The notes beneath the pieces are model-generated. The model ran no database searches and was not told where the DNA came from. It saw only the letters and a list, made by a program, of their open reading frames with translations. Below are positions 1 through 64,000 of a stretch of DNA of 64,000 nt, piece after piece (within the stretch, counting starts at the first letter, position 1; every line of letters begins with the position of its first letter). Position numbers and translations under genes: made by a program. This DNA is from Amycolatopsis azurea DSM 43854 (GTDB taxonomy: Bacteria > Actinomycetota > Actinomycetes > Mycobacteriales > Pseudonocardiaceae), in the NCBI RefSeq assembly GCF_001995215.1, contig NZ_MUXN01000027.1, positions 393,041-457,040 of the forward strand, in the 5' to 3' direction.

Positions 1-58
1 GAAAGCCACTTTCGCAACATCCCAAGCAGCCACGCCGGCAAGCGAACAGGCGATCTCG

Positions 59-141
59 CGTGATCAGACGGACGGCACGCTCGCAGCCAAGGGTCGCCGC
101 GAGTCGTCCGTCTGGACACACGTGTCGTCCGTCTGATCACG
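59..141. repeat. Long inverted repeat downstream of the HIT gene
   Basis: Arms at 59-79 and 121-141 match over 21 bases with one mismatch. The left arm starts CGTGATCAGACGGACG and the right arm ends CGTCCGTCTGATCACG. The 41-base loop holds a further copy of GTCGTCCGTCT. It lies in the gene-free left end (1-253), just downstream of the leftward HIT gene, so it could act as a transcription terminator or be a small repeat element. I see no coding sequence in 1-253. Confidence 0.5.
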
Positions 142-253
142 GGTGTCGTCCCTCCGGTCACACGGAACCGACCCGACAGTAGGTATCCGAGAGACGGATG
201 GCTCTAACCCGAATCGCCACTCACGACCACCCGCACCCAAGCCGAGCCCGGAG

Positions 254-790
254 CTACCAGGCGTCCGCCAGCAGTTGCCGTGTCTCCCCCAGCAACTGCG
301 GCAGCACCTTCGTGTGCCCGATCACCGGCATGAAGTTCGCGTCGCCACCCCACCGAGGCACCACGTGCTGGTGCAGGTGCGCGGCGATTCCCGCGCCGGC
401 GATCACGCCCTGGTTCATCCCGATGTTGAACCCGTGCGCCGAGGACACCTCCCGGATCACCCGCATCGCGTGCTGGGTGAACTCCGCCACCTCGGTGGTC
501 TCTTCCGCCGTCAGATCCGTGTAGTCCGCGACATGGCGGTACGGCACGGCCATCAGGTGACCGGGGTTGTACGGGTACAGGTTCAGCACCGCGTACACGG
601 TCTTCCCGCGCGCGAGGATCAGCGCTTCCTCGTCGCTCTTCTCCGGGAGATGGCAGAACGGACAGCCCTCGTCGGGCTTCTTCACCCCTTGCACGTAGGC
701 GAGCCGATGCGGGGTCCACAGGCGCTGCAACGCGTCCGGGACCCCCACACCGTCCTGTCCGACGACTTCGGGGCCATCGGGGCCCGTCAC
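254..790 (-). CDS. HIT-family hydrolase/AP4A phosphorylase-like protein
   Basis: This 178-aa protein carries the histidine-triad motif [10 protein letters not shown] in its C-terminal third and a CPFC pair near residue 49 that probably binds zinc. Known relatives downstream of thrS in mycobacteria (the Rv2613c type) phosphorolyse diadenosine tetraphosphate, a by-product of aminoacyl-tRNA synthetases. The GTG start at 790 overlaps the thrS stop by four bases (GTGA), so the two genes are translationally coupled. A longer open frame continues upstream inside thrS but has no HIT homology. Family membership is clear; the exact substrate is inferred from synteny. Confidence 0.88.
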
Positions 791-2847
791 CGGAGTACCG
801 CCTCCAAGCCCGCCACGGTCGGCGAGGAGTTCTCCCGGCGCTGGACCCAGCCGGCGATCGCCTCGACCGCGTCGGCCACCGGGACGCTGTTGATCTGGCC
901 GCCGTCGCGGAACCGGAACGACACCGCGCCCGCCTCGACGTCCTTCGCGCCCGCCAGGAGCATGAAGGGCACCTTCTGCGTGGTGTGGGTGCGGATCTTC
1001 TTCTGCATCCGGTCGCCGCTCGCGTCGACGTCGACCCGGATCCCCTTGGCCCGCAGCGCCTTCTCGACCCCGCGCAGGTGCTCGACCTGGTCCTCGGTGA
1101 TCGGGATGCCGACCACCTGGACCGGCGACAGCCACGCCGGGAACGCGCCCGCGTAGTGCTCGGTCAGCACGCCGAAGAACCGCTCGATCGAGCCGAACAG
1201 CGCGCGGTGGATCATCACCGGGCGCTGGCGACTGCCGTCGCCCGCGGTGTACTCCAGCTCGAACTTCTCCGGCAGCATGAAGTCCAGCTGGATGGTCGAC
1301 ATCTGCCAGGTGCGGCCCAGCGCGTCCTTGGCCTGCACGGAGATCTTCGGCCCGTAGAACGCCGCGCCGCCCGGGTCCGGCACCAGTTCCAGCCCGGAGT
1401 CCACGGCGGCGGTGCGCAGCACCTCGGTCGCCTCGGCCCAGACCTCTTCGGAGCCGATGTACTTGTCTTCGTTCCGGGTGGACAGTTCGAGGTAGAAGTC
1501 GTCGAGACCGTAGTCGCGCAACAGGTTCAGCACGAAGTCCAAAAGGGACTTCAGCTCACCGGGGACCTGTTCCAGGGTGCAGAAGATGTGCGCGTCGTCC
1601 TGCGTCATACCGCGGACACGGGTCAGGCCGTGGATCACGCCGGACTTCTCGTAGCGGTACACGGAGCCGAACTCGAACATCCGCAGCGGAAGTTCCCGGT
1701 AGGAACGCCCGCGCGAGCGGAAGATCAGGTCGTGGAACGGGCAGTTCATCGGCTTGAGGTAGTAGTCCTGGCCGGGCTTGCGGACCGAACCGTCCTCGTT
1801 GTGCTCGGCGTCGAGGTGCATCGCCGGGTACATGCCGTCGCGGTACCAGTCGAGGTGACCGGAGGTCTCGAAGAGCGCGCCCTTGGTGATGTGCGGCGAG
1901 TAGACGAAGTCGTACCCCGCCTCGACGTGCCGCTGACGCGAGTAGTTCTCCATCTCCTGCCGGATGATCCCGCCCTTGGGGTGGAACACCGGCAGCCCCG
2001 AGCCGATCTCGTCGGGGAAGGAGAACAGGTCCAGCTCGACGCCGAGCTTGCGGTGATCGCGCCGTTCGGCTTCGGCGAGGCGCTCCAGGTAGACGTCCTG
2101 CGCCTCGGCGGATTCCCAAGCGGTGCCGTAGATCCGCTGCAGCTGCGGGTTCTTGTCGTCGCCGCGCCAGTACGCCGCGGCGACGCGGGTGAGCTTGAAC
2201 GCCGGGATGAACTTGGTGGTCGGCACGTGCGGGCCGCGGCAGAGGTCGCTCCACACGCGCTCCTTGGTGCGCGGGTCGAGGTTGTCGTAGATGGTCAGCT
2301 CGCCGCCGCCGACCTCCATCACCTCGGAAGTGTCCACATCGGACTTGATGTCGACGAGTTCGAGCTTGAACGGCTCGTCGGCCAGTTCCTTCTTGGCCTC
2401 GTCGACCGAGTCGAAGACCCGGCGGGAGAACTGCTGCGCGCCCTTCACGATCTGCTTCATGCGCTTTTCGAGCGCTTGCAGGTCTTCCGGGGTGAACGGG
2501 GTGTCGACGGCGAAGTCGTAGTAGAAGCCGTCCTTGACCGGCGGGCCGATGCCGAGCTTGGCCTGCGGGAACTGCTGCTGCACGGCCTGGGCGAGCACGT
2601 GGGCGGCCGAGTGGCGGATGACGCTGCGCCCGTCCTCGGTGCTTGCCGCGACGGCTTCGACCTCGACCTCGGACTCCGGGGCCCAGGAGAGGTCGCGGAG
2701 GTTCCCCTCGGCGTCGCGCACGACGACGATCGTGTCCGGCCCCTTGGTCGGCAGCCCGGCTTCGCGGACCGCGGTGCCCGCCGTAGTGCCCGCCGGTACC
2801 ACCACGCGCGAGGCGGTTGCGGCTGCTACTGACGACGGCTGGGACAC
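787..2847 (-). CDS. thrS: Threonyl-tRNA synthetase
   Basis: Charges tRNA-Thr with threonine in the cytoplasm. The 686-aa length is normal for actinobacteria. An N-terminal TGS domain (about residues 10-75) is followed by the editing domain beginning [11 protein letters not shown], then the class II catalytic core with the zinc-ligand motif KPMNCPFH and the AFYGPKIS segment, and a C-terminal anticodon-binding domain starting near [10 protein letters not shown]. The GTG start at 2847 is supported by a GAGGAG Shine-Dalgarno seven bases upstream. The HIT protein gene follows with a four-base overlap. I see no T-box or other leader in the short upstream region. Confidence 0.98.
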
Positions 2848-2933
2848 GATGGACTCCTCGCGTGTAAACGGATGTTTCGTGTGATGTTAGTCGTCAGGCG
2901 CGGCGCGGCTCACGCGCATTACCCCTAACACCA

Positions 2934-2967
2934 CGAAGGCCTCCTTCCCATCGGAAGAAGGCCTTCG
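2934..2967. terminator. Stem-loop terminator between nitroreductase and thrS
   Basis: A 15-base stem, CGAAGGCCTCCTTCC paired with GGAAGAAGGCCTTCG, has one mismatch and a 4-base loop. It lies just after the stop of the leftward nitroreductase gene and before the thrS start, so it probably ends the nitroreductase transcript. Confidence 0.75.
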
Positions 2968-2984
2968 CGTATTGAGCGGCGAGG

Positions 2985-3599
2985 TCAGACGGTCTCGACG
3001 ACCTCGTCGAAGTCCAGCCGCGGCAGGCGGTCGAACCAGGGGTTGTCGCCCGGCTTGCCGACGTTGATCACGACGAGGGACTTCCACGCCTTGTCCGCGA
3101 AGAACTCCTTGTCGATGCCCTCGGCGTCGAAGCCGGTCATCGGGCCGGCGGCCAGCCCGGCGGCGCGGACGCCGATGATGAAGTAGCCGACCTGGAGCAG
3201 CGCGTTGAGCTTGGCGGTCTCGACGCGGCCCGCCTCGTCGGCGAACAGGTCCTTGGCGCCCGGGAAGTGCGGGAAGGTGCGCGGCAGGTTCTCGTGGAAC
3301 TCGGTGTCGGCGGCCAGCACGACGGTCACCGGCGCGGTCTCGGTCTTGGCGCGGTTGCCCTCGGACATCAGCGGGGAGAGGCGCTTCTTGCCCTCTTCGG
3401 TGCGGATGACCAGCGCGCGCAGCGGCTGGTTGTTCATCGACGTCGGGGCCCACTTGACCAGCTCGTAGATCGCGCGGATCTGCTCGTCGGTCACCGGCTC
3501 GTCGCTGAAGCTGTTCGCGGTGCGGGCCTCGCGGAACAACAGGTCCTGAACGTCCTGCGGGAGGTTCAAGGCTTCGGTCGGCTCAACGCTGGTGGTCAT
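2985..3599 (-). CDS. Nitroreductase family protein (RutE/malonic semialdehyde reductase-like)
   Basis: This 204-aa FMN-dependent oxidoreductase fold matches the RutE/HadB branch of the nitroreductases. The N-terminal part has the family signature ARTANSFSDEPV followed by KWAPTSMNNQPLR, which lines the FMN pocket, and the C-terminal half has GYFIIGVRAAGLAAGPM. The start at 3599 (MTTSVEPTE) follows GGAAGGAAG; a longer frame to 3638 lacks a ribosome site. The physiological substrate is unknown: such enzymes reduce quinones, nitro compounds or 3-oxo acids. It stands alone between two hairpins, behind a palindromic operator, so it is probably inducible. Confidence 0.88.
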   Translation of the reverse strand: MTTSVEPTEALNLPQDVQDLLFREARTANSFSDEPVTDEQIRAIYELVKWAPTSMNNQPLRALVIRTEEGKKRLSPLMSEGNRAKTETAPVTVVLAADTEFHENLPRTFPHFPGAKDLFADEAGRVETAKLNALLQVGYFIIGVRAAGLAAGPMTGFDAEGIDKEFFADKAWKSLVVINVGKPGDNPWFDRLPRLDFDEVVETV

Positions 3600-3642
3600 G
3601 GGTGGATCTTCCTTCCGTACGCTTCCTGTACTCGCCACAACC

Positions 3643-3675
3643 TAGTTGAGCGCTGAACTATTTCTCGCTCAACTA
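3643..3675. promoter_or_regulatory. Palindromic operator upstream of nitroreductase
   Basis: The 18-base near-palindrome TAGTTGAGCGCTGAACTA (3643-3660, two mismatched positions) is followed by CGCTCAACTA (3666-3675), which repeats its left half inverted. The site sits 44 bases upstream of the nitroreductase start. The pattern suits a MarR- or HxlR-type dimeric repressor; no such regulator gene is adjacent. Confidence 0.6.
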
Positions 3676-3702
3676 CCTCTGGGTGTGCGGTCGATCACAG
3701 GA

Positions 3703-3732
3703 ACGGCCGCCGTCCCGGAGGACGACGGCCGT
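3703..3732. terminator. Stem-loop terminator after sugar transferase gene
   Basis: ACGGCCGCCGTC pairs with GACGACGGCCGT around a 6-base loop, with one G-T pair. It lies 23 bases past the stop of the leftward sugar transferase gene. Confidence 0.7.
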
Positions 3733-3754
3733 CGAGTGTGATGCGGCGGAAGGA

Positions 3755-5281
3755 TCAGTAGGCCCCGCGTCCCTGCACCACGGCCCGGAAGGTCTTCCAC
3801 AGGATCACCAGGTCGAGGGCGAGGGACCAGTCTTCGACGTAACGCAGGTCGAGCCGGATGCTCTCGGCCCAGCTGAGGTCGCTGCGCCCGCTGACCTGCC
3901 AGAGCCCGGTGAGCCCCGGCTTGACCAGCAGACGGCGGCGCGCGTCGGGCGCGTACTTCACGGTCTCCTCCGGCAACGGCGGGCGGGGACCGACGAGCGA
4001 CATCCGACCGCTCACGACGTTGAGCAGCTGTGGCAGTTCGTCGAGCGAGTACCGGCGAAGCATGGAGCCGACCTTCGTGACGCGGGGATCCTTCCGCATC
4101 TTGAACAGCGGTCCCGCGCCCTCGTTCTCCTCCTGGAGGTCCTGCTTGAGCTTGTCCGCGTTCGTGACCATCGTGCGGAACTTGAGCATGGTGAAGGTGT
4201 GGCCGTCGCGGCCGACGCGGCGCTGCCGGTAGATCACCGGGCCACGGTCGTCGAGCTTGATCGCGACCGCGATCGTGAGCAACAGCGGGGAAACCAGGGT
4301 GAGCAGCAGCGCGGAACCGAACCGGTCGAGCACTTCCTTGACGAAACGGCGGCCACCGGTGAACTGCGGCGCGCTGACTCGCAGCAGCGGCATGCCGAGC
4401 ACACCGGAGACGTTCAGCCGGGGACCGGCGACCTCCATCAGCATCGGGGCGACCACCATCTCCGCGGAGGTCCCTTCCAGGTCCCAGGCGAGCCGCTGGA
4501 GCCGTTTCGGGTTCCAGTGCTGGTCGGCCGTCACGGCGACCACCCGGTAGCCGCCACGGCGGACGTGGCCCGCGAGGTCGTCGAGCTTCCCGACGACCGG
4601 GACACCCTCCACCTCGCCGCTCCCCCGCTCCGCGCCGGCGCCGGAGTACGTGCAGACCGCTTCCACCCGCCAGCCGACGTGAGGATCGGCCTTGGTGCGG
4701 GCGATGAGATCGGCGACCGTGTCGGGACTTCCCGCCGCGAGCACCGGCAGCAGGCACTCACCGAGCCGTCTGCGCCGGTGCAGCACCTGCCTCAGCGCGT
4801 ACCGCTGCAGGAACATGAAGACCGAGATCATCGGGACGACGATGAACACCCAGGGCTGGACGGCGAGCGCGCCGAAGAGCAGGCCGCCCAGCGCGACGAG
4901 GACCGCGGTGGCCACCAGGCCCCGGCCCAGCGTCCGGTACTCCTCCGCGCCTTCGCCCAGCACTCGCGGGCTCCAGGCGCGGCAGACCGAAAGCCCGAAC
5001 AGGAAGGCGGCCGCGGTACCGAGCGCGTGCATGTCGTGTGGATCGGATCGATCGATCAAGAAGGCGCTCATCAGGATGAGCACGAAGGCCGTGAAAACGT
5101 CACTACCGATGACCCAGGCACGGTAGCGCGATTCCCAAGCCGCGTACGGCGGCCGCGCCGACGTCGTGTCGACCGCCGCGGCATTGCCCGCACCCCTTTG
5201 CGGGGGGAGCGGGATCGACTGAAGGTCGATGTGCTGCGGCGTCCCGTTAACGGTGGACGACGGCCGCACCGACTCTTCCAT
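3755..5281 (-). CDS. Exopolysaccharide biosynthesis polyprenyl glycosylphosphotransferase
   Basis: This 508-aa membrane enzyme transfers a sugar-1-phosphate to undecaprenyl phosphate, the first step of a surface polysaccharide. The N-terminal third has about four or five hydrophobic helices, a soluble nucleotide-binding-like middle follows, and the C-terminal bacterial sugar-transferase domain shows KFRTM, the DELPQL segment, MSLVGPRPP and KPGLTGLWQVSGR. The ATG at 5281 is preceded by GGGAGGT; an upstream ATG at 5323 has no such site. It stands alone, with no glycosyltransferases or polymerase nearby, so the polysaccharide cannot be named. Confidence 0.93.
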   Translation of the reverse strand: MEESVRPSSTVNGTPQHIDLQSIPLPPQRGAGNAAAVDTTSARPPYAAWESRYRAWVIGSDVFTAFVLILMSAFLIDRSDPHDMHALGTAAAFLFGLSVCRAWSPRVLGEGAEEYRTLGRGLVATAVLVALGGLLFGALAVQPWVFIVVPMISVFMFLQRYALRQVLHRRRRLGECLLPVLAAGSPDTVADLIARTKADPHVGWRVEAVCTYSGAGAERGSGEVEGVPVVGKLDDLAGHVRRGGYRVVAVTADQHWNPKRLQRLAWDLEGTSAEMVVAPMLMEVAGPRLNVSGVLGMPLLRVSAPQFTGGRRFVKEVLDRFGSALLLTLVSPLLLTIAVAIKLDDRGPVIYRQRRVGRDGHTFTMLKFRTMVTNADKLKQDLQEENEGAGPLFKMRKDPRVTKVGSMLRRYSLDELPQLLNVVSGRMSLVGPRPPLPEETVKYAPDARRRLLVKPGLTGLWQVSGRSDLSWAESIRLDLRYVEDWSLALDLVILWKTFRAVVQGRGAY

Positions 5282-6139
5282 CAGACCTCCCGGAGTGGGG
5301 ATTCCCGAACGCCGGATCAACACGCTGAGTAAATGAGAGCGATTTCGAAGAGTGATCGATTCTCAAGATCCTTCAGCGGCCGATGGGGCGACACACGCCA
5401 AGGTATCGGCCGCTCTCCGGCCTTCGTTACAAGGATTTCCAGCCACATCCTGCGCGAGTTTCCGGCAAATGAATGCCGCGTTGATAACAAGATGATGACG
5501 ATGGGTAATAGACCGTATCCTCCGAACAACTACTCAAAGTAGTCACGAATTCGCAGCTTTCCCGGCCACTCGGGGCAGCACGCCCCCGATCGGCCGAATG
5601 GCCCCGAAAGTTCCACAGTGGACGGTCCGGCGAAGTCGATCTCCGGCCGGTCCACTGTGGATTTCACGCCCCCGGAGGACCTCGGCGCACGAGCCGTCCC
5701 CACCGCGGGCGGATCTACCTTGTCAATCGGTCACCGGAGTGGCGTTTCGTCACATCACGCCGGTGTCACGGCGACTTCCCCGCCGCAGCCGGACGAGTGA
5801 GCCGCTCGCCCATGCCCTGCATCACTTTCACCGTGGTCTGGACCTTTCGACGGAGGTCATCGTGCCGAGGATCACAATGTCGTCTCGATGGACGGATCAT
5901 GTGACGTTTTCGCGGCGCGACGGGAGGTCCCCGGCGAATGTCCACACGGGCCGGAATCACGGCTTCAGGACTCTTCGGACCGGCGGCGCCCCCACCACCC
6001 CCGCCGCACCGAGTGCATTCAGCCGCTACGGCGACCCGGCCCGCGACGGTAGAAGTACCGTCCCCACATAACCCGCGTCCGACCTGGGGATCGAATGCCT
6101 CCGGACGGCCCCGCGCCCCTTGGTGTACAGGAATGAATC
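5282..6139. other. Gene-free region with AT-richer promoter area
   Basis: About 860 bases without a convincing gene. The stretch 5320-5530 is clearly less GC-rich and probably contains the promoter of the sugar transferase. Further right there is a pair of palindromic words (5612-5661, listed separately). Short open frames here have no family resemblance or ribosome sites. Confidence 0.55.
5612..5661. repeat. Inverted pair of the TCCACAGTGGAC word
   Basis: TCCACAGTGGAC (5612-5623) and GTCCACTGTGGA (5650-5661) are exact reverse complements 26 bases apart, and each is itself nearly palindromic. The same word recurs at 24432, 36422, 40804, 50325, 61171 and 63121. Confidence 0.7.
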
Positions 6140-6168
6140 AAGGCCCCGGACCAATGGTCCAGGGCCTT
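6140..6168. terminator. Terminator of tRNA-Val(CAC)
   Basis: The hairpin AAGGCCC-C-GGACC-AAT-GGTCC-A-GGGCCTT has 12 pairs and one internal mismatch. It lies 8 bases beyond the 3' end of the leftward tRNA-Val. Confidence 0.8.
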
Positions 6169-6175
6169 CATCCGG

Positions 6176-6247
6176 TGGGCGATACTGGGATCGAACCAGT
6201 GACCTCTTCGGTGTGAACGAAGCGCTCTCCCGCTGAGCTAATCGCCC
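6176..6247 (-). tRNA. tRNA-Val (CAC anticodon)
   Basis: Read on the minus strand, the acceptor GGGCGAT pairs with ATCGCCC. The anticodon arm is CTTCG-TTCACAC-CGAAG with anticodon CAC, and the T arm carries GGTTCGATCC. The CCA end is not fully encoded. The 72-nt length is normal. Confidence 0.95.
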
Positions 6248-6648
6248 GCTCGCGGTGTCCCGGGGAACTCTACCCCACGACTTTAGAGGGCCTGCAAACG
6301 GGTGGTTCCCTCCGACCACACTCCGCTCACCAGCAAATACGGAGCGAACAACCACGAGCTAGCCGGGGTTGTCCTGGCCGGGGGCCGCCTGCGACGCGTT
6401 TCGACATTCGTGCGACGGTGCTATCGCGTGACGACTAAACCGCGCAGTATGTACATGTGGACTGCCTGCAGGGCGCATGTAGGGCTGCGCGTCGCGCGGG
6501 TGATGATGGGGTGACGAAGTAGGGAGCCGGGGCCGGATGGCCCCAACCGGGTGATCTGCGGCAAAACCGCGTTCCAATCGGCCGGCCGAAACGTCACATC
6601 ATCGCCACTCGGTTCGACCGGGCCGGGAAGGAGACGAAGGGTAGGACG
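6248..6648. other. Gene-free region upstream of ssgB
   Basis: Four hundred bases between the start of tRNA-Val(CAC) and ssgB. It probably holds the two divergent promoters. I found no supported gene; frames read here are short or antisense extensions of ssgB. Confidence 0.5.
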
Positions 6649-7074
6649 ATGCGCAACGATCACGTGACGCTCCGCTCGACGGCGGTGTTCGACCTCCTGG
6701 CACCGCGGACACCCGCGGTTCCGGTCAAGGTGGAACTGCGATACGACACACGCGACCCCTACGCGGTCGTCGCCGCCTTCCGCACCGGCCGCGCCGGCTG
6801 GGTCGAGTGGGTCTACGCGCGCGATCTCCTCGCCGACGGCCTCCTGGCCGACGCCGGCGACGGTGACGTCCGCATCCGCCCCTCCGTCGAAGACCCCGAG
6901 TCCGTCCTCATCGAACTGAACTCGCCGTCCGGGCACGCCATGTTCGAGGCGTCCGCCCAGGAGCTGGCCGACTTCCTCGACCGGACCTACGACGTCGTGC
7001 TTCCGGGCAACGAGCACCTGTGGGTCGACGTCGACGACGCCCTCACACACCTGATCCCCAACGATCTGGCCTGA
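6649..7074 (+). CDS. ssgB: SsgA-family sporulation/cell division regulator (SsgB-like)
   Basis: This 141-aa protein aligns along its whole length with SsgB: LRYDTRDPYAV, the VEWVYARDLLADGL block, GDVRIRP and a C-terminal WVDVDDAL. In streptomycetes SsgB recruits FtsZ to future septum sites at the start of sporulation. The protein is cytosolic and acts at the membrane with partner SsgA-like proteins. The ATG follows a purine-rich stretch with GGAAGGAG slightly distant from it. It is the only family member here and is a single-gene unit flanked by tRNAs, part of the chromosomal backbone outside the island. Confidence 0.92.
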   Translation: MRNDHVTLRSTAVFDLLAPRTPAVPVKVELRYDTRDPYAVVAAFRTGRAGWVEWVYARDLLADGLLADAGDGDVRIRPSVEDPESVLIELNSPSGHAMFEASAQELADFLDRTYDVVLPGNEHLWVDVDDALTHLIPNDLA

Positions 7075-7210
7075 TGACGGGCTTGCGAACAGCAAGTGGC
7101 ACCCCGGTTGCAGGGCCGATTCCGGGGTCGGATAGTGTTCACACACACCACGGCGACGGGGTGAGGGACAAAGCCGAAAGGTTCTGACCTCTGGACCGGA
7201 CCGAGGATGT

Positions 7211-7283
7211 GCGGATGTAGCGCAGCTGGTAGCGCATCACCTTGCCAAGGTGAGGGTCGCGGGTTCGAATCCCGTCATCCGCT
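7211..7283 (+). tRNA. tRNA-Gly (GCC anticodon)
   Basis: The acceptor GCGGATG pairs with CATCCGC, the anticodon loop TTGCCAA gives GCC, and the T arm has GGGTTCGAATCCC. It is first in the Gly-Cys-Val cluster, an order also known from mycobacteria (glyV-cysU-valV). Confidence 0.96.
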
Positions 7284-7308
7284 CGGAAGGCCCTCTCGGG
7301 CCTGTCAC

Positions 7309-7379
7309 GGTGGAGTGGCCGAGAGGCGAGGCAACGGCCTGCAAAGCCGTGTACACGGGTTCGAATCCCGTCTCCACCT
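7309..7379 (+). tRNA. tRNA-Cys (GCA anticodon)
   Basis: The acceptor GGTGGAG pairs with CTCCACC, the anticodon loop CTGCAAA gives GCA, and the T arm is normal. It lies 25 bases after tRNA-Gly and 1 base before tRNA-Val. Confidence 0.96.
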
Positions 7380-7380
7380 C

Positions 7381-7455
7381 GCGCGATTAGCTCAGCGGGA
7401 GAGCGCTTCCCTGACACGGAAGAGGTCACTGGTTCAATCCCAGTATCGCGCACCA
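7381..7455 (+). tRNA. tRNA-Val (GAC anticodon), integration site of the island
   Basis: The acceptor GCGCGAT pairs with ATCGCGC, the anticodon arm is CTTCC-CTGACAC-GGAAG (GAC), and CCA is encoded at 7453-7455. The 3' 50 bases are repeated exactly at 46021-46070, so this gene is the attachment target of the downstream island and stays intact because the island restores its 3' half. Confidence 0.97.
7406..7455 (+). repeat. attL: 50-bp core shared with attR
   Basis: Bases 7406-7455, the anticodon-to-CCA half of tRNA-Val(GAC), are identical to 46021-46070 and in the same orientation. Identity stops at both ends (g/t before, t/c after). The copies are 38,615 bases apart. A tyrosine integrase gene starts 49 bases to the right, the usual layout of tRNA-integrated elements. 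Confidence 0.95.
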
Positions 7456-7471
7456 TCTATTTCGCAGGTCA

Positions 7472-7505
7472 GAAGCCCTGCTCCTCCTCGGAGGGGCGGG
7501 GCTTC
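7472..7505. terminator. Stem-loop after tRNA-Val and at the end of int
   Basis: GAAGCCC (7472-7478) pairs with GGGCTTC (7499-7505), with further inner pairing CTCCTCC/GGAGGGG. It can end the rightward tRNA transcript and overlaps the stop of the leftward integrase gene. A related, stronger hairpin lies at the same place beyond attR. Confidence 0.7.
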
Positions 7506-8862
7506 AGTCGTAAAAAGGCGATGAAAAGGCGATGGCCTTCGGGGCCGTCTCCAACTGCCCGTCACGGAAGGTGGCGTGCAGGTGCGGGAACCACTCCCCC
7601 AGCTTGGTCCGCTCGCTCGGGGTGAGCGCGACCAGCGAGCCGATCCACCGGGTCTCGAGCGCTTGCAGGATCTGACGGCGCATCAACGGGGTCACGTGGT
7701 CGTAGACCCGTGCGATGCCCTTCATCTTCTGCCCCAGCCGTGCCCGCCGGGCGACTTCGGGGATGCCGTCCTCGGCCAGCCAGGTGCTGTGGCTGTGCCG
7801 TCCTTCGTGGAAGGTGAACGTCGGCAGGATCGGCTGCACCACTTCCACAGACCGCGTGTGTTCAGCGTCACTGCCATCCCATACCGGGCGCCAGTACCGG
7901 TTACGGAAGTTCGACCGTCGAAGCGGCGCTCCCTCAGCACTGCACAACACGAACGGGAAGCTGTGGCTGTCGATCAGCTCTTCGTAGAAAACCGCGATAC
8001 TCGGCGGCAGTTCCACGCTTCGCGTACCAGCCGGTGTCTTGGTCCGGCCCTTCTTCGCCCGGCCGCCCTGTCGTCTCGGTGTCACCGGGCGAGTCGGCCG
8101 CAGACCGAGATCAGCGAGCCTCGAAGTGTCGACTCTGCGGCCGCCTTTGAAGAGGCGTCCGCCGATCTCTTTCAACGGCTCGCGGATCTGGATCGAGCGC
8201 GCCTCGCTGTCGTACTCGTGGCGCTGCTGACCGACCAACTCGCCCCAGCGTGACCCGGTGTAGAAGTCGAGCAGCCCGAGTACGAACCCTGCGAGCCCGA
8301 GCCCGCTCTCATACAGCCGCATCGAGGCACGGAGTGCCTGCACCGGTGTCGCGACGAGGTTCTCCACCTCGAACTCGCCCGAGGTGACCCGGATCCCTGC
8401 GCACGGGTTGGCCGGGATCTTCCTCGCCTTGACCGCTGCGCCCAGGATCGTGGAGAACAACGAGAAAATCGACGCCACCGACGAATCCGCGTAGTCCTCG
8501 TGCAACTCCGACAGCCACTTCTCGATCTCCACGTAGCTGTTGAAGATCCCGGCCAGCGGCCAGGACGACCACTGCGGCAGCAGATGGTTGTCCAGGAAGG
8601 ACCGGTACTTAGCCAATGTCGTCGGTTCTAGCCGCGGGCCGACCGCCTCCATGAACTCCTCGGCGAACACGCCGAACAACATCTCCGCCTCACGCGGGTC
8701 CAGCCACAAGTTGCGCCGAATCAACGCCTCCTGCTCAACACCCCACGCCTCGGCTGCCTTCTCTGAGTTGAATCCGGCTCGGCTCCCCCACGTCCCATCA
8801 GGACGTTTGAACCGAGCACGCCACCCTGGCGTGCTACCGCCAGTCGGTTGCGCATAGGCCAT
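7504..8862 (-). CDS. int: Tyrosine site-specific integrase of the island
   Basis: This integrase of about 452 aa catalyses recombination at the tRNA-Val att site. An N-terminal AP2-like DNA-binding part with GWRARFKRPDG and a SAM-like core-binding region precede the catalytic domain. That domain has arginine in GSRWGELV, a lysine in RTKTPAGTR, the HEGRH box and the nucleophilic tyrosine in RVYDHV near residue 390, so all key residues are present. The ATG at 8862 has GAGAGAG eight bases upstream; a GTG at 8871 is an alternative giving three more residues. It reads toward attL. The adjacent excisionase is broken. Confidence 0.93.
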   Translation of the reverse strand: MAYAQPTGGSTPGWRARFKRPDGTWGSRAGFNSEKAAEAWGVEQEALIRRNLWLDPREAEMLFGVFAEEFMEAVGPRLEPTTLAKYRSFLDNHLLPQWSSWPLAGIFNSYVEIEKWLSELHEDYADSSVASIFSLFSTILGAAVKARKIPANPCAGIRVTSGEFEVENLVATPVQALRASMRLYESGLGLAGFVLGLLDFYTGSRWGELVGQQRHEYDSEARSIQIREPLKEIGGRLFKGGRRVDTSRLADLGLRPTRPVTPRRQGGRAKKGRTKTPAGTRSVELPPSIAVFYEELIDSHSFPFVLCSAEGAPLRRSNFRNRYWRPVWDGSDAEHTRSVEVVQPILPTFTFHEGRHSHSTWLAEDGIPEVARRARLGQKMKGIARVYDHVTPLMRRQILQALETRWIGSLVALTPSERTKLGEWFPHLHATFRDGQLETAPKAIAFSSPFYD

Positions 8863-8929
8863 ATCGAACACTCTCTCTTCGTCGAGCGGACTCCCGGATC
8901 ACCCCGGGATTGAACAGAACGGCCGACGC

Positions 8930-9230
8930 TCACGCCGCACGCATGCCACCGCGATACGAACGAACCTCGCTCCTAGTCAGCCGCACGATCTCCGCGACGT
9001 CCTCCCGGCTGAACCGGTAGTGCTTGCCGAACCGGCGATGCGGGAACGCTCCAGCCGCGGCCCGGTCCTTCAACGTCCTCTGCCGTCAGCAGCGCGTCGG
9101 GATCGCGCGGCGCGCGCTCCGCCAACGCGCGGATCGCACTGGCGAGCTCCCGGATCGAAGCCGCCAACGCCGCACCGCCATCGACGGAATCCAGCGCGGA
9201 AGCGCTCACGCGCGGACTGTCGTCCGTCAC
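8930..9230 (-). pseudogene. Excisionase/helix-turn-helix gene with internal deletion and frameshift
   Basis: The first frame (from 9230) encodes a charged N-terminus ending PDALLTAED. The homologous C-terminal half, containing DRAAAGAFPHRR and GKHYRFSREDVAEIV as in MerR/Xis-like excisionases, is in a different frame ending at 8930. About ten to twelve residues of the recognition region between them are missing, and a stop lies immediately before the second frame. A TTG restart at 9073 would give only 47 aa. It sits directly upstream of int, the expected place for xis. Confidence 0.75.
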
Positions 9231-9277
9231 AACAATTCACCTCCTCCAGTGATGCGGGCGGCGCGGTTCAGCCCTGC

Positions 9278-9395
9278 CACGTCTGCGGCGCAGGATGGTT
9301 TCGGCGCCCGCAGACGTGAGGGCTCGTGACAACGGATCAGCTGATCAGACGCGGTGGCGTCGGCCGATCGCCAGCTGTACCAGCTGAAACAGCTG
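9278..9395. promoter_or_regulatory. Cluster of inverted and direct repeats upstream of xis/int
   Basis: In the 215-base gap there is an 11-base inverted repeat CACGTCTGCGG/CCGCAGACGTG (9278-9288, 9308-9318). A perfect palindrome GATCAGCTGATC (9335-9346) follows, then three CAGCTG words starting at 9372, 9381 and 9390, exactly nine bases apart. Such clusters suit binding of a repressor or accessory recombination protein. The function is inferred only. Confidence 0.4.
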
Positions 9396-9445
9396 GCGCA
9401 CAAGGCAAACCTGAAAGACTCGGCCGACCTACCCGATCGCGTGAA

Positions 9446-10006
9446 CTACCGCTCAGCCCGGATCTCCCACCGCGTTCGCCGGATCCCGTCGACGCCGCGC
9501 GACTCACGGGGGCGCGACACAGTGGACCAACCAGGCCGCGGCCGAAGGTCCGCGACCGGACGGAACCCCGCCGCACGCAGACTCGCGCCACTCTCGCCGT
9601 CCTGGGTGTAGGTGATCAGACGCTGAAAGCCGAGTGTCCGCGCGACGCGCCACGAGACTCCGTACAGCTTGGAGTTGGCGTTGCGGGCCCCTGTCGTACA
9701 GGTGCGCGTGACCTCAACGCTAACCCCGTCATCGAGGTGGCGGGCAACCGGCCGCCCGACGATCGCCACACCGACGAGTTCGGTCTCCTGAGCGACGCCC
9801 ACCGCGAACTTCATCCCGCGCGGCGGCCGATGGTGTCGGTGATGCGCGGCGATGAAATCGCAGGCCTGCCGGAAGGTGATAGGAACGATCGTCAAGCCCA
9901 ACCTCGACACGTCCAGACCGCGCACAGTGGAGAGTCGGCCAGGTTCGCGTCCGGTCTCGGTCCGAGTCCGGCCTCGGACCGCAATGCCATCGGCTCCCTG
10001 GTTCAC
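9446..10006 (-). CDS. XF1762 family protein, acetyltransferase-like fold
   Basis: This protein of about 186 aa has the XF1762 signature: ITFRQACDFIAAHHRHHRPPRGMKFAVGV, then a VEVTRTCTTGARNANSKLYG block and a C-terminal YTQDGESGASLRAAGF. The family is found mainly on phages and integrative elements, resembles GNAT acetyltransferases, and has no proven substrate. The GTG at 10006 overlaps the end of a small upstream frame; the conserved part begins about 35 residues in, so a shorter start is possible. It is consistent with element-borne DNA. Confidence 0.72.
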   Translation of the reverse strand: MNQGADGIAVRGRTRTETGREPGRLSTVRGLDVSRLGLTIVPITFRQACDFIAAHHRHHRPPRGMKFAVGVAQETELVGVAIVGRPVARHLDDGVSVEVTRTCTTGARNANSKLYGVSWRVARTLGFQRLITYTQDGESGASLRAAGFRPVADLRPRPGWSTVSRPRESRGVDGIRRTRWEIRAER

Positions 10007-10158
10007 ACCGCCACCCCGCCGACGTCAGCAAGCGCACTGATCTCGGCATCCCGATCCGGCTCGACCTCACCGGATCGCGGAGCCGGCCGATACCGAAGCG
10101 GCAGTGTCGACGGAGGCGCGATCCGCTGGGTCGCAGCTGAAACCGACGGGTCTGTCAA
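10003..10158 (-). CDS. Possible small upstream ORF, unrecognised
   Basis: A 51-codon frame, starting at TTG 10158 at the earliest, ends at 10003 and overlaps the GTG of the XF1762-family gene in a GTGA arrangement. I see no ribosome site and no family resemblance. It may be a coupled leader or chance. Confidence 0.2.
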   Translation of the reverse strand: MTDPSVSAATQRIAPPSTLPLRYRPAPRSGEVEPDRDAEISALADVGGVAV

Positions 10159-10187
10159 ACGAACGGTGTAACTCGGGTTGAAGGAAA

Positions 10188-11021
10188 CTACTTGCGTCCG
10201 GCGGCGAGTCGGCCGTCGAAGGCGATCTCGAAGGCGTTTAACGCGGGTTTCCACCGCATGGTCCAGCGTTTGCGGCCGGTGCCGGTCGGGTCCAGGCTCA
10301 TGATCGCCATGTAGACGCACTTGAGCGTGGTCCAGGCGGCGAAGACGGTGTCCTGGGCGAGGCCCCCGGCTTCACCGGCAGTGAGGTGGTCGGGCATGCG
10401 GAGCATCGTGTGGCCGGCATGGGTGGCCTTGCGGAAGATGTCGCCGGTGGTGATCCAGGTCTGGACGAGGGGCTGGGCGTGGGCGATGACCAGCTCGGCG
10501 AACTGGTCGAACTCCGGGCCGGTGAAGCCGGCCGCGCGCAGGCGGTCGACGAGGGCAGCGTCGACGGGATGCGTGGCCTCCTCGTCCTCGAGCAGTTTCC
10601 GCAGGCGCCCCACCGCCCGGCCGCGAGTGGGCCCGACCGAGCCGACGGACAGGCCCATCGCCTCGGTGACCTCCTTGTGGGAGGCCTTGTTGACCACCAG
10701 GAGCCGCAGCAGCTCCTGGTCTCGCTTCGGGAGCTTCACGAAGGCGCGCCAGAGCCTCCGGTCACGCTCGGCGCGCGGGGTCTGCTCGTCAGGGGCGGGA
10801 TCGCCGCTGATCGCGGTCTCGACCAGGTCGTCGGTCAGCGGCCCCGTCCGCGCCGCGCCCTGGCGGAGACGCTGGGCTTCTCGCCGGGCGGTGGTGATCA
10901 GCCACCCGGCCAGGGCCCGGGAGTCCCGGATGTTCCCCCGTTGCGCGGCATCGGTCGACGCCGCCCGCTTTGGAACTCGCCCCCTCCAGCAACGGCTGAC
11001 AACACAGCGGACCAAAACCAC
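10188..11021 (-). CDS. Sigma-70-like protein with unusual domain order, possibly decayed
   Basis: The first 60 residues are junk-like. Then RDSRALAGWLITTARREAQR, the end of an ECF sigma region 2, appears without the preceding core-binding helices. Region 4 follows (LPKRDQELLRLLVVNKASHKEVTEAMGLSVGSVGPTRGRAVGRLRK). After it comes a second block resembling a sigma region 2 (FAELVIAHAQPLVQTW, GLAQDTVFAAW). Either the 5' end is deleted from an ECF factor with a long C-terminal extension, or two sigma fragments are fused. Promoter recognition by this protein is doubtful. Confidence 0.55.
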   Translation of the reverse strand: MVLVRCVVSRCWRGRVPKRAASTDAAQRGNIRDSRALAGWLITTARREAQRLRQGAARTGPLTDDLVETAISGDPAPDEQTPRAERDRRLWRAFVKLPKRDQELLRLLVVNKASHKEVTEAMGLSVGSVGPTRGRAVGRLRKLLEDEEATHPVDAALVDRLRAAGFTGPEFDQFAELVIAHAQPLVQTWITTGDIFRKATHAGHTMLRMPDHLTAGEAGGLAQDTVFAAWTTLKCVYMAIMSLDPTGTGRKRWTMRWKPALNAFEIAFDGRLAAGRK

Positions 11022-11175
11022 AGCTGGACGAACCCTCTACGGTGCATGCCGTTCTTCGCTTCGTACGCGCCTGGTCAGGTATCGGACGTCCATGACGATG
11101 GGTACGACGGCGGTGAAGGTGATAGGGACGACTTCGCGTTTCCCCGGACGACGCCGTACTGCTTGACTTGCAGAC

Positions 11176-11496
11176 ATGACCACGAAATGGGGGCGCGCGG
11201 TGGTCGGTGCGATGGTGCTACTGATCTCGTCGTGCTCGTCGATGGCGATGATGAGCGAGGAACAGAAGATGGTGGAGCTTCGCAGGGCAGGCGAGCTGGG
11301 CGCCGGGGCGCACCTCACGCTGCTCGCCGAGCTCACGGTTCCTACGCCTGAGACGTGCTTGAACAACCTCAAGCGGTTTACCGGTGGTGCGCCGTGGGAC
11401 GAGCCGTACAGTGCCACGGCGGATTGGATCTCACTGCACGGGGACTACTTCGTGGACAGCTGCGTCTCCGGGACACCGCGGGTTCCGAACCCGTGA
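11176..11496 (+). CDS. Small putative lipoprotein
   Basis: This 106-aa protein begins with a hydrophobic signal peptide and a lipobox-like LISSC at residues 16-20, so the mature protein would be lipid-anchored outside the membrane. No known domain is visible; two further cysteines near residues 60 and 95 could form a disulfide. The ATG is not preceded by a strong ribosome site. It faces the sigma-like gene divergently. The function is unknown. Confidence 0.5.
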   Translation: MTTKWGRAVVGAMVLLISSCSSMAMMSEEQKMVELRRAGELGAGAHLTLLAELTVPTPETCLNNLKRFTGGAPWDEPYSATADWISLHGDYFVDSCVSGTPRVPNP

Positions 11497-12212
11497 CCTG
11501 CCGCCCGCACGGTCCACGCCCCGTCGTTGCTCCGACGGACCTGGACTGGTCGTCGAGGCACTGCACACTGCGAAACCCGCAAGTTCCGCACCATCGACCC
11601 GGGACGAAGGCGATTTGGCGACGTAGGCCGCGCACGGCGGGAGCCGCCAGGTGCGACGCTGTGGGCGAAGGACGTCAGGCCGGGCACCGTCCACAGTGCC
11701 GGCCGGCCCAGCCTCGTGTGGAAGCTCAGTCGGCCGAATACGCCGGGACCGCCGACGAAGCCTCGTTCGTCACGAGTCCGCGAAGCCACCCTCAGCGATG
11801 ACAACGTCGCCTACGGCGAGACCGGCGTCATGCAGGAAGCGCAGCAGTACGACAAAGCCGTTAACGGCCAGCTGATCGAACCCACGCACGCTGTCCCCGA
11901 TGTGTCGTGCTGCGAAGCCGTCGACGGCGAGGTATGGGAAGTTTCCAGGTTCGGAGGGGTTCTTCTGGTCACCGAGACCGGCGAGGGCAGAGGGATCCAG
12001 GTGTACGAAAGCGGCGAAGCCACACGCGCCCAGTTCGACACTGTCCTCGCGGGCTTACCTCGCGCCGTTCACCCTGCAGCAGGGCGTAACCGCACCCGAA
12101 GCCTCACGGCAGAGCCGTGGGGCTTCGTCATCGGCCGCCATCGACCGGATCGGGTGCCGAAGAGGCGCCAGGCCCTGTCTCGATGCGATCGTGTGTAGGC
12201 AAAGATAGGCAG
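11497..12212. other. Poorly coding region inside the island
   Basis: About 700 bases with several overlapping frames and no recognised family, probably eroded sequence. The best candidate gene is listed separately at 11830-12198. Confidence 0.4.
11830..12198 (+). CDS. Hypothetical protein, weak support
   Basis: A 122-aa frame starts MQEAQQYDK; its first 75 residues have a plausible soluble composition and the tail is arginine-rich and probably not native. It lies just upstream of the ANTAR gene. There is no ribosome site or family resemblance, so it may be a remnant. Confidence 0.3.
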   Translation: MQEAQQYDKAVNGQLIEPTHAVPDVSCCEAVDGEVWEVSRFGGVLLVTETGEGRGIQVYESGEATRAQFDTVLAGLPRAVHPAAGRNRTRSLTAEPWGFVIGRHRPDRVPKRRQALSRCDRV

Positions 12213-12521
12213 GTGAGCGCGTCAGATGAGCCTGCCGAGCTGAAGAACGAGATCGGCCAACTACATACGGCCTTGGCATCACAACCAGTGATCGAACATG
12301 CCAAGGGGATGCTCATGCTCCTGCGCAACTGGACTGGCAACCAGGCCTTCGCCGCACTGCGTGAGGTCTCGCAGCACGCGAACGTCAAGCTCCACGACGT
12401 CGCCGCAGTGATCGTCTCCGCAGGCGCGCCTGCCGAACCATCAGGCATCGACCAGGAAGTCTCGCAGCAGGTGCTTCACGAACTACGCCTTCGCGTGCTC
12501 GGCTCAGGCTTCGGGACGTAG
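12213..12521 (+). CDS. ANTAR-domain RNA-binding antitermination protein
   Basis: This 102-aa protein consists of a short coiled N-terminus (AELKNEIGQLHTAL) and an ANTAR domain: SQPVIEHAKGMLMLL, the AFAALREVSQHANVKLHDVAA segment. ANTAR proteins bind paired hairpins in nascent RNA to prevent termination. Family members usually carry a GAF sensor, which is absent here, so this is a minimal version. The GTG start at 12213 is chosen because homology begins just after it; the ribosome site is weak. It overlaps the convergent lipoprotein gene by 46 bases. Confidence 0.75.
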   Translation: MSASDEPAELKNEIGQLHTALASQPVIEHAKGMLMLLRNWTGNQAFAALREVSQHANVKLHDVAAVIVSAGAPAEPSGIDQEVSQQVLHELRLRVLGSGFGT

Positions 12522-12961
12522 CCTCCGCAGACCGATTTGAGTATCCCGCTGCAGACTCGCACGTTGTCGAACAGGGTTCGAAGCGACGCCTTGATCGCGC
12601 CCGTCTTGCCCTCATAGGTCGACCACGGATTGAACTTCACGAAAGCAGGCTTCCGGTCGGAGGAATTCCACACCGCGACGAGCAAGGTCTTGAGCTTCTC
12701 CCCCGTGACCACATATCCGAGAGGAACCTCGGCGTCGACCACGACTCCCGTGGTCAGCCCGTCCTGGTTCGCGCCCACCTCGACCTGGAGGAACTCGGGA
12801 GGCGCGCCCTTCACCGCGTCGACCACCGGTCCGGCGGACGCCATCTCGGTCTTCTGAGCAGCCGGAGCCGGGTCCTTGCTGGGAAGGAACAGACTGCAGC
12901 CGCCCAGCAGCATCGCCATGGCGGCCATCGTCGCGAACACCATCGCGAACCGGAGACTCAT
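12476..12961 (-). CDS. Putative lipoprotein, unknown function
   Basis: This 161-aa protein has a classic lipoprotein signal: MSLRFAMVFATMAAMAMLLGGC, with lipobox LLGGC. The mature part contains VVVDAEVPLGYVVTGEKLK and two cysteines near the end, and resembles no family I can name. The ATG at 12961 has GGAG six bases upstream. Its last 46 bases overlap the convergent ANTAR gene, which leaves the exact C-terminus uncertain. Confidence 0.55.
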   Translation of the reverse strand: MSLRFAMVFATMAAMAMLLGGCSLFLPSKDPAPAAQKTEMASAGPVVDAVKGAPPEFLQVEVGANQDGLTTGVVVDAEVPLGYVVTGEKLKTLLVAVWNSSDRKPAFVKFNPWSTYEGKTGAIKASLRTLFDNVRVCSGILKSVCGGYVPKPEPSTRRRSS

Positions 12962-13118
12962 CACTCACTCCATACACTCAGCCACCAGAACCACGCCAAC
13001 CACGCCCGCACCACGGCGTCTCGTCGGTCCAGCGGCACGACTCGTCGCCTACACCATCGACGGACTGCTCACGACTCCCGCTCGCCCTCGCTGACAGCGG
13101 CTTTCGACCATGTGCGTC

Positions 13119-13485
13119 CTAAGCGTGCAAAGAACTCCTGCTCGGCGGAACGGGATCGTCGGCCCGGAGTCGTCGCCAGGTTTCACGCCGCCGCCGTTGT
13201 GCCGCGGGGTCGGCGACCGGCGCGGCCGACAGCAGGCGGTGGGTGTAGGGATGCACCGGGTCGGTGAGCACCTCCTTCGTCGGTCCCTGCTCCACGACGT
13301 GGCCCCGGTGCATCACCGCGACCCGGTCGGCGAGCTGTTCGACGACGGCGAGGTCGTGGCTGATGAACAGGCAGGCGAACCCGAGTTCGCTCTGCAAGCT
13401 CCGCAGGAGCTCGAGGATCCGGGCTTGGATGGTGACGTCGAGCGCGCTGGTCGGCTCGTCGGCCACCAGCAGATCCGGATCCTCT
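13119..13485 (-). pseudogene. 3' fragment of an oligopeptide ABC transporter ATPase gene
   Basis: Only the last third of a DppF/OppF-type ATPase remains: [23 protein letters not shown] (Walker B and D-loop), the [19 protein letters not shown] switch region and the C-terminal [11 protein letters not shown] motif. Walker A and the signature are missing. The sequence is cut near 13485, next to the stop of the tetR gene, so a deletion removed the 5' part and any partner genes. A complete homologous ATPase is present at 30010-31656. Confidence 0.85.
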
Positions 13486-13507
13486 TTGGACGAACCCGGC
13501 GTTTCGC

Positions 13508-14134
13508 CTACGGACCGTACGCGCGCACGAACGTGTCGACGCCCGATTCCGCGATGGCGTCGAGCTCATCCTCCGGAAGAGTGCGCGTCCCCAGGCGGGA
13601 GCGTGACTCCAGCGGCCCGATCAGCAGTGCCAGGAAGTGCTCGGCGGCCCTGGCCGGATCACACGAACGAAGAGCGCCGGAGAGGACGAGGTGAGCGAAC
13701 CGGTCGGCCAGCGCCTCGATCAGGTGCGCCGACGTGCGTTCCTGCATCGCGACCGCCAGCTCCGGGAACGTGGCCAGTTCGGCGTGTGCCAGGGACCGGA
13801 GCGCGTGCGAACGCTCACCAGAGCAGATCCGCAGCAGCCGGGAAGCCGCGGTTCCGAGAGTCTCGCGGACGTCGGCCCCGGCGTCACGGAGCGGCTCGAT
13901 GGCGTCGAGCGAGTCAGCGGCGACGCCATCGGCGGCAGCCGCCATGGCGCCGCGGAACAGCGTCTCCTTGTCACCGAAATGGTTGTAGACGGTGGGTTTC
14001 GCGACCTTCGCCTCGTCCGCGATCTCCTGGACCGACGCCCGCGCGTAACCACGGCGCGCGAAGACCGTGAAGGCCACGTCCAAGATCTGTTGCCGCTTCG
14101 AAATCCGGTGTTGCACCTGAACCCGTCCGTTCAC
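13508..14134 (-). CDS. TetR-family transcriptional repressor
   Basis: This protein of about 208 aa has an N-terminal TetR helix-turn-helix ([44 protein letters not shown]) and a ligand-binding C-terminus typical of the AefR-like C-terminal domain. The GTG at 14134 lies inside the operator palindrome and lacks a ribosome site, suggesting leaderless translation, or use of a GTG six codons later. It is divergent from the Dabb gene and probably represses both. Its downstream neighbour is a truncated ATPase. Confidence 0.9.
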
Positions 14135-14163
14135 TACTTTGAACTCACGGGTTCAAAGTAGTG
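14132..14163. promoter_or_regulatory. TetR operator between tetR and the Dabb gene
   Basis: A perfect inverted repeat, CACTACTTTGAAC (14132-14144) and GTTCAAAGTAGTG (14151-14163), with a 6-base spacer, spans the start of the leftward tetR gene and ends 9 bases before the start of the rightward gene. Confidence 0.85.
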
Positions 14164-14172
14164 GAGGAAGTC

Positions 14173-14574
14173 TTGATCGTCCAGTTCATGCGCTTCGCGT
14201 TCCGCGAGGAGAGCACCGAGGAACAGAAGGCCCACGCCTTGGAGTTGATCCGCCGGACCGCGGCGGTGGAGTCGGTGGCGCATTCCACCGTCGGCAGGCT
14301 TCTCGGCGATCCGGCCGAGGGCTACACCCACGGCTATTCCTTCGGACTCGCCGACCTCGACGCGCTCGAGCGCTACATGTACGACCCGGTCCATCTGGCC
14401 GGAGACCCGGAGATCCTCCCGCACTACGCCAAGTTGCACGTCGGGGTCGCCGTCACCGACGACCCCGATCCGGATCTGGCCGCGAAGATCTCCGCCGTCT
14501 ACGAAGGCAAGCTCGCCCGGTATCCCGATTGGGAACGGCTGATGACGGCGATTCCCGAAGTCCGGTTCGGCTGA
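14173..14574 (+). CDS. Dabb (dimeric alpha-beta barrel) family protein
   Basis: This protein of about 133 aa has the stress-responsive A/B barrel pattern: IVQFMRFAF near the start, then a GYSFGLADLDALERYMYDPVH block that ends in the typical H-x-x-x-Y region. Dabb proteins are small dimeric barrels; some act as cyclases or monooxygenases, many have unknown roles. The TTG at 14173 is preferred because GGAGGAAG lies just before it; GTG 14161 is an alternative. It is controlled by the divergent TetR repressor. Confidence 0.78.
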   Translation: MIVQFMRFAFREESTEEQKAHALELIRRTAAVESVAHSTVGRLLGDPAEGYTHGYSFGLADLDALERYMYDPVHLAGDPEILPHYAKLHVGVAVTDDPDPDLAAKISAVYEGKLARYPDWERLMTAIPEVRFG

Positions 14575-14581
14575 CCGGCCG

Positions 14582-14938
14582 TCATCGCTCGCCGGCCGGA
14601 TCCAGGTCCGGACGTGAGGTGATCTCCACCGCGTTCGCTCGGATCCAGTCCAGCAGTGGGGTCAACGCCGCCGCGGCACCACGCCCCAGTTCGGTCACCG
14701 AGTACGTCACCGAAGGAGGTTGTTCCGTACCGACCTCACGACGCACCAAACCGTCCTGTCGCAGCGCCCGGAGCGTGGCCGTCAGGCTCTTGTCGCTGAT
14801 CCCAGCGACCACAGCCCGCAGTTCGTGGTAACGGTGTGGCCCGCGCAGCAAGGCGGTGAGCACGAGGATCGCCCACCTCCCCGCGAGATGTCCGAGCACC
14901 TCTCGCGCCGGGCACTCCTTGTGGAACACGTCACTCAC
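14582..14938 (-). CDS. HxlR-family winged-helix regulator
   Basis: This 118-aa protein matches HxlR: CPAREVLGHLAGRWAILVLTALL, then the RYHELRAVVAGISDKSLTATLRALRQDGLVRREV recognition segment. The cysteine near the N-terminus is the residue used for redox or electrophile sensing in several relatives. The GTG at 14938 follows GGGGGAGAAG. It is divergent from the short-chain dehydrogenase gene, its likely target. Confidence 0.9.
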   Translation of the reverse strand: MSDVFHKECPAREVLGHLAGRWAILVLTALLRGPHRYHELRAVVAGISDKSLTATLRALRQDGLVRREVGTEQPPSVTYSVTELGRGAAAALTPLLDWIRANAVEITSRPDLDPAGER

Positions 14939-14964
14939 CGCTTCTCCCCCGGTTTCCTGGACTG

Positions 14965-14988
14965 GGTGCTCACCTCCGGGTGAGCACC
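14965..14988. promoter_or_regulatory. Candidate HxlR operator
   Basis: The perfect inverted repeat GGTGCTCACC-TCCG-GGTGAGCACC lies 27 bases upstream of the hxlR-type start and 80 bases upstream of the divergent oxidoreductase. Confidence 0.65.
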
Positions 14989-15067
14989 GCACCGCGACGT
15001 GAGCGCCTTCCGCCCGAACCCGCGCTCTCCTTAGGTTAGTGACCTGCTCACGACCAAGGAGGAACCC

Positions 15068-15832
15068 GTGCCGACCACGACCATCGTCACCGGCGCCGCC
15101 CGCGGGCTGGGTGCGGCCATCGCCCGGCACCTGGGGGCACGAGGCCACCACGTGATCGTCAACTACCGCACCGACTCCGACGGCGCGGCCGGAGTCGTCG
15201 AGGACATCGAGGCGGCGGGCGGCGCGGCGTCGAGCGCCCGGGCCGACGTCACCGACCCCGCCGCGGTCGAAGCGCTGATTGCCGGCGTTCTGGCCCGACA
15301 CGGCCGGATCGACACCGTCGTCGTCAACGCGAACACCGCCCCGCCTCCCTTCGCCCCGCTGATCTCCCTGTCCTGGAACGATTTCGCCGCCAAGATGACC
15401 GGCGAACTCGCCGGCGCCTTCCACATCACCAAACGCGTTCTGGAGCCGATGCGGGCCCAAGGCGACGGCCGGCTCGTGTACATCGGCAGTACCGCGGCGG
15501 ATTACGTCGGTGAAGGCCGTCTAGCCCACGGCACCGCGAAATCCGCGCTGGCCACCTTCGCCCGTCACGTCGCCGCGGAGAGCGGGCGCGACGGCGTCTG
15601 CGCTCTGGTCGTCGCGCCCGGAGCGGTCCGGACGCCGGCGACGGCCGGGCTGCTGGACGGCGACCGCGGCGAAGTCCTTGCCAGGGAATCGGTACTGGGC
15701 AGGATCCTCGAACCCGAGGACGTCGCCGCCGCGGTGGCGCTGGCCGCCGATCCCGCGCTCCGCCCGGCCACCGGCACGGTGCTCCGCGTCGACGGCGGCT
15801 GGTCCGTACTCGTCGGCGGGCCGGCCAGCTGA
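15068..15832 (+). CDS. Short-chain dehydrogenase/reductase with altered catalytic tyrosine
   Basis: This 254-aa Rossmann-fold oxidoreductase resembles 3-oxoacyl-ACP reductases. The NAD(P)-binding TGAARGLG motif and the C-terminal VDGGW are present. At the active site the serine (YIGST) and lysine (GTAKSAL) are in place, but the position of the catalytic tyrosine, four residues before the lysine, is histidine (AHGTAK). The NNAG motif reads NANT. The substrate is unknown, and classical SDR chemistry may be reduced. The GTG start follows AAGGAGGAAC. It is probably regulated by the divergent HxlR protein. Confidence 0.88.
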   Translation: MPTTTIVTGAARGLGAAIARHLGARGHHVIVNYRTDSDGAAGVVEDIEAAGGAASSARADVTDPAAVEALIAGVLARHGRIDTVVVNANTAPPPFAPLISLSWNDFAAKMTGELAGAFHITKRVLEPMRAQGDGRLVYIGSTAADYVGEGRLAHGTAKSALATFARHVAAESGRDGVCALVVAPGAVRTPATAGLLDGDRGEVLARESVLGRILEPEDVAAAVALAADPALRPATGTVLRVDGGWSVLVGGPAS

Positions 15833-15841
15833 GATTCCTTG

Positions 15842-16597
15842 TCAGCTCTCGAAAAGCACCGCGGCGATCTCGTCTGCCGTGACTTTGGCCAGGTCCACGA
15901 AGAAGGGCAGCCGTTCGGGGATCATCAGAGCCGTCGTGCCGCGCAATCCGAGAGCGAACCGAGTACGGCCTTCCCCGTCGCGCAGCGGGATACCGATAGT
16001 GCGGAAACCGGCGGCCAGTTCCTCGTCGTTGAAGGCCCATCCGCGTTCGCGGGTCAGCGCGAGTTCCTTGGCCAGCCCGGCCGGATCCGTGGGCGCGCGT
16101 TCGGTACCTTCGGTGAACGGAAGTCGCGCCAGCTCGTCCTCCGACACATCGGACCACGCGAGCAGTGCCCTGCCCAGCGCACTGGCGTGGAGCGGGATCC
16201 GGAGCCCCTGGAGCTCGTGCCCGTCCGCCTCCCGCCAGCGGCTGGTGCCCAGCAGCACCATGTCGTTGCCGTGCCGGACCGCGATCGACGCGGACGCCCC
16301 GGTGGTGGTCGCGAGTTGTTCGAGGTGGGGCTCGACGAGGTAGATCCGGTGCTGCCGGTACGCGATCTGCCCGTACTCCGCGAGTGCGCCCCCGATCCGG
16401 TACCGGTTCGAAGTCGGGCTCTTCTCCAGGAAACCGGCACCGATGAGCGCCGTCACCAGACGATGCGTCGTGCTGGCCGGGAGCTCCACCCGGCGGGAGA
16501 GCTCGGTGATCCCCAGCTCGCCGCCACCACGAAAACACCCGAGAACCGCCAGTGCCCTCGCCACGGTCTGGACGCCGTCACCACCGTCTCGCGCCAT
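15842..16597 (-). CDS. IclR-family regulator of the sulfonate operon
   Basis: This 251-aa protein has an N-terminal winged helix (TVARALAVLGCFRGGGELGITELSRRVELPASTTHRLVTAL) and a C-terminal IclR effector domain with the RGWAFNDEELAAGFRTIGIPL signature. The ATG at 16597 is the point where homology begins; the open frame continues upstream without meaning. It is divergent from the sulfonate transport operon, with two matching palindromes between them, so it probably controls that operon in response to a substrate or intermediate. Confidence 0.93.
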   Translation of the reverse strand: MARDGGDGVQTVARALAVLGCFRGGGELGITELSRRVELPASTTHRLVTALIGAGFLEKSPTSNRYRIGGALAEYGQIAYRQHRIYLVEPHLEQLATTTGASASIAVRHGNDMVLLGTSRWREADGHELQGLRIPLHASALGRALLAWSDVSEDELARLPFTEGTERAPTDPAGLAKELALTRERGWAFNDEELAAGFRTIGIPLRDGEGRTRFALGLRGTTALMIPERLPFFVDLAKVTADEIAAVLFES

Positions 16598-16616
16598 GCG
16601 GACCAGCGTAACAGTA

Positions 16617-16693
16617 TTCCAAACAGTGGAAGGACTTTCGCCGTTCGCGCCATCTGTGCCAGAAGGGCCGGGCTGGTTTTCCATTCTGTGGAA
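16617..16693. promoter_or_regulatory. Twin IclR-type operators in the divergent promoter
   Basis: Two 15-base sites share the layout TTCCA-N5-TGGAA: TTCCAAACAGTGGAA (16617-16631), 19 bases upstream of the iclR start, and TTCCATTCTGTGGAA (16679-16693), 91 bases upstream of the binding-protein gene. The centre-to-centre distance is 62 bases, about six helical turns. Confidence 0.8.
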
Positions 16694-16784
16694 CGTCTGG
16701 ATCCCTTGAGGCGGCGTGGTTAGCGTTGCGCCCATCTCGACCGGGCCATCCGAACCGGGTCCCCACTCCCCAGGAGTCACCTCC

Positions 16785-17798
16785 ATGCCCCGCAGCCGGA
16801 ATTCCAGACTCACGCTCGCACTCGTCGCCCTCCTCGCGCTGATCACCGCGTGTGCCGGCGCAGGCCAGGACACCGGCGGCACCTTCACGCTCAAGGTCAC
16901 CGATCCCGGAAACGCCGGTCCGCTCGCGGTCGGCAAACGGGACGAGACGTTCGACAAGGCCTTGGCACCGCTGGGTGCCCGCATCGAATGGGTCCCCAGC
17001 ACACCGGGCTTCAGCTCGAACCTGAAACTGTTCAACACCAAGCAACTCGACGTCTCCGGTGGCGCGTACAGCCCGGTGATCGGCGCACTGTCCAAGGATG
17101 TCGGTGTCCGGATCATCGCCGTCGCCGACCCGGTCGGCAAGGACCAGAGCGGCATCCTGGCCTCGCCGAAGTCGGGTATCAAGTCGGTGCGCGACCTGGC
17201 GGGCAAGCGGATCGCGGTGAACCCGGCGGGGAAGGGCGAGTACATCACGCTGCTGGCACTGGCCCAGGCCGGTGTGCCCGTCGACCAGGTCGAACGGGTG
17301 CCGTTGCAGCAAGCCGACGCGACCTCGGCGTTCGCCACCGGCCAGGTCGACGCGTGGGCGTCGTTCAACGAGCCTTACCAAGAGGCGAAAGCGAACGGCG
17401 GCGTGGAGATCGCCACCGAGCAGAGCATCGGCTCGGTCGACAACACGATCGTCGCGTTCCGCACCGAGGTGCTGGACTCGCGGCCGGATGTCGCGGCCAA
17501 GTACCTGGAGACGTTGCAGCAGCTGACCCGGCAGCAACGGGACAACCCGGAGGACTTCGAGAACGTCTTCGAGAAGGCCGGTCCTCGCGCGCTGTCGGGC
17601 GATCGGCTGCGGCGTGCGCTGGCACTGGGCGGGCAGGCCACGGTTCCCCGGTACCCCGACGAAAAAGACCTGCGCGACCTCGAATCGGTCGCGAACCTGT
17701 TCTCGGCGAACAAGGTGACCACGCGGACTATCACCGCGGCGGACGTCGTCTACGACCTGCCAGCCAAGCTCACCGAGCACCAGAAGGCGGCGAAATGA
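16785..17798 (+). CDS. Aliphatic sulfonate-type ABC transporter substrate-binding lipoprotein
   Basis: This 337-aa protein begins with a signal peptide and lipobox LITAC and has the SsuA/NMT1-like two-lobed binding fold (PSTPGFSSNLKLFNTKQLDVSGGAYSP; SVRDLAGKRIAVNPAGKGEY; TGQVDAWASFNEPY). It captures a sulfonate, sulfinate or similar anion outside the cell. The ATG at 16785 has AGGAG eight bases upstream. It is first gene of an eight-gene operon; the permease gene overlaps its stop (ATGA). The ligand is inferred from the downstream enzymes. Confidence 0.9.
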   Translation: MPRSRNSRLTLALVALLALITACAGAGQDTGGTFTLKVTDPGNAGPLAVGKRDETFDKALAPLGARIEWVPSTPGFSSNLKLFNTKQLDVSGGAYSPVIGALSKDVGVRIIAVADPVGKDQSGILASPKSGIKSVRDLAGKRIAVNPAGKGEYITLLALAQAGVPVDQVERVPLQQADATSAFATGQVDAWASFNEPYQEAKANGGVEIATEQSIGSVDNTIVAFRTEVLDSRPDVAAKYLETLQQLTRQQRDNPEDFENVFEKAGPRALSGDRLRRALALGGQATVPRYPDEKDLRDLESVANLFSANKVTTRTITAADVVYDLPAKLTEHQKAAK

Positions 17799-18643
17799 GC
17801 ATCGTCACCACACCCGGACCGGTACGCACCGAGCCGCCGGGCCTCGTGCGGCCCGAATACCGAGGAAGCGGACGACGGCGGCGCTGGTCGTCGATTCCCT
17901 TGCGCATCGCCGTTCCGCTGCTGCTCGTCGCCCTGTGGTGGATCGGAACGGCCACAGGCGGGATCTCCGAACAGGTCCTGCCGGGGCCGCCGAAGGTGTG
18001 GAACGCGTTCGTCGAGCTGTTCCGGACCGGTCAGCTGGTGGACTTCACCCTCGCCTCCCTGCAACGCGCGGCGGCCGGAGTGTCGCTCGGTGTCGCGTTC
18101 GGACTCCTTTTCGGTGTCCTGGCCGGACTGTCCGCGCTCGGCGAGGAACTGATCGACGCGACCATGCAGATCAACCGCGCCATCCCGTTCCTCGCGCTCG
18201 TGCCGCTGTTCATCGCGTGGTTCGGCATCGACGAGACGTTCAAGGTGCTGCTGATCGCGGTCGCCACCGTCGCGCCGATGTACGCCTACACCTATCTCGG
18301 CGTCCGCAACGTCGACCGGAAGATGCTGGAGGCGGCGAGGAGTTTCGGGTTGCGCGGGCCGCGGCTGGTGTTCGGGACCATCCTTCCTTCGGCGCTTCCC
18401 GCGGTGCTGATGGCCCTGCGGATCTGCCTGTCGATCAGTGTCACCGGGCTCATCGCGGCCGAGCAGGTCGGCACCCGGGAAGGCATCGGCTACCTGGTCA
18501 GCCTGGCCCAGGAGTACAACCGCACCGACTACATGGTGCTGTGCGTGGTGCTCTACGCCGTCCTGGGCCTGGTGTTCGACGCGGCGGTCCGGGTGCTGGA
18601 GCGGTTCGCGATGCCGTGGCGGGCGGGGGTGGCGGCGCGATGA
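17795..18643 (+). CDS. ssuC: ABC transporter permease, SsuC-type
   Basis: This 282-aa integral membrane protein has about six helices and the permease EAA loop (MLEAARSFGLRGPRLVFGTILPSALP). It matches the SsuC/TauC/ThiX group that imports sulfonates and related anions. A basic N-terminus (GRRRRW) precedes the first helix. Its start overlaps the binding-protein stop and its stop overlaps the ATPase start (ATGA), so the three subunits are translationally coupled. Confidence 0.92.
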   Translation: MSIVTTPGPVRTEPPGLVRPEYRGSGRRRRWSSIPLRIAVPLLLVALWWIGTATGGISEQVLPGPPKVWNAFVELFRTGQLVDFTLASLQRAAAGVSLGVAFGLLFGVLAGLSALGEELIDATMQINRAIPFLALVPLFIAWFGIDETFKVLLIAVATVAPMYAYTYLGVRNVDRKMLEAARSFGLRGPRLVFGTILPSALPAVLMALRICLSISVTGLIAAEQVGTREGIGYLVSLAQEYNRTDYMVLCVVLYAVLGLVFDAAVRVLERFAMPWRAGVAAR

Positions 18644-19392
18644 CGGATACGACCACCGAACTCGCGGTGTCGCTTTCCGGCGTGAGCAAGAGCTTCGGCG
18701 AGAAGACCGTGCTGGACGGCGTCGATCTGGAGATCAGGCGGGGCGAGTTCGTCGTGCTGCTCGGCCCCAGCGGCACCGGCAAGACCACCCTGCTTCGGCT
18801 GCTGCTCGGGCTCGAACGGCCGGACACCGGGGAGATCCTGGTTCCCCGGCAACGGACCGTCGTCTACCAGGAACCACGGCTGATCCCCTCCAAACGCGTA
18901 CTGTCCAATGTGGTCATCGGCCAGCCGCACGGCAGGCAGACCAAGGACAACGGGCGCCGCGCGCTCGCCGAGGTGAACCTCGCGGACAAGCACCGTGCCT
19001 GGCCCGCCACGCTTTCCGGCGGTGAGGCGCAACGCGTCGCGCTCGCCAGGGCGCTGGTGCGCGAGCCGGAGCTGCTGTTGCTCGACGAGCCGTTCGCCGC
19101 GCTCGACGCGCTGACCCGGTTGCGCATGCAGGATCTGGTCGGCGACCTCGTGGCCCACCATCGGCCCGCGGTCCTGCTCGTGACCCACGACGTCGACGAG
19201 GCGATCCGGCTCGCCGACCGGGTGCTGGTACTCCACAAAGGACGGTTCGGGCACGACGTCGTCGTCGACCTGCCCCGGCCCCGTGACCGCACCGACCCCG
19301 CAGCACTCGACTACCGCGCCGCCTTCCTCGCCGAGCTCGGCGTCGGCGGCGTCCCGATCCCCTCGGAGGACACCCATGACCATCACGACTGA
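18640..19392 (+). CDS. ssuB: ABC transporter ATP-binding protein, SsuB-type
   Basis: This 250-aa ATPase has Walker A GPSGTGKTT, Q-loop VVYQEPRL, signature LSGGEAQR, Walker B LLLLDEP and the switch histidine in VTHDVDEA. It energises the SsuC-type permease at the inner face of the membrane. The C-terminus carries an extra histidine-rich tail (THDHHD) created where the frame overlaps the next gene by 17 bases. Coupled on both sides within the operon. Confidence 0.93.
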   Translation: MTDTTTELAVSLSGVSKSFGEKTVLDGVDLEIRRGEFVVLLGPSGTGKTTLLRLLLGLERPDTGEILVPRQRTVVYQEPRLIPSKRVLSNVVIGQPHGRQTKDNGRRALAEVNLADKHRAWPATLSGGEAQRVALARALVREPELLLLDEPFAALDALTRLRMQDLVGDLVAHHRPAVLLVTHDVDEAIRLADRVLVLHKGRFGHDVVVDLPRPRDRTDPAALDYRAAFLAELGVGGVPIPSEDTHDHHD

Positions 19393-20410
19393 GCAGACCA
19401 TCGACCAGCTCTGGTACACCCGCTGCCCGGTACCCACGGCCAGCGGTCTCGCCCACAGCCTCGGCTGGCTCGCCGACAACGCGGGCGACCACGGCCTTCC
19501 CCTGGCGATCCTTCAGGACGCCGCACCCGAAATCGCCGTCCACCACTACGACCACCGGTTACGCGGGCTGATCCGCGAAGGCGGCAACGTACCCGCCATC
19601 GCCGCCCGCGCCCAGGGCTCGCCCACCCGGCTCATCGGGCTGACCTGGATCGACGAGGCACAGGCCATCCTCGTCGCGGGCGACTCCCCTATCACGGACG
19701 CCGCCGGTCTCGCCGGCGCGCGGATCGGCATCCCGGCGTGGGCCGCGGATCAGGCCCGCAGCTTCCCGAGGGCGATGGCGCTGCACGGGTTCTCGAACGC
19801 CCTGCGCCTGGCGGGCCGCACCCTCGCCGACGTCACGGTGACCGAGGTCGACGTGAACCGTGACCCCCAGGTACGTGGCCGAGCCACCCGCGGCACCACC
19901 TGGGGTGTGGCCGAGTTGCTGGCCGGTGACGTCGACGCGATCTACGTGAAGGGCGCCCGGGCGGCCGAAGTGGCACGGGAACAGGGGCTGCGGGTCGCGG
20001 TCGATCTCGACACCGCCACCACCCGCCGGGGCCGGGTCAACAACGGCACGCCCCGCCCCATCACCGTGCACGCCGACCTCCTGGAGCACCGGCCCGAGTC
20101 GGTGGTCGGCTTCCTCGCGGCGAGCCTGCGTGCCGCGGACTGGGCCGCCGGCCACCTCGACGAGGTCCGCGCCGTGCTCGCCCGCGAGACGTTCTCCGGA
20201 CCGGAGGGCGTCGTCGCTGCCTACGGCGAGGAATTCCATCGCACCCTGCACCCGGAGCTGTCCGCCGAGCGGATCGAACTGCTCGGGGTACAGAAGCAGT
20301 TCCTCTACACACACGGTTTCCTCGCCGCGGACTTCGATCTCGGCTCGTGGGTGGCGCACGAACCCCTGGAGCAGGCGAAGGCACTGGTCGCACAGGAGCG
20401 GGCGGCATGA
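19376..20410 (+). CDS. DszB-like sulfinate desulfinase
   Basis: This 344-aa protein resembles 2-(2'-hydroxyphenyl)benzenesulfinate desulfinase (DszB), a member of the SsuA-like fold turned into an enzyme. The catalytic set of DszB has counterparts: Cys17 in RCPVP (Cys27), His56 in VHHYD (His60) and Arg67 in REGG (Arg70 in RFGG). No signal peptide is present, so it acts in the cytoplasm, probably releasing sulfite from a sulfinate made by the neighbouring monooxygenases. The ATG at 19376 has GGAGGA five bases upstream. It is 21 residues shorter than DszB. The substrate is not known. Confidence 0.82.
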   Translation: MTITTEQTIDQLWYTRCPVPTASGLAHSLGWLADNAGDHGLPLAILQDAAPEIAVHHYDHRLRGLIREGGNVPAIAARAQGSPTRLIGLTWIDEAQAILVAGDSPITDAAGLAGARIGIPAWAADQARSFPRAMALHGFSNALRLAGRTLADVTVTEVDVNRDPQVRGRATRGTTWGVAELLAGDVDAIYVKGARAAEVAREQGLRVAVDLDTATTRRGRVNNGTPRPITVHADLLEHRPESVVGFLAASLRAADWAAGHLDEVRAVLARETFSGPEGVVAAYGEEFHRTLHPELSAERIELLGVQKQFLYTHGFLAADFDLGSWVAHEPLEQAKALVAQERAA

Positions 20411-21447
20411 CCCGGTTCCTGTGGGAGCTGCCCGCCCGCGGCGACGGCCGCCGCGCGGATCCGAACCTGTGGCAGCGTGCCGGCTTCGACCATCTGCACC
20501 AAGTGATCGACGCGGCCGAACTGTCCGGTTTGGACGGTATGGTCGCCCCATACGACCCGCGCGGCGAGGAGTCGTGGATCGTGGCGGGCGGCGCGCTGCG
20601 CCACACCCGGCACAGCCGGGTGACCGTGGAGTTCACACCGTCCTTCGCCACCCCGGTGTACGCGGCGAAGATGTCGTTGACGTTGCAGCGCCTCGGCGCA
20701 AACAGGCTCGACTGGCTGGTGCGGGTCGACACCGATCCCGAGGACGACCGGCAACGCGGTGACCGCCTCGGCCGCGCCGAGCGGTACGAACGCGCCGCCG
20801 AGTTCCTCACCGTCGCCCGTGGTGCCTGGACCGGGCGCGGCGCCTCGCCCGGCGGGTTCGACGGCGGGGAGTTCGACCACGACGGCACGTACTACCACGT
20901 ACGGTCGGGCGGCTTCGACGAAGCGGCAGACGGCCGTCCGTTCCCGGTGGTGCACCTTTCCGGGACGTCACCGGAGGCGATCGCCCTGTCGGCAGCCCAC
21001 GGAGACGTGCACCTCTTCCCCGCGTCCACATCGGACCTCGCGCCGAGCGTCCGCGCGCTCCACACCGACGCCGGGAGCCATGGCCGGACGGTACGGGCCG
21101 GACTGGTGCTGCCGATCATCGCCAGGGAGGACGAGCACGAGGCCTGGGCCCGAGTGCTGCGCCTGTGGCGCGAGATCGACCCGGCCGCCACCGAACACGA
21201 CGTCCGCTCCCGCGCGCTGGACGGGACGAGGTTCGACGGCTTCGACCGGATCGGGTATCGCACCCCGATCGGGCTGGTCGGCAGCTACCGGCAGGTGGCG
21301 GAGCAACTGGCCGAGTACGAGGGTGCCGGCATCACCACGTTCGTCCTCAGTGGACACCCCAGTATCGAAGAGATCCACCGGGCGGGCGAGCACGTCCTCC
21401 ATCTCGCCGCCCCGGCCGGCCGGACACCGACAGGAGCAAGCGCATGA
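20407..21447 (+). CDS. LLM-class FMN monooxygenase, SsuD-like
   Basis: This 346-aa luciferase-like TIM barrel uses reduced flavin supplied by a separate reductase. Its N-terminus (FLWELPARGDGRR) and middle (FTPSFATPVYAAKMSLTLQRLGANRLDWLV) resemble alkanesulfonate monooxygenase SsuD, but it is shorter and lacks the long C-terminal tail. The start overlaps the desulfinase stop (ATGA). With the next gene it provides a pair of non-identical monooxygenases, possibly acting on successive oxidation states of sulfur or different substrates. No flavin reductase gene is in the operon. Confidence 0.88.
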   Translation: MTRFLWELPARGDGRRADPNLWQRAGFDHLHQVIDAAELSGLDGMVAPYDPRGEESWIVAGGALRHTRHSRVTVEFTPSFATPVYAAKMSLTLQRLGANRLDWLVRVDTDPEDDRQRGDRLGRAERYERAAEFLTVARGAWTGRGASPGGFDGGEFDHDGTYYHVRSGGFDEAADGRPFPVVHLSGTSPEAIALSAAHGDVHLFPASTSDLAPSVRALHTDAGSHGRTVRAGLVLPIIAREDEHEAWARVLRLWREIDPAATEHDVRSRALDGTRFDGFDRIGYRTPIGLVGSYRQVAEQLAEYEGAGITTFVLSGHPSIEEIHRAGEHVLHLAAPAGRTPTGASA

Positions 21448-22613
21448 CCGTGGACGTCTACTGGCGCATCGGCATGGGCGGCGACCACGCCTCGCTGCGC
21501 ACTCCGAAGATCCGCAACCGCGGCGACTGGGGCGGACTCGGCCCGGGCAACATCGCACCGGCCCTGCGCGACGGCGAGCCCGACGGATACGCCTACATCG
21601 ACCACGCCGCGGCGGTGGCCAAGGCGTCGGAAGCGGCCGGATTCCTCGGCGGGCTGCTGCCCTCCTTCCCCGGCACGGAAGACCCGTGGGCGTTGTCGGC
21701 CGCGCTCGCCAAGGAGACCAGCACCTACCGCTTCATGGTCGCGTTCCAGCCGGGTTTCCTGCATCCGCTGCAGGCGGCACGCATGTCGGCGAGCCTGCAA
21801 CGCGCCACCGGCGGCCGCCTCGTCTACAACATCATCTCCGGTGGCGGCGGGCCCGCCCAGCTGTGGTGGGGCGACAAGGTCGACCACGACGATCGCTACG
21901 CCCGTACGTCGGAGTTCCTCCACGTCCTCAAAGGAGTGTGGCGGGGAGAGCCGTACGACTTCGACGGCCGGTTCTTCTCCGCTCGGGGCGCCTCGCTGCC
22001 TGAGCACCTCGTCGGCGAACCCTTCCCGGAGATCTACTTCTCCGGCTCGTCGGCGGCGGCCGTGAACGCGGCAGGTCTGCACTCCGACTACTACCTGTCG
22101 TGGCTGGAGCCGTTCGCCGACCTCGAGCGGAAGTTCGACGGCGTCCGGGCGCACGCCGCGAAACTCGGCCGCACCCCGAAGTTCGCGGTGCGCATCGACA
22201 TCCTCGCCCGGCACACCGAGGAAGCCGCGTGGGCCGAGATCGAGAAGGGCTGGCGCCACGTCGACCCGGAGATCGCGAACCGGCAGGCTCAAGGCGACTC
22301 CGTCGGCGCGGGCCGAATCAAGGGCTGGGTGCCGTCCACCATCACCGGTTACCGCGACGTCGAGGTCCAGCCGAACGTCTGGGCCGGGTTCTCGTTGCTG
22401 CGCGGCGGCCCGGCGTTCGGGCTCGTCGGCAGCTACGCGCAGGTCGCCGAGCGCCTCGACCAACTGCTCGACCTCGGCGTCGACGCGTTCATCCTCGCCG
22501 GCAACCCGCATCTGGAGGAGGCCTACCGGGTAGGCGAAGAGGTCCTCCCCCTGCTCGGCCGTTCCCGCTTCACCCGGCCCACCACCCTGCGCGCACCCGC
22601 GTCCGTCGCCTGA
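21444..22613 (+). CDS. ssuD: Alkanesulfonate monooxygenase-like enzyme
   Basis: This 389-aa LLM flavoenzyme has SsuD landmarks: FQPGFLHPLQAARMSASLQRATGGRLVYN, YFSGSSAAAV, and near the C-terminus QPNVWAGFSLLRGG and FILAGNPHLEEAYRVGEEVLPLL. SsuD cleaves the carbon-sulfur bond of alkanesulfonates with FMNH2 and oxygen, giving an aldehyde and sulfite. An aldehyde product would fit the aldolase encoded next. The start overlaps the previous stop. FMNH2 must come from elsewhere in the genome. Confidence 0.88.
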   Translation: MTVDVYWRIGMGGDHASLRTPKIRNRGDWGGLGPGNIAPALRDGEPDGYAYIDHAAAVAKASEAAGFLGGLLPSFPGTEDPWALSAALAKETSTYRFMVAFQPGFLHPLQAARMSASLQRATGGRLVYNIISGGGGPAQLWWGDKVDHDDRYARTSEFLHVLKGVWRGEPYDFDGRFFSARGASLPEHLVGEPFPEIYFSGSSAAAVNAAGLHSDYYLSWLEPFADLERKFDGVRAHAAKLGRTPKFAVRIDILARHTEEAAWAEIEKGWRHVDPEIANRQAQGDSVGAGRIKGWVPSTITGYRDVEVQPNVWAGFSLLRGGPAFGLVGSYAQVAERLDQLLDLGVDAFILAGNPHLEEAYRVGEEVLPLLGRSRFTRPTTLRAPASVA

Positions 22614-22625
22614 TCAGGAGGACCG

Positions 22626-23333
22626 TTGACCAGCACACTCGATTCGAACATCACCGAATTCGTCGAGAACGCCCGCAGGGACGCCGAAAAGGCGTTCCGG
22701 GTGTTCCGGGAGACCGGCACCACCTCGGCGAACGGCACCGTGAACTTCGTGGAGCGGGTGCCCGGCGAGGAGATCGCCGTCGCCCTCAACGAACCCGGCC
22801 CCTGGGCCGACGACCGCGAAGTGGAACCCGTCGTCGCCACGTTCGACGGCACCGTGCTGTCCGGGACCGGACGCGCCGGCTTCATCGGCGGCTACAGCAA
22901 GGTCTTCCGCGAACATCCGGAGATCACCACGGTGGTGCACGTCCACACGCCGTGGCTCGGCGGATGGGCACAGACCCACCGCACCCTGCCGATCCGCTAC
23001 GCCGCGTCCCAACGACTCACCCTGTCGCGCGAGATCCCGCCGCATATCGACCGCAGCCGGCCGGCGAGCGAATTCATCCTGGAACGACTGCGGGAGGACC
23101 CGCATCTGGTCGCGATCTTCGAGGCCAACGGCGGCATCAACGTCCTCGGCCGCGACGGCCTGCTGGAAACCGCGAAGTTCATCGTGCTGCTCGAAGAGGG
23201 CGCGCAGTTCCAGGCGATCGCCGAAGGACTGGGCGGGTCGGTCGAGTTCGACCCGACCAACCTGGTCGCGCAGTGGAGCCGAAGCGGACTCGTCGACGAG
23301 GCACGCCGCCTCGGCCTGATCCCCGAACACTGA
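22626..23333 (+). CDS. Class II aldolase/adducin family protein
   Basis: This 235-aa protein belongs to the zinc-dependent class II aldolase/epimerase fold, with the metal-binding HVHTPW motif, an upstream NEPGPWADD loop and a third-histidine region near RSRPASEF that is not canonical. Relatives cleave sugar phosphates or small hydroxy acids. In this operon it may process a carbonyl or hydroxy-acid product of desulfonation. The TTG start is supported by AGGAGG seven bases upstream. Its reaction is inferred from context only. Confidence 0.82.
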   Translation: MTSTLDSNITEFVENARRDAEKAFRVFRETGTTSANGTVNFVERVPGEEIAVALNEPGPWADDREVEPVVATFDGTVLSGTGRAGFIGGYSKVFREHPEITTVVHVHTPWLGGWAQTHRTLPIRYAASQRLTLSREIPPHIDRSRPASEFILERLREDPHLVAIFEANGGINVLGRDGLLETAKFIVLLEEGAQFQAIAEGLGGSVEFDPTNLVAQWSRSGLVDEARRLGLIPEH

Positions 23334-23345
23334 GGAGCACACACC

Positions 23346-24281
23346 ATGACCGTTCGAGTCGGTTACTTCCCCCACAACAACTCGCTGTTCGTCCTCCGCC
23401 ACCGCGGCATCCTGGAACGCCGGCTGCCCGGCGTCGAATGGGTCGACCTGCGCACCCTGCCCGCGAAACCGCCGGTCGACCCGAAGACCGCGCTGCCGAC
23501 CCTGCACTCGGACTGGCTGTTCGAACCGGGCGGGTACGACTTCATCGGCACCGGCTTCACCCCGCCCGTGACCGGCCTCGCCCACGGCCGTGATCTCGTC
23601 TACGTCGGTATCTCCGGTCCACGGGTGGAAAACGGCAGGCTGGTGGTCAAGCCGGAATCACCCATCCGGTCCGTCGCCGACCTCCGGGGCCGCCGCGTAG
23701 GCATCGCACACGGTTCCTGGCAGACCACGCTCCTGCTGTTCGCCCTGGAACGAGCCGGACTGTCCTGGTCCGACATCGAACCGGTCGACACCTCGGTGCA
23801 CGACGGGCCGTCCGCGTTCCGCTCCGGCGACCTCGACGCCTGGGTCGGGGCTTACCCGGCTTTGGCCGCGGTCGAACAGGAGGGTCCCGTCCGGACCCTG
23901 ATCGAGACCGAAGGTCTGTTCAGCCATCCCTCACTGTGGTTCACCCGCCGCGACTTCGCCGAGAACCATCGCGACGAACTCACCGAAATCGTCCGCTCGC
24001 TGCAAGAGTCCGACGCGTGGATCACGGCCAACCCCAGAGAAGCCGCCCGCTACTTCGCCGAAGACGCGGGAACGACCTCGACGGCGGACCTGGACCGCTG
24101 GGAGCACGCCCTGCGCGGCCGTCCGTTCGGACTCAACCCGGTGACCGAAGAATTCCTCGCCGAACAACACCACGCGGCGGAACTGCTGGCAGCCAACGGA
24201 CTCCTGCCCCGATCGGTCGATCCGCGGTCCGCGGTCCTGCCCTGGCTCAACGATCTGCTGACTCCGCACGCGGCCCGGTAA
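23346..24281 (+). CDS. Cytosolic SsuA/DszB-like protein of unknown activity
   Basis: This 311-aa protein has the periplasmic-binding/desulfinase fold (VRVGYFPHNNSLF; SVADLRGRRVGIAHGSWQT; FRSGDLDAWVGAYPA) but no signal peptide. The DszB catalytic Cys-Pro-Val-Pro and Arg-x-Gly-Gly motifs are absent. It may be a second desulfinase-like enzyme with another mechanism, a cytosolic carrier or a sensor. It is last gene of the operon, with an ATG 12 bases after the aldolase stop preceded by GAGGAG. Confidence 0.78.
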   Translation: MTVRVGYFPHNNSLFVLRHRGILERRLPGVEWVDLRTLPAKPPVDPKTALPTLHSDWLFEPGGYDFIGTGFTPPVTGLAHGRDLVYVGISGPRVENGRLVVKPESPIRSVADLRGRRVGIAHGSWQTTLLLFALERAGLSWSDIEPVDTSVHDGPSAFRSGDLDAWVGAYPALAAVEQEGPVRTLIETEGLFSHPSLWFTRRDFAENHRDELTEIVRSLQESDAWITANPREAARYFAEDAGTTSTADLDRWEHALRGRPFGLNPVTEEFLAEQHHAAELLAANGLLPRSVDPRSAVLPWLNDLLTPHAAR

Positions 24282-24721
24282 CCCTGCCGCGGTCGACCCG
24301 CGCCGGCTGCCGGAGACCCTGGCGGCCGGCGCGGCAGACGCTCCTCCCCGGCGAGCGAGGCGGCGACCGCCTCGGCCGCGCGCAGCAACACGATCCCGTG
24401 CTGTTCACCAACTACTTCCGCGACGATCCGACCACAGTGGACTAGGGTACGAGAGATCGCCGCCACGGCTATCGCCGACGCTGTAGTAGCCGCGCTGGCC
24501 GCGCATCGGCACCGGCTCGCCATCCACGGCGGGCGGATCAGCGAGCCAAGCAGCTCGACGGCGCGGCGCCCGGGCTCAGCGAAAGAGGCTGGACACGGTG
24601 CCGCGACCGCGAGCACCGTCCGAGTCCGGCCGCGCCTGCCGCTCGTCCTTTCTGGACTGCTTTCATTGCTGCAACTGTGTGGTCACCCAGCGGGCAGCTT
24701 ATGCTTCCTCGCTTGCGGAGG
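24282..24721. other. Gene-free stretch between sulfonate operon and IS remnant
   Basis: About 440 bases with no supported gene. A frame ending VLFTNYFRDDPTTVD at 24445 looks like the tail of a lost gene but I cannot place it. The recurrent palindrome word occurs as CCACAGTGGAC at 24432-24442. Confidence 0.4.
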
Positions 24722-24776
24722 TTGAGCTTCCCCCTGTTCGCCGGACACGGTGTCCGGACAACAGGGGGAAGCTCAA
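24722..24776. repeat. 55-bp palindrome, probably two abutted IS ends
   Basis: Left arm TTGAGCTTCCCCCTGTT-cg-CCGGACAC (24722-24748) and right arm GTGTCCGG-ac-AACAGGGGGAAGCTCAA (24750-24776) pair around one central base; only two base pairs fail. The 27-base arms look like terminal inverted repeats head to head, or a tiny hairpin element. It interrupts the 5' end of the transposase gene that follows. Confidence 0.65.
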
Positions 24777-25526
24777 TGAGCGGACTGGTGCGCCGTGGCG
24801 TGACCTTCCTGAACAGTATGGGTCCTGGAAGACCGCGCATGAACGGTTGCGGAAGTGGACCGCGGACGGGACCTGGGACCGGATCCTGGAGCACGTGATC
24901 GTCAAAGACGACTCACTCGGGACACTGGAAGACAACGTCGAGTTCGTGGTCAGTGTCGATTCCACGAGCGTCCGGGCGCATCAGCACGCCGCGGGCGCTC
25001 GGAAAAAGGGGGCTGCGCGGACTGGATCGAAGACCTCGCCATCGACGGCGAATGCCTCGGACGATCACGCGGAGGACTGACCACCAAGCTCCACCTGGCC
25101 GTCGACGCCGCGGGCCTGCCGCTGGCGGTGATCCTCACCCCCGGCCAGGCCGGGGGCAACCCGCAACTGCTGCCACTGCTCGACGAGATCCGCGAGATCG
25201 ACGTGGACGGGCAGAGGGTGCGGGTGGGGCGGGTGCTGGCAGACAAGGCCTACACCCACCCCAGCACCCGCAAGGCGTTACGGGAACGGGGAATCAAGGC
25301 CACCATCCCCGAACGCGCCGACCAGATCGCCCGCCGCACAGCCAAAGGCAGCGCGGGCGGCAGGCCACCGGCATTCGATCCCGACCTCTACAAACCCCGC
25401 AACGTCGTCGAGCGATGCTTCAACCGCCTCAAACAGTTCCGGGGCCTGGCCACCAGATACGCCAAACGAGCCGCCTACCACCGCGCCGAGATCATCCTCG
25501 CCTGCATCATCCTCCACCTCAGATGA
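24777..25526 (+). pseudogene. IS5-family (IS427-like) transposase, 5' truncated
   Basis: The first frame gives TGAPWRDLPEQYGSWKTAHERLRKWTADGTWDRIL and the first catalytic aspartate region SVDSTSVRAH. The second, -1 frame continues GGLTTKLHLAVDAAG, VLADKAYTHPSTRKALRERGI and the final ERCFNRLKQFRGLATRY block with the catalytic glutamate. The N-terminal part of about 40 residues is missing, replaced by the 55-bp palindrome. Two overlapping frames are normal in this group. The element cannot move by itself in this form. Confidence 0.85.
25004..25013 (+). other. A5G5 slippery site in transposase gene
   Basis: AAAAAGGGGG lies exactly where the reading must shift by -1 to continue the transposase. 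IS427-type elements use programmed -1 frameshifting at such runs, so this is probably native and not a mutation. Confidence 0.6.
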
Positions 25527-25541
25527 AGATCCGCAGGACAC

Positions 25542-25916
25542 GCCCTAGCCGTCGAACTACTCAACCATGCTCTCAAGCGGCACCGCTCCACAATCACCGA
25601 GCAGGTGAGCGAACCAGCGATGGCTTGCTCCATCGACGGCGACGAGGCGATCCAGATTGCCCCCACATCGACTGCGAAGCCCACCATCGAGATGAACGCA
25701 GAGGAACGCATGTGGGCGCGCTACCTGGCTGAACAGAACGCGGGGCGCACACCGACCGGCGCTGATCTCGACCGGATCGCAGGCACCCACAACTACGGGC
25801 GCCGCATCCTCAGGAAATGGCGCGACGAAGGACTCCTCCGGAGCACGTCCACCTCCGAAGTAGTAGTTGAAGGAAAGCATCAGACTTCGTCGGGACGCTG
25901 CGTGACGACCACGTGA
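25542..25916 (+). pseudogene. C-terminal fragment of a mobile-element protein
   Basis: An open stretch begins ALAVELLNHALKRHR directly after the IS end and runs 125 codons; it includes WARYLAEQNAGRTPTGADLDRIAGTHNYGRRILRKWRDEG. That helix-turn-helix-like tail is, to my knowledge, typical of proteins on actinomycete plasmids and integrative elements, often behind a DUF2637 membrane part. The N-terminal part is missing, so the IS probably inserted into or deleted the gene. A GTG at 25605 could start a 103-aa product. Confidence 0.5.
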
Positions 25917-26354
25917 CGTGACGGCTTTGATGCGACCGTCGACCTCATCAAAGCAGTGCTGGCGCCGTCCGCCGCAGCGGACGCGGCCGATGCGGACGGT
26001 CCCCGTCTACTCCATGGCCAAAGCGAGCGTCAACAACCTGACCCCTCGCGATGGAACTGGGACCCCTCGGGCTCACAGGGAACGCCATCGCGCCCGGCTG
26101 AACACGGACCGACATGAACGCCGCCGTCCGCGAGAATCTCGAACTGGTCGCGGAAATCGAGACGAGCGGCTACAAACTCTGACGGCATCCGAGGGTGCCC
26201 ACCGTTTGGACACCCGCGGTACGTGATTGACAGCATCGGCGCCTGTGCCGTTCGGTAGAAGAACATTTACTTTGCAGTGCAAGCATTCATCCATTCGAAC
26301 CAACGGCGCCCAGCAGAAATCACGAAGTGGTGCCGGCGAAAGGATCCTTCCCCG
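25917..26354. other. Eroded intergenic region
   Basis: About 440 bases without a clear gene. A 22-codon frame at 26114-26182 (MNAAVRENLELVAEIETSGYKL) resembles the start of a lost gene. The cupin promoter probably lies in the less GC-rich part near 26250-26310. Confidence 0.4.
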
Positions 26355-26783
26355 ATGACCGACCTCTGGCACCAGCCGCTACGACACATCCGGGGCGCCG
26401 ACCTGACCGGCGACACCAACCAGACGAGCGGGATGCGGCGGCTGGAAGCGATCTCCGGCAAGACCGTCGGATCACAGAAGGTCTGGATGGGTGAAACGCA
26501 CGTCGCGCCGGTGACCAACTCCGGTGACCACCACCACGGTGAGGCCGAGACCGCGATCTACGTCAAGTCGGGGCATCCGGTGTTCGTCTTCGCCGACGGT
26601 GACAAGGAAGTCCGGCTGGAGACCGGTCCAGGGGACTACATCTTCGTCCCACCCTACGTGCCACACCGCGAAGAGAATCCCACGGACGAAGAGGCTGTCG
26701 TCATCATCTCGCGCAGCAGCCAGGAAGGCATCGTGGTCAACCTGCCGAGCCTCTGGTCCCCAGTCGACGTTCCTGAGGACTGA
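26355..26783 (+). CDS. Cupin-domain protein
   Basis: This 142-aa single cupin has both metal-binding motifs: DHHHGEAETAIYV (motif 1, two or three histidines and a glutamate) and PPYVPHREENP (motif 2, histidine). Relatives are dioxygenases, isomerases or sugar-binding proteins, and no substrate can be assigned. The ATG at 26355 is preceded by GAAAGGATCC. The LLM oxidoreductase gene starts 3 bases after its stop, so the two form an operon. Confidence 0.85.
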   Translation: MTDLWHQPLRHIRGADLTGDTNQTSGMRRLEAISGKTVGSQKVWMGETHVAPVTNSGDHHHGEAETAIYVKSGHPVFVFADGDKEVRLETGPGDYIFVPPYVPHREENPTDEEAVVIISRSSQEGIVVNLPSLWSPVDVPED

Positions 26784-26786
26784 CTC

Positions 26787-27911
26787 GTGGCGACGACCGG
26801 CCCCGCAATCCCGCTGTCCGTACTCGACCTCGTACCGATCAGTTCCGGATCCGACACGGCGGAGGCCTTGCGCAACACCGTCGAGCTCGCCCGGGCGGCC
26901 GAACGCTTCGGCTACCACCGCTACTGGTTCGCCGAGCATCACCTTAATCCCGGCGTCGCGGGCGCGTCACCGCCGGTCTTGATCGCCCTCGTGGCCGGTG
27001 CCACCACCCGGATCCGATTGGGGTCCGCAGGGGTCCAGCTGGCGCATCGCACTCCACTGGCGGTCGTCGAGGAGTTCGGCCTCATCGACGCACTCCACCC
27101 CGGGCGGCTCGACCTCGGGCTCGGCCGCAGCGGAAAGCAACTCGTCCGCGAGTACGCCGAGACAGCCGGGTCTGCTCCGCCCGCCCAGCCGGCCAACGGT
27201 TTGCTGATCCCGGACCGGCCGGACTTCAGCGGCCTGGCCCGCTCGGCGCGGATCGGCTTGACCTTCGGGCTCCTTCAACAGCCGGGCGCCGAGTCACCCG
27301 ACTACAGCGAACAGGTCGGCGACATCCTCTCGCTGCTCGGCGGCACTTACCGATCGGCCGAAGGGCTGGAGGCGCATGCCGTACCCGGCGAAGGCTCAAG
27401 CCTCGAGATCTGGGTCCTCGGCAGCAGCGGTGGCCAGAGTGCGGCAGTGGCAGGCCGCAACTCCTTGCGCTTCGCCGCGAACTACCACGTCAGTCCTTCT
27501 GGCGTCCTCGAAGCTGTCGAGGCTTACCGGCGGGCGTTCCGGCCGTCGGCGGCGTTGCCCCGGCCGTATGTGGCCGTCTCGGCCGACGCCGTCGTCGCCG
27601 AAGACGACGCCACGGCTCGTGAACTGGCCAGTGGCTATGGGCTCTGGGTGCGCAGCATCCGCCGAGCGGAGGGCGCGATCCGCTTTCCCACCTCTGAAGA
27701 AGCCGCGGCTCACCAGTGGAGCGACGAGGACCGCGCCCTCGTCGCCGACCGTGTCGACACCCAGTTCGTCGGATCCCCCGCGACGGTGGCGGCGGGCCTG
27801 CGGCAGCTGCGGGACGCGACCGGCGCCGACGAACTCGTCGTCACCACCGTCACACACGACCACGCCGACCGTGTGCGGTCCTACGAACTCCTTGCCGAGC
27901 ACTGGCGATAG
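26787..27911 (+). CDS. LLM-class flavin-dependent oxidoreductase
   Basis: This 374-aa luciferase-family protein has the standard N-terminal barrel (LSVLDLVP, RYWFAEHH, TTRIRLGSAGVQLAHRTPLAVVEEFGLIDALHPGRLDLGLGRSG) and a C-terminal FVGSPATVAAGLRQL segment. It is of the MsnO8-like group, which uses FMN and oxygen or F420; the substrate is unknown. The GTG start is 3 bases after the cupin stop. Its last 31 bases overlap the convergent peptidase gene. It is one of several LLM genes in the island. Confidence 0.88.
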   Translation: MATTGPAIPLSVLDLVPISSGSDTAEALRNTVELARAAERFGYHRYWFAEHHLNPGVAGASPPVLIALVAGATTRIRLGSAGVQLAHRTPLAVVEEFGLIDALHPGRLDLGLGRSGKQLVREYAETAGSAPPAQPANGLLIPDRPDFSGLARSARIGLTFGLLQQPGAESPDYSEQVGDILSLLGGTYRSAEGLEAHAVPGEGSSLEIWVLGSSGGQSAAVAGRNSLRFAANYHVSPSGVLEAVEAYRRAFRPSAALPRPYVAVSADAVVAEDDATARELASGYGLWVRSIRRAEGAIRFPTSEEAAAHQWSDEDRALVADRVDTQFVGSPATVAAGLRQLRDATGADELVVTTVTHDHADRVRSYELLAEHWR

Positions 27912-28939
27912 AGCTCTTCGTACGCGGCGATATGCCCCCATCCGGTGGTGACGGAGCGCGCGGAGAGCACTGCGTGGACGATGGCGCGGGCGAAGGTGCT
28001 CGACGCCGCCTCGAACAGTTCGGGAGTCGCTCCGGTGGGTGTCGCTCCTGTCGCGACCGCGAAGATCGTGTCGCCGTCCGACACTCCGTGCGCGGGGCGG
28101 ACCGCTACAGCCAAGCCGTCCTGGGCCGCGCCCGCGAAGCGATAGGCCTCACCGGAGCCGAGGGTCGCGCTGGTCGCGACCACACCGATCACCGTATTGA
28201 GCGGTGTCCGGACAGCGCGTTCCCGCGCCGAAGCCGCGAGACGCTCACTCGCCGCGGCCAAGGCGTCCGGGCTCGGTGTGGTGAGGGCGAACTCCGCCCA
28301 GGGCACGGCTGCGCCACCTCGGCGCCGGGCGGTCGCACCCAGCGGGAAGCCGTAAGGCAGACCGCTCGCGGGGTCGACCGCGGGGTGGTGGGAGTTCAGC
28401 GCGACGAGGGCGGCGACGATCGTGCCGTCCGGCAGCACCGCGCTCGCGGTCCCGATACCGCCCTTCATCTCCGCGCTCACGGCACCGGTGCCGGCGCCGA
28501 CGTTTCCCTGTTCGACAGCGCCCACGCCGACGGCCGCGGCGAGGACGGCCTCAGTACCCAGTTCAGCGTGCGGCCGGGCGTGGAAATCCCCGCCGCGTCC
28601 GAGGTCGAACAGCGCGGCGACGGGCACCACGGCCGTCGCGTCCGGGCGGTTCTCGGTCAGCCAATCCAGGACTCCCCCTGCTGCAGCGAGGCCGTAGGCA
28701 CTGCCGCCGGTGAGGGTGATCGCGCCGACCTGGGGAACGGGATGCCGCGGGTTGAGCGCCGCCGTGTCGCGAGTGGCCGGGCCTCCACCGCGCACTTCGA
28801 CGGAGGTGACCGCGCCCGGCGGCACCAGGACCACGGTCGTGCCGGTCAGCGCGCCCTGCCCGGCACGGGTGGCGTGCCCGACGCGGACACCCGGGACGTC
28901 GGTCAGCGCGTTGTGCTCGCCCGCGATGTCAGAAGCCAT
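27881..28939 (-). CDS. P1 family (DmpA/S58-type) aminopeptidase-like protein
   Basis: This 352-aa protein matches the DmpA/Rv1333-like family, with TDVPGVRVGHAT near the start, TGGSAYGLAAAGGVLDWL, KGGIGTASAVL and NTVIGVVATSATL. Relatives mature by self-cleavage before a Thr or Ser nucleophile; the LN-TVIGVVAT segment fits that site. They hydrolyse N-terminal or beta-amino acyl bonds. The ATG at 28939 overlaps the end of the monooxygenase fragment upstream by 11 bases, suggesting it was once coupled to it. Confidence 0.88.
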   Translation of the reverse strand: MASDIAGEHNALTDVPGVRVGHATRAGQGALTGTTVVLVPPGAVTSVEVRGGGPATRDTAALNPRHPVPQVGAITLTGGSAYGLAAAGGVLDWLTENRPDATAVVPVAALFDLGRGGDFHARPHAELGTEAVLAAAVGVGAVEQGNVGAGTGAVSAEMKGGIGTASAVLPDGTIVAALVALNSHHPAVDPASGLPYGFPLGATARRRGGAAVPWAEFALTTPSPDALAAASERLAASARERAVRTPLNTVIGVVATSATLGSGEAYRFAGAAQDGLAVAVRPAHGVSDGDTIFAVATGATPTGATPELFEAASSTFARAIVHAVLSARSVTTGWGHIAAYEELYRQCSARSS

Positions 28940-29555
28940 GAGCTGGTCCGTATCTCGAGGTCGGCCGGGGAAGGCCGAGATGGTCACGCAAGGTGGTTCC
29001 CTCATATCTCGTCCGGAACAGGCCCCGGCGGCGCAAGAGGGGCAGGACCAGCTGGACGAAGTCGTCGAGAGTACCCGGCAGATAAGGAAACACGAGCGTG
29101 AACCCGTCGGCCGCCGGCGCGGTGAACCAGCGCTCGATGTGGTCGGCGATCTCCAACGGCGAGCCGACGACAGTGCTGGTGTCGTCGTTGATTTCCGCGG
29201 CCAACTGCCGGATCGTCGAGCCACGTTCGCGCGCACGGAGATAGACCTCGAGCCGGGTGCTTTTCGACTGGTTGGACTCGGGAAGATCCGGCAGGGGCCC
29301 GTCGAGCGGGAAACCGGTGAGGTCGAAACCGCCGAGCAGATAGCCCAGATGGGCCAAGGCCACCTGGGGCGGCATCAGCCCGCGCAGCGCGTCGCGTTTC
29401 GCCTCGGCGGCGGCGCGTGTCTCCCCGGTGATGACCGAAAGGGCGGGAAAGACCTTGAGTTCGTCCGGATTCCGGCCGAACGCCGCGGCCCTCTCCTTGA
29501 TCTCCGCGTAGAACTCGGTGGCACGGGCCAGATCGCGCTGTCCCGAGAAGACGAC
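28929..29555 (-). pseudogene. 3' part of an NtaA/SnaA/DszA-type FMN monooxygenase gene
   Basis: The remaining frame gives VVFSGQRDLARATEFY, NPDELKVFPALSVITGE, a DLTGFPLDGPLPDL block and the C-terminal DGFTLVFPYLPGTLDDFV, all typical of the final 200 residues of this two-component monooxygenase family (about 440 aa when complete). The first half is missing. At about 29555-29560 the sequence changes into an ABC binding-protein gene in another frame, so a deletion joined two genes. DszA-like enzymes open sulfone rings, which matches the sulfur theme. Confidence 0.85.
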
Positions 29556-29559
29556 TCGC

Positions 29560-29979
29560 GCTCGAACCGGTCGTCTTGGCCTTGTTCGCGACGATGTCGT
29601 CGAAGTTGTCCTTGACCACCTGGGCGGTCAGCGGAGTGCCGTCGGAGAACGTGACTCCGGGCCGCAGCTTCAGCGTGAACTCGGTGGCGTCGGTGTTGGC
29701 CTCGTAGGAATCGGCGAGCCACGGCACGGCCTTCTTCGCGGCGGGGTCGAGCGCCAGCAGCGAATCGACGACGGGCCTGGCGACCTCGCGCACGAGCGGC
29801 GTGACCGCGCGGGGGTTGAGGCTCACCGGGTCGCCACCGAGCGCGATCGTCAGCGTCCCGCCGGGCTTCGGTGGCCCCCCGGCGTCGGAGCCACCGGCGG
29901 CGGAGCCGCTCCCGCAGGCGGTGAGCAGCAGGGCTCCCGCCGCGATCACCGTCGCGAGCCGCGACCTTCTGTTGAACAT
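29560..29979 (-). pseudogene. 5' part of a peptide/nickel-type ABC substrate-binding protein gene
   Basis: The gene starts normally at 29979 (MFNRRSRL, GAGGAGAAG upstream), with a lipoprotein signal and lipobox LLTAC, then GGTLTIALGGDPVSLNPRAVTP and FTLKLRPGVTFSDGTPLTAQVV as in OppA/DppA. After about 140 residues, near NKAKTTGSS, it is cut and fused out of frame to the monooxygenase remnant. The remaining three-quarters are absent, so the transporter encoded upstream has no binding protein here. Confidence 0.87.
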
Positions 29980-30009
29980 TTCGGTGCTTCTCCTCGGTTT
30001 CACGGCCGT

Positions 30010-31656
30010 TCAGTGACGGCCTGGGATGGCGGCGAGCAACTCCCGTGTGTAGGTGTGCCCGGCGTCGGCGAAGATCCGCGCAGTGGGGCCGGTCTCGACG
30101 AGCCGTCCCCGGTGCAGGACACCCACGTAGTCCGCGAAATGCCGGACCACGGCCAGGTCGTGGGAAATGAACAGGTAGCTCACGCCCAGTTCGGCCTGCA
30201 CCGCGGCGAGCAGGTCGAGGATCTGCGCCTGGATCGACACGTCGAGGGCGGAGACCGGCTCGTCGCAGACGACGAGTTCCGGGTTGAGCACCAGCGCCCT
30301 GGCGATCGCGACCCGCTGACGCTGCCCACCGGACAGCTCGCCGGGACGGCGACGCAGCGCCGCGGACGGCAACGCGACCAGGTCGGTCAATTCCGCGGCC
30401 CGGCGCCGTCGCTGGGAACGGGTACCGAGGCCGTACGACGCCAGCGGGTCGGCCACGATCTGTTCGACCGTGCGCCGGGGATCCAGCGACGCGAACGGGT
30501 TCTGGTGAACGATCTGCACGCGCCGCCGCACCGCCCGCAGCTCCGCGCCGCGCGCCCTGGTGATGTCCTTTCCGCCGAGCAGCACCCGGCCCGCGGTCGG
30601 CGCGGCCAGACTCAGCACCAGTCTGGCGATCGTGGACTTGCCCGAGCCGGATTCACCGACCAGGCCGAAAGTCCGGCCGGTGGGAACGCCGAAGCTCACG
30701 TCGTCCACCGCTCGGAACACCCCGGATCCCGGCAGCGGGAACTCCTTGACCAGCCCCTCGACGCGGACGAGGTCCCCGTCGCGGACAGGCGTGGTGTCCG
30801 GCCCGGCGCCGAACGGGTCACCGGACGCGCCACCGGGTCTGGTGGTCAGCTCGACCTGCCGTCGCGGGGCGTCGGCGAGGCTGGGGGCGGCCTCGATGAG
30901 CGCTTTCGTATACGGATCACGGGGATCGGTGAGGACTTCGCCGGGTGTCCCCCGCTCCACGATCGCGCCGTCCCGCATCACGAGCAGGCGGTCCGCGCGT
31001 TCGGCCGCGACGCCGAGGTCATGGGTGATCAGCACCAGCCCGGTGCCCGTGGCCTGGATCAGCTTCCCGATGTGGTCGAGGATCCGGCGCTGGACCGTGA
31101 CGTCGAGGGCACTGGTCGGCTCGTCGGCCACGATGAGCCGGGGCCGCCCGGCGATGGCGATCGCGATCAGCGCCCGCTGCCGCATCCCCCCGGACAACTG
31201 CGCGGGGTAGCGCCGGGCTTGGATCTCCGGATCGGGCAAGCCCGCCTCGGCCAGGAGTTCCACGGCCCTCGCGCGCACGGTGCGCCGCCCGGCCGAGCCG
31301 GACAGCGACAAGGCTTCGGCGACCTGGGTCCCGATGCGCTGCACGGGATTGAGGGAAGTTCCCGGGTCCTGGGGGATCAGGGCGATCTCGCGGCCCCTCA
31401 ACGCGCGCCGGCGTCGCGGGGCCAGCGTGGTCAGCTCGGTCCCGGCGAACCCGACCCGGCCACGCGTCACGCGTGCCGACCGCGGCAGCAGGCCGAGCAC
31501 CGCGAGCGCCGTGGTCGACTTGCCGGAGCCCGACTCTCCGACGATCGCGACCGTCTCCCCCTCGTCCACGGTGAAACTCACCGAGTCCACCGCGCGCACC
31601 GGGGTACGCCGGGCGTGGTACTCGACCACGAGGTCCGCCACCTCCAGCAAGCTCAC
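30010..31656 (-). CDS. Fused dipeptide-type ABC transporter ATPase (two NBDs)
   Basis: About 548 aa containing two complete ATPase domains, as in fused DppD-DppF proteins. Domain 1 has GESGSGKSTTALAVLG, LSGGMRQRALIAIAI and a [12 protein letters not shown]alker B; domain 2 has GESGSGKSTIARLVL, LSGGQRQRVAIARAL and CDEPVSALDVS. Each ends with an oligopeptide-transporter motif (DPRDPYTKALIEA; GHTYTRELLAAIPGRH). The start at 31656 overlaps the permease stop (GTGA). It drives import through the two permeases upstream. The cognate binding protein is truncated. Confidence 0.92.
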   Translation of the reverse strand: MSLLEVADLVVEYHARRTPVRAVDSVSFTVDEGETVAIVGESGSGKSTTALAVLGLLPRSARVTRGRVGFAGTELTTLAPRRRRALRGREIALIPQDPGTSLNPVQRIGTQVAEALSLSGSAGRRTVRARAVELLAEAGLPDPEIQARRYPAQLSGGMRQRALIAIAIAGRPRLIVADEPTSALDVTVQRRILDHIGKLIQATGTGLVLITHDLGVAAERADRLLVMRDGAIVERGTPGEVLTDPRDPYTKALIEAAPSLADAPRRQVELTTRPGGASGDPFGAGPDTTPVRDGDLVRVEGLVKEFPLPGSGVFRAVDDVSFGVPTGRTFGLVGESGSGKSTIARLVLSLAAPTAGRVLLGGKDITRARGAELRAVRRRVQIVHQNPFASLDPRRTVEQIVADPLASYGLGTRSQRRRRAAELTDLVALPSAALRRRPGELSGGQRQRVAIARALVLNPELVVCDEPVSALDVSIQAQILDLLAAVQAELGVSYLFISHDLAVVRHFADYVGVLHRGRLVETGPTARIFADAGHTYTRELLAAIPGRH

Positions 31657-32504
31657 CACGGCTCACTCCCGCCCTTGTCGAACACGAGCGAAACCCGGTT
31701 GGCGGCCAGCACGGTCAGCGCCACCACCGCCCCCGGCAGCAGGGACAGCCACCAGGCGCTGCCCAGGAAGTCGCGTCCAGACGAGACCAGCGCGCCCCAC
31801 TCCGGAGTCGGCGGCTGCGTACCGAATCCCAGGAAGCTGAGCGTGGTCACGCCGAGGATCGCCATACCGAACAGCAGCAGGGTCAGCACCCACACCGGTC
31901 CCATCGCGTTCGGCAGCACATGCCGCAGCACGATCCGCGACCGCCGCGCCCCGCCGATGCGGGCCGCCTCCACGAAGTCGCTCCCGGCGATCCGGAGGAC
32001 TTCGGCGCGCATCACCCTGGCTGTGCCCGCGATCGCGGTGACCCCGATGGCGATGGCCACGTCGATGGTGCTTCCCTTGCCCAGCACCGAAACCAGCATC
32101 AGGGCCAGCAACAGTCCCGGGATCGCCAGCAGAACGTCGACCAGCCGCATGAGCGCCAGATCGACCACACCACGCAGGAACCCGGACAACAGGCCCAGCG
32201 TCACCCCGGCGCCGAGCCCGATGAGGGTCGCCAGCACCGCGGCGGGCAGGGTCCGTCCCGCGCCGTGGACGGTCTGGGCGAACAGGTCACGGCCGAGCCG
32301 GTCGGTGCCGAAAGGATGGTCAAGCGACGGCGGAAGCAGCCGGGCCGCGGTGTCGATGGCGAGCGGGTCCCCCGGCGCGAACACCGACGGGGTCACCGCC
32401 GCGACGACCACGAGCAGCAGCCAGGCCGCCGACAGCACGAGTCCGGGACGCCACGGCACGAGGAAGGTCCGTGGCCGCGCCAAGGTGGTTTCGGCGATCG
32501 CCAT
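31653..32504 (-). CDS. Peptide/nickel-type ABC permease, DppC-like
   Basis: This protein of about 283 aa has an N-terminal helix after ARPRTFLVPWRPG, the HPFGTDRLGRDLF motif characteristic of DppC/OppC, about six helices and the EAA loop (FVEAARIGGARRSRIVLRHVLPNAMGP). The start may be ATG 32504, spaced well from GGACGGGGG, or GTG 32513, which overlaps the previous stop. It forms the channel with the DppB-like subunit. Confidence 0.91.
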   Translation of the reverse strand: MAIAETTLARPRTFLVPWRPGLVLSAAWLLLVVVAAVTPSVFAPGDPLAIDTAARLLPPSLDHPFGTDRLGRDLFAQTVHGAGRTLPAAVLATLIGLGAGVTLGLLSGFLRGVVDLALMRLVDVLLAIPGLLLALMLVSVLGKGSTIDVAIAIGVTAIAGTARVMRAEVLRIAGSDFVEAARIGGARRSRIVLRHVLPNAMGPVWVLTLLLFGMAILGVTTLSFLGFGTQPPTPEWGALVSSGRDFLGSAWWLSLLPGAVVALTVLAANRVSLVFDKGGSEPW

Positions 32505-32509
32505 TCCGG

Positions 32510-33466
32510 TCACCCCCGTCCCGCGAGCGGCACCGGCCGCCGCTCGACGCCCAGCCGCGGATCCAGCACCTGGTACAGCACGTCGACGACGAGGTTGACG
32601 ACCACGAACACCAGTGCGCCCAGCAACACGACTCCTTGCACCACCGGCAGGTCCTCGAAGGACACCGCGTTCTGGGTGACCTGGCCGAGTCCGTTGCGGG
32701 AGAACACGACTTCGACCACGATCGCGCCGGTGAGCAGGCCACCGGTCAGCAGCCCGGCGATAGTCAGCGCCGGCAGCGCCGCGTTGCGCAGCACGTGCCG
32801 GACGTTCACCCGGAACGGCCCGGCGCCCTTGGCGCGCGCCACGTCCACATAGCCGCGGCCTTGTTCCTCGGTCATGCTCTTGGCCAGCACCTGGGCGATC
32901 AGGGCCGCGGGCTGCAGCGAGAGGGTGAGCGCGGGCAGCACGAGCGAGTTCCAGCCGTCGCTGCCGATCGCGGGGAAGAGGTTCCAGGAGAAGGCGAACC
33001 ACTGCAACAGCAGCAATCCCACGACGAACGACGGGACAGCCACGCCGAGCGGCGGCAGGCTCAGCAGCGTGTGCCGGAGCCAGTTCCGGCGCGTCACCGT
33101 GGCCAGGACCGCGAATCCGGTGCCGAACACCAGGCCGAGTACCAGCGCCGTGCCCGCGAGCGCGGCGGTCGGCGGCAGCGCGCCGCCGATGAGGCCGGTC
33201 ACCGGTTCACCGGACTGCAGCGAGCGGCCGAGGTCGCCCTGCAGCGCGTCGGTGAGCTTGTCCAGGTACTGCACCGGGACCGGCCGGTCGAGGCCGAGTT
33301 CGTGGCGCAGCCGGTCGAGCTGTTCCGGCGTGACGCTGTTGGTCGGGCCCGCCATGATCGCGGCCGGGTCGCCGGGCAGCGCGAACAGCACGGCGAACGA
33401 GAGCGTGTAGGCCGCCCAGAGCACGAAAACGCCCTGCAGCACTCTCCCGAGCAAATACCGCCCCAT
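32510..33466 (-). CDS. Peptide/nickel-type ABC permease, DppB-like
   Basis: This 318-aa protein starts MGRYLLGRVLQGVFVLWAAYTLSF, the typical DppB opening, followed by the extracytoplasmic LPGDPAAIMAG stretch and the EAA loop (YVDVARAKGAGPFRVNVRHVLRNAALPAL). It is first of the surviving transporter genes; the broken binding-protein gene lies at the far end, after the ATPase. The substrate could be a peptide, glycoside or metal chelate. The nearby rhamnosidase hints at a glycoside but does not prove it. Confidence 0.91.
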   Translation of the reverse strand: MGRYLLGRVLQGVFVLWAAYTLSFAVLFALPGDPAAIMAGPTNSVTPEQLDRLRHELGLDRPVPVQYLDKLTDALQGDLGRSLQSGEPVTGLIGGALPPTAALAGTALVLGLVFGTGFAVLATVTRRNWLRHTLLSLPPLGVAVPSFVVGLLLLQWFAFSWNLFPAIGSDGWNSLVLPALTLSLQPAALIAQVLAKSMTEEQGRGYVDVARAKGAGPFRVNVRHVLRNAALPALTIAGLLTGGLLTGAIVVEVVFSRNGLGQVTQNAVSFEDLPVVQGVVLLGALVFVVVNLVVDVLYQVLDPRLGVERRPVPLAGRG

Positions 33467-33559
33467 CGATCCGAAACCTCCTCCGCCGATCGGCCGACCG
33501 GCTCCGATTAGTTCATCCGCGCTGCGGGGAAACCACGGCGAGAACCCCTGTCGGGACCC

Positions 33560-36286
33560 CTACCCCACCCCTGCATCCGGTGCGACACCGGCGAAACCGT
33601 GCGTACCCGGACCGGCTTCGGCGCGGGTGCCGTCGGGCAGCACGACGTCCGCGGTCGTCCCGGGCGGCACGATGACCTCCAGGGAGAACTCGCCGCCGGC
33701 GATCCGCCAGGACACTTCGATGGCGCCGTACGGGCTTTCGTAGCGCGCCTCGGCCCAGGTGATCCCGCCACCCGGGCGGGGCGCGACGGTGAACCGGCGG
33801 TAGGCCGGGATCTGTCGGTCCAGCCGGATCCCGGCGATGAAGCCGTGCAGGAACTCCACGACACTGGCCCGGGTCGGCAGGTTCAGCGCGAGCCGGATGG
33901 AGCCGTCGGCGCCGATCCCGTCCCATGACTCCCAGAACGTGGTACCGCCGCGTTCCGGCACGGACATCCACGACGGGGTGCCGCGCTGGAACAACAGCTC
34001 GTAGGCGAGGTCGAGGTGACCGTTCTCGGCGAGGGTCGGCAACAGCAGGTGGGTCGCGGGAAGGCCGGTTCCCGGACGCGTTCCGGCGTCGCGGATCAGC
34101 GCTGCCAGCCGGGCCGCCGTACGCCCGCGCAGTTCCTCGGGCACCAGTTCGAAGGCGAGCGCCCGGACATAGGTGGCCTGCGTGGGGTCGGCCAGAGTGC
34201 CGTCGGCCGCGACGAACTCCTTCTGCCAGGCCGTGCGCACCTCCGCGGCGAGCCGCCGGTAGCGCCGCGCGTCCTCGTCGTGGCCGAGGATCGCCGCGAT
34301 CCGCGCCAGGAGCCGGGCCGAACGATGGAAATACGCCGTGGCGAACACCCCGTGGTCGCGCGCGGACATTTCCTCGACCACCGCCGCGGTGAACTCGTCG
34401 AGGTCGGTGATCTGTGTGAGATTCCGCCTTCCCAACGTCGCCAAGGGCTTGGGCGGGCCCGGTTCGAGGTGCTCGCCGAAGTGATAACCCGTGTCCCACA
34501 AGAACTCCTCGTGTGGCGCGGGCTAGGGACGGGCCGACCGGCGGGCCGGATGCCGGTTCTCCCGTGCTACCCGCGCCACTCGTTCGACCCAGGCCGTCAT
34601 CGACGCGTACTGCCGCGACAGGACCTCCTCGTCCCCGTAGGCCCGCCAGATCTCCCACGGCACCGAGACCGCCGAGTCACCCCAACCGGCCTGTCCGTGC
34701 GGGATGGCGAACCGTGCGGTCAGGCTGCCGGGGCCGAGCGGATCCGGCGCGTAGTTGCGGACCGTGCCGTCCGGCCACTGGTCGGCGGCCAGGTCGGCGA
34801 GCCATTTCACGCTCAGCCCCGACACGTCGTGCAGCAGCCGCGCGCCGCGCACGTTGTATCCCCAGTCGGTCCAGCCCGACGTCTCCCGGGTGATCTCGGC
34901 GGTCGGGACGTCGCACTCCTGATTGCGATAGGTCCAGAACGCGATCTCGTGCAGCCGGTTCACCCGCTCGTCGCTGCACCGGAACCACCCAGTGCGCAGC
35001 AGGTCCGAGCTGACCGCGACCGCGGTCACGTCACCGGGAGCGATCTCCCCGGGGTGACCGTCCACGCGCAGGTACCGGAAGCCGTGCCGGGTGTGCCGTG
35101 GTTCGAAGACTTCGCCCAGCTCACCCGCCGAGACCACCCGGTCGCCTTGGATCCCTCGCGGTGGCGAGTACCAGCGCAGGGTCGCCGTCCCGCCCGCGGT
35201 GTCGACGTCCCCGTCGGGGCGCAGCGCTTCGGCATGGGTCAGCCGCAGCGTGGTCCCGCGCGGGCCGAGGTTCGCCAGGCGCACCCAGCCCGCCAGATTC
35301 TGCCCGAAATCGATGATGTGCCGGTCCCGCCGGAGACGGGTGACCGACAAGGCCGGCAATTCCTGGACCCGGCGCACGGGCGGTGCCGGGGACGAGACCA
35401 GCCGCGCCGCCACCGCAGGACGCGCGGCGACCGGCGCCCACTCCCCCGGCACGTCGCCCGGCAGGGTCCAGCCGGTGAGCTCCTCGCGCAGATCCGCCTC
35501 GACGCCGTCGAAGAAGTCCGCGCCCCGGACCGCCCCGGCCGCCGACCGCCAGCCCGGCCCGGTGCCGAACACCGCGGTGGTCCCGTCCTCGTAGTCCACG
35601 TGCAGTTGTGCCAGCAATGCCGTGCGGTCCCCGAAGCCGTCGGGCAGGCGGTGGTAGGACGTGCGGCCGCGGTACCAGCCGTCGCTCAGGATGGCGCCGA
35701 AAACGACCTCGCCGGGCTGCAGGAGCCCGGTCACGTCGTGGGCCTGAACGTGCAGGTGGTCGCGGTAGGCGGTGAGTCCCGGCGACAGTTCCGCGTCGCC
35801 CACGCGTTCACCGCCGAGGAACAGCTCGTAGATCCCGTGCGCGGTGGCGTACACCCGGGCACGGGCCACCGGGCCGGGAAGGGTCACCGTGGTGCGCAGG
35901 TGGTAGGCGGGGCGGAAACCCGGCGGCGGGACCTCGGTCTCCGCGGGCCCGATCCAGGACGCGACCCAGTCCTCCGGCGCGAGCAGTCCCGTCTCCCAGG
36001 TCAGCGGCGCCGACCAGTCGCTCGTGCCGAGTTCCGTGCTGACCCGCACGGCGCACCGCACCCGCTCGCCGGAGACCGGCGGGGGGCCGCCGTGCGCGCG
36101 GAAGAGGCTCTGATCCGAGCCGATCCAGCCGGTGTCCCACTCCCGGCCGCCGGCGTCTCCCCGGATCCGGTAGGCCCGCTGTTCCCGGGAGCCGTCCGGG
36201 AGGCGCCAGCTCACCCGCGGGCTCGGTACGGTGATGCCCGTCGGAACGGCTCGGTACTCGACTCTCAGATCGCTGGGCGCGTTCAC
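33560..36286 (-). pseudogene. GH78 alpha-L-rhamnosidase with one in-frame amber stop
   Basis: The complete frame would give about 908 aa, the normal size of bacterial alpha-L-rhamnosidases: N-terminal beta domains, the FGQNLAGWVRL region, ETSGWTDWGYNVRG in the catalytic barrel, and the C-terminal half with TWAEARYESPYGAIEVSW. A single TAG at 34525-34523 splits it after residue 587, and homology continues in the same frame on both sides. GAGGAG followed by TTG at 34501 just past the stop could restart translation of the C-terminal 313 aa. The amber codon could be a real mutation or a sequencing error. Confidence 0.85.
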
Positions 36287-36421
36287 CCTTGCCCCTTTCC
36301 GGCTCGTCTGTCGCGTCGAGGCTCACACGAGCACCGGTGGTAACAGCAATGTGCCTTCTTCCCCGCGGGACGACGGCGTCCTACATTTCCTCCGTGGCAT
36401 CAGGTGAACGGCGAGCAGATA

Positions 36422-36434
36422 GTCCACTGTGGAC
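36422..36434. promoter_or_regulatory. Palindrome GTCCACTGTGGAC before an LLM gene
   Basis: A 13-base palindrome lies in the divergent region between the rhamnosidase and LLM genes, 30 bases before the preferred LLM start. It could be an operator, but the same word also occurs inside coding sequence elsewhere in the window, so its role is uncertain. Confidence 0.4.
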
Positions 36435-36464
36435 GAGCAACACGGCGAAGGGACGGTTCCGGCG

Positions 36465-37502
36465 GTGAAGTTCTACGGCTTGGCACCGATCCGGTACCTG
36501 GATTCGGCCGGTGGCGGCGAACATGACGCGACGCGGGCCAGTTTCGAGTTCACCGTGGCCACGGCGCTGCGGCTGGAGGAGCTCGGCTTCGACGGGTTCG
36601 GTGTCGGGGAACGCCATCACTGGCCGTTCCTGTCCAGCGCGCCGCCGGTGGTCCTCGCGCACCTCGCGGCGCTGACCACCCGCATCCGGCTGTTCACCGG
36701 GGTGACCGTGCTTTCGGTGCTCGACCCGGTGCGGGTCGCCGAGGACTACGCGACCGTCGACCACCTCAGCCGGGGCAGGCTGGAGCTGATCGTCGGCAAG
36801 GGCGCCGGACCGGGCGGGGAGCTGTTCGGCCTGCATCCGGCCGAACAGCGGCACGCTCTCGCCGACAACTTCCGGCTGCTGCACGAACTCTGGAGCGGGA
36901 CCGATGTCTCCTGGCCCGCCGTGCGGCGCCCGGAGCTCACGGGAGTCACCACGCTGCCGCGGCCGCACGACGGCCGCCGCCCGCGGATCTTCCATGGGAG
37001 CTCGTCCTCGCTCGACTCGGTCGCGCTGGCCGCCGAGTACGGCGACCCCGTGGTGTTCTCCAACGCCGGTGGGACCAGTGAGAGCGCACGCCCCTTGGTG
37101 GAGCACTACCGCGCCGAATGGGCCCGGCACGGGCGGCCCGCCGATCAGTTGTTCACCGGAGCGGGCACCCCGGGATTCCTGGTCGCCAAGACCTCCCAGG
37201 CGGCGATCGAGATCTACCGGCCGGTGTACGAGAGCTACGCGGCGCTGCAGCGCGGGTTCGGCGGGCAGCCTTCGCATCCCAGCGTCGAAGCGTTCATCGA
37301 GCACTCCCCCGCCTTGGTGGGCAGCCCCGAGCAGGTGATCGACAAGGTGCACCGGCAGCACGAGATCTTCGGGCATTCGATCTCGGTGTTCAGCGTCGAC
37401 CCGGACGGGCTGGCGGAAGAGGATCACTGGAACTCTCTCGACCTGTTCGCCTCCGAGGTCGCACCCGTTCTGCGCACCGCGCTGCCGGATCCGCCGGCCT
37501 GA
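36465..37502 (+). CDS. LLM-class flavin-dependent oxidoreductase
   Basis: This 345-aa luciferase-like protein has VKFYGLAPIRYLDSAGGG at the N-terminus, GFGVGERHHWPF, TTRIRLFTGVTVLSVLDPVRVAEDYATVDHLSRGRLELIVGKG and a C-terminal LVGSPEQVIDKVHRQHEIFG segment, as in LLM enzymes annotated as alkanal or CE1758-type monooxygenases. The GTG at 36465 has GAAGGGACGG upstream; a GTG at 36429 falls inside a palindrome and is less likely. An HxlR regulator follows on the same strand and may control it. Confidence 0.87.
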   Translation: MKFYGLAPIRYLDSAGGGEHDATRASFEFTVATALRLEELGFDGFGVGERHHWPFLSSAPPVVLAHLAALTTRIRLFTGVTVLSVLDPVRVAEDYATVDHLSRGRLELIVGKGAGPGGELFGLHPAEQRHALADNFRLLHELWSGTDVSWPAVRRPELTGVTTLPRPHDGRRPRIFHGSSSSLDSVALAAEYGDPVVFSNAGGTSESARPLVEHYRAEWARHGRPADQLFTGAGTPGFLVAKTSQAAIEIYRPVYESYAALQRGFGGQPSHPSVEAFIEHSPALVGSPEQVIDKVHRQHEIFGHSISVFSVDPDGLAEEDHWNSLDLFASEVAPVLRTALPDPPA

Positions 37503-37576
37503 CCAGTTCGTGAGACGGCTTGTCCCACCGGCCGAACCCGTGTGAAGCTTCGGGCTCCCCTCGGAAAGGGAGCTCG

Positions 37577-37975
37577 ATGCCAGCTGTATCCGGTCTGCCC
37601 GACGACGTCGAACCGGGCGCGTGCTCGGCGTTCCGTACCGCCCTCGACCGGGTCGGCAGCAAATGGGGCATCGCGATCATCGCGGTCACCAGCGGCGGAC
37701 CGGTCCGGTTCGCGGATCTGCACCGCGCCGTACCCGGCATCAGCAGAAGGATGCTGACCCTCACGTTGCGCACCCTCGAACGCGACGGTCTCCTGATTCG
37801 CACCGTGTACCCGACGGTGCCACCGCAGGTCGAATACGCGGCGACCGATCTGGCCAAGGACCTGTTCGCTTCGACGCGCGCGCTTTCGGACTGGGCCGAG
37901 CACAATCACGAACGCCTGGAAGCCGCGCGTTTGGCCTACGACAACGACGAGGAATCCGCACGCCAGTACCATTGA
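37577..37975 (+). CDS. HxlR-family winged-helix regulator
   Basis: This 132-aa protein has the HxlR pattern: ACSAFRTALDRVGSKWGIAIIAVTSGGPVRFADLHRAVPGISRRMLTLTLRTLERDGLLIRTVYPTVPPQVEYAATDL. One cysteine precedes the winged helix, as in redox-responsive relatives. The ATG at 37577 follows AAGGGAG. It lies 74 bases after the LLM gene and may form an operon with it. Confidence 0.9.
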   Translation: MPAVSGLPDDVEPGACSAFRTALDRVGSKWGIAIIAVTSGGPVRFADLHRAVPGISRRMLTLTLRTLERDGLLIRTVYPTVPPQVEYAATDLAKDLFASTRALSDWAEHNHERLEAARLAYDNDEESARQYH

Positions 37976-38080
37976 CGCTTTTCAACGGGCGAGCGATTAG
38001 GGGTATAGAGGGGTCCTTCGCCCGGGCCGCTCCGCCTACGGTTCTCCTTGATGGCCAGTGATCGCCATGGAGGAGGCTCG

Positions 38081-39094
38081 GTGCCCACGACGATTCTCGT
38101 GACCGGAGCGGCCGGTTTCATCGGCTCGCATTTCGTGCGTCATTGGCGAACCCGGCATCCGGCCGACCGGGTCGTCGCGGTCGACGCCCTGACCTATGCC
38201 GGGAACAGGGAGAACCTCGCCGATGTCGAACCCGGTGTGGTGTTCCGGCAAGCCGACATCCGGGACCAGGACGCGATCGCGGACCTGCTGAGCGAGCACC
38301 GCGTCGACGTCGTGGTCAATTTCGCCGCGGAGTCCCACAATTCGTATGCCGTGCTGCGGCCGGTGGAATTCTTCGAAACCAACGTGGCCGGGACGGTCGC
38401 ACTACTCGAAGCGGTCCGCCGCACCGGCGTCGGGCGTTTCCACCACATCTCCACCTGCGAGGTCTACGGCGATCTGGCACTCGACTCGCCGGACTCGTTC
38501 ACCGAGGAATCCCCATACCGGCCGCGCACGCCTTACAACGCGTCGAAGGCAGGCGCCGACCACGCCGTGCGCGCCTACGGCCTGACCTACGACCTTCCGG
38601 TGACGATCACCAACTGCGCCAACAACTTCGGCTCGCACCAGTTCCCGGAGAAGGTCATACCGCTGTTCACCACAAACGCGTTACGGGGCCTGCCGCTGCC
38701 GCTGTACGAGTCGAGCCACAACCGTCGCGAATGGTTGCACGTCTCCGATCACTGCGCCGCCATCGAGGCCGTGCTCGACCGCGGCCGGATCGGCGCCACC
38801 TACAACGTCGGCAGCGGCGTGGAGGCGGATGTGGAGACGATCGCCGACCTCGTCTTGGATCATCTCGGCCTGTCGCCGGATCTGAAGGTCACCGTGCCCG
38901 ACCGTCCTTCGCACGATCGTCGCTATCTGCTCGATTCGGCCCTGGTGCGCGGAGAACTCGGCTGGCGACCGTCGATCGCGTTCGAGGAAGGGCTGCGGCG
39001 CACGATCGACTGGTACCGGGACAACCGGGCGTGGTGGGAACCCTTGATCGGCCGCTCCCCGGTGGCCGAGCAGACCGCCTGGGCCGGGCGCTGA
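38081..39094 (+). CDS. rmlB: dTDP-glucose 4,6-dehydratase-like protein
   Basis: This 337-aa extended SDR converts dTDP-glucose to dTDP-4-keto-6-deoxyglucose in the standard pathway. NAD binding is at TGAAGFIGSHFV and the active-site pair is YNASK. The usual STDEVYG motif reads STCEVYG: the catalytic aspartate that acts as acid in dehydration is cysteine. NRREWLHVSDHC and YNVGSG are present. The GTG at 38081 has GGAGGAGG eight bases upstream. The next gene supplies the nucleotide sugar. No rmlC, rmlD or glycosyltransferase follows. Confidence 0.9.
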   Translation: MPTTILVTGAAGFIGSHFVRHWRTRHPADRVVAVDALTYAGNRENLADVEPGVVFRQADIRDQDAIADLLSEHRVDVVVNFAAESHNSYAVLRPVEFFETNVAGTVALLEAVRRTGVGRFHHISTCEVYGDLALDSPDSFTEESPYRPRTPYNASKAGADHAVRAYGLTYDLPVTITNCANNFGSHQFPEKVIPLFTTNALRGLPLPLYESSHNRREWLHVSDHCAAIEAVLDRGRIGATYNVGSGVEADVETIADLVLDHLGLSPDLKVTVPDRPSHDRRYLLDSALVRGELGWRPSIAFEEGLRRTIDWYRDNRAWWEPLIGRSPVAEQTAWAGR

Positions 39095-39099
39095 TCGTC

Positions 39100-40008
39100 G
39101 TGAAGGGCATCATTCTCGCCGGAGGCGAAGGAACCCGGCTGCACCCGCTCACGACCGCAGTGTCCAAGCAGCTGCTGCCGGTCTACGACAAACCGATGGT
39201 CTACTACCCGCTGTCGGTGCTGATGCTCGCCGGCATCCGGGAAATCCTGCTGATCTCGACACCACGCGACCTACCGCTTTTCCGGCTGATGCTCGGCGAC
39301 GGGAGCAGGCTCGGATTGAGCCTCTCCTACGTCGAGCAAGCGCGTCCCGGCGGGCTGGCAGAGGCGTTCCTGCTGGGCGCCGACCACGTCGGTGACGACT
39401 CCTCCGCGCTGATCCTCGGCGACAACATCTTCCACGGGCAAGCCTTTTCGCAGCTTCTGCGCGCACATTCGCGCGACGTCGACGGCTGCGTGCTCTTCGG
39501 CTACCCGGTCAGCGACCCGGAGCGGTACGGGATCGCCGAGACCGACCCGGCCGGGAACCTCCTCTCGATCGAAGAGAAACCCCGGGCCCCGAAAGCGAAT
39601 CAGGCGATCACCGGCCTGTACTTCTACGACAACGAGGTCCTGGAGATTGCACGGCGGCTCAAACCGTCCGCACGCGGCGAACTGGAGATCACCGACCTCA
39701 ACCGGGTCTACCTCGACCGTGGCCGTGCCCGGCTGGTGAAGCTGGGGCGCGGGTTCGCCTGGCTGGACACCGGAACGCACAGCTCTCTTCTGCAAGCAGC
39801 GCAGTACATCCAGACGCTGGAAGAGCGGCAGGGTGTGCGGATCGCCTGCCTTGAGGAGATAGCGCTGCGCATGGGATTCATCGACGCCAGAGCCTGTCTG
39901 GCCGAGGGTGAGAAGCTGGCCAAGACCGAGTACGGCCGCTATGTCATGCAAGTGGCGTTGGACCACGAAGCCGGAAGTCTCACCACCGCACACCCTGTCG
40001 CGTTCTGA
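39100..40008 (+). CDS. rmlA: Glucose-1-phosphate thymidylyltransferase
   Basis: This 302-aa enzyme joins glucose-1-phosphate and dTTP to give dTDP-glucose. The N-terminal nucleotide-binding signature (GIILAGGEGTRLHPLT), the VSKQLLPVYDKPMVYYPLS block, GDNIFHG and EEKPRAPKA are all intact, and FAWLDTGTH lies near the end. The GTG at 39100 is 6 bases after the rmlB stop. Together the two genes make an activated deoxysugar precursor, perhaps for a glycosylated product or surface sugar encoded elsewhere. Confidence 0.95.
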   Translation: MKGIILAGGEGTRLHPLTTAVSKQLLPVYDKPMVYYPLSVLMLAGIREILLISTPRDLPLFRLMLGDGSRLGLSLSYVEQARPGGLAEAFLLGADHVGDDSSALILGDNIFHGQAFSQLLRAHSRDVDGCVLFGYPVSDPERYGIAETDPAGNLLSIEEKPRAPKANQAITGLYFYDNEVLEIARRLKPSARGELEITDLNRVYLDRGRARLVKLGRGFAWLDTGTHSSLLQAAQYIQTLEERQGVRIACLEEIALRMGFIDARACLAEGEKLAKTEYGRYVMQVALDHEAGSLTTAHPVAF

Positions 40009-40012
40009 AAGC

Positions 40013-40048
40013 GCGGAGGCCGCTTCTCGCCCGGGAAGCGGCCTCCGC
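40013..40048. terminator. Bidirectional terminator between rmlA and multicopper oxidase
   Basis: The perfect 14-base stem GCGGAGGCCGCTTC / GAAGCGGCCTCCGC has an 8-base loop. It lies between two convergent genes, 4 bases beyond each stop, flanked by GAAA and TTTC. Confidence 0.92.
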
Positions 40049-40052
40049 ACTT

Positions 40053-41903
40053 TCAGCCGTGATGACCACCGTGTCCACCTGGCGCCGGACTGTGCGGGGT
40101 CCCCTGCGGCGGCAATGAATGCGACGCGGTGCCGACGACGAACGGCCGCATCATGCCGTGGTCCTCGTGTTCGAGGATGTGGCAGTGGTAGACGAAACTG
40201 CCGGTCCCGTCACGGAACTGGGCCGCCACCGACACCAGGTCGTGTTCGTCGATGCGAATGGTGTCCTTCCAGCCCAGCTCGTCCGGGCCGAGCCCCTTCG
40301 GCGCGCCGTAGGTCGCCGTGTAGGTCAGGACGTCGTTCGCCGCGTCGGTCTCGGCCACGACGTCGTAGGTGTCCCTGGAAAGCGCCTGGAACGAGACCAG
40401 GTGGATATGCGTGGGGTGGTTGGGTCCGGACAGGTGGAGGAAGTTCCAGACCTCCCAGTCATTGGGGCGGACCTGGAACGACACCGGATCGTCGAACCGC
40501 AGCGCCACCCGGCGGAAGGTCGTGGTCACCCCACCCTTCACCACCTTGACGAGGCGATCGCCACGCTGCGGCCGATAGCCGTCGCCGACGCGGGCCAGCT
40601 CCCACATCTGCGGGTTTCCGCTCACGGTGCCGTCGTCGGTGGCGCTGGCGACCCAGCGCTGCACGTGGCCCGCCGGCAGTGAGCCCGGCGCGACCCGTGA
40701 GAACGTCGGAGACGCCACGGCGGGCGGGACGAACGGGTCCGCGACACTCCGGGCGGCGACGCGGAACTGCATGACCTCGCGCCCCAGCGGCAGTGTTCCG
40801 TCATCCACAGTGGACAGTCGTACCGACGCGCCCTGGAACGGGCCGAAGTTCACCAGGACGTCGACGCGTTCGGCTGGGGCCAGCGTGAGCCGGTCCAGCC
40901 GGTGCGGGGCACCGAGGAACCCCTGCTCGGTGCCGATCTGGATGAACGCCCCGTTGAGCGGCGTCGTGCTGCCGTCACGGTTCTCCTTGCTCAGCTCCAG
41001 CCGGTAGGTGCGGGCGTTCGCGGCGTTGAGGATCCGGAACCGGTACCACTGCGCGGCGACGTCCAGATGCGGCCAGATGACGCCGTTCACCGTGTTGAAG
41101 GGACCGGCGAAAGGCAACCGCACGCGGCCGAGAGCGGTGTCGTAGTAGCCGATCTTGTGCAGGAAACGGCCATTGAACGCGCCGGTGGCGTCGGTGTCGA
41201 GGTTGCGGTCCGCGAGCACCAGCGGGATTTCCTTGATCCCGCTGGGAAGTCTGAGCGCGTCCTCCTCCGGATCACGCACGAGATAGAACCCGGCCAGTCC
41301 CGCGTGGACGGTGTAGGCGGTGACGTCCATCGCGTGGTCGTGATACCAGAGCGTCGACGCGCGCTGGACGTTGGGATACTTGGCGATCTGCGCCTGTCCG
41401 GCGACACGCAGGTCCATCGGCCAGCCGTCGCTGTCCGCGTTCATGGCTCCCCCGTGCAGATGGGTGACCAGCTTCGGCGCGAGCGCGGCGACGTCCGGCA
41501 ACGGCGTGGCGTCGCCGCGCCCGACACCCAGAATCGAGTCGATGCCGGTGAAGGGCACCTCGACCGCGGTCACCGGATACCGGCCTTCGACCTTGTTCGT
41601 CCACGTGACCGTGACCGGGCTACCCCGGCGGACGTCGATGACGGGACCGGGGAAGCTTCCCTCGTAGGTCCACACGGGAGTCAGCGGAAGCTGGGAATGC
41701 GCGCGGTAGGTACCCGCGATCTGCCGGATAGACAGCGTGGGGCCGGGTCTGAGCACCGGCGGGATCGGCAGCGGATCGGCGAACTTGGTCAGATCGGTCG
41801 CGGCCCGGGATTGCCCGACCCCGGCCGCGAGCACCGTGACCGGGATGGCGGCGAGCCCGAGACCGAGAACGGACCTCGAGAGGAACTGACGACGATTCGA
41901 CAT
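40053..41903 (-). CDS. Secreted multicopper oxidase (CotA/phenoxazinone synthase-like)
   Basis: This 616-aa oxidase begins with a twin-arginine-type signal (SNRRQFLSRSVLG followed by a hydrophobic stretch ending near QSRAA). The four copper-ligand motifs are intact: HLHGG, WYHDHAMD, HPTHIHL and HCHILEHEDHGMM. Such enzymes oxidise phenols, aminophenols, bilirubin or metal ions using oxygen. A histidine/glycine-rich tail (GGHGGHHG) could bind extra metal. It is single gene, convergent with rmlA; the ArsR gene upstream is on the same strand but 168 bases away. Confidence 0.93.
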   Translation of the reverse strand: MSNRRQFLSRSVLGLGLAAIPVTVLAAGVGQSRAATDLTKFADPLPIPPVLRPGPTLSIRQIAGTYRAHSQLPLTPVWTYEGSFPGPVIDVRRGSPVTVTWTNKVEGRYPVTAVEVPFTGIDSILGVGRGDATPLPDVAALAPKLVTHLHGGAMNADSDGWPMDLRVAGQAQIAKYPNVQRASTLWYHDHAMDVTAYTVHAGLAGFYLVRDPEEDALRLPSGIKEIPLVLADRNLDTDATGAFNGRFLHKIGYYDTALGRVRLPFAGPFNTVNGVIWPHLDVAAQWYRFRILNAANARTYRLELSKENRDGSTTPLNGAFIQIGTEQGFLGAPHRLDRLTLAPAERVDVLVNFGPFQGASVRLSTVDDGTLPLGREVMQFRVAARSVADPFVPPAVASPTFSRVAPGSLPAGHVQRWVASATDDGTVSGNPQMWELARVGDGYRPQRGDRLVKVVKGGVTTTFRRVALRFDDPVSFQVRPNDWEVWNFLHLSGPNHPTHIHLVSFQALSRDTYDVVAETDAANDVLTYTATYGAPKGLGPDELGWKDTIRIDEHDLVSVAAQFRDGTGSFVYHCHILEHEDHGMMRPFVVGTASHSLPPQGTPHSPAPGGHGGHHG

Positions 41904-42071
41904 GGCGGCTCCTTCGATGAGTGTCGAATGGAGCCCGATCCTCGATCCGGAAAGCCCTGCGCCTCAATCGAACAGCGGGAAGACAGGGGACATGAGGGGT
42001 TCAGCCCTTCCGGCCCACTGTGGAACGCCGGGTTCTGTCTGGGGTGGACACGCTGTTCCGCCACCGCAGGA

Positions 42072-42374
42072 TCACCGCAGCTCGTCGAAGAGCCGGAGGG
42101 CACGGTCGAGGCCATCGGCGTCGATCGCGTGGAAGTTCCACGGGCGGATACGGGTGGTTTTGACGAGTCCGACCTGCATGAGCCTTTCGATGTGCCGGGA
42201 GGCGGTCGGTACGGAGATCCCGGCTTTGGCGGCGATGAGGGAGAGACATGCGCCGTGCTCGCTGAGGTCGCCTTCGCGCTGGGAGACGAACTCGGCCTGA
42301 GGGTCCTTGAGCCACTGCAAGATATTGATGCGCACATCGGAGGCGAGCGCCGCGGCCACGTCACTGAGCTTCAC
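42072..42374 (-). CDS. ArsR-family winged-helix regulator
   Basis: This 100-aa protein has the ArsR fold: LASDVRINILQWLKDP, then GACLSLIAAKAGISVPTASRHIERLMQVGLVKTTRIRPWNFHAID. Only one cysteine lies in the recognition region, so classical arsenic sensing is doubtful; relatives of this type respond to small molecules. The GTG at 42374 abuts the palindrome that follows, indicating self-repression. The divergent EamA transporter is the other likely target. Confidence 0.9.
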   Translation of the reverse strand: MKLSDVAAALASDVRINILQWLKDPQAEFVSQREGDLSEHGACLSLIAAKAGISVPTASRHIERLMQVGLVKTTRIRPWNFHAIDADGLDRALRLFDELR

Positions 42375-42398
42375 CTAGTTAGCCTACTTGCTAACTAG
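42375..42398. promoter_or_regulatory. ArsR operator between arsR-type gene and EamA transporter
   Basis: CTAGTTAGC-CTACTT-GCTAACTAG is a perfect 9-base inverted repeat that begins at the base next to the arsR-type start codon and ends 26 bases before the transporter start. Confidence 0.85.
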
Positions 42399-42424
42399 CT
42401 TACTGCACAAGTAGGGTCTCGATC

Positions 42425-43378
42425 ATGCGCAGCCTGGTTTCGGTGTGTGCCGCCCTGCTGGCCGTCGTGCTTTGGGCGACCAACGCGACGGTGGCCGCGG
42501 AAGCGTTGCGCAGCGTGACGGCCTTGCAGTTGCTGACGTTGCAGTACGGTGCGGCCGCGGTGACGCTCGCCTTCGTGGGGGTCTGTGGCACCTTTGGCTC
42601 TCGCGAGACCGTGCGGGAGGCTCGGTCGCAAGGAACGAACTCACCAGGGTGGCGTGGCCTGGCGGTCGGAATGGTCGGGCTGACCGGGACGATCCTTCTC
42701 CAGAAGGTGTCCTTCGCGTTCGCCCCGGTATTCGACGCGAACGCGATCTCCTACGGGTGGCCGCTCCTCATCGCGCTCTGGGGCGCCTGGTCGCGGGGAA
42801 TCGCCCGAGGGTGGCCGCAACTGCTCCTGTCGGCACTGGGGATGACCGGGGTGGTCATGCTGCTGGGCGTGGGAGCGGAGGCGCCGTCACTGGGGTCGCT
42901 GATCGGCTACGTGTGCGCCGCGGGTTCCGCCGCCTGCATGGCGTTCTACACCGTGGCAGCAGGGAGGCTGCGGTTGCGGACCATGCAGGTTCTGTTCCCC
43001 GCGGCGATCGCGGGTACCGCCATCGCTTGGATCGGATCCGAGGTCAGCGGTGCGACCTGGCCTCCGGTGTCGGAATGGCTGGGGTCGATCTATCTGGGCA
43101 TCGGCCCGATGGCCGCCGGCTATCTCCTGTGGACGGTGGCCAGTGCCCGCGGCCGCCCCAGCGTGATCGCCGCGATCGGTTACCTCACCCCGTTCGCGTC
43201 CACGGCGCTACTGATCGCGGCGGGCGCGCCGGTCACCGCACTGACCGCGGTGGGGGCGATCCTGATCCTGGCGTGCAATATCGGCGTACTCCTGCTCGGT
43301 CGCGGCGAGAGCCACCGCGAACCCGGGACAGCGCCGAAACCATCGACCCCGGAGTTGCTGCGCGATGCTGGCCACTGA
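42425..43378 (+). CDS. EamA/DMT-family exporter
   Basis: This 317-aa membrane protein has about ten helices in two EamA repeats (LLAVVLWATNATVAAEALR in the first; AGYLLWTVASARGRPSVIAAIGYLTPFASTALL in the second). Family members export amino acids, drugs or metabolites. The ATG at 42425 is only 26 bases from the operator. The next gene overlaps its end by 14 bases, so both are one transcription unit with the small protein that follows. Confidence 0.9.
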   Translation: MRSLVSVCAALLAVVLWATNATVAAEALRSVTALQLLTLQYGAAAVTLAFVGVCGTFGSRETVREARSQGTNSPGWRGLAVGMVGLTGTILLQKVSFAFAPVFDANAISYGWPLLIALWGAWSRGIARGWPQLLLSALGMTGVVMLLGVGAEAPSLGSLIGYVCAAGSAACMAFYTVAAGRLRLRTMQVLFPAAIAGTAIAWIGSEVSGATWPPVSEWLGSIYLGIGPMAAGYLLWTVASARGRPSVIAAIGYLTPFASTALLIAAGAPVTALTAVGAILILACNIGVLLLGRGESHREPGTAPKPSTPELLRDAGH

Positions 43379-43730
43379 CGCCCTCGATCGAACACGCCTG
43401 AGTGTCGAGCATCTTCGCCGCACCGTGACCCCTCCCCTGTCGAGGACCGCGCTCAATCCGGCGATATCCACCGCCGATCTCTACCTCGTCACCGGGAATC
43501 TCGTCAATGTGCTCGAGGCGATCGCGACCGGTGTGACCACGATCAACAACGAACTGATGGCGCGATGGCGGCAGAATCTTCTGTCGGCAGAAGGTTCGTC
43601 GTCCGATTCCGTGGACAACGAGGTATACGCGGTGAATCACTGGTCGGCCGTGGCGAGTGGTGCCGCGCACGATCTGCGTCACGTCCTCGCCGACATGCAG
43701 TTTCTCCTTTCCGGGCTCGCGGATCGATAG
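43365..43730 (+). CDS. Hypothetical protein coupled to EamA exporter
   Basis: A 121-aa soluble, mainly helical protein that I do not recognise. It has alternating charged segments (LDRTRLSVEHLRRTV; NNELMARWRQNLL) and a VNHWSAVASGAAHDLRHVL stretch. Its ATG lies inside the end of the transporter gene, so translation is coupled. It could be an accessory protein of the export step or of the following oxygenase locus. Confidence 0.6.
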   Translation: MLATDALDRTRLSVEHLRRTVTPPLSRTALNPAISTADLYLVTGNLVNVLEAIATGVTTINNELMARWRQNLLSAEGSSSDSVDNEVYAVNHWSAVASGAAHDLRHVLADMQFLLSGLADR

Positions 43731-43806
43731 AGCGAGGACGCCCGCCGATCCACCAAAATACCGACGTCGATATTTGACCGTCCGCGGATTCTTCAATTCA
43801 CACCTT

Positions 43807-43872
43807 TCACGTCTCGCAGCCTGGCGCGTAGTCGTCGATCACCTTTTTCTTGTCCGGCACAATGGATTCCAT
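43807..43872 (-). CDS. Candidate 21-residue peptide
   Basis: The frame MESIVPDKKKVIDDYAPGCET starts at ATG 43872 with AGGTGA ten bases upstream. It has a lysine run, an acidic middle and a single cysteine near the C-terminus. It is divergent from the oxygenase gene. It might be a modified-peptide precursor, a regulatory peptide or chance; there is no family match. Confidence 0.25.
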   Translation of the reverse strand: MESIVPDKKKVIDDYAPGCET

Positions 43873-43974
43873 CCACTGAGAATCACCTAGCACGATGTTG
43901 AGAGCAGGTTGGTAACATTCCTACGACGGAGAGTTCTCCGATCGACTGGGACACGAGATTCGACAAGCGAACCG

Positions 43975-44022
43975 ATGAATGCGCCATACATGGCACCGCA
44001 CCCTTGTCTATTTTTGGGATAA
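43975..44022 (+). CDS. Candidate 15-residue peptide upstream of oxygenase
   Basis: The frame MNAPYMAPHPCLFLG ends 23 bases before the oxygenase start, in the same direction. It could be a leader peptide. The ribosome site is weak, and chance cannot be excluded. Confidence 0.2.
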   Translation: MNAPYMAPHPCLFLG

Positions 44023-44045
44023 GCTGAAGTATCGGGGAGGTACTC

Positions 44046-44813
44046 GTGCGCGTCTTCGAAGAAAAGTCCAGAGCAGAACTCATCGGCAAGAAGTCTTACT
44101 GGCAGATATCCGACCTAGGCCTGAAGCAAGTCGAGTTCGACTATGATCCCGAGCTGCTGATGCTGATACTCGACAAGGCTCGGCGCATCAGAGACGAGGC
44201 CAGCGAGAAACGACACCTGAACCTTCGTTTCATCCGGAAAGCGCATGTCGCGATCCCCGAAATACTCGAACTGGTCCACTACCCCGGCCGTCTTGACCGG
44301 CTCAGCGAACTGGCGGGCACCGCACTCGAACCGTATCCGGTATCGGTGATCAGCTCCACGATCACTTTCATGGGCGCGAACCCGGATGACGGAACGGTCG
44401 CCTGGCACACCGACGGTGTCCCGGCCACCGAAATCGTCCCTCTTGCCATGCACGACATCGACGGCGGGGAGCTGCAGATCTATCACGGGGATTACGAAGC
44501 CGGCTTCACCAGGCTCGGCGAGCACGGCGCGCTACCCGAACGCGATCTGATCACCGTCCCCCATCGACTGGGCGCGAGCACGCTGGCCCAGCTGATGCGC
44601 GTCCTGCACCGAACCGCCCCTATCCGGAGCGGATATCGCGTCAGCCTCAACATGAATCTGCGATCACGGGACCAGCCCTTCATCGACGACAACCCGCTGT
44701 ACTACCTGGCCGCGGACAACCCCGACTACGACTGGATCGACCAGTACCTCAGCGATGTGCGGGTCCGCCAAGTCCCCGCCTACCTTGCCTCGCGCCGGCC
44801 CGCGAAATCATAG
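44046..44813 (+). CDS. Fe(II)/2-oxoglutarate-dependent oxygenase-like protein
   Basis: This 255-aa protein has the facial triad of the family: WHTDG (His121, Asp123) and VLHRTAP (His188), with Arg198 ten residues later as the 2-oxoglutarate ligand. The rest (EPYPVSVISSTITFMGAN; GGELQIYHGDYEAGF) fits a small-molecule or amino-acid hydroxylase. The GTG has GGGGAGG six bases upstream. It lies between an EamA exporter unit and a broken methyltransferase, which suggests a small tailoring locus. The substrate is unknown. Confidence 0.8.
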   Translation: MRVFEEKSRAELIGKKSYWQISDLGLKQVEFDYDPELLMLILDKARRIRDEASEKRHLNLRFIRKAHVAIPEILELVHYPGRLDRLSELAGTALEPYPVSVISSTITFMGANPDDGTVAWHTDGVPATEIVPLAMHDIDGGELQIYHGDYEAGFTRLGEHGALPERDLITVPHRLGASTLAQLMRVLHRTAPIRSGYRVSLNMNLRSRDQPFIDDNPLYYLAADNPDYDWIDQYLSDVRVRQVPAYLASRRPAKS

Positions 44814-44873
44814 ACGCGCCACACTCGACAGGAACGGATCGACCCCGGGCATCAGCTACGCGAAGGTGATCAA

Positions 44874-45065
44874 TGTCGACCGCATACACACACTTCAATT
44901 CCGCGAAGGTAAATTTCGATGACGTCTACCGATCCGGGGACGCGTCTCCCTACTACGCCGAAATGAGCAGGCTCGACTATCAGATACCATAGAATTCGCT
45001 TCCCTGGTTCTTGCGTGTCATCGACGAGATCCGGGCCGTTCGCGGCAGCGACCTGTGGGGTTCCA
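44874..45065 (+). pseudogene. 5' fragment of a SAM-dependent methyltransferase-like gene
   Basis: MSTAYTHFNSAKVNFDDVY and SPYYAEMSRLDYQIP form the opening of a class I methyltransferase of the kind beginning FDDVYRxGDPxPYY. After a stop at 44990 the homology continues in another frame (WFLRVIDEIRAVRGSDL), and then ends where IS-derived sequence begins near 45065. So there is a frameshift and a truncation; the AdoMet-binding core is lost. It starts 60 bases after the oxygenase gene. Confidence 0.65.
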
Positions 45066-45095
45066 AAAGTCGCTCACCGGCGCTGACCAGTGAAT

Positions 45096-45500
45096 TTACG
45101 CGGCCCGTTCGTATTCGTTGATGAGGCCTCCGAGCAGCCGATGTCGCCTGATCCGCTGAGAGTTGAGGGCCGCCACGGGGTGGGTCGGTCGTGGTGGGCG
45201 AAGCTCGCGGGAACGATGCGGCCTTCGACCGTTGTAATGCCGGACGTACTCGGCGAGCACGGCGCGCAGATGCCGATCGCCCAGAATCAACATCCGGTCG
45301 GTGAGCTCGGTTCTGACCGTGAGCACGAACCGTTCCGCGTAGCAGTTCGCCCGCGGGCAACGCGGAGGAATCCTCACCACCTCGATACCGACGTCGGCCA
45401 GAACGGCATCGAACGACGCCGAGAACTGGCCAGCCCGATCACGGATGAGAAACCTGAACTCGTCGACGCGACCACCAAGACCCAGCATGAGATTGCAGGA
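45096..45500 (-). pseudogene. 3' fragment of an integrase-core (rve) transposase
   Basis: The frame gives FRFLIRDRAGQFSASFDAVLADVGIEVVRIPPRCPRANCYAERFVLTVRTELTDRMLI and AEYVRHYNGRRPHRSRELRPP with an intact C-terminus ending GLINEYERAA, as in IS3/IS481-type transposases. The helix-turn-helix part and first catalytic aspartate are missing. It is fused upstream to a DUF2637-like gene at about 45500 and downstream has cut the methyltransferase gene. Confidence 0.85.
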
Positions 45501-45504
45501 GCGG

Positions 45505-45864
45505 ACCGACCGCATCGAACAACGCCCGGCCAATCTCCCCAGCAATGAGCGGTTCGGCCACGTTTAGCGCCAGCGTGACGACGCTCGAGACCAGCAGCAG
45601 TCGGCGCGCCGGCCGGATCACCTCCGCGGAGGCGCCACGCAGCGACAACTGCCGGATCGCGATCAGCAGCGCCAGGACCGACAAGCCCACGGCGGGCGCG
45701 ACCAACGGAGCAACCCAACCGGATACGCCGAGCCGGAGACCGAAAGCCAGGACGTTGCCGAATCCGAACAGGAACGTCAACCCCACGATGACGCCGACGA
45801 TAACCGTGACCAGGTGAAGCACTGAGCCACGCTCGACCGGAAAACCAACAGCTTTGGCAGACAC
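45505..45864 (-). pseudogene. 5' part of a DUF2637-like mobile-element membrane protein
   Basis: From GTG 45864 (GAGGAG seven bases upstream) the frame encodes four hydrophobic helices (VLHLVTVIVGVIVGLTFLFGFG; VAPLVAPAVGLSVLALLIAI; RRLLLVSSVVTLALNVAEPL) typical of DUF2637/SpdB-like proteins of actinomycete plasmids and conjugative elements, where they aid plasmid spread. The C-terminal domain is replaced by the transposase fragment. It supports an AICE-like origin of the island. Confidence 0.7.
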
Positions 45865-46020
45865 GAAGTAACTCCTCGTAGCCAACGATCCAAGATCAAC
45901 TGGCGATATTCAGGCGACCGGAACACGCCGAAACGCGTCCGAAGCTGCCCCAACGAAGAGGAACGAGAGACTGCAGACCTGCAAAAACAGAGGAAACGCC
46001 TGGTCAGAAGCTAGATCGAT

Positions 46021-46070
46021 CTTCCCTGACACGGAAGAGGTCACTGGTTCAATCCCAGTATCGCGCACCA
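46021..46070 (+). repeat. attR: partial copy of tRNA-Val(GAC)
   Basis: This is an exact copy of the 3' 50 bases of tRNA-Val (7406-7455), including the anticodon arm and CCA but lacking the acceptor 5' strand and D arm, so it is not a functional tRNA. It marks the right border of the island. Confidence 0.95.
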
Positions 46071-46075
46071 CCTTT

Positions 46076-46117
46076 GACTGAAGCCCCGCTTCTCTTCGGA
46101 GAGGCGGGGCTTCAGTC
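46076..46117. terminator. Hairpin beyond attR
   Basis: The perfect 14-base stem GACTGAAGCCCCGC / GCGGGGCTTCAGTC has a 14-base loop. It occupies the same position relative to attR as the hairpin after attL, so it belongs to the end of a second integrase-bearing element. Confidence 0.8.
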
Positions 46118-46500
46118 GTTCAGTGGCGCTCGCCCTCGGAGCGGTCACCAACTGCCCGTCACGGAAGGTGGCGTGCAGGTCCGCTCGCTCGGGATGAGCG
46201 CGACCAGCGGCCCGATCCCCCGGGTCTCGAGCGCTTACAGGCGCATCAGCGGGGTCACGTGGCCGCAGACCCTCGCGACGCCCTTCATCTTCTGCCCCAG
46301 CCGTGCTTGCCGAGCGACTTCGGGGGGTGCCGTCCTTCGTGGAAGGTGAAGGCCGGCAGGATCGGTTGCACCACTTCGGCCGACCGCGTGTGTTCAGCGT
46401 TACTTCCATCCCAGACCGGGCGCCAGTTCCGATTGCGGAAGTTCGACCGCCGCTGCGGCGCTCCCTCGGCACCGCAGCTCGTAGCCCAAAAAGTGTCAGT
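46118..46500 (-). pseudogene. Remnant of a second tyrosine integrase gene
   Basis: Short stretches match the C-terminal half of the left integrase closely but in several frames: EGAPQRRSNFRNRNWRPVW, DGSNAEHTRSAEVVQPILPAFTFHEGRH and, at the very end, HATFRDGQLVTAPRA. The catalytic tyrosine region is scrambled and small deletions are frequent. It lies to the right of attR as int lies to the right of attL, and probably comes from a related element inserted earlier. Confidence 0.88.
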
Positions 46501-46572
46501 CGGCGCGCCATACCCGTCACGGCAGACTCGGCCGAGCGAGAAAGATCGTTTGGCCAACAACCACAGGTCACA

Positions 46573-46774
46573 GGACTCGCGCGGGCCGACGCGAAATTCG
46601 CGCGGGAATGGTGGCACTGGTTCTTCTTCGGCCAGCTCGCGAAACCCCGCCGACGCGTGATCAACGCCGACCCCGACGCCTGGTCCCCTGTTGATGCTCT
46701 GGTCCAGCCGCGACGACATGGCCGAGGACAATCCCGCCGACCTCGCGGCGGCACTGCGGACGTTCTTGGCGTAG
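46573..46774 (+). pseudogene. Remnant of an alpha/beta hydrolase (haloacetate dehalogenase-like)
   Basis: One frame reads REWWHWFFFGQLAKP and INADPDAW, characteristic of fluoroacetate dehalogenase-like hydrolases. After a frameshift, another ends DDMAEDNPADLAAALRTFLA at the stop 46774, the usual C-terminus around the catalytic histidine. The nucleophile region is missing. This is debris of a gene overlapped by element insertion. Confidence 0.7.
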
Positions 46775-46916
46775 CTGAAGCTACGGAGACTCGCGCGCTT
46801 CACGTCCGGACGCCGTAGCCGCAAAAACGGGAGGCCAGCGTGAGATAGCGCGAGCGGCACCGGCCCGTGCCTTGTCGACCATACGGTCGATTGCCTCACC
46901 GGCGTCAAGCGGAACA

Positions 46917-46964
46917 CCAGTGGGGCACCCGGAGCTCGTTCCCGAGCCGCGGACGCCCCACTGG
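46917..46964. terminator. Terminator downstream of the RHS gene
   Basis: CCAGTGGGGC (46917-46926) pairs with GCCCCACTGG (46955-46964), with an inner hairpin GGAGCTCG/CGAGC. It lies 10 bases after the stop of the leftward RHS gene. Confidence 0.78.
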
Positions 46965-46973
46965 CCTTTCACT

Positions 46974-49900
46974 TCAGTTCCCGCAAATCCATCTCCGCTG
47001 CGAACAGTCGGGAGGGGGCTGCGTATTCTCGTATCCCCCGTTCGGAGCCAGCATGATCGTATGGCCGCCACTGCTGTAACCGGTACCCGTGACCGAATTC
47101 AGAACGGCCCGCTCGAGTTCGGCATTGGTGGGCGGCCTGCCGAGAGTCTTTTCGAGTTCCGTATAGGTCTTGCGTCCGACCGCGTTGTTGTGCAGGTCCA
47201 TCAGTTCATTGTGTCGATCGTTGCCCAAGTACGCTTCGTGGGCGTCGGTCAACGCCTCCGCCGTCCGCGCACCTAGAATACCCGTCAGCAAGGCGCTCCA
47301 GTACGCGTGCTGAAAAGCGTTCCCGATGGTCCCGTCCGGCGGACCGCCCGCGTCATCTCCGGTACCACCTCCACCGAAGAGCGCCTTCGCCCGCTCTTTG
47401 GCTTCGGTCATCGCATTGTAGGCTTTCACGCCATTCAATGGATTGTGCGCGATGATATCAAGGATTACGACGTGCTCCCTGTTTGTGAGTTCCACTTCTC
47501 CGATCTTGGGAATCGAATAGGTCCTCCTCGGTCCGGCGCCAGGATATTTCGTCGGGAACTTGGCGTCCAATTCCGCTTTTTGCTGCTCGTCGAGAACCGG
47601 CCATTTTCCGGTGGGGTCGGTGAGCTTGACGGGATTGTTGTGGACGTAGGTGTGAGTGGCCAGGTTGTGAGGGTTGGTGATGCCACCCGCGGCCTTGGAG
47701 CCGGACATGAAGTCGGCGAGAGCCGGATCCGCGCTGGCCCAGAGTTGTGTTCTGGGGTTGTAGTAGCGCGCGCCGTGGTAGTAGAGGCCGGTCTCGTCGT
47801 CGAGTTCCTTACCGGTGAACTTGTACGGCGTATCGCTCTGACCGGCCTGTTCCTCCACCCAGGTTTCCCCGAACGGCATGTACTCGAGGTGTTGGGTGAC
47901 GTTGCCCTGCCTGTCGGTCACGTAGCCGGATGAGCCGAGGTGGTCGGCGTGGAAGTAGGACTGGGTGTTCTCAAGTCCACTGGCGGCGACGGTCTTGGTG
48001 GTGAGGCGGCTGTCGCCGATGAAGATGTGCTTGAAGCCGGTGCCGTTACGTTCGCTGTAGCCACGGTTGGGGTAGAGCGACAGGCCGTCGCCTCGTTTGA
48101 TGACGCGTTCACCGGCGACGTCGTAGGTGTAGCCGACGGTGGCGTCCTCGCAGCCTTCCGGGGTTTGAGGGACTGTCGCCGTGGTGGTGTCCTGATTGCA
48201 GGCGAGCCGGTTCTCCTCGTCCCACACGTACTGGCGTCTTTTGCCCTCTGCCTCGGTGTTCACCGTGTCGGTGAGGTTGCCGCTCGCGTCGTAGACCTGG
48301 GTGATCGGGCCCACCTTGCTCGGCGCGTGCGGTTTTCCGCTGCCGTAGTCGTACTTGTAGTCGTAGCTCCCCGCAGCCTCGATCGGCCCGGCAGACAGCG
48401 GCCCCAGCGCAGCGGGGCTCCCTCCTCCGCCCTGGACCGGCGACGCTGTGCCGCGGTTCAGCGACGCCGCTTGAGTGGTCGTGCCGGTTATCTCGTGGAA
48501 CTGGGTCTTGCTCGTGGTGTTGTGGATGGAGTCGTAGCTCAGCGCCAGGGTGTACTTGTCCTGCTGGTTGTTCTTGGTCGTGTACTGACCGCCGGCGGAG
48601 GTGAGCTGGTAGAGGTCGTCGTAGCCGAAGGTCTGGCTGCTCGGACCACCGATCGTCGGGTTCTGTGCCGTGTTGTTGGCCAGCGCCGCGATGTTGCCGA
48701 CCTTGTCGTAGGTATAGCCGAGATTCTGGAACTCGGTACCGCCCGGTGTCTTCGACTTCAGCGTCGCGAGCCTGCGGTCGGCCTGGTCGTAGGTGTAGGT
48801 GGTGCGCACCCCGTTCCCGGTCTGTTGCAGTACCTTCTGACCGAACTTGTCGTAGTCGAGGCGACCGAGGTAGATGTAGCCGGTGCCGTTCTTGGCCCCG
48901 GTTGCCCGGGTGACCTGGCCGCCGCTGTCGTAGTCGTAGCGGAGAACCTCGCCGTCCGGGTAGGTCATCTGGAGGACGCGGTTGAACGCGTCGAAGCGCC
49001 ATCCGGTGGTGTAACCACGGTCCTCCTGCCCGGCGATCTTGATGGTGCGGGTTTCCCGGGTGGTCTCGCCCAACGGTCCGTAGCCGCGGGTGAGAGTTCC
49101 TGCCGCGTCGCGGATCTCGGTGAGCCGCCCGGCGGCGTTGTCCGGCGCGCCGGGTGCGCCGTGGGTGTAGGTGACGTTGTTGGCCGGGAAGGTCGGGTAG
49201 CGGACCGCGGTGAGACGACTGTGGTCGTAGTCGTACTCGACCTGTTTGCCGCTCGCGGTGATCTTCGCCGTCGGGTTCCCGGCCAGGTCGTAGCGCGTCT
49301 CGGTGCGGCCCGCGTCGGGGTTGTCGAGCACGGTTCGCCGGCCGAGGGTGTCGTACTCGGAGCGGGTGGTGTTGTTCTTGTCGTCCACCACGGTGGTGAG
49401 CTGACCGAGTGGGTCGTAGCCGTAGCTGGTCCAGATCACCGGATGCCCACCCGCCGGGTTGAACTCCTTGACCGCGGTGGTCTTCTCCCGCAGGTCTGTG
49501 TAGCTGCGCTTCTGCTTGCCGTTGCCGTCGGTCGCGATGGTTTCGAACCGGGTGACACCAGCGCGGTCGGGTCCGAAGGCATAGGCCATGGTGGTCGTGA
49601 CCTCGTCCGGTGCGACCGTCTTGACCGGCCGGTCCAGCACGTCGAACGAGGCCCGGGTGGGCGCCACGGTGTCGAAGGCGGCATTGAACGTGGTGTTGCC
49701 GCCACCCTTGGGCTCGGTCACCGGGTGGTACTGCTCCACCACGCGGCCGACGAAGTCGAACTTGGTGCGGCCGGACACGGTCATGACCTGTTCGGGTTCG
49801 TCGCCGGGAGTGTTCGCGACCGACGCGTCCTTCTTCGTCTGCAGGACGTGTTTGAGACCGTCGGTGAAGGTGACGGTGTCGATGGTGTCCTCGCGGAGAC

Positions 49901-52900
49901 CGGTGGCATCGCGGTCGAGGTGGCGCGTGGTGGCGTACGGAACGGTGGCTTCGGGGTGATAGTCGAAGTCGATCGTGGCCTTGCCCGAACCGATCTCATA
50001 CGGTCCGGTCACCGTGTCCAAGCGGCCCACGCTGTCGTACGAACGCAGCACCTGCTGACCGTTCTGGTCGGTGGTCCGGTCCGGTTGCCCGTACTTGAGG
50101 TTGTGCGTCGCGCCCGACCGGAGCCCGAAGCTATCCACAATTGACTCGATGTGGACGCCGACGACGGTGTCGTAGCCGTACTCCAGCCGGTACCGCTGAC
50201 CGGTCGTGTTGGCGGGCTTGGTGACCGCTTTCAGGTTCCCGTCCGGGTAGTACTCCAGGTCGGTGTCGGCCGAGATGGTGTCGGTGAGGTACGCGCGGAC
50301 CTGCCGTACCGCACCGGTCACGCAGTCCACTGTGGATTCGCCGTGCCGCGACACGGCACCGCCGCCGGCACCACGCTGTTTGTGCAGGTTGACGGTGCCG
50401 ATGAGGTTGCGCGCCCGGCAGGCCGGGTCGGATGCGGTGTAGCCGTAGGTGGTCTCGACGTCGTCGGCGGTGCCCTCGTCGGCCGCGTCGAACGAGCGAG
50501 TCAGGTTGCCGTAGTCGTCGTACGACATTTCGGTGTAGGTGGACTTACCAGGGTTCTCGCCACCCTCGTAGAAGTGCTTGTCCACCCGGGACAGTGCGGC
50601 GAACACACTGCCCGGCGCGGTGTCGCGCAACTGATAGGTGTTGACGGTTTCGGTGAACGGCCGCCCCGCACCGTCGGTGGTGCGGGTCCGGGAGGGCAGC
50701 CCCTTCGTGTACGGGCCGTCGGTGCGGTACTCCGTCGTCACCGCGCGGTACACGGCGTCGCCCGCCCCCGGGTCCCGGGTCTCGGCGACGACCTTGCCGA
50801 AGCCGTGGAACTCGCGTTCGAGCCGGTCGTACTTGCCGTGTTCGTAGCGGTAGGTGGTGAGCTGGGTGTCGGCTCCGTCGCCGGGACGTCCGTCGGACAC
50901 GCTGGTGCGGGACAGCACCCAGCGGGACTCCGGCGTCGCCTGGGTGTTGCCGGTGCGGGTGTAGTCCAGGTCGATCTTCCCGCCCAACGGCCGCGTCACC
51001 GTGCGGAGCAGGTTCGTACGGCCGGTCTTGTTGACCGCGACCAGGAGCTCGTTGTCCCGGGTGGATTTGACATGGTCGGCCAGGCCGTCGCCGTTGAGGT
51101 CACGCAGGCCGATCTCGGCACGGCTGATGCTCGTGGAGGCGTTGGCGCCGGGGTTGAACACGAATGTGCCGACCGGAGTGGGGACGGGGAAGGTGAAGTA
51201 GACACCCGCGCCGAGGGTGGCGTTCTTGTCGACGGCGACGTCGGTGAAGCTGCCGCGGAAGGGCGTGGGCGCGGTGAAGCCGGTGCCGGTGTTGATGGCC
51301 ACCTTGATCGGGTTGGCGCCATCGGTGAAGACGCGGTCGGTGAGACCATCGCCGTTGACGTCGAGCATGCTGGCGTTGGTGATCGAGGTGCCCAGTTCGG
51401 CGGACAGGCCGCCGGCGAAGCCGTAGTTGTCGACGTTGAAACCGAGGTTGACGCCGATGTTGCGCGTGGAGGCGTCGTTGATCGGACCCGCTGACCACGG
51501 TTCCTTGGCGGCGAAGCTGTAGCCGAGGTTGAGTTGGGCGTCGCCGTTGGCGAAGACCTTGTCCGGTAGACCGTCGCCGTTGATGTCGACGAGGTCGACG
51601 CGGGTGTCGGACTCGCCGCCGCCGATGCTGCCCCCGATCCCGAGCGCCGGTTGGACCGGGCCGGAGGTGGCGGTGTTGTTGCTGCTTCCGGCCTCCGGAG
51701 CGGCCAGGCCCTGTGCGCTGGCCATGGTGGCCGACTCACTGCCGCCGGAGTAGGACACGTTGCCGGACAAGGTGTCGGACTCGCGGACGTTGCCGCCGAG
51801 CGTGCCGCGTCGAGTGCCGAGCCCGCCGTCCATGTCGGTGAACTGGATCTCCTTGGCGCCGACGACATCGGGAAAGCGGTCACCGTTGAGGTCGACGTAG
51901 TCGACGGAACCCGCGGTGATCCCGCCGACGACCGTGCCCCCGAACGGACCGGCGGACAGCGTGCCGGAAACCTGGCCGGTCACGCCGCGGCGCATCACCG
52001 TGCGGTCACCGGCGACATCGGCGTCGGTGACCACATCGATGGTGTCCGCGCCGAGCCGGGAACTGGTCGCCATGGTGGCGGTGAACCAGGACGACTCGTC
52101 CTGCGCGGCCCAGCCGCCCTTGGCCGGGTTCGGAGCGAAGATCGCCAGCCGGGGCATGGCGATCCGGGGGTTCGCGGCGAACCCAGGGATGTCGGATTCC
52201 TTGGGCTCCTTGGGAAGGGCGTCCTTGAAACTCTGGTCGATCGCGAGTTCGGCCTGCTTGATGGGCTGGGTGGCGCGGTCGCGGTTGGCCTGGTAGCCGA
52301 TCACACCCCAGCCGCGATAGGGCTGCGGGAACGCACCCTGCTGGGCGGAGCCGTGTGCCGCGCTCGGCGCCGGGCTGAACGTCGGCCATGGGGACGAGAG
52401 GTCGTAGGTGACCTTCGCGGACTGTTCGGCGACCAGACCGAACAGGTAGGGATCCGTTGTGGAGTGGTCGAAATACAGCTCGTCGCCCTCGGTGACAGGG
52501 ACGACCACGTCCAGGTCCTGGCCGGGCGAGCCGTACTGCCCGTTGACGATGTCGACGACCCGCTTGCCCATGAGTTGCCCGCCGCGTTTCTTGACTGTGA
52601 ACGCGATCTTGGTCGCTCCGGGAAAGCCGAAGTCGAGCTTCACGCCCGGCCGGACCCGCAGCTTGCCGGTCTTGGTCACCTTGTAGGTCTGCTGCGGCGC
52701 GGCGAGGGTGTCGGCGGGGTACATGTCGACGTCGAACGGCGGGCTGATCACCAGGCTCGGCTGGCCCTTGTCGTCGACAAGCGACTCCACTCCCGGCGCC
52801 TCCGTGTAGTGCGCCTTCGGTACCCAGGACACCGCGGAGACGTCGATCGAGGAGTCGGTCTTGATGTGCCAGGACATCTTCTCGAACTGGCTGACCGGGA

Positions 52901-55292
52901 GGCTCATGTCGATCTTGGTGGTCCCGGTCGACGCGGCGGGCAGGACCTTGCGGAACACCTCCGCCGGCGCGTGCACCCCGTTGCCCTTCGTGATCACCAC
53001 GGTCACGTCATCCGAGGTCACCTTGCTCTTGACCACGTCGCCGGTCAGCTGAAGCTTGCCGGTCACCGGCACCATCACCTGCGACGAGCGGCCGCCGAGC
53101 GTGAAGTCCGCGGACGCACGGAACACGGTGTTCGCCAGCCCGTTCACGTCCGTACCGGCCGGCAGGTTGGTGTAGGCGATCGTCGGATCCCACGCCACCG
53201 TGTCGTACTTTCCGTCCAGAATGGACTGTGTGCGGAAGTAGAGCGCGTCGCCCTTCTTCACCGAGATCGCCGACACATTGGCCGGAGTGAACTCGGTGTG
53301 GTCGTCCGGGCCGATTCGTTGCGCCCAGAGTTCGGTGTCCTTGGCCTGGACGGTGACCCGCACACCGTCGGCTTTGGTGTACGCGGCGCGCGCGGGCGAG
53401 GGGTCCACGGTCAGTTGCACCCGGCCGTCGACGCGGACGGTGCCGTCGAACGGCGCGACCCAGCGGCGCACCGAGTCCAGCAGCGGCGAGTTGTCGACCT
53501 GCTGGTTGAACTGGGCGGTCTGGTCACCGACGATCTCGCCGGTCACCGCGCCTCCGCCGACCGGTACCGGGGTGCGGGTGGAATCCGCGCTGTAGGCGGG
53601 CTGGCCGTTGGCGTCCAGGTAGCCGAACAGCACGCCGCCGTTGTTGACCAGGTCGGTGATGCCGTCACCGTTGACGTCGCTGAAGAACCGATCCGACGTG
53701 GTCGTGGTTCCCACGAAGTCCAGCTGCGCGGCGATGGCGGCGACGAACGCCTCGACACCGATCGTGCCCGACAGCGTCCGCTCGGTCGAGATCCCCGGGA
53801 GGTCGCGCAACCTGACCGGCGTGTCACCGAACTTCGGTTCGCCTCCCGGGGTGCTCAGGTTGGGGCGGTAATACACGTCTTTGTTCTTGCGGAAGACCTT
53901 GTCCGGCAGGTTGTCGCCGTTCACGTCCACCAGCGCCGACAGGCCGTCGGACTGGCCGGCGTTGAACCCGACCTTCAGCCCGACGCCACCCTGCTTGACC
54001 GGCCACCCCTGAACGTTGTAGCCCGCGAACAAGTGCGCACCGAATCCGACGGAGGTGTTCGCCGAGATCGCACTCGCCTCACCTTCCCGGATGTTCACGC
54101 CCAGATCGTCATCCGGGACCGACCACCCGGCGGCGTCGGAGAACCCGGTGTAGTTGCCCGCCTGGTCACGCACTTCGTCGAAATAGTCGAACGAGTGGGT
54201 GTTGAACAGCTTGCCGTCCTCGCCGAACTGCGACACCGACGCCAGCAACGTCTTCGCGAACGCGCCGGTCCGGTAGTTCAGTTCGTAGGCCCGGATCAGC
54301 TGGTCGTCCAGCTTCACCTCGACCCGCCGCAGCAGGTCCGCGGTCACCTTCTTGAACCCGCCACGAGCGTCGATCTGCACATCGCCGCGGCGTGGCTCGC
54401 CCCGATCCCGGTCCCGCAGGAACGTCACCGAGTATTTACCCTCGGTCGCACCGTGACCGGTGTAGGTGATCCGCCTCGGATACAGGTTGCTACCCGGCAC
54501 CGTCGACTTCGCGGTGCCACCGTCTTCCACCCTGGCGTAGTGGTAGCGCAGCACGTTGTCGTTGGTGTCACGGACCTCGCGCGCCGCCCACGTCGCCACA
54601 CGACCCGAGGCGTCGGTCAACGTGGTGTTCTCCGCACCGCCGAACACCGTGCGAGTGCCCGACTTGTCGGTGACCTCCCACCAGTAGTTCGCGGGCTTGT
54701 CCCCATGGCGCACGATCCGATCGAACCGGCTCTCCACCTTCGCGTGGAACACCTTCTCCGCCGTCCGCGCCTGCAACGGACCCCGATGGGCCACCGGCGT
54801 CAACTGCTCACCACCCAGCACGTAGGTCTCGGTCTCCAGCCCGGCGTCGAAGCGCGGCACCCCCCAACGGGTGTCCACCGAAATGGACGGCACGGAGACG
54901 TCCCACCCGACACCCAGCCAGCCGTTCGCGCCCGCGGAGCTGTACGACACCGCCAGTTTCGGCTCGAGGCCCGCTCTCCCCTTGGGCACCTCCAGCGGAT
55001 ACGACATCCGGGCATCGCCCGTGGGATTCGCCGCCGGCGGCCCGATCAGGTTCACCCCGGCGCCCGGATCGGCCGCCTTGATGTCCTTGATCTGATTCGG
55101 GTCGAACGCAGTTCCCTCCGGGTGCTCGGGAACCGTCACCGCCCCGTCCGCGCCCGAAGCCAGCCCCGCCTCACGCACCGAAGCGGGCGGACCCGCGCTC
55201 GGAACGGCCATCGCCACCAACGCCAGTGACAACACGACCACCACGGCCTTGTGGCGATGACGAACCGGACGAGCCCACGCGAAGACAGACAT
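46974..55292 (-). CDS. Giant secreted SpvB/RHS-repeat protein with C-terminal toxin-like tip
   Basis: This 2772-aa protein starts at ATG 55292 (GAGGGGG upstream) with a signal-anchor helix at about residues 15-35. An SpvB-like head (PLEVPKGRAGLEPKLAVSYSS; WLGVGWDVS) and many FG-GAP-like repeats (DVNGDNLPDKVF, DLNGDRFPDVV) follow, then long YD/RHS repeats (YDYDHSRLTAVRYP; YTYDQADRRLATL) and the RHS core (GLYYHGARYYNPRTQLWASADP). The last 212 residues differ: a region around NAFQHAYW, LTDAHEAYL and ELMDLHNNAVGR resembles domains such as DUF6973 at the tips of polymorphic toxins. No immunity-like gene follows. Extracellular or contact-dependent action is inferred. Confidence 0.92.
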   Translation of the reverse strand: MSVFAWARPVRHRHKAVVVVLSLALVAMAVPSAGPPASVREAGLASGADGAVTVPEHPEGTAFDPNQIKDIKAADPGAGVNLIGPPAANPTGDARMSYPLEVPKGRAGLEPKLAVSYSSAGANGWLGVGWDVSVPSISVDTRWGVPRFDAGLETETYVLGGEQLTPVAHRGPLQARTAEKVFHAKVESRFDRIVRHGDKPANYWWEVTDKSGTRTVFGGAENTTLTDASGRVATWAAREVRDTNDNVLRYHYARVEDGGTAKSTVPGSNLYPRRITYTGHGATEGKYSVTFLRDRDRGEPRRGDVQIDARGGFKKVTADLLRRVEVKLDDQLIRAYELNYRTGAFAKTLLASVSQFGEDGKLFNTHSFDYFDEVRDQAGNYTGFSDAAGWSVPDDDLGVNIREGEASAISANTSVGFGAHLFAGYNVQGWPVKQGGVGLKVGFNAGQSDGLSALVDVNGDNLPDKVFRKNKDVYYRPNLSTPGGEPKFGDTPVRLRDLPGISTERTLSGTIGVEAFVAAIAAQLDFVGTTTTSDRFFSDVNGDGITDLVNNGGVLFGYLDANGQPAYSADSTRTPVPVGGGAVTGEIVGDQTAQFNQQVDNSPLLDSVRRWVAPFDGTVRVDGRVQLTVDPSPARAAYTKADGVRVTVQAKDTELWAQRIGPDDHTEFTPANVSAISVKKGDALYFRTQSILDGKYDTVAWDPTIAYTNLPAGTDVNGLANTVFRASADFTLGGRSSQVMVPVTGKLQLTGDVVKSKVTSDDVTVVITKGNGVHAPAEVFRKVLPAASTGTTKIDMSLPVSQFEKMSWHIKTDSSIDVSAVSWVPKAHYTEAPGVESLVDDKGQPSLVISPPFDVDMYPADTLAAPQQTYKVTKTGKLRVRPGVKLDFGFPGATKIAFTVKKRGGQLMGKRVVDIVNGQYGSPGQDLDVVVPVTEGDELYFDHSTTDPYLFGLVAEQSAKVTYDLSSPWPTFSPAPSAAHGSAQQGAFPQPYRGWGVIGYQANRDRATQPIKQAELAIDQSFKDALPKEPKESDIPGFAANPRIAMPRLAIFAPNPAKGGWAAQDESSWFTATMATSSRLGADTIDVVTDADVAGDRTVMRRGVTGQVSGTLSAGPFGGTVVGGITAGSVDYVDLNGDRFPDVVGAKEIQFTDMDGGLGTRRGTLGGNVRESDTLSGNVSYSGGSESATMASAQGLAAPEAGSSNNTATSGPVQPALGIGGSIGGGESDTRVDLVDINGDGLPDKVFANGDAQLNLGYSFAAKEPWSAGPINDASTRNIGVNLGFNVDNYGFAGGLSAELGTSITNASMLDVNGDGLTDRVFTDGANPIKVAINTGTGFTAPTPFRGSFTDVAVDKNATLGAGVYFTFPVPTPVGTFVFNPGANASTSISRAEIGLRDLNGDGLADHVKSTRDNELLVAVNKTGRTNLLRTVTRPLGGKIDLDYTRTGNTQATPESRWVLSRTSVSDGRPGDGADTQLTTYRYEHGKYDRLEREFHGFGKVVAETRDPGAGDAVYRAVTTEYRTDGPYTKGLPSRTRTTDGAGRPFTETVNTYQLRDTAPGSVFAALSRVDKHFYEGGENPGKSTYTEMSYDDYGNLTRSFDAADEGTADDVETTYGYTASDPACRARNLIGTVNLHKQRGAGGGAVSRHGESTVDCVTGAVRQVRAYLTDTISADTDLEYYPDGNLKAVTKPANTTGQRYRLEYGYDTVVGVHIESIVDSFGLRSGATHNLKYGQPDRTTDQNGQQVLRSYDSVGRLDTVTGPYEIGSGKATIDFDYHPEATVPYATTRHLDRDATGLREDTIDTVTFTDGLKHVLQTKKDASVANTPGDEPEQVMTVSGRTKFDFVGRVVEQYHPVTEPKGGGNTTFNAAFDTVAPTRASFDVLDRPVKTVAPDEVTTTMAYAFGPDRAGVTRFETIATDGNGKQKRSYTDLREKTTAVKEFNPAGGHPVIWTSYGYDPLGQLTTVVDDKNNTTRSEYDTLGRRTVLDNPDAGRTETRYDLAGNPTAKITASGKQVEYDYDHSRLTAVRYPTFPANNVTYTHGAPGAPDNAAGRLTEIRDAAGTLTRGYGPLGETTRETRTIKIAGQEDRGYTTGWRFDAFNRVLQMTYPDGEVLRYDYDSGGQVTRATGAKNGTGYIYLGRLDYDKFGQKVLQQTGNGVRTTYTYDQADRRLATLKSKTPGGTEFQNLGYTYDKVGNIAALANNTAQNPTIGGPSSQTFGYDDLYQLTSAGGQYTTKNNQQDKYTLALSYDSIHNTTSKTQFHEITGTTTQAASLNRGTASPVQGGGGSPAALGPLSAGPIEAAGSYDYKYDYGSGKPHAPSKVGPITQVYDASGNLTDTVNTEAEGKRRQYVWDEENRLACNQDTTTATVPQTPEGCEDATVGYTYDVAGERVIKRGDGLSLYPNRGYSERNGTGFKHIFIGDSRLTTKTVAASGLENTQSYFHADHLGSSGYVTDRQGNVTQHLEYMPFGETWVEEQAGQSDTPYKFTGKELDDETGLYYHGARYYNPRTQLWASADPALADFMSGSKAAGGITNPHNLATHTYVHNNPVKLTDPTGKWPVLDEQQKAELDAKFPTKYPGAGPRRTYSIPKIGEVELTNREHVVILDIIAHNPLNGVKAYNAMTEAKERAKALFGGGGTGDDAGGPPDGTIGNAFQHAYWSALLTGILGARTAEALTDAHEAYLGNDRHNELMDLHNNAVGRKTYTELEKTLGRPPTNAELERAVLNSVTGTGYSSGGHTIMLAPNGGYENTQPPPDCSQRRWICGN

Positions 55293-55580
55293 GCCCCCGA
55301 CCCCCTCTGGATCAATGGATTCGACTATCGGGTCCCAGCGAAGGGCGACATTTCCTGTCGCGCGCGGGATCGAGCGGTGACACGTCTGACGAAGACATTC
55401 GATCGAATAGTCGAAACGAACTAGAACGTTCGGGCGAACTCCCCCGCCGGGATCAGCGCGTGATCCCCGCAAAAGACGAGACTTCGATCTCCGGTGACGC
55501 TATCGGCGGCTCATGAAATTTCGATGAAACGCCCCTTGTCGGCACAGAATGACCGGCGGCGCGGCCAGTTGGGAAAAGCC

Positions 55581-57074
55581 TTACATGTCTGGCATCCGGT
55601 CCGCCAGTCTCAGTGCGGCCGCGATCGCGGTCAGCCGTGCCTTCGCCGCGTCGTGATCGGGCGAACGGCTCGCGTACTTGGCCGAGGTGGCGATGAATCC
55701 CTGACCTCCCCCGTACTCACAGTCCACAACGGACACGAAGACCGGCCGCCCGGCCACGATCACCGCGTCGACGCACACCTCACGTCCCGGCAAGAACTCC
55801 TCGATGACCGCCGTGCGGGACGGCGAGAGCGACCGCACCACCGGCCATTGCCTCCGCGCCTCGGCCTCGTCGTCGACCGCGAGCACCCCCGCGCTGCCCG
55901 CCGAGTCCACCGGTTTGAGAACCGCGCGCCCGGTGGCCTCGGCGTAGAACTCGCCGAGGTCGTCCGGACCGGTGACCCGCCGCCAGTACGGCACCGTGAT
56001 CCCGGCTCCGGACAACAGTTCCCGCTGCCGCCATTAGGAACGCGCGACCTCGGCCCGTTCCGAACCCACGCCCGGAAGTCCAAGCTGTCCGGCCACCTTG
56101 GCCGCGGTGGCCTGGGACGCGTCCGACAAGGTGGTCACGCCGTCACAGCCGCGGACCAGCTCCACGATCTGATCGACGTCGGCACTGCCGTCGCGCGCGT
56201 CCACGGGGTGAAAGGCGTCGGCCAGCCCGGCGAACACCGAACAGCACGCCCAGACGGCCCGCTCGGTGTCGGAGCAGAGGGAATGACTCCACTCGATGGT
56301 GGCGCGCAGCGTCCGATGCCGCTCGACGGGCATCCGGAGACCGGTGGACAGCACCCCCGAACTCCGCTCGACCCGGTCGGCGATCTGCGACGGCGACAGG
56401 ACGCGGATCCGGGCCGCCGCGAGCTCGATCGCCGGCGGCAGACCGTCGAGGCCGCGGCAGAGGCGAACGACGTCCGCGACGTTGTCCTCGGTGACCTCGA
56501 ACGACGGCAGGACGTTCGCGGCCCGCTCCGCGAACAGCCGCACGGCGCCGAACGTGAGTGCCTCACCGGGTGTCTTGTTCTCTTCCGGCACGGCCAGGGA
56601 CGGGATGGTCAGGACGTGCTCACCGGCGATCCCCAGGGAGCAACGGCTGGTGGCCAGGACCACGAGGTCCGGGCAGTCGCGGAGCAACGCCGTCACCAGG
56701 TCGGCGCTGCCGGGCAGGAGATGCTCGCAGTTGTCCAGCAACAACAAGGACCGCCGGGGGCGCAGGTACGACACGACAGCCTCCAGGTCGGTCCGCCCCG
56801 CCGTGTCGTGCAGCCCCAGGCTGTCGGCGACCGTGCGCGTGACGAGCCGTTCGTCCCGTAACTCCCCCAGCCCGGCGACCGCCACCCCGCCGGGGAACTC
56901 CCGGGTGAGCGAACTGGCCACCTGCGCGGCCAGCCGCGTCTTGCCCGCACCGCCCGCGCCGGTCAAGGTGACCAGACGGCCGGCGCCGAGCAGGCGCCGC
57001 ACCTCGTGCTCGTCGTCCGCACGGCCGACGTAACTCGTCAAGGGCCGCCGATGGACCTCACTGTCGCTCGTCAT
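55581..57074 (-). pseudogene. Chimeric gene: NB-ARC ATPase N-terminus fused to ATP-grasp, with stop
   Basis: From ATG 57074 (GAGGGAC upstream) the frame encodes a LuxR/AfsR-type NB-ARC ATPase (TLTGAGGAGKTRLAAQVA; LLLLDNCEHLLP; ATSRCSLGIAGEHVLTIPSL) up to about WACCSVFAG. It then passes in frame into an ATP-grasp ligase (VELVRGCDGVTTLSDASQATAAKVAGQLGLPG). A TAA at 56036-56034 replaces an expected lysine codon before WRQRELLSGAGITVPYW; after it the ATP-grasp continues in frame (RAVLKPVDSAGSAGV; VIEEFLPGREVCVDAVI) to a truncated end at 55581. Deletion fusion, nonsense codon and 3' loss make a functional product unlikely. Confidence 0.75.
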
Positions 57075-57268
57075 GTCCCTCACCCGTAGACCGTTTGGTC
57101 TCATATCGAAGCATGTCTTCGGAGAGATGTGGGCCATTCGGCCCAGCGTGGAGCAGACGTCGCCGTGTCTTTCACGGCGGAGACCCGCCGTGGCGAAGCC
57201 GGTCCGCCGGCCGCAGATCCAGCCGGAGAGGGGGTCTCCACCCGGGGTGACGGCCGGATCGGACGCGG

Positions 57269-57305
57269 TGAGGTGGGACCGGTCGCCAAGCCCGGCCCCA
57301 CCTCA
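57269..57305. terminator. Stem-loop downstream of the protease operon
   Basis: TGAGGTGGG (57269-57277) pairs with CCCACCTCA (57297-57305), 17 bases past the stop of the last protease gene. Confidence 0.6.
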
Positions 57306-57322
57306 TTTTCTTCGCCCCCGGG

Positions 57323-58861
57323 TCAGAACGTGACGGTGAACCCGTCGATCGAGCCGGTGTCGAACCGGTAGACGTCCTGGGCGCTCAGCTTCCAGGTTCC
57401 GTTGGCGTTCTCGCCGGAGGCGTCCACCGTGTACGTCTCGTGGACACCGCCTGCCGTGCCGACTCCACCGGAGCCCTTGAGCCGGTACGCCTTCCCGCTC
57501 GGCCCGATCAGGTCGAGTACCAGGTCCGCGGTGTAGGTGTGCGAGATGTCCACCTTCACCGGCAACGACGAGGACGCCCTGCCGTCACAGCCGTCCTGCG
57601 TCACCGTGCTCGTCACCGCGGCACCGGCGTCCGGGATGGACACCGGGGTGGTGTTCGACTTCGTGCCGCACTTCGGCGCCGGGCCACCGCCGCCGATGAA
57701 CGAGACGTTGAGCAGTTTGTTCAGCGAACCGCTGCCCGGGTTCTTGACGACACCGTCGGAAGCGTTGTTCACCAGCGCGTCCCGGACCTGTTTCGGGGTC
57801 GCGGACGGGTTGGCCGCCAGGTAGAGCGCGGCCGCGCCGACGACGTGCGGTGTCGCCATCGAGGTCCCGCTCATTCCGGCGGACCCGCCGTTGCTCGGGC
57901 TCAACGAGGTGATGTTGGTGCCCGGCGCGAAAATGTCGGTGCAGCTCCCGTAGTTGGAGAACGACGAGCGGTTGTCACTGGAATCCGTCGCGTTCACCGT
58001 GATGGCTTCCGGCACCCGCGCCGGGCTGGTGTTGCAGGCGTCGGTCGAGGCGTTGCCCGCGGCGATGCCGTAGACGACTCCGGACGCGATGGATCGCTTG
58101 ACCGCGTCGTCACCGACACCCGGCGCGTCCGTGGTGAGGCTCATGTTCGCCACGGCCGGTTTCGTCGCGTTGGCCGTCACCCAGTCGACGGCGTCGATGA
58201 TGCCCGAGTCCGGCCCGGTGTTGTCGCAGCCCAGCACCTTGAGCCCGACGATCTTGACCTTCTTGGCGACCCCGTAGGTCTTGCTGCCGATGGTGCCGGC
58301 GGTGTGGCTGCCGTGGCCGTTGCAGTCCTTGCCGTCACCGCCCATGAAGTCCTTGCCGAGGCTGGCCCGGCCTTCGTACTCCGGGTTGCCGGGGTTGATG
58401 CCGCTGTCGAGGTCGTACGCGGTGACGCCTTCACCGCTGTTGTTGTAGGTGTACTTCTTGTCCAGCGGCAGGTTCTTCTGATCGACGCGGTCCAGGCCCC
58501 AGGTCGGGTTGGCCTGCGTGTCGGCGCCGCGGGCCGTGCCGTCCTGGTAGACGGCCTTGACCGACGGATCGGCGGCGAGCCGCCGCGCCTGCTTCTCAGT
58601 CATCTTCTTGACCGAGAAGCCGTTCAGCGCGGCCGACCAGGTCGAGCGGACCTCGCCGCCGAAGCGCTGGGTCAGCGACGCGGACGACGCCTGCGCGGTG
58701 GCGAGGCCGTCCTTCAACACCACGATGTACTGGTCGCCGTAGTGCTGTTTCGCCTGGATCACCACACCTTCGGCTTCCGCGGCGACGGCGTTCCCGACGC
58801 CGAGCGCCAGCAACGGTGTCAGAGCACCCAGTGCCAGCAGGAGCTTTCGATGGTTACGCAT
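57323..58861 (-). CDS. Secreted subtilisin-like protease (S8) with P domain
   Basis: This 512-aa preproprotein has a signal peptide (LLLALGALTPLLALGVGNAVA), an I9-type inhibitor propeptide (DQYIVVLKDGL to about residue 110), and an S8 catalytic domain with Asp in AYDLDSG, His in NGHGSHTAGT, oxyanion Asn in IAAGNAS and Ser in GTSMATPHV. A C-terminal proprotein-convertase P domain follows (VDISHTYTADLVLDLIGPSGKAYRL). GGAGGTGATC precedes the ATG. It is third gene of a tight protease operon, 27 bases after the S1 gene. Confidence 0.95.
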   Translation of the reverse strand: MRNHRKLLLALGALTPLLALGVGNAVAAEAEGVVIQAKQHYGDQYIVVLKDGLATAQASSASLTQRFGGEVRSTWSAALNGFSVKKMTEKQARRLAADPSVKAVYQDGTARGADTQANPTWGLDRVDQKNLPLDKKYTYNNSGEGVTAYDLDSGINPGNPEYEGRASLGKDFMGGDGKDCNGHGSHTAGTIGSKTYGVAKKVKIVGLKVLGCDNTGPDSGIIDAVDWVTANATKPAVANMSLTTDAPGVGDDAVKRSIASGVVYGIAAGNASTDACNTSPARVPEAITVNATDSSDNRSSFSNYGSCTDIFAPGTNITSLSPSNGGSAGMSGTSMATPHVVGAAALYLAANPSATPKQVRDALVNNASDGVVKNPGSGSLNKLLNVSFIGGGGPAPKCGTKSNTTPVSIPDAGAAVTSTVTQDGCDGRASSSLPVKVDISHTYTADLVLDLIGPSGKAYRLKGSGGVGTAGGVHETYTVDASGENANGTWKLSAQDVYRFDTGSIDGFTVTF

Positions 58862-58888
58862 GGTGGATCACCTCCGTGTTCGTCGTGG

Positions 58889-60349
58889 TCACTGGACGGT
58901 GAGCGTGTACGTGGCGGTCGAGGTCTTGCCGGAACTGTCCTTCGCCGTCACGGTGATCGGGTACGTACCGGCCTGGAAGGGCGGGAAGACCTGCATCGTC
59001 GACGTACCGCCGCTGGAGATGGTCTGCGGGTTGAAGAACGGCGCGAACGGCAGGCCGGAGCCGGAAGCCGAGAGCGTGATCGAACCACCGCCACCGGTCA
59101 CGGACACCTTCGTGCTGACCATCGAACCCGGGCGAGCGGTCCCCGAGGCCGGGTCGAGCGTCACCTTCAGGTCACCCGGCTCGCTGCCGCCCTTGCCGAC
59201 GGTCAGCGTCAGCGTGGTGGTCACGGTGTCGGTCGTTCCCTTGCCGGAGACGGTGATCGTGTAGTCCCGTTCCGGGGTGCCCGCCGCCGTTTCGATCGTC
59301 AGCTTCGCGGTGTCACCCGACTTGATGGTGGACGGCTGGAAGGTCGCCTTGGCGCCGTCGGGCAGCCCGGACGCGGTCAGCGCGACGTTCTCGCTGCCGT
59401 TCTTGCCCGGCTTGCTCGTGATCGACGTCGAGATGTACTTGCCGGGGTCGACCTTCACCGAACCCGGCGACGCCGCGAGGGTGAACTTGTCGGCGCTGGG
59501 CGCGTCGCCGATCTGCTGCTTGACCCAGTCCCCCATCTCGTTGTTCAGGCGGCTGTAGACGCTGTACCACTTGAAGTCGCTGCGGCTCCACGAGGTGATG
59601 CCGACGACCACGCCGTTGACGATGAACGGCCCACCGCTGTCACCGGGCAGCACGGTCTTGCGGCCGTCGGAGTAGCCGGCGCAGATCATCGTCTTGGGGT
59701 CGACGCCGTTCTCCACCCCGGTGCACTGGTTCGCGTTGACGATCGGCAGGGTCAGCTTCTGCAGGGTGACGTCGGCGGGGCTGTCGTTCTGGGTCTTCTT
59801 GCCGTATCCCAGACTGAAACCGTCCTTGCCCGGCGTCTCCAAGCCGGTGTCGGCGGACGTGGCGACCTTCGCGTATCCGCCCGCAGGGACGGGGATGTCG
59901 GCGTCGGTGGTGATGATCGCGACGTCGTAACCGTTCCAGGGCTGGGTGAACTTGGGGTGGAGCTGGTAATCGACGGCCTTGAGCTGGGTACCGCCAGTGC
60001 TCTTCAGGTCGTCGAGTCCATAAAGGACGGACTTCTCACCCGCGAGTTCCTTGCAGTGCGCCGCGACCATCACCTTGCGGGGCGCCACGACCGAACCGCT
60101 GCAACTCTGTCCCTTGGGGCGTGATCCGCCTTCACGCAGGGCTGCGATGGCGAACGGGTAGTCCTTCACCGAGGCCGGGACGCCGCCGATGCCCTGGGCG
60201 TGGGCGCCTTCGGGGATCCGGACGTCACCGGTCGGGGCGATGGCCGACGTGACCGGCTGGGGCGCCGCCCCGGCGGTTCCGCCGACGACGGGGACCGACA
60301 GCGCCGTCATCCCCAGCGCCAGAAGGCCCAGGATTCTCTTTCTCTGCAC
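58889..60349 (-). CDS. Secreted trypsin-like serine protease (S1)
   Basis: This protein of about 486 aa has a signal peptide (ILGLLALGMTALSVPVVGGTAGA) and a chymotrypsin-fold domain with the triad VMVAAHC (His), GYDVAII (Asp) and GDSGGPF (Ser). Its C-terminal 200 residues form two Ig-like/NEW3-type beta domains (DKFTLAASPGSVKVDPGKY; PGDLKVTLDPASGTARPGS), probably for substrate or wall binding. The GTG at 60349 has AAAGGAAA upstream; GTG 60364 is possible. It lies between two S8 protease genes with gaps of 26 and 27 bases. Confidence 0.94.
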   Translation of the reverse strand: MQRKRILGLLALGMTALSVPVVGGTAGAAPQPVTSAIAPTGDVRIPEGAHAQGIGGVPASVKDYPFAIAALREGGSRPKGQSCSGSVVAPRKVMVAAHCKELAGEKSVLYGLDDLKSTGGTQLKAVDYQLHPKFTQPWNGYDVAIITTDADIPVPAGGYAKVATSADTGLETPGKDGFSLGYGKKTQNDSPADVTLQKLTLPIVNANQCTGVENGVDPKTMICAGYSDGRKTVLPGDSGGPFIVNGVVVGITSWSRSDFKWYSVYSRLNNEMGDWVKQQIGDAPSADKFTLAASPGSVKVDPGKYISTSITSKPGKNGSENVALTASGLPDGAKATFQPSTIKSGDTAKLTIETAAGTPERDYTITVSGKGTTDTVTTTLTLTVGKGGSEPGDLKVTLDPASGTARPGSMVSTKVSVTGGGGSITLSASGSGLPFAPFFNPQTISSGGTSTMQVFPPFQAGTYPITVTAKDSSGKTSTATYTLTVQ

Positions 60350-60375
60350 GGTGTTTCCTTTCACAGGGAGGGAAA

Positions 60376-61929
60376 TCAGAAGGTCAGGCCGAAGCTGTCG
60401 ATGGCGCCCGCGTCGAAGCGGTAGACGTCCTGGACGCGCAGCTTCCAGTCGCCGGAGCGGTTCTCGGCCGAGGTGTCGACGGTGTAGGTCTTGGAGAGGT
60501 CGATCGAGCTTTCGCCACCGGCCTGCTTGAGGTTGACGACCTTGCCGCTCGGCGTCACGAGGTCGATCTTCAGATCGCCGGAGTACGGGTGCTTGATCGC
60601 CACGGTGACCGAGGTGCCCGACGTGCCCTTGGCGTCGCAGGAACCGATGGTCACGGTGCTGGACACGGCGTCACCGGCGTCCGGGATGGCGACGTCGTCG
60701 GTGCTGCTACCGCCCGCGCAGGACGGCGGATTCGGCGTGCCGCCGTCGAGGAAACCGGTGTACAGCAGCTTGTTCGGCGAGCCCTTGACATCGGAGATCT
60801 TGCCGGGGGTGGTGTTGTCGAGCAGCGCCTTGGTGACCTGCGCCGGGGTGGCCGACGGATTCGCGGTCAGGTAGAGCGCGGCCGCGCCGGCGACATGCGG
60901 GGTGGCCATCGACGTGCCGCTCATCTGCTGCGTGCCGCCGCCGTTGCGGGTGGAGGTGATGTTACTGCCCGGCCCGAACAGGTCGGTGCAGGTCCCGTAG
61001 TTCGACGACTGCGACGAGTTGAAGATCGACCGCTTGTCCTGCGCGTCGCTCGCGGCGACCGTGATCGCCTCCGGCGTGCGGGCGGGCGAGACGTTGCAGG
61101 CGTCCTGCCCCTCGTTGCCCGCGGCGACCGTGACGGTGATCCCCGCCCGGACAGCGCCCTGCACCGCCTGGTCCACTGTGGACGTCGCGCCGCCGCCGAT
61201 GCTCATCGTGAGCACCGCGGGCTTCTTGGCGTTCTTGGTGACCCAGTCGATTCCGGAGACGATCGTCGACCACGGCGCGCTGGAATTGCAGCCGAGCACG
61301 CGCACGGCCACGATCTTCACGCCCTTGGCGACACCGTAGGTCGTGCTGCCGACGGTGCCCGCGACGTGGGTGCCGTGACCATGGCAGTCGGAGGCGTCGC
61401 TGTCGCTGTCGACGAAGTCGTATCCGCTGCTCGCGCGGCCACCGAACTCGGACTGCCGGTAGTCGGTCCCGGTGTCGAGGACGTACACGGTGGCACCGTC
61501 GCCCTTGTTGGCGTAGCTGTACTTCTTGTCCAGGGGCAGATCCTTCTGATCGATCCGGTCCAAGCCCCAGGTGGGATCGTTCTGGGTGTCGGTGGCGTGG
61601 GCGAGGGCGTCCTGCTCGACCGTGGCGACGGCCGGGTCCGCGGCGAGCTTCCGGGCCTGCGCCTCCGTCATGCGGCCGGCGAAGCCGCGCAGCGCCGCGT
61701 CGTAGGTGCGGGTGACCTGCGCGCCATAGCCCGAGGCCAGCGAGTGGGCGTCGGCGGTGGCGGCCTGACCGGGTTTGAACGTGACGAGGTAGGCACCCGG
61801 GATGGCGCCGGGACCACCCTTCAGCACGGCCTGTTCGCCCGCGGAAGCGGCGGCGGGGAGGACGAGGGTGGCGGCGGACAGGGCCGTGGCCAAGGCCAAG
61901 GTCCATCGAGGACGGAAACGTTCACGCAT
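60376..61929 (-). CDS. Secreted subtilisin-like protease (S8) with P domain
   Basis: This protein of about 517 aa has a signal peptide (TLALATALSAATLVLPAAASA), I9 propeptide (PGAYLVTFKPGQAAT) and catalytic motifs VYVLDTGTD, DCHGHGTHVAGT, VAAGNEG and GTSMATPHVAGAA. A P domain ends the protein (VAIKHPYSGDLKIDLVTPSGKVV). It shares domain plan and much sequence (WGLDRIDQKDLPLDKKY) with the S8 protease two genes downstream, so one probably arose by duplication around the S1 gene. ATG 61929 is favoured over 61935 because AGGAG is seven bases upstream. First gene of the operon. Confidence 0.95.
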   Translation of the reverse strand: MRERFRPRWTLALATALSAATLVLPAAASAGEQAVLKGGPGAIPGAYLVTFKPGQAATADAHSLASGYGAQVTRTYDAALRGFAGRMTEAQARKLAADPAVATVEQDALAHATDTQNDPTWGLDRIDQKDLPLDKKYSYANKGDGATVYVLDTGTDYRQSEFGGRASSGYDFVDSDSDASDCHGHGTHVAGTVGSTTYGVAKGVKIVAVRVLGCNSSAPWSTIVSGIDWVTKNAKKPAVLTMSIGGGATSTVDQAVQGAVRAGITVTVAAGNEGQDACNVSPARTPEAITVAASDAQDKRSIFNSSQSSNYGTCTDLFGPGSNITSTRNGGGTQQMSGTSMATPHVAGAAALYLTANPSATPAQVTKALLDNTTPGKISDVKGSPNKLLYTGFLDGGTPNPPSCAGGSSTDDVAIPDAGDAVSSTVTIGSCDAKGTSGTSVTVAIKHPYSGDLKIDLVTPSGKVVNLKQAGGESSIDLSKTYTVDTSAENRSGDWKLRVQDVYRFDAGAIDSFGLTF

Positions 61930-62205
61930 CGGCATACTCCTGAAGGTGGGGAATCGGCGCCGGGCGGGAGAGAGCGAAGGCGACCGCGACGCTGTGACAA
62001 CAGTGAATTTTCCGCGAGCCGAGAACAATAGTGGTTGTCCACGATGGACTACTCATTAAATTCACAGGGCCGCCACCAGCACTTTTGCCGCCAGACGTGC
62101 CGGTTCGAACCGATTGGAATCACTAAGACCCGTATGCCGAAAAAGTAAGTGACCTCATCAATCTACGCGGACATGAAAAGGTCAAAGTCGAGTGAATCAC
62201 ATGAT

Positions 62206-64000
62206 TCAGGTGGTTTTCGACCCGGTGAGCCGGTCCCGCAGCAATTCTTCACTCAGCACGGCGCGCGAAGGCAGCTCGAGTTTGCACAGCGCGCGGCCGA
62301 GATGGACCTCGACGGTGCGTGCCGACAGGAACAGGCGTTCGGCGATCTGGCGATTGGTCAGGTTCTGCGCGGCGAGGCCGACGACCTCGAGTTCACGCGG
62401 TGACAGCGCCTTGCCGTAGCCGCGACGGCCGCGTCGCGGGACGTCCGGGCTGTGAGCCGCGAGCGCTCGGCGGCACCGCTGCGCGTCGGCGAGGGAGTCC
62501 AGCGCCCGGTAGGTCGTCTCGGCCGAGGTGAGCGCGCCCAGCACCCGTTCGTGCTCGCCGAGTTCGGCGTAGCACTCGCCTGCGAGCTCCTCGGCGCCCG
62601 CGGCCGCTTGAGGTCGCGGCAACGCTTGGTAGGACCGCGCCGAGCGGCTGAACAGTTCGGCGGCTTCGGCGGCGCGGGGCCGGGCGAGCAAGCCCCGGCA
62701 GAACAAGTCCGCTGCGAGAGCGAGTGGCGCGTCGCGGCCGGCGATCCCTTCCTGATACTCGGCCAGCAGCTTTTCGGCGGATTCGGTCTCGTGTGCCCCG
62801 ATCAGGATCCGTACCGCGAGCGGAAGCAGTTCCGCCGCCCACACCCAGTTGTTCTTGCGGCGGACGTTCGTCAACCCGTACTCGACGAGACGGCGCGCCC
62901 CCGCCAGGTCCTTGCCCGCCAGCCGGACCGCCGCCCGCCCCGCGAACGACGAGGCCTGCAAGGGAACACTGCCGGCCGAAAGCCCGAACGCGGCGTCGAA
63001 ATCGCGCAACGCCGCCGCCCGCCGTCCGCGCCCGAAGTGGTACCAGCCGAGCGCCAGCAGCGGCTCACCGGCCAGGGAACTGTCTTCACCCACGCGCGCG
63101 ATCAGGTCACGAGCCCCACTGTCCACTGTGGACAATTGACCCATCGCGACGTCTAGCCGCAGATCCGTACCCGCGGCCAAGGCCTCCAGATAGGGCTGGT
63201 GTTCGTCCTGGATCAGTCTCCGCGCCGTCGCGAGATACGACCTGGCCACCGGGTAGTAACCGTTCCACGCCGCCGCGTCGGCGAGGTTGATGTAGGTCCG
63301 GCAGACCTGACGGCGCACATCGGCCGACCGTGGCGAATCCGGAAGTGTGCCGACGTCGAGCCAGACACCGGGATCGGCCACCTGCATCCGGCTGGACATC
63401 CGGTTCGCGGTGACCGCGGCGAGCAGCTCGACGTCGCGGATGCCCCGGCTGGCGCGCTCGGCCTGATCGAGCCAGCGCAGGTTCTCTTCGACCGGGATCG
63501 CGCCGAGGTGCGGGAGTGCCAGCGTGACCAGACCACGCGCGAGCAGGCCGCGATGGTCGGAGAGGTCGGCGACGGCCAGCTGGATCTCCGAGCGGCCGGC
63601 GTCGATCTGCCCGTTCTGGTTGATCAGCACCCGGCCGAGATTGATCCGGATCTCGCCGCGGGCGGTCTTGCTCATCGGCCACTCCCGCACCGCCGTGCGC
63701 AGCAAGCGGACCGTCGGCTCCTTGATCAGCTCGTAGGCGGTTTCCCTGCTGAGCCTGACCGCGAAGTTCTCCCGGTCGGCGCGGGAAAGTCCCTCGTCAC
63801 CGAGCGCGGCTTCGAGCAGGCGGACGGCTTCGTCCGGCTTGCCGTCGGCCACCGCGGTGTCGACGGCCTCCGAGGTCCACCGCACCCATTCGCCGAGTTC
63901 ACCGGCCGCCCGGTGGTGCTGTGCGATTCTCGACGCGTCCGGTTCAGCCGAACCGGCGAGGAGACGAGCGACGCGACCGTGCAGGCGGCACCGGCGAGGT
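62206..64000 (-). CDS. LuxR/LAL-type regulator, partial at window edge
   Basis: At least 598 aa, open to the right edge. The C-terminus has a LuxR helix-turn-helix (LSPRELEVVGLAAQNLTNRQIAERLFLSARTVEVHLGRALCKL). The rest is a helical TPR-like array, and the edge begins LHGRVARLLAGSAEPDASRIAQHH, the post-ATPase part of large LAL regulators, so the NB-ARC ATPase and start lie beyond 64000. It is the nearest regulator to the protease operon, which starts 277 bases downstream on the same strand, and may control it. Confidence 0.9.
   Translation of the reverse strand, partial: PRRCRLHGRVARLLAGSAEPDASRIAQHHRAAGELGEWVRWTSEAVDTAVADGKPDEAVRLLEAALGDEGLSRADRENFAVRLSRETAYELIKEPTVRLLRTAVREWPMSKTARGEIRINLGRVLINQNGQIDAGRSEIQLAVADLSDHRGLLARGLVTLALPHLGAIPVEENLRWLDQAERASRGIRDVELLAAVTANRMSSRMQVADPGVWLDVGTLPDSPRSADVRRQVCRTYINLADAAAWNGYYPVARSYLATARRLIQDEHQPYLEALAAGTDLRLDVAMGQLSTVDSGARDLIARVGEDSSLAGEPLLALGWYHFGRGRRAAALRDFDAAFGLSAGSVPLQASSFAGRAAVRLAGKDLAGARRLVEYGLTNVRRKNNWVWAAELLPLAVRILIGAHETESAEKLLAEYQEGIAGRDAPLALAADLFCRGLLARPRAAEAAELFSRSARSYQALPRPQAAAGAEELAGECYAELGEHERVLGALTSAETTYRALDSLADAQRCRRALAAHSPDVPRRGRRGYGKALSPRELEVVGLAAQNLTNRQIAERLFLSARTVEVHLGRALCKLELPSRAVLSEELLRDRLTGSKTT

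Follow-up and report, generated by a model that had tools for sequence, protein, structure and literature searches.

A sulfur-poor, apparently bds-type operon in Amycolatopsis azurea that probably scavenges sulfur from organosulfur anions

Analysis of a 64 kb stretch of the Amycolatopsis azurea DSM 43854 genome (the window) confirmed an operon of eight co-directional genes accompanied by one divergent IclR gene (Table 1), which we consider likely to be a bds-type sulfur-starvation operon serving to recover sulfur from organosulfur anions in the form of sulfite. It probably takes this sulfur from sulfones, sulfinates or sulfonates under sulfate scarcity, and the most likely route is FMN-dependent C–S cleavage and desulfination to sulfite. 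This supports the preliminary description of a sulfonate/sulfinate operon that combines SsuABC-type import and a DszB-like desulfinase, and extends it to sulfone sulfur. The core gene order is common to 78 of 80 relatives, the remaining two being truncated by contig ends, and a single scan matched 373 DszB-like relatives. The operon is widespread in Actinobacteria, and an overlooked gene set from 2013 (bds) can now be joined to it.

Table 1. Coordinates of the operon and its control region in the window.
Feature	Position	Strand	Basis
IclR-family regulator	15842..16597	-	Pfam HTH_IclR and IclR_C; ATG at 16597; divergent from operon
Probable IclR operator 1, TTCCA-N5-TGGAA	16617..16631	.	Perfect copy
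Probable IclR operator 2, TTCCA-N5-TGGAA	16679..16693	.	Perfect copy
Lipoprotein substrate-binding protein, NMT1/SsuA family	16785..17798	+	Pfam NMT1; lipobox-like LITAC; SsuA_fam 118 bits, under model cut-off
ABC permease, SsuC-like	17795..18643	+	SsuC model 200 bits, under equivalog cut-off
ABC ATPase, SsuB-like	18640..19392	+	Aliphatic sulfonate ATPase model 235 bits, under equivalog cut-off
DszB-type sulfinate desulfinase (predicted)	19376..20410	+	Cys17/His57/Arg67
LLM1, SsuD-family, sulfonate-binding and several FMN residues gone	20407..21447	+	Residue comparison
LLM2, SsuD-like FMN monooxygenase	21444..22613	+	Trp/Arg/Arg sulfonate motif intact
Class II aldolase/adducin-fold protein	22626..23333	+	TTG start; HxH present
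SsuA-like periplasmic-binding-fold protein, unexported	23346..24281	+	SsuA 2x26 match, E 7.1e-32

Sulfur content of the operon proteins

The pooled Cys and Met content of the operon proteins is 0.72%, compared with 2.35% in 176 sampled ORFs; when eight ORFs were drawn at random 20,000 times, no draw was as low. Both residues are absent altogether from 62 of 64 aldolase-like proteins, 77 of 79 SsuA-like proteins (SBP2) and 56 of 79 LLM1 relatives; the exception is the permease, which at 2.85% is not sulfur-poor. Such scarcity is a mark of sulfur sparing. Whole proteins of 235–346 residues that have shed almost all their Cys and Met across dozens of species are a clean case of sulfur-sparing selection.

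Desulfinase and SsuD-family proteins

The SsuABC-type importer would bring the substrate into the cell. Judged by its residues, the product of the gene that follows the ATPase is a DszB-type desulfinase with an intact catalytic set, which is predicted to convert sulfinate into sulfite by hydrolysis. It has the DszB fold, lies nearer to DszB than to SsuA, shares 28–29% identity with DszB, and shows no export signal. The Cys/His/Arg set that had been claimed for it was borne out, since Cys17, His57 and Arg67, the counterparts of DszB Cys27, His60 and Arg70, are invariant in 81/81 sequences; exactly one Cys is present in 74 of 79 relatives.

The two SsuD-family proteins differ in what they retain (L052, one of 80 relatives, was excluded from both alignments by a length and stop filter). 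LLM2 has the equivalents of Trp196, Arg226 and Arg297 in 80/80 sequences, and so conforms to the sulfonate motif of MsuD (Trp195/Arg225/Arg296), with the fourth motif position being Pro in 79/80 rather than Ala or Ser; one alignment row (L057) deviates at several positions. Its score against the NCBIfam SsuD/MsuD equivalog, 269 bits, is below the cut-off of 518 bits. A loss of function was considered for LLM2, which lacks SsuD His228, Tyr331 and Cys54, the last two of which we take to be functional sites. The MsuD study describes Trp/Arg/Arg as essential, with no measurable sulfite from an alanine mutant of any of the three residues, and places H10 and H227 in the second shell (PMC8234197); this reading of LLM2 was therefore dropped, because the essential residues are kept and H227 is only second shell. 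LLM2 would oxygenate the carbon adjacent to sulfur, thereby turning a sulfonate into sulfite or a sulfone into a sulfinate. Seven matches to the Flavin_Reduct family occur in the genome and none lies inside the operon; FMNH2 for LLM2 would come from a reductase encoded elsewhere.

The intact motif of LLM2, the SsuABC-type import and the binding-protein folds of the DszB-like and SsuA-like proteins would also fit plain use of alkanesulfonates by LLM2, in which the DszB-like protein and the cytosolic SsuA-like protein are binding proteins and not enzymes. This is unlikely in our judgement, as the Cys/His/Arg set of the DszB-like protein never varies and its lone Cys persists amid a gene set otherwise purged of sulfur.

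The sulfonate-site Trp is absent from LLM1 in 80/80 sequences, Arg226 is retained in only 14/80, the Arg297 equivalent is Gly in 72/80 (a column that depends on the alignment), and several FMN residues are also gone. The preliminary description had counted two distinct FMN monooxygenases, which needs correction: only LLM2 retains the sulfonate-binding and FMN residues, LLM1 having lost the Trp throughout and other residues in most sequences. An SsuD-family protein without its sulfonate site is new here. Of the operon proteins, LLM1 is also the fastest-evolving, with the lowest identity in 71 of 80 loci. In eight distant loci that place is taken by the exported binding protein, and for L052 the value derives from a gene truncated at the end of its contig. 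LLM1 may act as a non-catalytic partner to LLM2, a pairing that we presume to resemble LuxAB.

Aldolase-fold and SsuA-like proteins

The gene after LLM2 encodes a protein that has the class II aldolase fold and passes the Pfam threshold. The HxH motif, His105 and His107, is kept, and FucA Glu73 and His155 are replaced by Phe86 and Gly169 in 65/65 sequences; we take Glu73 and the three-His metal site of FucA to have metal-binding and catalytic roles. The family has an invariant set of its own (H118, E166, N168, E190 and E191). A neighbourhood search found the proposed pairing of a DszB-like gene with a class II aldolase gene in 64 of 79 operons, the aldolase-like gene being absent from the other 15. 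The same family adjoins DszB-likes on three proteobacterial replicons, a proximity that is new here, and in 396 genomes of the phylum searched at E 1e-25 the copy in the window was the sole match. The protein might work on an optional carbon remnant or conjugate.

The last gene product contains no Cys or Met apart from the start and has no export signal; inspected by eye, the N-termini of the window protein and of the 14 relatives examined out of 79 all resembled those of mature proteins. It could serve as a cytosolic holder of the substrate or an intermediate. No published test of it or of the aldolase-like protein was found in the open-access literature searched, and as far as that literature shows the aldolase-fold partner is uncharacterised.

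These features leave room for a more speculative proposal, which we put forward tentatively as possible but doubtful: a previously undescribed desulfurization module of three parts. In it, LLM1 and LLM2 would form a LuxAB-like unequal flavin monooxygenase with LLM1 non-catalytic, the SsuA-like protein would channel substrate, and the aldolase-fold protein, its metal site rebuilt, would represent a new class of enzyme. In both Actinomycetota and Proteobacteria this last protein would act in series with desulfinases of the DszB type; one example of such a step is a C–C cleavage that frees a usable sulfinate.

Regulation and the fate of the carbon skeleton

An IclR relative with at least 55% identity is present in 64 of 80 loci. 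The palindrome TTCCA-N5-TGGAA has only two perfect copies in the window, both within 16617..16693 ahead of the operon. Among the 56 relatives whose divergent IclR gene lies next to the operon, 46 carry it with at most one mismatch and ten do not; eight of the 64 relatives with an IclR relative on the opposite strand (L035, L047, L050, L052, L071, L073, L074 and L075), in which the gene lies far off or at a negative distance, were left out of this count. The background was scored for perfect copies, with 0 in 1.14 Mb outside promoters, and for the looser TTCC-N7-GGAA, with 137 in 1.64 Mb, promoters included. The conserved palindrome is a probable IclR-type operator, new here, through which IclR may exert extra, substrate-specific control. 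Scans for sigma-70 promoters and terminators gave no signal above shuffled sequence.

IclR regulators are more usual for carbon catabolism. This control, the aldolase-fold gene in 64/79 operons and its family near DszB-likes on the proteobacterial replicons are what favors joint catabolism of carbon and sulfur, in which the monooxygenase yields an aldehyde or ketone, the class II aldolase cleaves it, and the carbon enters central metabolism. We regard this as very improbable. The preliminary view that the carbon skeleton is used is unsupported because the proteins are strongly sulfur-sparing, the aldolase-like gene is missing in 15/79 operons and the equivalents of FucA Glu73 and His155 are lost in all 65 sequences. 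Furthermore, benzothiophene (BT) is a sulfur source but not a sole carbon source for Gordonia terrae C-6 (PMC3868597).

Comparison with known systems

The preliminary description knew of no pathway with this gene set, a statement that no longer holds as regards gene order: G. terrae C-6 GTC6_01585 to 01620, which holds bdsABC and neighbors, has the same gene-class order, with a desulfinase and two SsuD-family genes in a sulfur-source gene set. According to the accessible text of the C-6 paper (PMC3868597), these eight consecutively numbered genes were all raised with BT as the sulfur source. Several unrelated sulfur clusters rose equally strongly, so the induction is not BT-specific. The same text limits the operon to three genes and calls the other raised genes dispersed, names the gene at the aldolase position hypothetical, and discusses neither a degenerate LLM1 nor an IclR operator. 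C-6 is cited, and nothing more, in the accessible part of PMC9861168.

A dedicated BT pathway has been proposed for C-6, in which BdsB oxidizes the sulfide to the sulfone, BdsC opens the ring and BdsA desulfinates. The shared order and the rise on BT agree with this, as do the formation of o-hydroxystyrene from BT by an extract of E. coli carrying bdsABC with a flavin reductase (PMC3868597) and the desulfurization by C-6 of BT but not DBT, with a desulfinase gene in only one of its clusters (PMC3707597). However, LLM1, at the BdsB position, is without the sulfonate site and several FMN residues, no DszC-type acyl-CoA-dehydrogenase-fold enzyme was found in the operon using Pfam, o-hydroxystyrene was identified from a single GC-MS peak (PMC3868597), and the importer and the soil actinobacterial spread would suggest a polar natural substrate. 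We therefore give a dedicated BT pathway little credence as the role of the operon. The assignment of BdsB as an S-oxidizing enzyme by the C-6 authors (PMC3868597) is doubtful because of the residues lost in the LLM1 family, which puts published enzyme roles in question. This and the aldolase-fold question bear on fuel desulfurization and on sulfonate pollutants; the PFAS papers held no link to the operon.

Sequence proof of identity with the C-6 operon was sought without success. Allowing one mismatch, the C-6 forward primer matched none of 59 Gordonia genomes; the best matches among 131 loci had six (forward) and four (reverse) mismatches, and those in four Gordonia loci at least six. The reverse primer matches near base 7753, which in the Rhodococcus qingshengii genome carrying the operon (L029) falls within the gene for the binding protein, whereas the end of LLM2 was expected. 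Translated in every frame, the forward primer can be read as the end of an ATPase that overlaps a Met-Thr start, which is compatible with the operon layout and proves nothing. A protein search with a Gordonia DszB-like sequence named no C-6 protein among the best 120 of 1829 matches. The link to C-6 therefore stays at gene order, and in two distant Gordonia DszB-likes (33–35% identity) an LLM gene precedes the desulfinase gene, opposite to C-6. In R. qingshengii IGTS8, the SsuA, SsuB, DszB-like, SsuD and SsuA numbers listed for peg4799-4806, other than peg4800, 4803 and 4805, match the operon order in the accessible part of PMC8557817; these proteins were raised on DBT, and their role is given there only as sulfur acquisition or transport. 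By gene order and annotation, the operon in the window would thus be bds-type.

More distant systems share single elements. The SsuA-like protein departs from periplasmic SsuA, which has a signal peptide, in not being exported. The aldolase-fold protein shares its fold and HxH with the class II aldolase/adducin superfamily (FucA, AraD and the Fe enzymes POD, NovR and TqaM), but replaces FucA Glu73 and the third His with its own invariant set. A DszB-type desulfinase and FMN-dependent C–S cleavage are common to the operon and the 4S pathway (DszABC), although the operon lacks DszC, has an SsuD-like enzyme in place of DszA, and adds an importer and extra genes. With ssuEADCB it shares the SsuABC-type importer and an SsuD-like enzyme; it differs in having no flavin reductase and in adding a desulfinase, a degenerate paralogue, an unexported binding protein and an aldolase-fold protein.

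Operon layout and regulation

The operon found in the preliminary description holds: it is a well-conserved sulfur-scavenging operon that matches one already reported. Its first five junctions overlap by 4, 4, 17, 4 and 4 bases, and the last two are 12-base gaps (genome, 9.2 Mb).

Features of the window. Classes of operon genes come from Pfam and NCBIfam, with none of the eight proteins reaching an NCBIfam cut-off; Gordonia terrae C-6 genes are as listed in table 1 of PMC3868597.
Feature	Position	Strand	Class	C-6 gene
Short-chain dehydrogenase gene	15068-15832			
IclR gene	15842-16597	divergent from operon		
Operon, eight genes	16785-24281	+		
Gene 1		+	SsuA-family lipoprotein	GTC6_01620, binding protein
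Gene 2		+	SsuC-like permease	GTC6_01615, permease
Gene 3		+	SsuB-like ATPase	GTC6_01610, ATPase
Gene 4		+	SsuA/DszB-like protein	GTC6_01605, bdsA, desulfinase
Gene 5 (LLM1)	20407-21447	+	luciferase-like (SsuD-family)	GTC6_01600, bdsB, FMN monooxygenase
Gene 6 (LLM2)	21444-22613	+	luciferase-like (SsuD-family)	GTC6_01595, bdsC, alkanesulfonate monooxygenase
Gene 7	22626-23333	+	class II aldolase	GTC6_01590, hypothetical
Gene 8 (SBP2)	23346-24281	+	second SsuA-like protein	GTC6_01585, binding protein
IS4/IS5-type transposase, two frames	24598-25526		DUF4096 + DDE_Tnp_1	
Small cupin gene, then luciferase-like gene	26277-27911		MsnO8 family (second gene)	

The transposase lies directly 3' of the operon. 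Further on, the MsnO8-family gene scores above its NCBIfam cut-off and may form a separate flavin-linked pair with the cupin gene.

Perfect copies of the palindrome TTCCA-N5-TGGAA stand at 16617 and 16679 in the divergent promoter and nowhere else in the 64 kb. In the 56 relatives where an IclR gene lies adjacent and divergent, a copy with no more than one mismatch is present in 46 (perfect in 11 of them) and absent from 10; there are no perfect copies elsewhere in the same 56 loci (1.14 Mb). Judged by sequence, these palindromes would be the IclR operator.

Conservation and spread

A species-genome collection was scanned with an alignment of 15 DszB-like proteins, and the best 80 of 373 relatives were kept. 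The core order (binding protein, permease, ATPase, DszB-like protein, LLM1, LLM2, SBP2) is found in 78 of these 80 loci, the two exceptions (L052 and L059) being cut by contig ends. Of 79 loci that extend to its position, 64 contain the aldolase-like gene and 15 lack it. In the latter, the distance between LLM2 and SBP2 is at most 58 bases in 11 loci and 207 bases in one, and in three an IclR gene intervenes.

The distribution is patchy, with relatives in 9/397 genomes of the window's order and 54/401 of a second family. In Gordonia, 5 of 59 genomes match at approximately 70% identity and two more at 33-35%. The distant DszB-like gene (33-35%) of Gordonia loci L130 and L131 lies directly 3' of an SsuD-family gene, and the two are a separate small desulfurization pair. 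The order-level search (397 genomes) gave no match in 12 other listed Amycolatopsis genomes; two named Amycolatopsis genomes do carry the operon in the species-genome scan.

The nearest named operon is that of A. thailandensis (92-99% identity per protein). DNA identity to this species covers 15825-24321 and, at the left, 13339-14577; identity to A. tucumanensis covers 15841-24275 (IclR gene and operon) plus 224 bases elsewhere, and on the right similarity to both stops just past the operon. Positions 14578-15824 are missing from the corresponding place in A. thailandensis (L009), where the flanking DNA is nearly contiguous. This stretch of about 1.25 kb holds most of the short-chain dehydrogenase gene.

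Two dissimilar SsuD-family proteins

Residues of LLM1 and LLM2 were read from an alignment with E. coli SsuD for 80 sequences (window and 79 relatives). Trp195, Arg225 and Arg296 are described as required in MsuD, sulfite being unmeasurable in each alanine mutant (PMC8234197). LLM2 keeps the equivalents of all three, together with five checked FMN-phosphate-site residues, in 80/80. In LLM1, the sulfonate-site Trp is gone in 80/80, Arg226 is left in only 14, Gly replaces the FMN-phosphate His in 70 and the oxygen-pocket Asn has become Arg or Gln in 73; the Arg297 column is alignment-dependent. FMN-site Arg127 (77/80) and Tyr128 (76/80) are mostly kept, so LLM1 may still bind flavin. LLM1 is also the least conserved operon protein in 71/80 loci, and we infer that it may act as a non-catalytic partner, as the luciferase beta subunit does. 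In the Streptomyces and Burkholderia clusters, the sequence examined contains one SsuD-family gene, which is more similar to LLM2 (38% and 46%, respectively).

Sulfur sparing

Cysteine plus methionine make up 0.72% of the eight operon proteins, as against 2.35% in a same-genome baseline of 176 ORFs (20 stretches of 20 kb, picked by codon-position composition), and none of 20,000 random sets of eight was as low. The aldolase-like protein and SBP2 of the window have no Cys, and no Met after the start. Both residues are likewise missing from 62/64 aldolase-like, 77/79 SBP2 and 56/79 LLM1 relatives, and 74/79 DszB-like relatives have exactly one Cys. The permease (2.85% in the window) is an exception, and depletion is milder in LLM2 relatives (mean 1.18%). 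This is the pattern expected of a protein set made during sulfur starvation. It counts against carbon catabolism in sulfate-replete cells. Use of the carbon skeleton, earlier suggested from the aldolase, is unlikely. The features of interest are that LLM1 is degenerate, the aldolase-fold protein rebuilt and SBP2 not exported.

Comparison with known systems

DszB-like proteins also occur in proteobacterial clusters. Burkholderia arboris (L138) has three DszB-like proteins, one of which (7001-8074) reads RSPVP where the other two read RCPVP, with Ser at the catalytic Cys position. A Sphingobium sp. TomTYG65 plasmid (L139, 12500-19343) carries three, one lacking the His as judged by eye, with an aldolase-like gene and an NtaA/DszA-like monooxygenase adjoining SsuABC genes. 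S. meliloti pSymA (L133, 7001-14439) has what may be a 4S-like set: two DszB-like proteins, a gene of the acyl-CoA-dehydrogenase family and an NtaA/DmoA-type monooxygenase. A benzothiophene-desulfurizing Sinorhizobium, KT55, is mentioned in PMC3868597.

The term "aldolase" is absent from the main text of PMC3868597 and PMC8557817. A literature search combining class II aldolase, desulfinase, alkanesulfonate monooxygenase and sulfur starvation found "class II aldolase", among the papers listed, only in a sulfoquinovose paper without "desulfinase".

The gene set, at first thought undescribed, has the same order as GTC6_01620 to GTC6_01585 of G. terrae C-6, matched by gene class and not by sequence comparison. 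According to PMC3707597, C-6 can remove sulfur from benzothiophene but not from dibenzothiophene, and a desulfinase gene is present in just one of its clusters. As described in PMC3868597, benzothiophene is a sulfur source and not a sole carbon source, and RNA-seq (benzothiophene versus sulfate) showed all eight genes up 92- to 188-fold. Other sulfur clusters rose equally strongly, and its authors considered much of the rise explicable by sulfate limitation alone; they apply "operon" to bdsABC only and describe the remaining raised genes as dispersed. Extract of E. coli with bdsABC and a flavin reductase made o-hydroxystyrene, identified by one GC-MS peak that the control extract lacked. In R. 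qingshengii IGTS8, dibenzothiophene raises peg4799, 4801, 4802, 4804 and 4806, given in PMC8557817 as SsuA, SsuB, DszB-like, SsuD and SsuA, and these classes fit the operon order seen in an R. qingshengii genome (L029).
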